Part shown: positions 1 to 27,620 of the stretch, one piece after another
Numbering within the stretch: the stretch's first letter is position 1
Layout of the letters: the number at the start of each line of letters is the position of its first letter
Virus record (IMG/VR): IMGVR_UViG_3300025010_000204
Location: 1 to 27,620 of that record
Source of the DNA: a virus
Strand: one strand, 5' to 3'
Length of the DNA: 27,620 nt
Notes under the pieces: generated by a model
Told to the model about the DNA's origin: nothing
Databases searched by the model: none
The model's input: only the letters and a program-made list of their open reading frames with translations
Program-made: the position numbers and the translations under genes

Positions 1-22
1 CCCATTGCCGGATTTTTTACGC

Positions 23-52
23 TTGACAGGAACTACAGCATTCGATTATACT
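23..52 (+). promoter_or_regulatory. Sigma70-type promoter for the packaging/head operon
   Basis: A perfect -35 hexamer TTGACA (23-28) is followed after 18 bases by TATACT (47-52), one mismatch from the consensus -10. Transcription would begin near 59, leaving a leader of about 35 bases before the first gene at 95. No other promoter of this quality was seen in the window, so it could drive the operon. It is inferred from sequence only. Confidence 0.6.
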
Positions 53-94
53 CATTTTGATGATTGATGTATTGTTAGGCGTGATGAGGATTAT

Positions 95-565
95 ATGAAA
101 AAGAACCCTGATATTGAGAAGTTCTGTAAGAATTGTGGTGGTAAGATCGAGCGCAAGTACAGCAATGGCCGAATCGAGGATTACGCCAGGTATTTGGCAA
201 GAGAACACTGTAAACAATCTTGCTATTTAGAAATGAGAAAGAAAGAAGCATCTCTTCCACCAGAACCCGTGATGACCAAAGCCGAGATGGCCGCCAAATT
301 CAATAAAGACTTCGCCGCAGCAGAAGCGCTCGAAGAGTTGACCCCGCTTGAATTCATGCTGCGGGAAATGAACCGGCCGAGCAACAGTCTTTCCTACCGG
401 AAGGAGATGGCTGCCCTGGCCGCCCCTTATATGCACCCGAAGCTTGACGCCAAATCGAACAAGACCAAGAAGGAAGAGCGAGTCGAGAACGCTACCCGTG
501 TGGCTGCCGGCAGCAAATTCGCCCCGGTGGCGCCGCCGAATAAGGTCATAGGGAGGATCGGATGA
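95..565 (+). CDS. Putative terminase small subunit with N-terminal zinc ribbon
   Basis: The predicted protein has 156 residues. It starts with a four-cysteine cluster, C11-x2-C14 and C39-x3-C43, typical of a small zinc ribbon. Residues about 82-118 contain the pattern TPLEFML followed by AALAAPYMHPKL, which I associate with small terminase-like phage packaging proteins. TerS recognises the packaging site on phage DNA and hands it to the large terminase. Its place two small genes upstream of the large terminase supports this role. The start follows GAGGA at 86-90 and a strong promoter. The stop overlaps the next start as ATGA. It could instead be another DNA-binding packaging accessory protein, as no helix-turn-helix is obvious. 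Confidence 0.55.
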   Translation: MKKNPDIEKFCKNCGGKIERKYSNGRIEDYARYLAREHCKQSCYLEMRKKEASLPPEPVMTKAEMAAKFNKDFAAAEALEELTPLEFMLREMNRPSNSLSYRKEMAALAAPYMHPKLDAKSNKTKKEERVENATRVAAGSKFAPVAPPNKVIGRIG

Positions 566-702
566 TTTCAACCAAGAAAGCGATTGAACTTCTCAAGACT
601 ACCGGTACGAAGAAATTCAATCCCGGCCCGGTGAAGAAACCTGTTGATTCCGAGGCTCGGGAGTATCAACAATTTATCGCTCGAATTCGAAGAAGGAGGT
701 AA
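562..702 (+). CDS. Small basic protein, function unknown
   Basis: This 46-residue reading frame was found by hand. It starts at an ATGA overlap with the upstream stop and has a strong ribosome binding site, GGGAGG at 551-556. The product is lysine-rich and ends in an arginine run (RIRRRR). It could bind nucleic acid, but I do not recognise a family. Its last codons encode the AAGGAGGT that serves as the Shine-Dalgarno of the next gene at 705, so the two are coupled. Sitting between the putative small and large terminase genes, it may be a packaging accessory. Confidence 0.55.
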   Translation: MISTKKAIELLKTTGTKKFNPGPVKKPVDSEAREYQQFIARIRRRR

Positions 703-704
703 CC

Positions 705-902
705 ATGGAAATAGACTTTCATATTTCTGTGAAATATGAATCACCTCTTTTTTTGAAAATAGAGAATGCTTTTTTAGCTGATAAAGAGGTGATTATATCT
801 ATTTTTGGGCAGGATATCCCATTAATTGTAACCGGTAGAGCTATATCGTGTCCTGGTAAATGGATGATGGTAGATTATACCATGATAAGGACTATAGCAT
901 GA
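705..902 (+). CDS. Hypothetical 65-residue protein, AT-rich gene
   Basis: The gene has an essentially perfect Shine-Dalgarno (AAGGAGGT, 693-700) five bases before the ATG. Its stop overlaps the large terminase start as ATGA at 899-902, so it is well placed for translation. The product has alternating hydrophobic and polar residues suggestive of a small beta-rich fold. There is no signal peptide and no recognisable motif. Its codons are clearly richer in A and T than those of the neighbours, which suggests recent insertion between the small and large terminase genes. The function is unknown. Confidence 0.5.
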   Translation: MEIDFHISVKYESPLFLKIENAFLADKEVIISIFGQDIPLIVTGRAISCPGKWMMVDYTMIRTIA

Positions 903-2632
903 CCCCTCCAGTCTGGACCACGGCTTGCCCCGACTGGGAGTCCCGCATCGTCGCCGGTGAGTCCCTGGTCCCCTGCGCCCCGCTCTTCCCCGACCAAGCA
1001 GAATACGCCCTGAATATCTTCTGCGCCCTCCGTATCTACAACATCCCCGGCCAGCCGACCATGGGTGAAGCGTGCCGACCATGGGTTTTCGATTGGGTAA
1101 GGGCGATATTCGGTGCGTATGATGCCGAAGCTGGTCGTCGGTTGATTGTTGAGTTTTTTCTCCTCGTAAGTAAAAAAAATACAAAAAGTTTTATCAGTGC
1201 TGCAGTAATGTTGACCGCTTGTATCATCAATTGGCGGAACGGTGCCGAATACAATATTATAGCCCCCACCATGGAGGTTGCGGGAAACTCCTATACTCCC
1301 GCTCGATGGATGGTTGAGCTTGACCCGGAACTAAAAGAGTTATTCCATGTTCAGGACCACTTAAAAACCATTACCCACCGTACCAATGGAACAATTCTTA
1401 AAGTCGTTGCGGCGGATAAGAGCACTGTTTCCGGAAAGATCGGGACCATTACCTTAATCGAGGAACTGTGGTTATTTGGTGAGAAACCCGATGCTGAGAA
1501 TATGATACTCGAAGCGACTGGTGGTCTCATGTCACGTCCTGAGGGGTGTGTAATTTATATTTCTACACAAGCGGATCGGGCTCCTGCAGGGGTATTTAAT
1601 CAGGAATTAAATTACGCTCGCGACGTTCGAGATGGAAAAATTATAGATCCTTGTTTTCTTCCGGTGATTTATGAGTTCCCAAGGCGGATGATTGAGGATG
1701 AGAGCTATAAGAATCCGAAGAACTTCTATATAACCAATCCGAATCTTGGTTTATCGGTTGACATACCGGCAATCGAGAGAAAATGGAAGAAAGCCGAAGA
1801 AAAAGGAGAAGAATCGCTCTGTAGCTTCTTCGCCAAGCATCTCAATGTTGAGATCGGCATGGTCCTCCGGTCCCAACGGTGGGCGGGGGCCGACTTCTGG
1901 GAGAAGGCGCCGATTAAGGTAGATGGTGAAATCGTCGGTTGGCGTTATAATGCTCAACCGGAGCTCACCCTTGATATGATCTTCGAGCGTTCGGATGTTA
2001 TCACTGTCGGCGCCGACGGTGGCGGTCTGGATGATTTACTCGGACAATGCATCCTTGGCCGCGACCGCGACGACCACGACCTCTGGCGGGCCTGGTTCGG
2101 CGCTTGGATCCACCCCATCGCCCTGGAGCGCCGGAAGACCGAGGCGCCGATGTACAAGGATCTGCAGGCAGCCGGGGAGTTGACCATTATCGATGAAGTC
2201 GGCCAGGACGTGCAGCAGTTCTGCGACCGGATAGACACATGTGAGGAATCCGGTCTGCTGGAACGGATCGGGGTTGACCCTTCCGGAATAGCGGAACCGG
2301 TTAATGAATTGAAGTTGCGAGGCTATGAAGATGATCGGGTTACCGGTGTATCGCAGGGTTGGCGGCTTACCTCTGCAATCAAAGACACTGAGCGCAAACT
2401 TGCTGCCGGCAAACTCCACCATAACGGCAGCAAGCTGATGAATTGGTGCGTCGGCAATGCCCGGGTCGAGCCGAAAGGTAATGCAATCTTGGTAACGAAA
2501 CAGGCAAGTGGCACCGGTAAGATCGATCCGGTAATGGCACTTTTTGCCGCTGTGACTCTGATGGTGCTTAATCCAGAACCTCGGGGCGGACGGTCGGTAT
2601 ATGAGGACCGTGGTATTCTGGTACTAGGATAA
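899..2632 (+). CDS. terL: Terminase large subunit (ATPase and nuclease)
   Basis: This is the DNA packaging motor that cuts concatemeric phage DNA and pumps it into the prohead through the portal. I chose the ATG at 899 (577 residues), which overlaps the previous stop as ATGA; the in-frame ATG at 860 would add 13 residues lying over the upstream gene. A Walker A-like loop, SKKNTKS, is at residues 91-97. A Walker B-like strand, TLIEEL, is at about 185-190, with Glu where Asp is usual. A nuclease-type acidic strand, VGADGGGLDD, begins near residue 364. Length and motif order fit the Terminase_1 (HK97-like) family. Base composition is patchy: GC-rich at both ends and AT-rich at about 1140-1800, suggesting mosaic ancestry. 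Confidence 0.93.
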   Translation: MTPPVWTTACPDWESRIVAGESLVPCAPLFPDQAEYALNIFCALRIYNIPGQPTMGEACRPWVFDWVRAIFGAYDAEAGRRLIVEFFLLVSKKNTKSFISAAVMLTACIINWRNGAEYNIIAPTMEVAGNSYTPARWMVELDPELKELFHVQDHLKTITHRTNGTILKVVAADKSTVSGKIGTITLIEELWLFGEKPDAENMILEATGGLMSRPEGCVIYISTQADRAPAGVFNQELNYARDVRDGKIIDPCFLPVIYEFPRRMIEDESYKNPKNFYITNPNLGLSVDIPAIERKWKKAEEKGEESLCSFFAKHLNVEIGMVLRSQRWAGADFWEKAPIKVDGEIVGWRYNAQPELTLDMIFERSDVITVGADGGGLDDLLGQCILGRDRDDHDLWRAWFGAWIHPIALERRKTEAPMYKDLQAAGELTIIDEVGQDVQQFCDRIDTCEESGLLERIGVDPSGIAEPVNELKLRGYEDDRVTGVSQGWRLTSAIKDTERKLAAGKLHHNGSKLMNWCVGNARVEPKGNAILVTKQASGTGKIDPVMALFAAVTLMVLNPEPRGGRSVYEDRGILVLG

Positions 2633-2664
2633 ATAATCTCTTGACAATCTCCGAAAGGTAAGGT

Positions 2665-2829
2665 ATGCGAATAGTAGCGGGAATTTTACAAGTAATCGGG
2701 TTAGTTGCGTTAGGGTATGGGCTCTATCAGTTTCAACCTTGGATTGCATGGTCAGTTTGCGGGAGTTTACTACTTATTGGGGGTGCATGGTTGGATATTA
2801 CAGCTCCGAAACCGAAGGTTGAGCCTTAG
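2665..2829 (+). CDS. Small two-helix membrane protein
   Basis: This 54-residue frame was found by hand. It encodes two hydrophobic segments, at about residues 3-21 and 26-44, joined by a short QFQPW turn. The tail, KPKVEP, is hydrophilic. It is predicted to be an inner-membrane hairpin protein. Its Shine-Dalgarno, AAGG/AAGGT (2654-2663), is close to the start, and its stop TAG overlaps the GTG start of the portal gene, so it is probably translated. A holin role is conceivable but unsupported, since holins usually sit with an endolysin and none is adjacent. Confidence 0.55.
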   Translation: MRIVAGILQVIGLVALGYGLYQFQPWIAWSVCGSLLLIGGAWLDITAPKPKVEP

Positions 2830-4136
2830 TGGGTATTTTTCAGTTTACATCCGAACTGCGGTCGTCGGTGAAGCTCGGGCTGAATGATCCAGCCCTTATT
2901 GAGTTGTTTGGCGGTGGTCGGGTGAATAACGCTGGTCAAAATGTAACCCCGGATACCGCCCTGCGCACCTCTGCTGTTTATTGTTGCGTCACTGTTCTTG
3001 CTGGTACTCTTGCGGCGATGCCGAAGAATGTGAAGCGTGAGCGTGAAGACGGTGGTAAAGACATCATAAAAAACCATCGTTGCCATCGATTGATTCGCCA
3101 TCGTCCTAATCGGTGGCAATCGTCTTTTGAGTGGTTCGAGATGATGGAGGGACACCGGCTTCTCAGGGGTAATGCTTATTCCAAGATTATCTTTCATCCG
3201 GGATTAAAACAGAACGAACTTATTCCCATGCACCCGGACTCCGTGTCCCCTTTCATTATTACCCCCAGTGGCATAGCATTGTACCTTAATGATACCTCTC
3301 CATGTCCACCCGCCGGTTCTACCCTTTGGTACGAGCATACTTCTTCAGATGGGAAGTCGGAAGTTCTGAGCGCTGACGAAGTGCTGCATGTTCGTGGGTA
3401 TTCGATTAACGGTATCATCGGCCTGTCTCCTATTCGGTGGGCAGCATATCAAGCAGTCGGTATTGCTATGGCGACCGAAGAACACGGTGCACGTCTGTTC
3501 TCAAATGGTGCCCAAATAAGTAAGGTTTTCAAGCATCCTGGCAAGTTAGGGCAGGTTGCACATGAACGTTTAAAGGATCAATTAAATACCGGCGGGGAGT
3601 ATGCTGGGGTGTCGAATGCCCATAAATCCCTCCTTCTCGAAGAGGGAATGGATATCACCAAAATCGGTATGACCGCCGAAGAGAGCCAGTTCCTTGATAC
3701 TCGGAAATTCCAAGTTGAGGATATTTTCAGAATCTATAAGGTTCCTCTAATGCTCGGTGCGGCTGGGGATAAAGCCCCTACTTTCGCCAGTGCCGAACAA
3801 TTCTTGACCTTATTTAAAGCAATCACAATGCATGAGAATGTCTCCCGGTGGGAACAGGCCATGGACAGGGATCTGCTTTATTCGTCCGAGACAGGTCAAT
3901 ATTGTATCGACATCGACATGGATAGTCTGGTACGGGGCGATGTGGTTGCCAGGGCAACATACCTTAAACACCGGTTCGATATGGCTTCAATATCACCAGA
4001 TGGCGTCAGGCTTTATGAAGGGGAGAACCCGACCGGAACTGAAGAAGGAAAACAGTATTACCTACAGAGCGGTATGGTACCGGCCAAGATGGCAGGAGTC
4101 AAACCACCGCCAGTAAAGAAAGAGGTTACGCAATGA
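2829..4136 (+). CDS. Portal protein, HK97 family
   Basis: The product forms the dodecameric ring at one capsid vertex through which DNA enters and the tail attaches. The 435-residue product matches the family length. An early segment, ALRTSAVYCCVTVLAGTLA (about residues 44-62), is the characteristic N-terminal helix of HK97-type portals. LLRGNAYSKI, LHVRGYSINGIIGLSPI and the RKFQVEDIFRIYKVPLML region are further family landmarks. The start is GTG, sharing one base with the upstream TAG. The downstream prohead protease overlaps by ATGA, the classic portal-protease-capsid order. Confidence 0.95.
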   Translation: MGIFQFTSELRSSVKLGLNDPALIELFGGGRVNNAGQNVTPDTALRTSAVYCCVTVLAGTLAAMPKNVKREREDGGKDIIKNHRCHRLIRHRPNRWQSSFEWFEMMEGHRLLRGNAYSKIIFHPGLKQNELIPMHPDSVSPFIITPSGIALYLNDTSPCPPAGSTLWYEHTSSDGKSEVLSADEVLHVRGYSINGIIGLSPIRWAAYQAVGIAMATEEHGARLFSNGAQISKVFKHPGKLGQVAHERLKDQLNTGGEYAGVSNAHKSLLLEEGMDITKIGMTAEESQFLDTRKFQVEDIFRIYKVPLMLGAAGDKAPTFASAEQFLTLFKAITMHENVSRWEQAMDRDLLYSSETGQYCIDIDMDSLVRGDVVARATYLKHRFDMASISPDGVRLYEGENPTGTEEGKQYYLQSGMVPAKMAGVKPPPVKKEVTQ

Positions 4137-4708
4137 AACACCTTGAGCGGCGATTTTCCCCAATTGTAATCACATTGGATGAAGGGGAGAACCCGACTAT
4201 GCGCGGCCATGCCGCAGTCGTCAATTCATGGAGTGATGATCTCGGGGGGTTTCGGGAAATGATTTTACCCGGCGCTTTCTCCGAGTGTTTGGCCGACGAT
4301 GTTCGGGCGTTAAAGAACCATGACTCGAATATGGTTATGGGTCGTACCAAATCCGGGACTCTCCGTATTAAGGAAGACGCTGGTGGATTGGCGATTGAGA
4401 ACGACCCACCGGATACCACCTACAGCCGTGATTTACAGGTGTCCATGCGGCGCGGCGACATTGATCAGATGAGTTTTGCTTTCTCCATTCTGGAAGGCGG
4501 TGACTCGTGGAAGCGGTCTACAGATGGTATGTGGGAACGGACTATTTCAAAGATCAAGAGACTTTATGACGTTTCTTATGTGACCTATCCAGCATACCCG
4601 AGCACTGATTGTGCTCTGCGGTCGCTCGAAGCTGCAAAGGCGAAGGACCTACCAGACAACAAGACGTATTTACGGCGGCTCCGGTTGGAACTGGAAGCCG
4701 CGTTGTAA
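4133..4708 (+). CDS. Prohead maturation protease (S78/U35 type)
   Basis: This herpesvirus-like serine protease removes the scaffolding delta domain of the capsid protein inside the prohead. The 191-residue product has the family layout: RGHAAVVNSWSDDLGGFRE near the N-terminus, the catalytic His in LKNHD (H63), the nucleophilic Ser in DQMSFAF (S114), and the conserved end DVSYVTYPAYPSTD (about 146-159). An acidic residue in the LYDVS segment is Asp where Glu is common. The catalytic assignment rests on family knowledge. The gene is coupled to portal by ATGA and followed by the capsid leader hairpins. Confidence 0.94.
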   Translation: MKHLERRFSPIVITLDEGENPTMRGHAAVVNSWSDDLGGFREMILPGAFSECLADDVRALKNHDSNMVMGRTKSGTLRIKEDAGGLAIENDPPDTTYSRDLQVSMRRGDIDQMSFAFSILEGGDSWKRSTDGMWERTISKIKRLYDVSYVTYPAYPSTDCALRSLEAAKAKDLPDNKTYLRRLRLELEAAL

Positions 4709-4769
4709 CACAACAGGACCGCCGTGAGGCTGGCCGAAACTACTGTCGTGATGACAGAAGGAGCACCAT
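4709..4769 (+). promoter_or_regulatory. Tandem-hairpin leader of the major capsid gene
   Basis: Two short hairpins precede the capsid start. The first pairs CC-GCC (4719-4723) with GGC-T-GG (4728-4733) around a GTGA loop. The second pairs CTGTC (4743-4747) with GACAG (4753-4757) around GTGAT. The Shine-Dalgarno AAGGAG (4758-4763) follows at once. The arrangement and much of the sequence recur before the tail tube gene at 8864-8932. It may be an mRNA stabiliser or translation enhancer for abundant virion proteins; this function is inferred. Confidence 0.55.
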
Positions 4770-5969
4770 ATGAGTGCAAAACTTAGAGAGATGTTGGAAA
4801 AACGGAATCGTTCCGTGACCGAGGCTCGGGCGCTTGTTGACAAAGCCGAGGCAGAAAAAAGAGAGATGTCCGCCGAGGAAACCGGCCAGTATGATGCACT
4901 GCTCAAAGACGCAGTAAATCTCCGGGATAGTATCGACCGGGAGACCCGTCTTCAAGAGGAAGAACGGGCGAATGCGGCTGCGGCGGCTCAGAATGCGGTG
5001 CAGAAGCCAAGTACCCCCGATGCTGAGCTTCGTTCGGTGGCGTTTCGCAATTTGCTTCGTACTGGTCAACTGACCGCTGAAGAGCAACGAGCGCTTGTCA
5101 CCGGGTCCGATACTGGTGGTGGGTTCTTGAACGCCCCGCAAGAATTTGTTCCCCGGCTGATTGCGGCTGTTAAGAATATGACCTTTCTTGAGGGGCTTAC
5201 GACCGGGTTTACAACTACCAATGTTAATGGTCTTGGTTTTCCGACGCTGGAAACCGATGTCGATGATTTCTCGATGATCACTGAGATCAAGACGGCTCCG
5301 GAAGATAGCGCTCTTGCTTTCGGGAAACGCGAATTCAAGGCGCATCCTTCCAGTAAATTGATCAAGTGTTCTGATGCAATGCTCCGGGCGGACGGTATTG
5401 ATCCCGAGGCCATTGTTATGGATCGGGTTGCCTATAAATATGCCATTTTGAAAGAAAATAAGTATCTGCTGGGAACCGGTAACCAGGAGCCCCTTGGGTT
5501 GTTTGTTGCGTCAGCTAAAGGCATCAATACTGATCGGGATATCACACTCGCAGGGACCACGGATTTCACTGCTGATGACATTGTGAATATTAAATATAAC
5601 ATGAAAGCGCAGTATATGACGAAATCTTCATGGCTTTTTAATAGGACTGCTGTTGCTAAACTCGCCAAGGTGAAGGACGGTGAAGGACGGTACTTGTTCG
5701 AGTTGACTGATAAGATCGGCGCACTCGATAACCTCAAAGGTTCCCCGTTATACATGAGTGAGTACGTACCGAACACTTTTACCACTGGTTTATATGTCGG
5801 TATGTTCGCTGATTTCTCTTGGTACTGGACTCTGCAGTCATTGTCGCTTCGGATCAAGCGACTGAATGAGCTTTTTGCCGCAACTCGCCAGGTTGGTTTC
5901 TTGTTCGACACCGAGTTTGATGGGATGCCCGTGCTCTCAGAGGCATTCACTCGAATTAAATGCCTGTAA
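4770..5969 (+). CDS. Major capsid protein, HK97 fold
   Basis: This protein is the main subunit of the icosahedral head. The 399-residue product has an N-terminal, charged, coiled-coil delta domain (about residues 1-85, Lys/Glu/Arg-rich with an Ala-rich stretch), expected to act as built-in scaffold and be removed by the adjacent protease. The mature part starts somewhere around residues 100-115. It shows the family block TGSDTGGGFLNAPQEF, then SDAMLRAD, KENKYLLGTGNQEPLG, SSWLFNRTAVAKLAKVKDGEGRYLF and GTEFDGMP-like ends (here DTEFDGMPVLSEAF). The exact cleavage site cannot be placed from sequence. The tandem-hairpin leader and strong AAGGAG are consistent with very high expression. Confidence 0.95.
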   Translation: MSAKLREMLEKRNRSVTEARALVDKAEAEKREMSAEETGQYDALLKDAVNLRDSIDRETRLQEEERANAAAAAQNAVQKPSTPDAELRSVAFRNLLRTGQLTAEEQRALVTGSDTGGGFLNAPQEFVPRLIAAVKNMTFLEGLTTGFTTTNVNGLGFPTLETDVDDFSMITEIKTAPEDSALAFGKREFKAHPSSKLIKCSDAMLRADGIDPEAIVMDRVAYKYAILKENKYLLGTGNQEPLGLFVASAKGINTDRDITLAGTTDFTADDIVNIKYNMKAQYMTKSSWLFNRTAVAKLAKVKDGEGRYLFELTDKIGALDNLKGSPLYMSEYVPNTFTTGLYVGMFADFSWYWTLQSLSLRIKRLNELFAATRQVGFLFDTEFDGMPVLSEAFTRIKCL

Positions 5970-6013
5970 TCTAAATATTATGCACCCTCCGGGGAGCTTT
6001 CTGAAGGAGTATT

Positions 6014-6460
6014 ATGAATCTCTCAAAACACGTAAAAGTTACTCAATTGCTCGGATACTTCGCAGCCGGGCAGACCACCAGAAAAGGAGCGGTTCTGGAT
6101 ATGGCCGGATACGAAGGATGCATGTTCATCTTTTCATTCGGCACCATTCTCAACACCGGGACCATTGCTTGCGACATCAATGGTAACACTACTAATGCCA
6201 CCGGCGGCACCAAACTTGCCGGTGGGGCCACTCATACGGTAACGACCACTACTGCGGCTCTCACTGAGTCGGCTATTGTGGTTGACTTGTACCAACCTGA
6301 CCCGGCGACCAGTCGATACGTTGAACCGATGATCACTCTCGGTGTGGCTAATACCTTGATTCTCGGAATCGTGGCCATCCAGTACAACGGTAAGAAAAAG
6401 CCTGAAATTACCAGTCAACTCTTGGCGGCTTCTGTTTCTGCTTCCCCGGCTGCCGCGTAA
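6014..6460 (+). CDS. Putative head decoration or structural protein
   Basis: The predicted product has 148 residues and is rich in Thr, Gly, Ala and short hydrophobic strands, consistent with a beta-rich virion protein. It ends in an Ala/Ser-rich tail. Position directly after the capsid gene, with a good Shine-Dalgarno (GAAGGAG, 6003-6009), is where capsid decoration proteins are commonly encoded. I recognise a similar layout from other HK97-like phages, but no motif assigns an activity. It could alternatively be a head fibre base. Confidence 0.5.
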   Translation: MNLSKHVKVTQLLGYFAAGQTTRKGAVLDMAGYEGCMFIFSFGTILNTGTIACDINGNTTNATGGTKLAGGATHTVTTTTAALTESAIVVDLYQPDPATSRYVEPMITLGVANTLILGIVAIQYNGKKKPEITSQLLAASVSASPAAA

Positions 6461-6462
6461 TC

Positions 6463-6660
6463 ATGCTGGTGAGGATGAAGTCAATCATGGCCGGGCCTCA
6501 TGGTTCGGCCATGCCTGGACAGGTGGTTGACCTTGAAGAAACCCAGGCACTTCAGCTTATTAACGGCGGGTATGCCCAACCGGTTGTCGAGGTAGCTATG
6601 ACCGAACCGCCTGAAAATACAGATGCTCGCCCAAAGGCGAAACCACGAGGTAGAAAATGA
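6463..6660 (+). CDS. Small head-region protein of common phage type
   Basis: The 65-residue product contains MKSIMAGPHGSAMPGQVVDL and then AxxLINGGYA, a compact SH3-like pattern that I recognise from many small phage proteins located between capsid and head-tail connector genes. The C-terminal third is basic and Pro-rich (ARPKAKPRGRK). It starts two bases after the previous stop and its own stop overlaps the next start as ATGA. A structural or assembly role is likely from context; the biochemical role is unknown. Confidence 0.55.
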   Translation: MLVRMKSIMAGPHGSAMPGQVVDLEETQALQLINGGYAQPVVEVAMTEPPENTDARPKAKPRGRK

Positions 6661-7139
6661 GTTATAATACATTAGTTTATACCGAACAAGGTGGTGGTAG
6701 GCAGGTTATAGCCTCCGGCGGCATGTTCGATGCTCAATTCGGGTCGATTGTTACCGGATTGGTGTTGAACCTGCGGACTAGGGCGACCGCTGCCGAGGTC
6801 AATGCGGGACTTACACTGCTTCCGGCTCTGGCCGGGTATAAATACCGGTTGATCGATACAACCATGATCGCTATTGGCGGTAACGCAGCGACGGTGACCA
6901 CTGTTGATATTCTCGGTACCCAAACGAGCGAAGTGAAGCTCGTTGCGTTCGCGCAAGCACAGTTGACCCGTAGCACCGTGCTCCGTCCGGGGATCACCGG
7001 GGCCGCTGTTCTGGCTGACGGGGCGAGTTTTGTGGCAAATGATGCCAACACTGCAGTCCGGGTGTTAAAAACGGGTAGTGATATGGCTACCGCTACCCAC
7101 GTCGATATCATCTTGACCTACGTTATCGAGGCTGCATGA
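6657..7139 (+). CDS. Hypothetical structural protein
   Basis: This 160-residue product is rich in Ala, Thr and Val with alternating strands (for example AATVTTVDILGTQ) and no signal peptide or membrane segment. A shorter early part, VTGLVLNLRTRATAAEVNAGLTLLPALAGYKYRLIDTTMIAIGG, resembles small beta-barrel decoration proteins. It overlaps both neighbours by ATGA. It is probably a minor capsid or capsid-decoration protein, on context alone. Confidence 0.45.
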   Translation: MSYNTLVYTEQGGGRQVIASGGMFDAQFGSIVTGLVLNLRTRATAAEVNAGLTLLPALAGYKYRLIDTTMIAIGGNAATVTTVDILGTQTSEVKLVAFAQAQLTRSTVLRPGITGAAVLADGASFVANDANTAVRVLKTGSDMATATHVDIILTYVIEAA

Positions 7140-7945
7140 TCCTGAAGCAGTACATACCCCCGGCTGCCGAGCCGATGCATTTAACCGAGGCGAAGCAGCA
7201 TGTCAAGGTGGGCGGGGTTGTTGATGTAACGACTTTTACTGCCGATGATGCTCTGCTCACGGTTGCAATATCAGCTTGCCGTCAGGCTGCCGAGACGGAA
7301 CAGTGGCGGGCGCTGGTATTGCAGACGTGGGATCTTTATCTTGACGGTTTTCCTGGCGGTAATGCCATCCGGTTGCCGCTCCCCCCACTCCGGGCTGTCG
7401 GGTTCGTGAAATATACCGACAGTTCCGGAGTTATTCATGATTTTACGGACTTTACCGTTGATCTGGCGAGTGAGCCTGGTCAGATAGTCTTGAATTATGG
7501 TTGCTCCTGGCCGTCGGCCACATTGGCCCCGAGTAATCCGGTCCATATCCGGTTCCAGTGTGGGTATCTGGTGCCGTTTACCAAATCCGGATCGACGGTC
7601 AGCATCCTGAACAGCCCGTTCGTTGTCGGGGATCGGGTGCGGTTGTCGGTATCGGGTGGGGTGCTCCCGGCCCCGCTTGCTGTATTAACCGATTACTTCG
7701 TCACGGCTACCGGCTTGTCGCTTACTGCGGGTGGCGCCGATGTGGTCATTACGGCGGCAGGAACCGGGTTGAACTTTATCGGGGAACTGCCGGCCAGTAC
7801 AATGATCGGGATGAAATTGATCCTGACCGACTTGTATGAAGAGCGGGGTGACACGGTTATCGGCCGGTCAACCAACTCGTTGCCAATGACACTCCCCCGG
7901 GCGGCTACTCATTGGTTCGCCATGGACAGCGCGAGGCACTTCTGA
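7136..7945 (+). CDS. Head-tail connector, gp6-like, with inserted beta domain
   Basis: The connector ring docks under the portal. Residues about 1-146 show the family pattern: an N-terminal LTEAKQHVKV, a helix ending in QAAETEQWRALVLQTWDLYLDGFPG, and strands LPLPPLRAVGFVKYTDSSG and VHIRFQCGY. Residues about 222-269 carry the usual closing helix ILTDLYEERGD. Between these parts lies an extra module (about 147-220) with PFVVGDRVRLS and LPAPLAVLTDYFV, a beta-rich pattern seen in other phage virion proteins. At 269 residues it is longer than ordinary gp6-like connectors, and the insertion accounts for the difference. The start overlaps the previous stop by ATGA. Confidence 0.75.
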   Translation: MILKQYIPPAAEPMHLTEAKQHVKVGGVVDVTTFTADDALLTVAISACRQAAETEQWRALVLQTWDLYLDGFPGGNAIRLPLPPLRAVGFVKYTDSSGVIHDFTDFTVDLASEPGQIVLNYGCSWPSATLAPSNPVHIRFQCGYLVPFTKSGSTVSILNSPFVVGDRVRLSVSGGVLPAPLAVLTDYFVTATGLSLTAGGADVVITAAGTGLNFIGELPASTMIGMKLILTDLYEERGDTVIGRSTNSLPMTLPRAATHWFAMDSARHF

Positions 7946-8316
7946 TGGCAATACCCGGTAACAGTCTCAGAGCTTGGACACCACCCGGTAAGCGTAACCG
8001 GATTATTATGATCCAGAGTGAGGTTGCCACGGGGGAGACCGATGCACACGGTGGGGAAGTTAAGGCATGGACCGATTTCACTCCTGGTGGAGTGTGGGCT
8101 TATGTGCGGCCACTTAGGAGCCGGGAATTGATCGCGGCACAGGCAGCACAGAGTTTGACGGAGGTTATCTTCAATATCAGTTATGTTGCGGGCATAACCG
8201 CGGATATGCGGATCGTTTATAACGGTAAGAATTATGATATTACCGATCCGATCGATGTGGACGAAGCGCGGCGAGAGCTTGACATTATGGCAAAAACAGG
8301 GTTGAGTGAAGGGTAA
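7945..8316 (+). CDS. Head closure (head-tail adaptor) protein
   Basis: The product closes the DNA channel and joins the connector to the tail. I place the start at 7945, where TGATG overlaps the previous stop; a longer in-frame start at 7912 would add 11 residues lying over the upstream gene. The 123-residue product has the adaptor pattern: an early RNRIIMIQSE strand, WTDFTPGGVWAYVRPLRSRELIAAQAAQS, IFNISYVAGITADMRIVYNGKNYDITDPID, and a short end. This fits the SPP1 gp16 / HK97 gp7-like family. Confidence 0.8.
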   Translation: MAIPGNSLRAWTPPGKRNRIIMIQSEVATGETDAHGGEVKAWTDFTPGGVWAYVRPLRSRELIAAQAAQSLTEVIFNISYVAGITADMRIVYNGKNYDITDPIDVDEARRELDIMAKTGLSEG

Positions 8317-8328
8317 CAAGGAGAGGAT

Positions 8329-8523
8329 ATGGCAGAGTTGAAAGTAGAAGTGGGCGTGGAAAAAGCGATTCATAATGCTGTCAAAGATTTTGCCGAGCAT
8401 GTTTTGGACAAACACGGGGTTCGACTTGATCAAATCGATATCGAGTGGACTGGTGGTTCACTCGATCGCATGAGTACGGTGGTTCAGCAGACTTCTTTGA
8501 AGACAACAAGGTCTCAAAAGTAG
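8329..8523 (+). CDS. Hypothetical 64-residue protein in the gp10 slot
   Basis: The product starts with a charged amphipathic helix (residues about 1-30) and ends in a basic tail. AGGAGA (8319-8324) is a good ribosome site. Its position between head closure and tail terminator is normally taken by a gp10-like neck protein, yet the sequence looks unrelated to that family, and a gp10-like gene is found downstream at 10227. It may be a neck or tail-completion helper. No family is recognised. Confidence 0.45.
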   Translation: MAELKVEVGVEKAIHNAVKDFAEHVLDKHGVRLDQIDIEWTGGSLDRMSTVVQQTSLKTTRSQK

Positions 8524-8856
8524 ATGGCTAGCTTCGAGGCGGGTCTAAAGACCTTGCTCGGGAACCTCGTGTCGGGCCGATGTTATGCTCTAGTCAACGA
8601 GTCACCGACCATAGTTTGCCCGTATATCATCTTCCAGGTGGTTACGGAAACGAAGTTGGTTCAAGGGCAGAAGAAGCTACGGTTGCAGATCGACGTTTAC
8701 GGTAAGACTTATACATCAGCCAAGACCACGGCTGACGCAGTACAAGCAGCAATGGATGGCCCAACTTTTGCGACGTCGTTCATTATGCAACAAGACCTCC
8801 GGGAGGAAGTAAGTAAAGAATATCGAGAACTTCTCGAATATTACGTCTGGCCATAG
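8524..8856 (+). CDS. Tail terminator / tail completion protein (DUF3168-like)
   Basis: The product caps the tail tube and joins it to the head. The 110-residue product matches the DUF3168 pattern: an N-terminal helix FEAGLKTLLGNLV, a strand with CPYIIFQVV, QKKLRLQIDVYGKTYTSAKTTADAVQAAM and a closing YRELLEYYVWP. The ATG follows the previous TAG with no gap, so translation is probably coupled. The gene is directly followed by the tail tube leader. Confidence 0.82.
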   Translation: MASFEAGLKTLLGNLVSGRCYALVNESPTIVCPYIIFQVVTETKLVQGQKKLRLQIDVYGKTYTSAKTTADAVQAAMDGPTFATSFIMQQDLREEVSKEYRELLEYYVWP

Positions 8857-8863
8857 AGCCAGG

Positions 8864-8932
8864 ATAACAAAAGGACTGTCGCGATGACAGGCCGGACACT
8901 TACTGTCGTGAAGACAGAAAGGAGTAGTACCC
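8864..8932 (+). promoter_or_regulatory. Tandem-hairpin leader of the tail tube gene
   Basis: Two copies of a CTGTC-N5-GACAG hairpin lie in the 76-base gap before the tail tube gene: 8876-8890 with loop GCGAT and 8903-8917 with loop GTGAA. Shine-Dalgarno AAAGGAG follows at 8918-8924. The block aligns with 4709-4769 upstream of the capsid gene, including GGCCG-like spacers and the AAGGAG end. No terminator-type T run follows either stem. The role is inferred to be translational or mRNA-stability control. Confidence 0.55.
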
Positions 8933-9574
8933 ATGGCAGAAGATACAGTTTGGAAAAACGTTGCGGTCAGTATTGGTTCCCTCGGAACCGCTCTCACCAT
9001 TACAGCGATCACCAAAGCAAGTCCTGGTGTCGCTACATCGGTCGGTCACGGCCTCAGTAACGGCGATTATGTGTATCTTGCCACGCAAGGTATGCGCCAA
9101 GTCAATCAGAAGGTTGTTCGTGTTGCAGGCGTAGCCGCCGACACCTTCCAACTCGAAGGAGTTGATACCACGGATTACGATACCTTCGTATCCGGGACAG
9201 CAAAAGAGGTGACCTACAGTACCTCTATGTCTTCCGCAATTTCGGTCGATGCCGCCGGTGGCGAATTCGACATGATCCCCACTACCACCATTCATGCCGC
9301 TCAGAAGAGCGAGGTTCCCGGCCTCCCATCGGCCATCAGTTACAATATGGACCACAAATGGGACCCCACTGATGTGGCTCAAGCTACAATGAAAGCAGCT
9401 TCCGACATCCAAGCGATCAAAGGTTTCAAGTTCCAATTTGGTTCAGGCGGTAAGATCCTGGTGCTCGCCGGGTATATTGGTTTCTCCAATGCTCCTGGTG
9501 GTTCAGCTCAACAGCTTGTTACCTGCCGGTCGGTTATTACGACGCTCGGAACCACTACCTTCTACGCGAGTTAA
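8933..9574 (+). CDS. Major tail tube protein with an FCCH-like insertion
   Basis: The product stacks as rings to form the non-contractile tail tube. The 213-residue protein begins AEDTVWKNVAVSIGSLG and its second half, after about residue 98, carries the tube pattern: SGGEF-like DAAGGEFDMIPTTTI, SEVPGLPSAIS, a central amphipathic helix (DVAQATMKAASDIQAIKGF) and closing strands with ATQ/FYAS. Residues about 20-97 form a separate beta module (TKASPGVATSVGHGLSNGDYVYL, ADTFQLEGVDTT) of the FCCH-like type that phage tail proteins often carry on the outside of the tube. The strong leader and SD fit a highly expressed virion protein. Confidence 0.85.
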   Translation: MAEDTVWKNVAVSIGSLGTALTITAITKASPGVATSVGHGLSNGDYVYLATQGMRQVNQKVVRVAGVAADTFQLEGVDTTDYDTFVSGTAKEVTYSTSMSSAISVDAAGGEFDMIPTTTIHAAQKSEVPGLPSAISYNMDHKWDPTDVAQATMKAASDIQAIKGFKFQFGSGGKILVLAGYIGFSNAPGGSAQQLVTCRSVITTLGTTTFYAS

Positions 9575-9577
9575 TCC

Positions 9578-9892
9578 ATGATCAAACTTAACCTAGATCC
9601 GACTTTCGACGCCGAGGTTCCAATTACCGTACCAGGTCAAGCGGAACCCGGCACGATCCCTTTGACCTTTAAGTATCGGGGCCGGAAGGAGTACCTGGCT
9701 TGGTTGGAATCCAATAAAGAAGAAGCCAAGACCCAGACTGAAGTCTTCCTTGAGTTTGTTACAAAATGGGGCTTGTCGGAAGACTTCAATCCGGCGAACA
9801 TTGAGATCTTTCTGGACCAGTACCCGGCAGCGTATTTCGATATTATTAGTGATTACTCAAGGTTGCTGTTCGAGAGTAGGGCAAAAAACTAG
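9578..9892 (+). CDS. Tail assembly chaperone, short form (gpG-like)
   Basis: The protein helps the tape measure protein assemble the tail tube and is not itself in the virion. The 104-residue product begins with a beta-type segment (KLNLDPTFDAEVPITVPGQ, GTIPLTFKYRGRKEYLAWL) followed by helices, the general layout of phage TAC proteins. It ends with R-A-K-N-stop, where GCA AAA AAC TAG contains the slippery heptamer A AAA AAC. It is followed in the -1 frame by a DUF1799-like extension. The Shine-Dalgarno is weak (gap of 3 bases from the tail tube stop), so translation is probably coupled. Confidence 0.85.
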   Translation: MIKLNLDPTFDAEVPITVPGQAEPGTIPLTFKYRGRKEYLAWLESNKEEAKTQTEVFLEFVTKWGLSEDFNPANIEIFLDQYPAAYFDIISDYSRLLFESRAKN

Positions 9893-9927
9893 AAGCTGCC
9901 GCCGTTGCCCTTGTAGGCGGCGGCAGC
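9883..9927 (+). promoter_or_regulatory. Programmed -1 ribosomal frameshift signal
   Basis: The heptamer A AAA AAC (9883-9889) lies in the zero frame of the chaperone gene, with codons AAA and AAC. It is followed after a 5-base spacer (TAGAA) by a perfect 10-bp stem: GCTGCCGCCG (9895-9904) with CGGCGGCAGC (9918-9927), loop of 13 bases. The zero-frame TAG stop lies at 9890-9892, within the spacer. This is the canonical arrangement that sends a fraction of ribosomes into the -1 frame, as in lambda gpG/gpGT. Confidence 0.93.
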
Positions 9928-10230
9928 GAAGATAAGGCTGAAGATCGAGCGAAGAAGCTCGGTGTGCCTCTTGAACTGGTAATGGAGGCGGAAGGGTTTA
10001 AGAAGTCGGATCACGACGGAATCTATCCGGATAACTGGCAGACGGTAGGAGTGTTTCTTGATATGCTCACTCAATGGCGAACAGGGATGAATGGAGCAAC
10101 CGGGCTTGACTACACTGCCCTCCCTGTGGTCTTGAGAATCAGGAAGGTTGCACTTGCCGAGCGAGAGGATGTTTTTAATGGTCTGCAGGTAATGGAACGA
10201 GCGGCACTCACACACATGAGGCGGAAATGA
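9889..10230 (+). CDS. Frameshift extension of tail assembly chaperone (gpT-like, DUF1799)
   Basis: This frame is read only after a -1 shift from the chaperone gene starting at 9578; the full fusion would have 104 + 113 = 217 residues. After a short charged linker, the segment contains the DUF1799-type pattern YPDNWQTVGVFLDMLTQWRTGMNGATGLDY, then an end rich in Arg and Lys. The extension part is expected to recruit the tape measure protein. No stop occurs in the -1 frame between 9889 and 10227, and the only internal start candidate (GTG at 9964) lacks a Shine-Dalgarno. The stop overlaps the next gene as ATGA. Confidence 0.88.
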   Translation, partial: LEAAAVALVGGGSEDKAEDRAKKLGVPLELVMEAEGFKKSDHDGIYPDNWQTVGVFLDMLTQWRTGMNGATGLDYTALPVVLRIRKVALAEREDVFNGLQVMERAALTHMRRK

Positions 10231-10592
10231 GCGGCGGAATCCTAAATGCTGAAGCGTTTGTCGATATTGAAGGGTTTGATATCGGCCTGGATGAGATCAT
10301 TATGGACATTGACGCTCATGAAGTCAAGGCGGTTGCCGCAACTGTTCGCGATAAAGCTCAAGCCACCAGTGCTTTCATTGATCGTAGCGGTAAACTTCGA
10401 GATAGTATCACCATGCGCAAGAGTAAGTTTGAAGATGGTGGATATATCGTCGTTGCCAAAGATCCTAAAGCTCACCTTATAGAATGGGGCCACGTTAAGA
10501 TACTATGGGGTAAGATCACCGGGGAGCGTGTCCCGGCTAAATCTTTCATGCGTAAGGCGTTGGAAGAAACCGTAAGCGAGTTGGGTGGCTGA
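10227..10592 (+). CDS. HK97 gp10-like tail/neck protein
   Basis: The 121-residue product has the gp10 pattern: a central KAQATSAFIDRSGKLRDSITMRKSK, a strand YIVVAKDPKAHLIEWGHVK, and the end VPAKSFMRKALEETVSEL. The family acts at the head-tail junction or tail completion. Its position is odd: in most HK97-like phages it precedes the tail terminator, whereas here it sits between the frameshift chaperone and the tape measure gene. It overlaps both neighbours (ATGA and TGATG). Confidence 0.75.
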   Translation: MSGGILNAEAFVDIEGFDIGLDEIIMDIDAHEVKAVAATVRDKAQATSAFIDRSGKLRDSITMRKSKFEDGGYIVVAKDPKAHLIEWGHVKILWGKITGERVPAKSFMRKALEETVSELGG

Positions 10593-12508
10593 TGGCGATT
10601 ACGCGGAAAATAAAGGGTATCTACATTCCGGTTAAGCTGGATTCCACTCAGCTTGCCAAGGATACGTTGAGAGCCAAGCAGATTGTCACCGAGTCGGCTA
10701 AGTCGATGTCGGACGCTCTCAATAATGCTTTCACCCCCGGTCAAATCAAGGGTAATATCAATGCTCTGATTGCCAATCTCGGTACCCTTGCCCGTTCTCA
10801 GGGGCTTGTCAAAGAATCGTTTCAATCTATCGGTGTTGCTCTTGGTGATCTACAGCGATTGACGGGCACCACCGGCGGGGAGTTTATCCGGTTGCAGCAA
10901 CGGATGATGGAAACCCAAGCGGCGAAGGCCCAGGAAAACGCTCTTCGGTCAGTTTCTACCGCCATCGGCGCTACCCGTCAGGAAGTCCAGGAACTCGGAA
11001 CACAATTCGGTTTATCGGTCGCGCAGATCGATAAAGTCACTCTCGCCCTTCACGGTGAGGAGAAGGTGGTTCAGTCTCTTGCACAGCGGATCAGAGAACT
11101 TAATACCGCCAAACCGATTGTCAATTACACCACCATGGCCAGCAGTGCCAGTACTGGACTAAATACCCAAGCCCAAGCTGCAACCCAGGCGTTTTCAAAA
11201 GACCTTGTGGCTTTGTCTGGAAGCGCGGAAATTGCCCGTCGGTCTGTTGATCTTCTTGAACTCGATATGGTAGCTCTGAGCAGAACGACCGGTCTTACTG
11301 CCGCTCAGATCACCATGTTAAAATCTCGTTTTGCAGCAACTGCCGGCGAGAAATCACAAGAACAGGCTCTTCAGAACATTGCTCGATCCGCTGGACTTGC
11401 TGAAAAAGAAATGCGGGCGCTCGGTAGACAGATGGGTGTCTCGCAGGCGTCAATTGATAAGGTTGCTACCAGCATGAACACCCTCGGTAAATCCACCGAG
11501 TTCAGCATGTCGAAGTTCAAGGATATGATCATCACGGTTGGAATCTACACCGTGGCTTTTCAAGCGTTCAGTGCCGTAACCAGCGGAATCACGAACGAGT
11601 TTAAGAGGGGGTTGAAAGCGGTCGAAGACTTCGACCTCGCCGTTGCCACCAGTGCCGCTTTTATTGCCACATTCTCAAAGAATCTGAAGGGCACTGATAT
11701 TGCCGGGGTCTATGATCGTGCGGCAGGGTATGCCGGAAGGTTGAACGAGAAATTGGAGATGATCGATACCCAGACGATTGCTTCCGGTAAACATCTGCAA
11801 ACCATGTCTGAGACGTTCATCCAGCATGGTGTTCTGCTCGACATCAATAACCAGAAGCAAGTCGAAGGCTTTACGAACATTGCCACGGCGTTGGCAATGG
11901 TCACGGCCGGCCAGAATCAAGATGTACAGGTACGGCAGGAGATCAATGCTTTGATGCTCGGTCAGGTCCGGGCGACTGACCGGCTCGCACAGCTGCTGAT
12001 GAACATCGACCCGCAACTCAAGAGTCATCTCAAGACCTGGCGGGAAGAAGGAACGGTTATTGAGAACGTCGGTGAACTGCTTAAAGGGTTCGCCTCGAAC
12101 ACCGGCACCCTGCAAAACCAGTGGGTGACGGTAGGCAGTACCATGGAAACGATCCATAATCGAATCCTTCGCGACGCCTTCCGCCCGATGTTTGAGGATC
12201 TGATCAAGCTCGCCAAAGCGCTGAATTCATCGCTGATGGATTCCGAGGGCAACCTGACATATATCGCCATCGGTATTCAGAATATCATCAAGGGGATTTA
12301 CGAGTTCAGCAAGGTGGCGGCTAAAGCATCTGTAGACGCTGGAAAGCAGATGGTTGCTGGTCTCCCCGTGGTTGGGCCGATCGTCAACGCTCTGGGGTTG
12401 ATGGAGAAACTGAACTCCCGACATCAATTTCGGCATTATAGATTCTTTGAAAGCCGAGGCCGCCGAACTTGCCCGCTTGCGCAATATGGAAGACCCATGG
12501 ATGCATAA
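10592..12508 (+). CDS. Tape measure protein, N-terminal part
   Basis: The product sets tail length and may later help DNA ejection. The 638-residue frame is long, helical and Ala/Gln-rich. Two imperfect 70-residue repeats occur at about residues 84-153 and 226-295, followed by a hydrophobic segment MIITVGIYTVAFQAFSAVT (about 312-330). The last 31 residues (from N608) do not look like the rest and run out of frame with the next gene. The likely true protein continues in the +1 frame from about 12411-12420, where a CCC run (12417-12419) would restore the frame if one C were removed. The start overlaps the gp10-like stop as TGATG. Confidence 0.85.
   Translation: MAITRKIKGIYIPVKLDSTQLAKDTLRAKQIVTESAKSMSDALNNAFTPGQIKGNINALIANLGTLARSQGLVKESFQSIGVALGDLQRLTGTTGGEFIRLQQRMMETQAAKAQENALRSVSTAIGATRQEVQELGTQFGLSVAQIDKVTLALHGEEKVVQSLAQRIRELNTAKPIVNYTTMASSASTGLNTQAQAATQAFSKDLVALSGSAEIARRSVDLLELDMVALSRTTGLTAAQITMLKSRFAATAGEKSQEQALQNIARSAGLAEKEMRALGRQMGVSQASIDKVATSMNTLGKSTEFSMSKFKDMIITVGIYTVAFQAFSAVTSGITNEFKRGLKAVEDFDLAVATSAAFIATFSKNLKGTDIAGVYDRAAGYAGRLNEKLEMIDTQTIASGKHLQTMSETFIQHGVLLDINNQKQVEGFTNIATALAMVTAGQNQDVQVRQEINALMLGQVRATDRLAQLLMNIDPQLKSHLKTWREEGTVIENVGELLKGFASNTGTLQNQWVTVGSTMETIHNRILRDAFRPMFEDLIKLAKALNSSLMDSEGNLTYIAIGIQNIIKGIYEFSKVAAKASVDAGKQMVAGLPVVGPIVNALGLMEKLNSRHQFRHYRFFESRGRRTCPLAQYGRPMDA
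10841..11050 (+). repeat. Tape measure internal repeat copy 1
   Basis: Residues 84-153 of the tape measure N-terminal part align with residues 226-295. Shared landmarks are L-x2-TG, an ALR/ALQ followed by a variable stretch, and the end SVAQIDKVTLAL against SQASIDKVATSM. The copies are divergent, so this is an old duplication. Confidence 0.5.
11267..11476 (+). repeat. Tape measure internal repeat copy 2
   Basis: This is the second copy of the 70-residue unit, offset by 142 residues from copy 1. It ends in SIDKVATSM just before the hydrophobic segment. Repeats of this kind are common in tape measure proteins and can change tail length when duplicated or deleted. Confidence 0.5.
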
Positions 12509-15398
12509 TGCGCTGGTCGCACCGGAACTGAAACCTCATACAGGGAAAGAATATGAAAGCAAGGCCAGTGACCTGAATGCCGCGCTGCAGGCCGAAGTGG
12601 AATTGATTAAAGCGGCTGAAGAGAACAAGCTTGCGGTCATCAGGACTTATAGCGACCAGATGCAGCAGCTCAACCAGAACGATTACGATCTTGGTTTATC
12701 GTCGTACTCTGACTACCTGGAAGAGAAGAACGCTCTTACCCAACGGTCACTTGCTGCCGAACTCGCCGCCAAAGAAACCGAACTCGCCGCTGCCCGCGAT
12801 GCCGCCGCCAAACTATCCCCAATCACCGATAAGGAAGGTAACGCCCGTCCGGACAAGGACGCCAAGGCCCATGCCGACGCCTTAAAGAAAGTCGAGGACG
12901 CTGAGCGGGGTGTCACTGAAGCGGCCAACAAGCTGACGCAAGCACAAGTTGAAGGCTCACATGCTGCGCAAGTTGCCAACAAGGAGTTGACTGACAGTTA
13001 CCACGAGTTGCAGGCCGAATTGCTGGAGATGACCGGCAGGCATGTCGAGGCCGCACAGTTGATGCTCAAGTATGATGATGAGGCTGTTGCCAAGCAGCAT
13101 TTGAGCGTGGAAGAGCAGCGGGTTGCGGACATCAAGCGTCAGATCGCTCAACAGAAGATCACCGAACTCAAACGGCAGGATCTGGCTACCACCAAGGAAG
13201 CGGCTCTTGCTCTGGCCGAGATCGATGGTCAGTACTACAAGTCGCTCGACCTGCAGACCGAGCTTCTTGATATTGAGATGCAGCGAACTGACTTGCTGCC
13301 CGCACAAATCGAACTCCTCAAGAAACAGCGGGAAGAGATCGAGCGGATGAAAGATCCGATGGACGCATGGGCCAAGGGGTGGGAAGATGTGGTTGAGCAT
13401 CAGAAGACCTCAAGCGAGTTGATGTATGATTTGGCTAGGACTACGGCGCAGGACATGCAGCAGGCGTTTTCGGACACTTTCTTCAATGTGATGAAAGGAA
13501 ACTTCGAGGACATTGGGGATGTCTGGAGTAACCTGTTGGACCGGATGCTCGACAATTTCCTGCGAATGATCGCTGATATGATCGCCGCCTGGGCCGCGTC
13601 TGAATTGTTCGAAATGTTCACCGGAACCGAATCGGGCTTCACCTTCGCCGGGGCGCTCTCCGGGAAGAGTGGTGGGACGGGGGGTGCAGTTGCCGGGATC
13701 GTCGGAGAGCTCGGTAAAGAATATATCTCTCAAGGGATCAAAGAGTCTGTAGCAGCGTATTTTACCTCATCTGCTGCGACGGCAGCCAGCACATCCACCA
13801 ATCTGGCACAAGGGACTGCGACTCCGGCGATACTCGATGCGGCGGCTAATTCTGGTTCGGGTTACAGTTCTCTGCTTGGCACTGCTGGTGGGGTGATCGG
13901 AGTAGCGGGCGGCGGATACGGTATGTACTCCGGGGTACAGAATATCTCGAAAGGAAATTATGCTGTCGGGTCGGTACAAACCGGCCTCGGTGCGTATTCT
14001 ACTTACCAAGGCGCTGTCACTCTGGGCCTGATCGAGAAAGGGACCGCAACCGCTGCTTATGACGCTGTGGCCTCGTATTTCGCAACTGAGGCGGCAGGAA
14101 CAGCCACTACGACAGCCGCAGCTACGACTGCTGGCACCAGCACTGGTGCAACCGCCGGGTTAGGTGCCGGTGCTACGCTCGGTATAGGCGCTGCCCTCAT
14201 GGCTGCGGTTGCCATGATCGGCCTCAATCAGATGGCGAACAATGTACCGACCCGGAATAGTCTTGGTCATACCGATCCTTCACAGCTCGGAGGTATCGGT
14301 CTCAATGGCGGTTTGTCCAATATCTCCAAGGAGCAGGTTGCGATTGCTGACGAGCTTGGAATGAAGATTAAACAGTTCGGTGCCGCCTCCATTGATACCG
14401 CAAATGGGGTGATGGTTGCAACCACGGCTCTTGCTGGACCGCGAGGTTTTGCCGAAGGCACCGAATTTGCGCTGAACACTTGGGATGAATCAACCCAGAC
14501 TTGGTACAAAGGGGTTAAAGACAACCGGCACATTTGGGATGATATGCTTACCGAGATGTCCGCACTCAAACCGGCTTCCGAGGCTGCCACCATTGCCAAC
14601 GCCCAATTGATCGCGTCTCAGCATGGTCTTGCCACCGTGGCTGACGAACTTGTGATCGCCTATAATGCCGGGGCTGGTAGTGCTCGTTTTATGGCTGATG
14701 CTCAGGTCCAGTTGACCGCTTTGATGGAAGCGGGCGTCATCACCATCAATGAGACTTCCGGAGCCTGGGAGGCACAGACAGGCCTGTACAGCGACATGGT
14801 TGATGAGATGAAACGGGTTGCCCCGGTCACCGAATCGGCCATCCAATCAACTGCTGAGTACATTGCGACCGCTCACGGCGTACCGCAAATGGCCGATGAA
14901 CTCGCCGCGGCGTTCGCTCTTCTTTCCGGCGGGCTCTCTGGGCTTGGTGGTGCTGCGGGTGGTGCGGTCAGTAGTATCTATTCGGCACTGGCCAGCTTGC
15001 AGAATCCGTACCTCAGCGGCGGTCGTGATAACGCTCAGGATATACGAGCCTACATCGATTCGAACGGCAAGGCCCCATACACGCCTGAAGGTTACACTCC
15101 GACCGAATATATGGTTGGTACCAGTGACCCGAAGAAGAAGTATACGTACGCCACGTATGACGGCGCCATGGCGGACGGCGGCGATATTGGGCCGGGTCGA
15201 TGGGGGATGGTTGGTGAGGCGGGTCCGGAGATCATTTGGGGCCCTGCACATGTCACCAGCACGAAAGACACCGGCAGTTTGATGCAGTCCAATAAAGAGA
15301 TGCTGTCGGCAATTTTTATCATGGGACGGAACATAGCAAGGATGAGTGAAGAGATCCAGACTATCAATAATCTTGGTATCAAGCAAAGGGACTCATGA
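12447..15398 (+). CDS. Tape measure protein, C-terminal part (lambda family end)
   Basis: Open from 12414 in the +1 frame relative to the N-terminal part; the first possible start is TTG at 12447, which lacks a Shine-Dalgarno, so it is best read as a continuation. Residues about 30-315 are helical and coiled-coil-like. Residues about 318-391 (AQDMQQAFSDTFFNVMKGNFEDIGDVW, LLDRMLDNFLRMIADMIAAWAA) match the lambda tape measure C-terminal domain. Gly/Ala-rich hydrophobic segments follow near 471-493 and 565-595, which may insert in the host membrane during ejection. The end carries GRWGMVGEAGPEIIWG (about 914-929), a pattern frequent at tape measure C-termini. The summed length, about 1,600 residues, implies a long tail if one protein is made. 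Confidence 0.88.
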   Translation: MKAEAAELARLRNMEDPWMHNALVAPELKPHTGKEYESKASDLNAALQAEVELIKAAEENKLAVIRTYSDQMQQLNQNDYDLGLSSYSDYLEEKNALTQRSLAAELAAKETELAAARDAAAKLSPITDKEGNARPDKDAKAHADALKKVEDAERGVTEAANKLTQAQVEGSHAAQVANKELTDSYHELQAELLEMTGRHVEAAQLMLKYDDEAVAKQHLSVEEQRVADIKRQIAQQKITELKRQDLATTKEAALALAEIDGQYYKSLDLQTELLDIEMQRTDLLPAQIELLKKQREEIERMKDPMDAWAKGWEDVVEHQKTSSELMYDLARTTAQDMQQAFSDTFFNVMKGNFEDIGDVWSNLLDRMLDNFLRMIADMIAAWAASELFEMFTGTESGFTFAGALSGKSGGTGGAVAGIVGELGKEYISQGIKESVAAYFTSSAATAASTSTNLAQGTATPAILDAAANSGSGYSSLLGTAGGVIGVAGGGYGMYSGVQNISKGNYAVGSVQTGLGAYSTYQGAVTLGLIEKGTATAAYDAVASYFATEAAGTATTTAAATTAGTSTGATAGLGAGATLGIGAALMAAVAMIGLNQMANNVPTRNSLGHTDPSQLGGIGLNGGLSNISKEQVAIADELGMKIKQFGAASIDTANGVMVATTALAGPRGFAEGTEFALNTWDESTQTWYKGVKDNRHIWDDMLTEMSALKPASEAATIANAQLIASQHGLATVADELVIAYNAGAGSARFMADAQVQLTALMEAGVITINETSGAWEAQTGLYSDMVDEMKRVAPVTESAIQSTAEYIATAHGVPQMADELAAAFALLSGGLSGLGGAAGGAVSSIYSALASLQNPYLSGGRDNAQDIRAYIDSNGKAPYTPEGYTPTEYMVGTSDPKKKYTYATYDGAMADGGDIGPGRWGMVGEAGPEIIWGPAHVTSTKDTGSLMQSNKEMLSAIFIMGRNIARMSEEIQTINNLGIKQRDS

Positions 15399-16888
15399 AA
15401 GTAATCGTCCCTCATGAGATCGACTTGATCGAGACGAACGTTCTGGCGGATCCCGCTGAAGAGTGGGACCGGACGACTACCTACGGTGTTGGTGACATTC
15501 GCAAAGTAACCGCCGGGTTGTTGATGCCGGGCAGTTTGGAAATGCTTCCGGACCTTTTGATGTTCGCGGCGCCGACACCTCATACCGTCTACAAGAGCCT
15601 GCGACCGAACAACCTGAACCGGTTCCCGGCTGACTACCTGGAGCCGGTTGTCGAAGAAGGCACCAGCGCGACGAGCATTGTGGTTACCGGGGCCGCGTCG
15701 ATCGTTACCGGGACCAGCGCGACAACAGTAACGATGGCTGCCGGTCAGCTGGTATTCACGACTCAGACGGGTAAGGGTTTTGCCGCCGGTCAGCCAATAA
15801 CCATCAAGAAGACCGCAACGCCGATCAGTTTCAACATGCTGGCCGAAGTCTTGAGCTATGTCACCGGCACCGGTGTTCTGACGGTCAACGTCTATCAGGT
15901 TTCAGGAACCGGTGACCACGCGGGCTGGACGATCACCGCGGAGATCCCCTTGGTCGGCAATGCCCGGACATTCATCACTCAGACCGGCAAGAGCTTCTTC
16001 CCCGGTCAAGTGGTTGAGATCGCCAAAGCGGCGACACCTCTTTCGGTAAATATGACCGGGGAGGTTACCGCTTACGACATTGCAACCGGATCAATGACGG
16101 TCGAAGTCAACAGCACCACTGGCGAAGGAACGCATAGCGCCTGGGTAATCAAGACCAAGGATGAAAAAGGGTATTGGGAAGTGGTAAGGACCACGAACCA
16201 ATGGGCTATGTGGAATCAGTACCTTTATGAGTACACTGAGAACGACGGTGAGATCCATTTCAAGCTACGGACGAATCGGGCGGACCACTCGGTTTTTTAT
16301 GGCCTGGACGCTCAGATCCTGAAGCAGATAATGTGGAACGCTGAACAGACGGAAATCCTTTGGGAAGACGAGATAAATCTGATTTACAGCAATCCTCTTA
16401 CGCAACCTACGGATTGGTGGGAGTACTACTATGGTGAGGCCGGACAGACAAATGAGGTAATGCGGGAATTCGGCGTTGCTCCGTATGAAGGGGTGCTTGA
16501 AGTTCGGATCATCAACACCGCTTCGAAAGCAAAGTGCGGCGACATGGTTCTTGGTAGGGCTTTCTATTTAGGTGAACTGGAGCTCAATCCGGAAGCAGGC
16601 ATCATTGATTACACATTGCCGAAGGAAGAGGAAAATGGTCGTATCACTCTGAAAGAAGGTTATTGGGCTAAAGAGAATTCCCTTCTGGTTCGTGTTCCCG
16701 CGGAGAGAGCTGATGCAGTGTATAAGACTCTCGCTTCACTCCGGGCGACACCTGCGCCGTATATTGGTGATGATGAACCGGATGGCTATGAGGCGTTTAA
16801 GCTTCTTGGTATCGCGCAACGCTGGAGAATCGTTTTTCATTCAAGTAAGTATATCGGTTTAAGCATTGACCTAAAAGGATTCGTATGA
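15395..16888 (+). CDS. Tail-tip/baseplate protein with duplicated beta module
   Basis: The 497-residue product follows the tape measure by an ATGA overlap. It starts MKVIVPHEIDLIETN with WDRTTTYGVGDIRK and YKSLRPNN, and after the insertion resumes at KGYWEVVRTTNQWAMWNQYLYEYTEN, a pattern I know from phage tail-tip proteins near the fibre. Between these lie two related modules (about residues 121-180 and 193-252), each with TQTGKxF, a GQ-x-I/V-x-I strand, a T/AxTGxLTV-like strand and a W-x-I end. The rest is beta-rich, with EGVLEVRIINTASKAKCGDMVLGRAFYLGELE. It is probably a structural tip or fibre-adaptor protein. No Dit, Tal or NlpC/P60 gene is recognised next to it. Confidence 0.6.
   Translation: MKVIVPHEIDLIETNVLADPAEEWDRTTTYGVGDIRKVTAGLLMPGSLEMLPDLLMFAAPTPHTVYKSLRPNNLNRFPADYLEPVVEEGTSATSIVVTGAASIVTGTSATTVTMAAGQLVFTTQTGKGFAAGQPITIKKTATPISFNMLAEVLSYVTGTGVLTVNVYQVSGTGDHAGWTITAEIPLVGNARTFITQTGKSFFPGQVVEIAKAATPLSVNMTGEVTAYDIATGSMTVEVNSTTGEGTHSAWVIKTKDEKGYWEVVRTTNQWAMWNQYLYEYTENDGEIHFKLRTNRADHSVFYGLDAQILKQIMWNAEQTEILWEDEINLIYSNPLTQPTDWWEYYYGEAGQTNEVMREFGVAPYEGVLEVRIINTASKAKCGDMVLGRAFYLGELELNPEAGIIDYTLPKEEENGRITLKEGYWAKENSLLVRVPAERADAVYKTLASLRATPAPYIGDDEPDGYEAFKLLGIAQRWRIVFHSSKYIGLSIDLKGFV
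15755..15934 (+). repeat. Tail-tip beta module copy 1
   Basis: This copy encodes residues 121-180 of the tail-tip protein. It shares with the next copy FxTQTGK, a G-Q strand, a P-x2-x-NM turn, T-G-x-hydrophobic-T-V and a final W-x-I. Confidence 0.6.
15971..16150 (+). repeat. Tail-tip beta module copy 2
   Basis: This copy encodes residues 193-252. It starts FITQTGKSFFPGQVVEI and ends HSAWVIK. It is clearly a duplicate of the preceding module but diverged, so the duplication is not recent. Confidence 0.6.
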
Positions 16889-17793
16889 CCGCAATCAATC
16901 TAACCCCTGTTACCCTTGTGGATGTTCAGAGGGTACCAAGCAAGCAGAACCAGAGAATGTTCGCCCAATTCGCTGATGAGTTCAATGCCACAGTGATACC
17001 TCGACTGGCGGCGGAACTGGCGGCGAATGTTCCAGAGCTGAACAAGCTTGTTGCCGGTCTTCATCTAGCTGTGGCACTCGACGCCTATAACCCTGCAACC
17101 ACCTATAACTTTCCCAACGCCGTGGCTTGCGCAGACGGGTATCCGAGATACTGCGTCGGTACTGAGGTGTCAGGCGATGACCCTGTAGTAAACGCGAATG
17201 GCAATTGGGTTAACCCGTATCAATTGCAGACAGCGGTGATGGCGGCATATGCTCTTTTGGACTCACCTGATTTTGATGGTGCCCCAAAGTGCGATACCGC
17301 ACCTTCGGGAACAAACACCCGGCAAATAGCCAACACCGCTTTTGTGCAGAATGTGGCAAACGGGCTGGTGAAACAGGGTGGGGGAATAGGACAGGCCGGT
17401 AATAAAATTGAGATTGGGTGGTCTGGAAGCCGGTTAAAGGCGACCATTGATGACACGTTTGATGTTGGGAATTTAACGTCAGATTCAATGCTCAATACCC
17501 TATTCCCCGGCTCTGTTTCCAACAAGATTCAGAAGTTCTCAAATGGGATCACTCTTCAATGGGGAACGGCTGTATCAAGCGCGGTAGCATTTGGGGCAAC
17601 GACGGTAACCTTTACCACTCCTTTTACAACATGCTTCGGGGTTATCCCGGTAGTATATGGACCTAATCAACCGAATGTATTGCGGACATATTGCTGGTTG
17701 AACGGCCTTCCTTCGGCGACTTCTTTCAGTTTCGGGGCGCAACAAGCAGGGGATCAGATATTCTGGATCGCTTTAGGGTATATCGCACCATGA
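16885..17793 (+). CDS. Tail fibre protein with gp53-like C-terminus
   Basis: This 302-residue protein is predicted to bind the host surface. Residues about 1-60 look like a tail-attachment or helical segment (FADEFNATVIPRLAAELAANVPELNKL). DAYNPATTYNFPN followed by NGNWVNPYQ resembles small surface-binding modules. SGTNTRQIANTAFVQNV (about 141-157) is a common tail fibre motif. Residues about 217-302 (FSNGITLQWG through WIALGYI) fit the gp53-like fibre C-terminal domain, which forms the receptor-binding tip. There is no signal peptide, as expected for a cytoplasmically assembled fibre. It overlaps both neighbours by ATGA. Confidence 0.75.
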   Translation: MTAINLTPVTLVDVQRVPSKQNQRMFAQFADEFNATVIPRLAAELAANVPELNKLVAGLHLAVALDAYNPATTYNFPNAVACADGYPRYCVGTEVSGDDPVVNANGNWVNPYQLQTAVMAAYALLDSPDFDGAPKCDTAPSGTNTRQIANTAFVQNVANGLVKQGGGIGQAGNKIEIGWSGSRLKATIDDTFDVGNLTSDSMLNTLFPGSVSNKIQKFSNGITLQWGTAVSSAVAFGATTVTFTTPFTTCFGVIPVVYGPNQPNVLRTYCWLNGLPSATSFSFGAQQAGDQIFWIALGYIAP

Positions 17794-18200
17794 AAATTAC
17801 TCGTCATCAGGTAGAAAAAATATTGGGCCTCAATGAATGGTTGCCTACAGATCAGGAGTACTTGACTGTTGATGCAACTACCATGCAGAAGATGATAGAT
17901 ATGTTCCCTGATCCCTTTGGGTATATTAAAGGTTTACACCCGTGCTCGGATATCGCAATGGGTGTCATAGTGCGAATCAATGAATGGCGGGCAACGAATA
18001 TCATTACTATCCCGGAAGATGAACACCTGCATTGGGCGGTTGGGCAAATCCTTATCAGTAAATGGCGTGGGATAAAACAAAAGCATCATGCTAATTTTTT
18101 TATAGATCACGACCTGGTGTTGTGGCATTTCGATATGCAAATTAAACAAATGTGGAGAGCGGATGAGAGCGATGATAAGAGATTTTTTGCTATTATGTAG
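17790..18200 (+). CDS. Putative papain-fold protein resembling the MOA lectin C-terminal domain
   Basis: Start at 17790 (ATGA overlap; 136 residues) rather than the longer in-frame start at 17691, which lies over the fibre gene. The order of features recalls the Agglutinin_C (MOA C-terminal, papain-like) family: HPCSDIA with C52 where that family has CDDFA, then WAVGQILISKW, then KHHANFFI with H99/H100 and N102, then a strand and DMQIKQ where the family has EPQ. C52 and H100 would be the catalytic pair. In MOA the domain is a calcium-dependent cysteine protease. No signal peptide is visible. The role could be processing of the adjacent fibre-like proteins or cell-wall damage; this is inference, and the family call itself is tentative. 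Confidence 0.5.
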   Translation: MKITRHQVEKILGLNEWLPTDQEYLTVDATTMQKMIDMFPDPFGYIKGLHPCSDIAMGVIVRINEWRATNIITIPEDEHLHWAVGQILISKWRGIKQKHHANFFIDHDLVLWHFDMQIKQMWRADESDDKRFFAIM

Positions 18201-20067
18201 CATTCCGATTCTGCTGTTCGGGTGTTCTGGAAAGTCCTTACAGGATCAATCAGCCGATGTGGAAGCACAGCAGACACTTACTTCCGGGGAAGGGGTTACT
18301 TGGGAGAGTCAGAAAACGATATCGAACTCCAATTTCACCGAATTGTTTGGGCGGTTCTGCGGGGATGCCACAACTTGGCCGTGCTATGGCGGCCAGGCGG
18401 GCGGCGGGTCTTATATTCGGCTTCGGGGGGCTTCCGGTTTCTACAATCAATTGTCGGCCGGGAATACCGCAGCGAACCGGACATTGATACTGCCGATTGA
18501 TGCTCTTCCGTCCGGCGCGAACACCAGACTATTCAATGTGAATAGCTCCGGTCAGATGGCCCTTATCGACCCTGCAATGTTCGAACCCGCATTAACCGCT
18601 GCAAGTCAAGCCGAAGCCGAAGCCGGAACGGAAACCGCCTTACGCTCATTCTCACCATTACGAATTAAACAGGCTATCGATGCCCTGGCGGCTGGCGGCA
18701 CAGGCTCAAACGATGCCGCAGATATCCTTCTTGTTGATGCCGGGACATTTTTCCCAACTGATAATACCGAGGCGGCGCTTCAGTATATCATGGCGAATCT
18801 CGCTCCTAAAGTAGGGGCACAGTTAACCGGTGCCGTCTCTCTCCCTCCTCTTGCTCAGACGCTTGAAGTCGAAGGGGTTATTGTAGCGGATGAAGACGGG
18901 GAGAACGGTGTTGAGCTGCTAGAAAATACCGTCGAGAAAGACTTTTCCGGTAAAGGTGGTATGCAACTTGGGCCTAGTGGGGTGAGTATCCATCAGCCTG
19001 GTACCGACCCGTTATATTTTGACAATATCCAGCGTCGTAACGACCCTGCATCTGCATTCAATATTCTAAGTTGGAACGACTTTAAGTTCAATGGTTCAAA
19101 CGTTCTCAACGATTCCGGGGCTGGATCAGTCGACGAGATGTGGTCCAGCTCTAAAATTGCGATAGAGCTTGAAGCTCTGAGGGTATGGGCATCAGCTAAT
19201 TTCGGCGGAAGCGGGGGTGGAACAGGAGGCTCGGCTTTCGCAACCCTCGGAGCAGCTCCATATTCGAACGTAACCTGTACCGCCTCTGCTTACTATGGGA
19301 CCGATTTATACCTCTGTCTCGATGGGTATTACACCAGGAAAATAGCAACAACGGCGCATAGCAACGTCTACACGCCATCTACGTTACCCTCCCTTAACGC
19401 TGCAAGCGGTTATGCTACATCGCTCCAACGCCTTTACGTCTTTGCGGAGAACTCCGGAACTACCGCCGATGACCTGTCAACAGCCAATGCAACAGCAACG
19501 GTAAGCACAGGTATATGGAGCACCAGGGGCGTGTCTTTTAGTACAAACGGTAATAAGGTTACTTTCCCGCTTGCCACAATTGGCAGTAGCGGAACGATAA
19601 TGATCGCTTACACTTCATTGGGGCAATCCGGGCAGTGTTTAGACCCTACATCAGATTATGCTAAATGGTTTTCCACATCCCCCGGAGCAACGGACCAATG
19701 GATGTTACAGCGGTTAAACGACACCAATATTGCACTTCTAACATCCCCCACGTTAGCAACCAATATGTTTGTGGGTACTGATCTGTACAGTCAGGTGCGT
19801 CACGTTTTGACACTTACATGGGATGATACCGCCAATATCGTCAAAGTTTATCTTGACGGGGTACTGAAAGATACCGAAACTGGAGCGTTCGCTATATCGA
19901 TTTCCGACACGACGATGATTCTTGGCAACCGTGAAGCTGGAGACCGCGAAGGGATGGTGGAGATGGAATGGTACGGGCAATGGTCAATCATCCAACCACT
20001 TGCCGCTATCGAGTCGTTGAGCGCAAACCCATACCAGCTTGTTACTAACCCGCCTAGGAGTTGGTAA
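18163..20067 (+). CDS. Predicted lipoprotein with tail-fibre and LamG-like domains
   Basis: The N-terminus has a short charged region, a hydrophobic run and a lipobox L18-F19-G20-C21 followed by SGKS. A Ser at +2 fits sorting to the outer membrane in Gram-negatives. The start at 18163 has GGAG at 18154-18157; ATG 18172 is an alternative. Inside are fibre-like segments: ASQAEAEAGTETAL then LRIKQAIDAL (about 147-175), and SVDEMWSSSKI (about 322-332). A Gly-rich linker at 348-357 leads to a LamG/concanavalin-like C-terminal half (about 430-625: HVLTLTWDDT, VYLDGVLKDTE, MILGNREAGDR, EWYGQW). The combination of fibre motifs and lipoprotein signal is unusual. It overlaps the previous gene by 38 bases. 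Confidence 0.7.
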   Translation: MRAMIRDFLLLCSIPILLFGCSGKSLQDQSADVEAQQTLTSGEGVTWESQKTISNSNFTELFGRFCGDATTWPCYGGQAGGGSYIRLRGASGFYNQLSAGNTAANRTLILPIDALPSGANTRLFNVNSSGQMALIDPAMFEPALTAASQAEAEAGTETALRSFSPLRIKQAIDALAAGGTGSNDAADILLVDAGTFFPTDNTEAALQYIMANLAPKVGAQLTGAVSLPPLAQTLEVEGVIVADEDGENGVELLENTVEKDFSGKGGMQLGPSGVSIHQPGTDPLYFDNIQRRNDPASAFNILSWNDFKFNGSNVLNDSGAGSVDEMWSSSKIAIELEALRVWASANFGGSGGGTGGSAFATLGAAPYSNVTCTASAYYGTDLYLCLDGYYTRKIATTAHSNVYTPSTLPSLNAASGYATSLQRLYVFAENSGTTADDLSTANATATVSTGIWSTRGVSFSTNGNKVTFPLATIGSSGTIMIAYTSLGQSGQCLDPTSDYAKWFSTSPGATDQWMLQRLNDTNIALLTSPTLATNMFVGTDLYSQVRHVLTLTWDDTANIVKVYLDGVLKDTETGAFAISISDTTMILGNREAGDREGMVEMEWYGQWSIIQPLAAIESLSANPYQLVTNPPRSW

Positions 20068-20068
20068 T

Positions 20069-21925
20069 ATGAGGTACTTGTACATAATATTTATCCTGCT
20101 TTTAGGTCATCAGGCTCCGGCAGCAACGCTTGTTGACCTTGACTTTAACAATGGTTCATGGGCGCCGCTATCTAAAGACTCGTGGTGGAGTTACACGCCG
20201 AATGAAGGCACCAACGGGACTGGCGGGATGCGTCTTTTTATCACCCACGCTCAGACTGCGGGGCATCCTAATAGATCATTAACTTTTTCCAACAATACTG
20301 CTGGATTACAAGATTTCTGGATAGAATTTGATGCCAAGGTTTCCCCCCATGCGACGGGGGGCAGTAAATTTGTAAAGTTTTTCGGTAAATTGGACAGCGG
20401 AACCGTAGGGAATAACATGACGATGGCTTTGCAGTATACCAGCATGTTGCAAAATAGGGTGTCCTATAGAGGGGATACCCTATGCGCCGATACCTGGGAC
20501 GGCCCGATAGCTTATCCGTCGTCTGATTGCATACCACACTCAACGTACAATACTACGACGGCCACAGGCGGGAGTATTGATATCCGCGGCAGCGCGTACC
20601 ACCACATAAAGATGCATGTTAAAAGAGCAACCCAGGGAACCAGGAATGGCACCACGAAAATTTGGCACAACGGCGTTTTAGTCGGGGATGTGTCTGACCA
20701 AAACACGAATCCATACCCCTACGGGGATTCTACAGAATTCCAGGAAATAACTTTCGGTGGGTACGTCGATCCCCCAAATTTCACCGGCGCTGATTGGTAT
20801 ATGTGGATTGACAACCTTTATATCGGCACGACAGAGAAGAACGCAACGCCTCCGCCTGGACCTGTTTTGTCAAATCCAATCCCGACCACAACGCTCCCGG
20901 CAGGCACCGTTTCAACAACGCTTGGCATTACCACCAGTGTAAATGCCACCTGTAAGTATTCGTTATCACCAGGAACGGCTTATCCCAATATGAACTATTT
21001 CACCACCGGGGCCGGAACGACAACCCACACAGCGACCATTAACAACTTAGTTCCAGGGCAAAACGCTCCATATTATGTCCGATGCGCAAAGACTAGCGAT
21101 GGTGAACAAAACGACACGGATTATCAAATAAATATCGCGGTAGCCAACAATTACTCGACACTGACTGTCACGAAATCCGGGACCGGGACCGGTACAATTA
21201 CATCATCCCCATCAGGGATCAACTGTGGAACTGTTTGTTCGGAAAGCGTCTTGCAAAACACCGTCAAAACTTTGACGGCTAATCCAGGTAGCGATTCAGC
21301 CTTTACAGCTTGGACAGGGTGTGACTCAGTATCGGGCAATACCTGTACAAAAAACAATGCTTATTCGTCAACCGCAAATGCGCAGTTCACCAGTAGATTG
21401 CCCATTCTTTGTACAGAACAAGATTTTTGGGCTTGCAATTATACGGAATGTTTAGCAATTAATGAGAATTATTGGGAGAATGCTTGTAGGAATATCCCGG
21501 CTCCTGACGATATGATCGGGGCAGACTTATCTACCAATGGTGATTTCGACGAATGGCTAGATGGTTTGCCCGTTGGATGGATAAGTGATAATACCACAAG
21601 AATAACCCAATCTTATGGAGGGGTTCAATTAGATGGAGCCGGTACAAAGATCTGTCAGACATTTCCCGACTTCGGAGCTTTCCGGGAAGCCATTAATGTG
21701 CGGAGCATAACTGGAACTGCTAAACTGACAACGCTGAATTCCACAGTGACTTTCTCTACTCCTGGAACCAAATCACACGTCGTGCAGGATACACGAGTTT
21801 GTTTGGAAGTGGTTTCCGGCAGCATTGTTGTTGACGATTTTGTTCTGAAACGGTATGAAAGTACAATAAGCACGGAAACGCCGCCTGCGGTATTTCGGGC
21901 AAATGGCAAGGGATTAAACTTTTAG
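20069..21925 (+). CDS. Secreted multi-domain adhesin-like protein
   Basis: I chose ATG 20069, which has CTAGGAG (20054-20060) upstream; a start at 20039 would hide the signal peptide. Residues 1-19 are a Sec-type signal with an APAA end, cleavage predicted before TLVDLDF. Residues about 20-265 form a LamG/lyase-like beta sandwich (FWIEFDAKV, HIKMHVKR, IWHNGVLVGDV, WYMWIDNLYIG). A Fn3-like unit (about 275-365, YYVRCAKTSDG) follows. Then comes an InlB-type repeat (about 370-450: LTVTKSGTGTGTITSSP, INCGTVC, AWTGCDSV), then a CBM-like C-terminal domain (ADLSTNGDFDEW, VVDDFVLKRY). It is likely a surface-glycan-binding protein. No catalytic residues are assigned. 618 residues. Confidence 0.65.
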   Translation: MRYLYIIFILLLGHQAPAATLVDLDFNNGSWAPLSKDSWWSYTPNEGTNGTGGMRLFITHAQTAGHPNRSLTFSNNTAGLQDFWIEFDAKVSPHATGGSKFVKFFGKLDSGTVGNNMTMALQYTSMLQNRVSYRGDTLCADTWDGPIAYPSSDCIPHSTYNTTTATGGSIDIRGSAYHHIKMHVKRATQGTRNGTTKIWHNGVLVGDVSDQNTNPYPYGDSTEFQEITFGGYVDPPNFTGADWYMWIDNLYIGTTEKNATPPPGPVLSNPIPTTTLPAGTVSTTLGITTSVNATCKYSLSPGTAYPNMNYFTTGAGTTTHTATINNLVPGQNAPYYVRCAKTSDGEQNDTDYQINIAVANNYSTLTVTKSGTGTGTITSSPSGINCGTVCSESVLQNTVKTLTANPGSDSAFTAWTGCDSVSGNTCTKNNAYSSTANAQFTSRLPILCTEQDFWACNYTECLAINENYWENACRNIPAPDDMIGADLSTNGDFDEWLDGLPVGWISDNTTRITQSYGGVQLDGAGTKICQTFPDFGAFREAINVRSITGTAKLTTLNSTVTFSTPGTKSHVVQDTRVCLEVVSGSIVVDDFVLKRYESTISTETPPAVFRANGKGLNF

Positions 21926-21936
21926 GAGTAATAGAT

Positions 21937-22185
21937 ATGGAACTCACAAGAGACGCAGCGGGGCAGAAGATACAACTCTTTGTTTGGCAACCGGGGAGAG
22001 TAGCTGTAACAGAGGGGCCGCTTGTCAGTCCTAAAGCTGTCTACTGCGTTGTCGCAGGAACCATCGTGATCACCTGGCCCGATGCCAGTGAGAGTACTCG
22101 TGCTATGACGGAAGGCGAGTGTTTCAGTCTCGAAGGCAGCTCAAGTGTGGCTATAACGAGCGGCACATACGATTGGATGGCATGA
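21937..22185 (+). CDS. Small beta-rich protein, cupin-like
   Basis: The 82-residue product has alternating strands ending AVYCVVAGTIVITWP, then GECFSLEGSSSVAITSG, recalling a cupin half-barrel. It has a good ribosome site (TAGGAG, 21924-21929). It lies directly before a 990-residue fibre-like protein, with one base between stop and start, and may act as its adaptor or tail-attachment partner. No signal peptide is seen. The family is not recognised. Confidence 0.45.
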   Translation: MELTRDAAGQKIQLFVWQPGRVAVTEGPLVSPKAVYCVVAGTIVITWPDASESTRAMTEGECFSLEGSSSVAITSGTYDWMA

Positions 22186-22186
22186 T

Positions 22187-25159
22187 ATGCTCGGGCTTAG
22201 ATTACGACTGAGCAGTAATCACGGTCTACCGCGCACCCCAGGCAGTCGCGGGCCTGTTGGAGTAGAGCTATCAACTGTCTATGAATCAAGATGGTTCAGG
22301 CCGCGTGTTGGTCCGTTCACTATTCCTGTGGGCGCTGAGTTATTCCTTAACGACGAATGGCTCCCACCCGGAAGTTATTTGTGGGATGGTGGGGATGTGC
22401 TGCCTGCTGATGAGCTGGAATTTTTGGCTACGACCGAGAGCGGTTTGATTGATACTATCGGCTTATCAATCAAAAATATCGGCTCAGAATCTGGCAGTTT
22501 GCAATGGATGGGACTGCGTAACCTTTTCGGCCCGTATGCGTTTTTTGCCCAAGCTCCAGCCGGAAGCATGTTTGTTAATAGCGATGGGTCGATGCTGCTG
22601 GCCTCAGACTTCTATGGGTCGAAAGGGTGGGACGGAAACAAAATAAGCGGAACAGACAAGACCATATATATCAATGGTCGGATCAACTTCAAAGGAAGTG
22701 ATGGAGTTTATTATTCCAGCCACTATGACACCACGGCAAAACGCGGTTGGATCGTAGAGTGCTCAAACGGATATAGTTTTGCAAAAATCCAGGAATATTA
22801 TAACTCGACATTTGAGAAAGACGTTGGCGAAAGCATAAGCGTTGTTTCCTGGAATTTCACCGAGGATAAGAACGGCAATATTTGGACAGGTGAATACGGT
22901 CTCGGCACTCCCTTAGAATTGTCATCCGCCGTTTTGTGGCGGAAAAGAAACGGCACCTGGGAGAATGTAATAGTATTTGACGGGGCAAACGGGACCATCA
23001 AGGAGCGGCATGTTCATTGGGTTTATTATTGCCCCCATCAGGATAAGTTGTATGTGGCTCTCGGTGATAACGATAACGGCATCCTGTATCTGCCGGGGAG
23101 CAAACTCGATCAAGAGGTAATCACTTCTTCCGATTTTGTTCGCTTCAGGCCATACAATACTTCATGGCCGCTTGCGACCGGAAAAATGTGTGTGGTGCCG
23201 ATAACATCGGACGCAAATTACAGATATGCCAGTCTCGACATTCACGTTGATGGAGCAAATAACAGAGCCATACTCCGTTGGGCTGATGATGATGCGAATA
23301 TCTCGGAGGTTGTCTATGAAGAAAGTTACACCACAGGGGCTTATGGGGTTTTAGCGTGGTGGGCGCACTCTTATAACGGGGTGGTGGTATTCTCTTATGC
23401 TGTGGAGGGTACGACAGGCGAGAATAAAATAGTTTTTTCCGGCGACCAAGGCGAGACATGGACCGAGAGAATAACGTCGAACAAAACTAATGCCGCTGGT
23501 GGTTTGCGGTCAGCGTTTCTACCATCCTACTATGACACAACGTGGGCCGGGATATACGCTGGCGGGGCGGCATGCGTCGCCGATGATAGGCCTGTCGTTG
23601 GAAGAATTGGCACCGGGAGAATAAGTATCAGTCCGACTGGGTTTGATTATTCCCTCGGCTCTGAGGGCTATCCGCTGAAAAATCACGATTTTCTTCCAGC
23701 GCTATTATCCGACAATAAAAACGTCAGGTTTAACGGGGAGTTTACTCAGCCTGTCGCGGTTAATCTGTCGGGGTGCAAGCTCTCTGGCGGCAAATTCAGT
23801 GGAACCGCAGTCGGTGTGGCCGCAGGACTATCCGAAACTTTCGAGGCATTGCAGGCCAGTTGGACGTTCACATCTACTGCCGGAGCGTCGGCGGAATCAA
23901 CCATCGTTGCATCGGGATCACAATCAGCAAAAATACTGACTGCCGATGGAACGAGTAATCCAAAGATATACAAGTACTATTATTTTTGCGACAGTGGGGA
24001 TGTATCCCACATAAAATTCAAATACTACCTCGCCGCCAATGTGGTCGCGAACGGTAGATTTAAAATGGCTCAAATAAACGGCAGTAGCACCAGCAGATAT
24101 GAAATTTACGTTCGAGGAGCAGGGGCAAGTTTTATCCAAAATGAATTGACCTTGGCCGAAACCAGCAGGGCTGCTCTGTGGATGCAATCAGGGTATACGG
24201 TGCCAGATCTCCCCGGAGTCGTAATATCTGCCGAGGAATGGCATGATATTGAGCTGATCATCGGGGGGCATGTCGATGAGGGCTATTTCAAAATACTGGT
24301 TGACGGAAAACTGGCTGCTCATGTAGTAGGCCAAACTCTCGCCACAGCCGCAGAGCGTTTCAGTTATTTCAGCCTTGAGGCATACGGCAGTGCCAACAGT
24401 TTCTATGTCGATGAATTCCAATCGTGGAAGAACACCGAGCCTGCTGATTTAGGGTCGTTGAATATTGCTGGCAGTGGAAATCTCGTATCTGCAATAACTG
24501 CCTCCGTCAATCCTGTTATCAATAATGCAACAACGACTCGCTTTGCCAGTATGCTGCTCAGGGACATGACTGGCGATGCTTTCGAGACAACAGGCGATAC
24601 CTCTGTTAAAAACTCAATTTTTACTAATATCACCGGAAACGATATTGTTGACAATGGCGCAACTGTCACGGTTGCCGGGAATTTTACCGATGGCGATGGC
24701 GACCCGCTCATAGATCCGGCTGGAAGGCTCACCGCCACATCTATTTGTATTGGAGCAGGAATCAACCCATTTGTCCAGGCAGACGGCGATCAGTACGACG
24801 CAGACGGTTACAAAATCTATGCTGCAACTCTCGGTATCCCAGAAGGCCAATGGATCGACGGTGTTGATATTGGGGCGTATGCCTATGGCGGCGGGGACAA
24901 GGTTTATCTGCCACTAACGGTTATTTCAGGCACAGGCCCTAGTGATTGGGTAGTTAAGCTCCCTGCTGCTCCTGATATCATCAATATTCTTGGACTCGAC
25001 TCAATTTATTATGATGCCAGTGCAGTGCCGAAAGAAATCACATGGGCAACGCACACTGATAATGGTTTGATCCGCTTTGGCAGCAAAGGCGCAGTGTGTT
25101 ATGCGGTTATGCAGGATGCGGCGGCAATAGTCAAAATTGACAGATATATTGGCAACTGA
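22187..25159 (+). CDS. Large tailspike-like protein with Asp-box and LamG-like domains
   Basis: The 990-residue product lacks a signal peptide. Its N-terminal 110 residues (IPVGAELFLNDEWLPPGSYLWDGGD) form a small-domain region, possibly for tail attachment. Residues about 125-520 look like a beta-propeller of the sialidase/BNR kind, with an Asp-box SGDQGETW at residues 418-425. Residues about 545-755 resemble a LamG/galactose-binding sandwich (WHDIELIIGGHVDEGYFKILVDGKL, YVDEFQSW). The next part ends in DGVDIGAYAYG (near 895), a phrase common at the end of beta-helix proteins. A short C-terminal domain closes it. It is likely a receptor-binding or capsule/LPS-acting spike; no catalytic residues can be assigned beyond the fold. 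Confidence 0.6.
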   Translation: MLGLRLRLSSNHGLPRTPGSRGPVGVELSTVYESRWFRPRVGPFTIPVGAELFLNDEWLPPGSYLWDGGDVLPADELEFLATTESGLIDTIGLSIKNIGSESGSLQWMGLRNLFGPYAFFAQAPAGSMFVNSDGSMLLASDFYGSKGWDGNKISGTDKTIYINGRINFKGSDGVYYSSHYDTTAKRGWIVECSNGYSFAKIQEYYNSTFEKDVGESISVVSWNFTEDKNGNIWTGEYGLGTPLELSSAVLWRKRNGTWENVIVFDGANGTIKERHVHWVYYCPHQDKLYVALGDNDNGILYLPGSKLDQEVITSSDFVRFRPYNTSWPLATGKMCVVPITSDANYRYASLDIHVDGANNRAILRWADDDANISEVVYEESYTTGAYGVLAWWAHSYNGVVVFSYAVEGTTGENKIVFSGDQGETWTERITSNKTNAAGGLRSAFLPSYYDTTWAGIYAGGAACVADDRPVVGRIGTGRISISPTGFDYSLGSEGYPLKNHDFLPALLSDNKNVRFNGEFTQPVAVNLSGCKLSGGKFSGTAVGVAAGLSETFEALQASWTFTSTAGASAESTIVASGSQSAKILTADGTSNPKIYKYYYFCDSGDVSHIKFKYYLAANVVANGRFKMAQINGSSTSRYEIYVRGAGASFIQNELTLAETSRAALWMQSGYTVPDLPGVVISAEEWHDIELIIGGHVDEGYFKILVDGKLAAHVVGQTLATAAERFSYFSLEAYGSANSFYVDEFQSWKNTEPADLGSLNIAGSGNLVSAITASVNPVINNATTTRFASMLLRDMTGDAFETTGDTSVKNSIFTNITGNDIVDNGATVTVAGNFTDGDGDPLIDPAGRLTATSICIGAGINPFVQADGDQYDADGYKIYAATLGIPEGQWIDGVDIGAYAYGGGDKVYLPLTVISGTGPSDWVVKLPAAPDIINILGLDSIYYDASAVPKEITWATHTDNGLIRFGSKGAVCYAVMQDAAAIVKIDRYIGN

Positions 25160-25199
25160 CCGTGATTGATAAGAAACTACAATTAACCAAAATTAAATT

Positions 25200-25385
25200 A
25201 TGAAATGTAAAGTAAGAGGCACATCAAGCGGAGAACACGGCACCCCTGTTGATTTCGTTTTTACATTTAACGGGGTTGAGACAGTGTTTACAATCACGAC
25301 GCACTCAGAAGAAGCCACGGAGCAGGCGCTTACCCAGGCGGGGGAGCACATAGTCAATCAAGACGGAACATATTGGGAATGGTGA
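25200..25385 (+). CDS. Small hypothetical protein
   Basis: The 61-residue product is beta-prone (DFVFTFNGVETVFTITTHS) and ends in YWEW. There is no strong Shine-Dalgarno (AT-rich leader AAATTAAATT before ATG 25200), so translation from this start is uncertain. It lies between the large spike-like gene and a secreted fibre-like gene, three bases before the latter. It could be a small fibre chaperone or adaptor, by context only. Confidence 0.35.
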   Translation: MKCKVRGTSSGEHGTPVDFVFTFNGVETVFTITTHSEEATEQALTQAGEHIVNQDGTYWEW

Positions 25386-25388
25386 GAA

Positions 25389-26393
25389 ATGAAGAAAATA
25401 GTAATAGCTGCGGCCATTTTTTTTATGTCCGTGCAACTGAGCTTTGCCGACAAGCGGATAACCGATCTTACGGCACAAACCGATGCGATTTCAGCAAGTG
25501 ATCTGATACCCGGCGTTGATGTTAGCGATACCACCGATAATGCCGCAGGATCGAGTAAGAAAATCACCTGGACGCAAGTAGGTACGTATCTTGCCAACCT
25601 GTTTCAAGGGAAAGACACTGATCTTGATGATCTTGCGGATGGCTCTCTCTCTGGGTCGAAGGTAGGGACGGGAATCGACGGCTCAAATATCACATCGGGA
25701 ACAGTTGCTGCTGCCAGGATTGATGAAGCCATTGCTCGCGATAGCGAATTGGTTACACCCCTGGCTACGGTAAGGACCACAGCTGGCGGTGGGAGCACTA
25801 CGGCACCTCCGCAGGAAGCAGCTGTTGGTGATGCACTGGCTGGAAAACAGGCCGCGCTCACAAACCCCCTCGTCCAGGCGGATATCGATGATACCCCTAG
25901 CGATGGGAATACCACGCAACCAGCATCAAGCAACAGTGTGGCCGACCATATCGCGGCAACCGCAGCGCACGGCATTTCCGGGGCGGTAGTAGGCACTACC
26001 GACACCCAAACCCTTACTAATAAAACATTTGATATAACGTCAGCTGGTAATGTTGTCACCCAGGAGTTTGTGCAACCCGTTACCTGGCTTACCCCCGGCG
26101 ATACTGATGATCCAATTGTATTTTCGGAAGGAGTCGTGCGAACCCTGCAAGGGATGAAATGTATTTGCTTGGGCGGCGGAACAATTGCAGTTGATTTGCA
26201 GGAATGCAATAGCAATGCCACCAGTTGTGGAACGACCGGGGCAACCTTTACTTGTGGGGCAACGATGACAGCGGATTCGACGTTGACCGATACGTCAATA
26301 GCCTCAAATGCTGTGATGAGGTTGTTTGTAGGAGCACCGTCTGGGACAGTTGACCAAATACATTGCACCGTGTGGGGAACGGAGGTCAGATGA
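25389..26393 (+). CDS. Secreted fibre-like protein
   Basis: The 334-residue product starts with a Sec-type signal: KK, a hydrophobic run, and SFA before DKRI (cleavage near residue 21). The rest resembles a tail fibre shaft: ITDLTAQTDAISASDLIPG and SSKKITWTQVGTYL, then GTTDTQTLTNKTFD (about residues 203-216), a frequent fibre motif. The C-terminal 130 residues are beta-rich with six or more Cys. GGTGAG before ATG 25389 is a fair ribosome site. As in the lipoprotein at 18163, an export signal on a fibre-like protein is unexpected. It overlaps the next gene by ATGA. Confidence 0.65.
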   Translation: MKKIVIAAAIFFMSVQLSFADKRITDLTAQTDAISASDLIPGVDVSDTTDNAAGSSKKITWTQVGTYLANLFQGKDTDLDDLADGSLSGSKVGTGIDGSNITSGTVAAARIDEAIARDSELVTPLATVRTTAGGGSTTAPPQEAAVGDALAGKQAALTNPLVQADIDDTPSDGNTTQPASSNSVADHIAATAAHGISGAVVGTTDTQTLTNKTFDITSAGNVVTQEFVQPVTWLTPGDTDDPIVFSEGVVRTLQGMKCICLGGGTIAVDLQECNSNATSCGTTGATFTCGATMTADSTLTDTSIASNAVMRLFVGAPSGTVDQIHCTVWGTEVR

Positions 26394-27620
26394 GAATATT
26401 TTATGCAACCATTACATTATTGGCATTTTGCTCTTATGCAGATGCCATGTTTATATTTCGTGGATCGGGTGGTGGAACACCAGAAGCAACCTGCGTCGGT
26501 ACGGCTTATTACGTCTCTGCAACTGGGTCAGATGCTGCTGATGGCCTTTCGGTTGATACTCCTTGGCAGACCATAACAAAGGTCAACGGAGCAGCTGCAA
26601 CACTTGTTCCTAGCGATTGCGTGCTATTTAAACGGGGAGATACTTGGGGATCTAGTTTGATGCCCGCAACTCAGGGACTGTTGATTCCGGATAGTGGCAC
26701 CGCCGGAAATCCAATAGTGTTTGGTGCATATGGATCAGGGGACAAACCTGTCTTTGATGGCACTGGAGTTGATTTAATAACAAATTATGGAATAATCAGG
26801 GGAGACTCAAAAAGTAATATCACCATCCAAGACATTAGGGTAATTAATTCGGGTATTGGTGACGCTGATAGTAATACTGGTATAGGTTTTAATGCTGGGG
26901 GAAATATCATAATCCAACGCTGCGAAGTATACAACACGGAGGACTATGGAATCAAAATGAATACAAGTTCCAATGTCAGTATACTTTACAACGACGTGTC
27001 AGAGACAAGCTGCAACAGTTGGGGTGAGCAAATAACTCTTCTTAATGTTAATGGGTTTGAGATAGCCTATAATGAATCTCACCATGATTGCTCCAATACG
27101 GGTGATACTGGCGGCGGGAGTGGGATAGATACCAAGCAAGGATCTGAGAACGGCACCATACACCATAATGAGGTACACGATCTAACAACCCCACTGGCCA
27201 ACGGTATATATGTTGACGGATGGAATGCAGATACCTCCAACATTCAGGTATATAATAACTATGTTTATAATATAAATTCTGGCGGGATAGCTATTGGCGC
27301 AGAGGCAGGTGGTGCTTTACATAATATCACTATTCATCATAACATTGTTAAAAATGCCCTAGGAGGAGGACTCACGATGCATGATGAAGGGACAACTGGT
27401 GACCCTGTATATAACATATATGTCTATAATAACACCCTGTACGCCAATGGGACAAGTGGAAGCGATTGGCTGGGTGGTGTTCGAGTATTTGATTCACTGT
27501 TGGCAACGAACGGTGTAACCTTCAAAAATAATATTTTCTCTAGTGCACCGTATTTTCAGGTTGGTGTTGAGGACGAGCCTGGAGGCCCTGGAATAGATGC
27601 AGTAGTGCTCGACCATAATG
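26390..27620 (+). CDS. Secreted parallel beta-helix protein, polysaccharide lyase-like (partial)
   Basis: The gene runs off the window end, so only about 410 residues are seen. It has a strong SD (GGAGGT, 26381-26386) and a Sec-type signal ending ADA before MFIFRG. YYVSATGSDAADG followed by PWQTI is the DUF1565-type start of right-handed beta-helix proteins, here a surface-polysaccharide-lyase or tailspike type. PbH1-like rungs recur (NITIQDIRVINS, NIIIQRCEVYN, NVSILYNDVS, FEIAYNESHHDCSN, GTIHHNEVHD, NIQVYNNYVYN, NITIHHNIVKN). No lyase residues can be fixed without a structure-based alignment. The gene is AT-rich relative to the head genes. Confidence 0.75.
   Translation, partial: MRIFYATITLLAFCSYADAMFIFRGSGGGTPEATCVGTAYYVSATGSDAADGLSVDTPWQTITKVNGAAATLVPSDCVLFKRGDTWGSSLMPATQGLLIPDSGTAGNPIVFGAYGSGDKPVFDGTGVDLITNYGIIRGDSKSNITIQDIRVINSGIGDADSNTGIGFNAGGNIIIQRCEVYNTEDYGIKMNTSSNVSILYNDVSETSCNSWGEQITLLNVNGFEIAYNESHHDCSNTGDTGGGSGIDTKQGSENGTIHHNEVHDLTTPLANGIYVDGWNADTSNIQVYNNYVYNINSGGIAIGAEAGGALHNITIHHNIVKNALGGGLTMHDEGTTGDPVYNIYVYNNTLYANGTSGSDWLGGVRVFDSLLATNGVTFKNNIFSSAPYFQVGVEDEPGGPGIDAVVLDHN

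Follow-up and report, generated by a model that had tools for sequence, protein, structure and literature searches.

Two tandem-hairpin leaders upstream of virion genes

The window analysed here is a whole 27,620-nt stretch of DNA from an uncultured phage (IMG/VR record IMGVR_UViG_3300025010_000204). Among its plus-strand genes, domain and phrog assignments identify one for the major capsid protein (MCP; PF05065, phrog_10; 4770..5969, ATG at 4770) and one for the major tail (tail tube) protein (PF08813, phrog_584; 8933..9574, ATG at 8933). Each is preceded by a leader, at 4709-4769 and 8864-8932, respectively, that consists of two hairpins built on one plan, which confirms on the sequence what an earlier sequence-only reading had proposed for these paired blocks. 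The MCP leader opens with an A-rich, single-stranded linker (4709..4715; AACAAAA in relatives, alignment A6), followed by hairpin 1 (4716..4735, GG-A-CC-GCC-[GTGA]-GGC-T-GG-CC; model R2, 31.8 bits) and hairpin 2 (4740..4760, CT-A-CTGTC-[GTGAT]-GACAG-A-AG; model R1, 34.3 bits). The foot of hairpin 2 overlaps with the 5′ half of the gene's Shine-Dalgarno (SD) sequence, AAGGAG (4758..4763). The tail-tube leader repeats this order with a linker that is likewise A-rich and single-stranded (ATAACAAAA, 8864..8872, alignment A6), hairpin 1 (8873..8893, GG-A-CTGTC-[GCGAT]-GACAG-G-CC; model R2, 34.1 bits), hairpin 2 (8900..8920, TT-A-CTGTC-[GTGAA]-GACAG-A-AA; model R1, 40.5 bits) and the SD sequence AAAGGAG (8918..8924). 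All of these features lie on the plus strand; the hairpins were assigned from sequence, fold and covariation, and the SD sites from sequence.

The hairpin unit spans about 21 nt. It has a 2-bp foot, an unpaired A and a stem of about 5 bp, capped by a GNGA-type tetraloop that may carry one further base. The unpaired A is conserved and either faces an A or G or is bulged, and conserved C-G and G-C pairs occur within the unit. A leader holds one or two units, placed in the gap that separates the preceding stop codon from the SD sequence. The motif CTGTC-N5-GACAG occurs exactly three times in the window, compared with about 0.03 copies expected from base composition, and all three fall inside the MCP and tail-tube leaders. 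These are the three CTGTC/GACAG stems of the sequence-only reading; its fourth stem (4719-4733), said to pair despite a different sequence, is the inner part of the 4716-4735 hairpin. Taken alone, the folding energy of the leaders is ordinary (z about -1.3); what makes them significant is their repetition, together with the covariation seen in relatives.

GC-containing stems lie between genes, as would intrinsic terminators or attenuators set before each of them. However, the coding strand has no T-run after these stems and no terminator match at either leader; the sole match at the leaders is weak and lies on the minus strand (8890-8876). A terminator composed of a GC stem and a coding-strand T-run was thus rejected, and we find this explanation hardly credible.

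Compensatory changes and placement in relatives

Sequence comparisons strongly support the view that the leader is an RNA structure whose base pairs are held by compensatory changes. In the alignment of hairpin 1 (25 sequences), all 7 of 7 pairs are kept with 100% pairing, and at least two pair types occur at every position. In that of hairpin 2 (20 sequences), 98.7% of cells are paired and both sides have changed in 6/8 pairs, a score reached in 0/500 shuffles. Placing the changes on a tree of tail-tube proteins from 15 phages gave 29 paired double changes across 10/14 pairs, whereas the null gave a mean of 4.1 and a maximum of 9 (500 replicates). Such compensatory changes are characteristic of a structured cis-acting leader RNA. 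The suggestion that structure is kept while sequence changes is upheld by both hairpins and by the tree, and the conservation and covariation that the sequence-only reading had proposed to look for are both present in relatives.

Placement is equally consistent. A descriptor based on structure alone gave 34 plus-strand matches directly 5′ of an SD sequence and start codon, 0 minus-strand matches and 0 in reversed controls. Between hairpin and start codon lie 10-15 nt, in most cases 12. The element thus keeps to one strand and to a fixed place with respect to gene starts, another property of structured leader RNAs.

These results bear on the possibility of a DNA-level site. CTGTC-N5-GACAG is a near-perfect DNA palindrome, and it could represent either a LexA-like operator (CTGT...ACAG) or a joint at which gene modules recombine. 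The two leaders of one relative (L006) are identical, which would suit such a site and indicates that copies can be duplicated or converted. On the other hand, the strand bias (34 vs 0), the G-U pairs, the bulged A and the asymmetric loop are not those of a DNA site, and free change of the stem letters would destroy an operator. Indeed, the G-U pairing, the asymmetry of the GNGA loop and the unpaired A point to an RNA rather than a DNA element. A LexA (SOS) box was rejected since the half-sites are spaced by N7 instead of the N8 of LexA (CTGT-N8-ACAG) and neither leader has a promoter match. The covariation appears to largely refute a DNA-level site, which we consider very unlikely.

Genes and phages that carry the hairpin

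Within the window, searches with models R1 and R2 placed hairpins before the MCP and tail-tube genes only. In relatives, hairpins also lie 5′ of genes for the terminase small subunit, the prohead protease and the tape measure protein, as well as of one minor tail gene and one gene for a small membrane protein. The sequence-only reading had the element solely before two genes, those with the highest demand for product. The first part of this holds for the window and fails in relatives (terminase-small, protease, tape-measure and minor-tail genes); product demand as a limit is contradicted by the hairpins before the terminase small subunit, protease and other genes. The link that it drew to the MCP and tail-tube genes is strongly supported, both in relatives and in pattern scans made without protein input, where most matches fall 5′ of one or the other. 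These scans also found the hairpin 5′ of capsid genes of the HK97, P22-coat, Mu-gpT and Phage_capsid_3 families, so that it is kept before virion genes in related and even unrelated phages.

The element is dispensable in places. Four leaders have a single hairpin (L005, L008, L034 and L199), and many relatives with 44-65% identical MCPs lack the element altogether. Since these relatives thrive without it, this gene order does not require the element. The consensus leader gave no BLAST match among cultured phages, and 8 annotated phage records whose MCP or tail-tube proteins are related lack the hairpins. A search of 398 Pseudomonadota genomes gave 10 matches at E<=0.01, compared with about 4 expected; all were judged to be noise on inspection, and a host-wide element was rejected on this set. 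Weak or isolated matches in G019, L204, L296, L297 and L298 are doubtful or due to chance. The window had no match in Rfam 15 at the gathering threshold, and relaxing the cut-off to E<=10 around the MCP leader, or to E<=1 in four relatives, brought up nothing relevant. Searches of openly accessible journal papers turned up no description of the motif. Taken together, the leader is real and apparently an undescribed RNA control element.

Two cultured relatives, PS-1 and Aval, carry terminator-like hairpins directly 5′ of the tail-tube gene, as might be expected if the leader were an anti-termination or polymerase-modifying RNA that keeps RNA polymerase moving along a long late operon. HK022 put consists of two tandem hairpins, and lambda boxB has a 5-bp stem and a GNRA-like loop; put and nut are single sites in promoter-proximal leaders and act on RNA polymerase. 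The leader shares tandem hairpins with put, and a short stem and GNRA-type loop with boxB. In contrast to both, it stands at a set distance of about 12 nt from the start codon and is found ahead of several genes in the same operon, and alignment A6 shows no recurring boxA-like sequence. We regard an anti-termination role as improbable.

The ribosome-binding site and possible roles in virion gene expression

Base pairing by the foot of hairpin 2 involves the AAG of AAAGGAG in the window, as it does in most close relatives. Predicted SD accessibility was 0.53 with the leader and 0.57 in shuffled leaders, and it exceeded the shuffle median in 4/23 leaders. An insulator that keeps the SD sequence open was rejected because the leader does not raise this predicted accessibility, and simple opening of the ribosome-binding site is disfavoured by these folding predictions. 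They also bear on a generic stabilising or insulating hairpin, for which any stable stem before the SD sequence would suffice with no specific ligand, either by barring decay from the 5′ side or by shielding the ribosome-binding site from upstream sequence. GNRA loops are inherently stable, and four relatives (L011, L012, L019 and L020) have unrelated hairpins at the same place, both of which suit this explanation. However, stability requires neither an unpaired A, nor conserved C-G and G-C pairs, nor a bias towards GNGA loops (13 contigs vs 2 with GNAA in the pattern scans), and both the unraised accessibility and the ordinary folding energies speak against a role of this kind. A generic hairpin is rather unlikely.

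A translational operator would be a more serious alternative. A phage or host protein bound to the GNGA hairpins, with the foot of hairpin 2 closed over the SD sequence, would delay or cap virion protein synthesis. The loop and unpaired A stay constant as stem pairs swap, a pair of similar units might accommodate two copies of the protein, and the position of the hairpin 2 foot and an accessibility slightly below that of shuffles are in keeping with this. The MS2 coat operator is recognised by its unpaired A and its tetraloop. T4 and RB69 gp43 act at a translational operator hairpin beside the ribosome-binding site (PMC3014915). The leader resembles these operators as small hairpins in the same position; they serve a single gene and have one known ligand and other loops, whereas the leader precedes several genes. 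The foot, moreover, ends before the SD sequence in the four single-hairpin leaders (L005, L008, L034 and L199) and also in L043 and G004, which argues that SD occlusion is not a conserved feature. Given that the element lies ahead of capsid genes from four families as well as of tail genes, autoregulation by a single coat protein is unlikely as a general mechanism. We therefore think an operator possible but unlikely.

Phages need hundreds of copies of capsid and tail-tube proteins and few of most other virion proteins, all from one long late mRNA. To our knowledge, the means of setting this ratio have mostly been worked out only in a few model phages. The sequence-only reading listed mRNA stability, processing, translation and binding by a phage protein as candidate roles for the leader. 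In both hairpin alignments the loop and unpaired A are nearly invariant amid swapping pairs and GNGA prevails over GNAA, a recognition-like pattern, and the sequence data speak for an element at the RNA level whose recognition features are conserved. Our leading explanation, held tentatively and at slightly below an even chance, is a modular, strand-specific, cis-acting leader of virion cistrons. It would act inside the late polycistronic mRNA as RNA rather than as a DNA site, most likely giving the following cistron its own, probably higher, expression level. Recognition in trans could involve the unpaired A, the C-G and G-C pairs and the loop, and the hairpin may form the 5′ boundary of an mRNA segment that is processed or protected on its own. 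Against this explanation stand the relatives that thrive without the element and the predicted SD accessibility, which the leader does not raise. The terminase small subunit and protease genes need little product, yet they carry the element, which makes high output an incomplete explanation. Pairing of the hairpin 2 foot with part of the SD sequence would also suit repression.

A broader interpretation, which we hold somewhat less firmly, is that the covarying GNGA hairpin, alone or in tandem, may be an RNA tag common to unrelated phages, placed before capsid, tail-tube and other morphogenesis genes. One host or phage factor would read it, and virion-protein stoichiometry would be set from a single late transcript.

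Known systems offer partial parallels. The 5′ leader of T4 gene 32 is cut by RNase E at -71 to give a stable species, and this processing site is conserved in T4-related phages (PMC3014915). Like our leader, it lies in a phage polycistronic mRNA, where it sets an abundant product apart from its neighbours; unlike it, it has a pseudoknot and an AU-rich gp32 operator, serves a single gene and lacks tandem GNGA hairpins. Intergenic stem-loops in the cip-cel operon set the stoichiometry of cellulosome subunits, the parts of one large particle, from one transcript (PMC4423207). The leader shares such intergenic stem-loops; those of cip-cel belong to a cellular operon, lie mainly at 3′ ends by processing sites and form no common hairpin family. 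Both systems are precedents for cistron-specific output from one transcript. In Cluster K mycobacteriophages, SAS/ESAS are short repeats at the translation starts of several genes, about half with an inverted repeat just upstream, and a role in translation is suspected (PMC3203893). SAS is a conserved asymmetric 13-bp sequence (GGGATAGGAGCCC) over the SD/start site, and the accompanying inverted repeats are 17-bp, of conserved sequence; the sites lie in the non-structural half of the genome (PMC3203893). The leaders are similarly short repeats at the starts of several genes in one phage, but they keep structure rather than sequence and mainly precede virion genes. Those inspected carry (A)AAGGAG without GGGATAGGAGCCC, and membership of SAS/ESAS was rejected.

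The leader is a compact RNA element with strong covariation that is absent from Rfam and is reused before capsid genes of families with no recognisable common sequence. Should it tune expression, it would amount to a portable module, with a ligand that represents a new RNA-binding activity of phage or host origin. In tandem leaders, the GNGA loop of one hairpin might dock into the CU:AG or CC:GG pairs of its partner. The types of loop and pair would allow this, but the association is weak (p about 0.04, post hoc) and single-hairpin leaders exist, which leaves docking as no more than a lead.

Structure of the two leaders

In the window, a virus record of 27,620 bases, the morphogenesis genes form a module of siphovirus type. 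It comprises the small and large terminase subunits, portal, S78 protease, an HK97-type major capsid protein (MCP; 4770-5969), connector genes, the tail terminator and the tail tube (8933-9574). Only 61 nt separate the protease stop from the MCP start and 76 nt the tail-terminator stop from the tail-tube start, and both gaps hold two hairpins immediately 5′ of the Shine-Dalgarno (SD) sequence. Sequence comparison and folding confirmed the aligned two-hairpin blocks (4709-4769 and 8864-8932) described in the sequence-only reading. Its shared CTGTC/GACAG stem is likewise present in three hairpins: CTGTC-N5-GACAG occurs exactly three times in the window (about 0.03 expected), always inside the leaders. 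The folding energies of the leaders are ordinary (z about -1.3), so single-sequence folding alone is no proof of structure.

About 150 loci of relatives were collected by using the MCP, the tail-tube protein and alignments of both as queries, and the 90-130 nt before homologous starts were read. The same two-hairpin layout, with altered stems, was found in about 20 phages. Stem-loops read CTGCT-GTGA-AGCAG in L104, CCGCT-GTGA-AGCGG in L119 and ATGTC-GTGAT-GACAT in L118, while TTCCGC-TTGG-GCGGAA replaces hairpin 2 in L007. In hairpin 1, CC/GG of the other phages is CA/TG in L113, and the foot is GC/GC in L105 and L107 and GA/TC in L103, compared with GG/CC in the window. Single hairpins precede both genes in L005 and the MCP gene in L008 and L034; the first hairpin of L294, L108 and L118 sits atop a 9-bp outer stem. 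The two leaders of L006 are identical across the hairpins and those of the window are 77% identical, showing that the copies diverge and are sometimes homogenised. Before tail-tube genes, a further hairpin (CTGGCC...stop...GGCCGG) often spans the tail-terminator stop codon (window, about 8848-8863; L103-L105, L118 and L119), so that some leaders carry three in a row.

The claim that structure is kept despite sequence change was borne out by covariation. For hairpin 2 (20 sequences), 98.7% of cells are paired, six of eight pairs show changes on both sides, and the covariation score is 0.540 versus 0.234 in shuffles, with none of 500 shuffles reaching 0.540; all slid registers score far lower. 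For hairpin 1 (25 sequences), 175 of 175 cells are paired versus 84% in shuffles, in a hand alignment built around the structure that favours this result, and each of seven positions has at least two pair types. RNAalifold, run on a whole-leader MAFFT alignment, independently recovered both hairpins, with double changes in 9 of 11 pairs. On a tree of 15 tail-tube proteins, 29 joint left- and right-side changes were counted over 10 of 14 pairs, whereas simulated independent columns with equal numbers of changes gave a mean of 4.1 and a maximum of 9 in 500 runs.

The consensus is NN-A-C-N-G-N-N-[GNGA(n)]-N'-N'-C-(a)-N'-G-R-N'N'. The unpaired A, first inner C-G pair, third inner G and loop G-N-G-A are near-invariant, and the remaining positions swap. 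Since hairpins 1 and 2 follow this one rule, they look like two copies of a single recognition unit. GNGA is favoured, as a GNAA version of the pattern matches 2 contigs versus 13; in both of these the hairpin still precedes capsid genes.

Genes and phages that carry the hairpin

A descriptor free of stem sequence (foot, A, stem, GNRA loop, foot) was run on 293 kb of element-bearing contigs. It found 34 plus-strand units just 5′ of an SD and start codon, two of them apparently chance, and none on the minus strand or in reversed sequence; this test was not fully blind, as some of the contigs had been found by pattern, although searches with proteins had supplied most of them. The 5-bp stem lies 10-15 nt before the start codon, most often 12.

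The proposed restriction to the capsid and tail-tube genes holds within the window, where the hairpin models match four units only, but fails in relatives. Among whole virus records, G004 has the hairpin before the terminase small subunit, a small ORF, a ClpP-type head protease, the MCP (in tandem) and the tail tube, and G009 before a small ORF, MCP, tail tube and tape measure. It lies upstream of MCP, tail-tube and minor tail genes in L043 and, in L008 and L034, of small genes for membrane proteins that are situated between terminase and portal. The window has an unlisted 54-aa ORF with hydrophobic stretches at that place (2666-2830), without an upstream hairpin, unlike these counterparts.

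DNA-pattern scans of the whole collection, free of protein information, placed the hairpin upstream of phrog_1357 (L198, L205), Phage_capsid_3 (L199), P22 coat (L293) and Mu gpT (L294) MCP genes. Another hairpin-bearing MCP gene of the P22-coat family, besides that of L293, lies on G020, a contig matched at a different place by one such scan. With about one chance match per scan over the whole collection, by our rough estimate, repeated landing on the right strand about 10 nt before capsid genes is not chance.

The hairpin is missing from many phages whose MCPs are 44-65% identical. Eight annotated records whose MCP or tail-tube proteins are related gave no match to the hairpin models, and in the cultured relatives PS-1 and Aval the tail tube is instead preceded by hairpins followed by Ts. 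Rfam gave no match, neither the region nor a consensus leader had a DNA match in INPHARED, and 398 Pseudomonadota genomes gave only noise.

Several other structures were seen in these contigs. The 110-kb record G019 has two single GNGA hairpins (CTGTC-GTGA-GACAG; minus strand, 23572-23605 and 30790-30806) with a less clear tie to an SD; in this large phage they could represent another branch of the family or be chance matches. Strong GC-rich hairpins, different from the leader hairpin, follow the MCP and precede the next gene in L008, L009, L010, L011 and L018, and are possibly partial terminators or 3′ protectors. L294 has a weak hammerhead HH9-like match (1340-1408, minus strand; 22.3 bits against a gathering score of 52, E 0.012) 3′ of its Mu-gpT-like gene. 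In L005, an insert of about 4.5 kb (10227-14762) separates the head-tail adaptor and head-closure genes, and part of the large terminase gene lies inverted at the contig end (2-430).

Possible roles of the leader

The leader hairpin covaries, keeps one orientation and is tied to start codons, which makes it an RNA element that probably acts on the cistron behind it. The conserved identity of loop and unpaired A suggests that a ligand, be it a protein, the ribosome or another RNA, reads the hairpin. The hairpin's occurrence before capsid genes of unrelated families speaks against a single coat protein regulating its own synthesis and in favour of a shared factor, which may come from a common host group.

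In the window, the SD overlaps in part with the foot of hairpin 2, as it would at a repressor site. We nevertheless favour a positive role, in which the leader would make the following cistron a separately processed or protected unit and the A-rich single-stranded linker before hairpin 1 could be a nuclease site. This preference rests on the mostly highest-copy genes served, the conservation of that linker and the precedents of T4 gene 32 (PMC3014915) and the cip-cel operon (PMC4423207); counting against it, terminase and protease genes carry the hairpin too. An insulator function was tested and not supported.

The nearest published phage analogue, the start-associated sequences of Cluster K mycobacteriophages (PMC3203893), differs in sequence logic, structure and genes served. 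As no account of the motif was found in the open-access literature searched, we call it a putative new structured leader-RNA family for virion genes.

Two further features of the window's tail genes were observed. Residues 38-90 of the tail-tube protein match E1_FCCH at 24.5 bits, below the cut-off of 29.5, and this stretch also occurs in tail proteins of Pelagibacter and Vibrio phages. Downstream, a tail assembly chaperone pair (9578-10230) has its second ORF in the -1 frame and a canonical -1 frameshift site, with the slippery sequence A AAA AAC (9883-9889) directly before a stop (9890-9892) and then a very strong stem (9895-9927).
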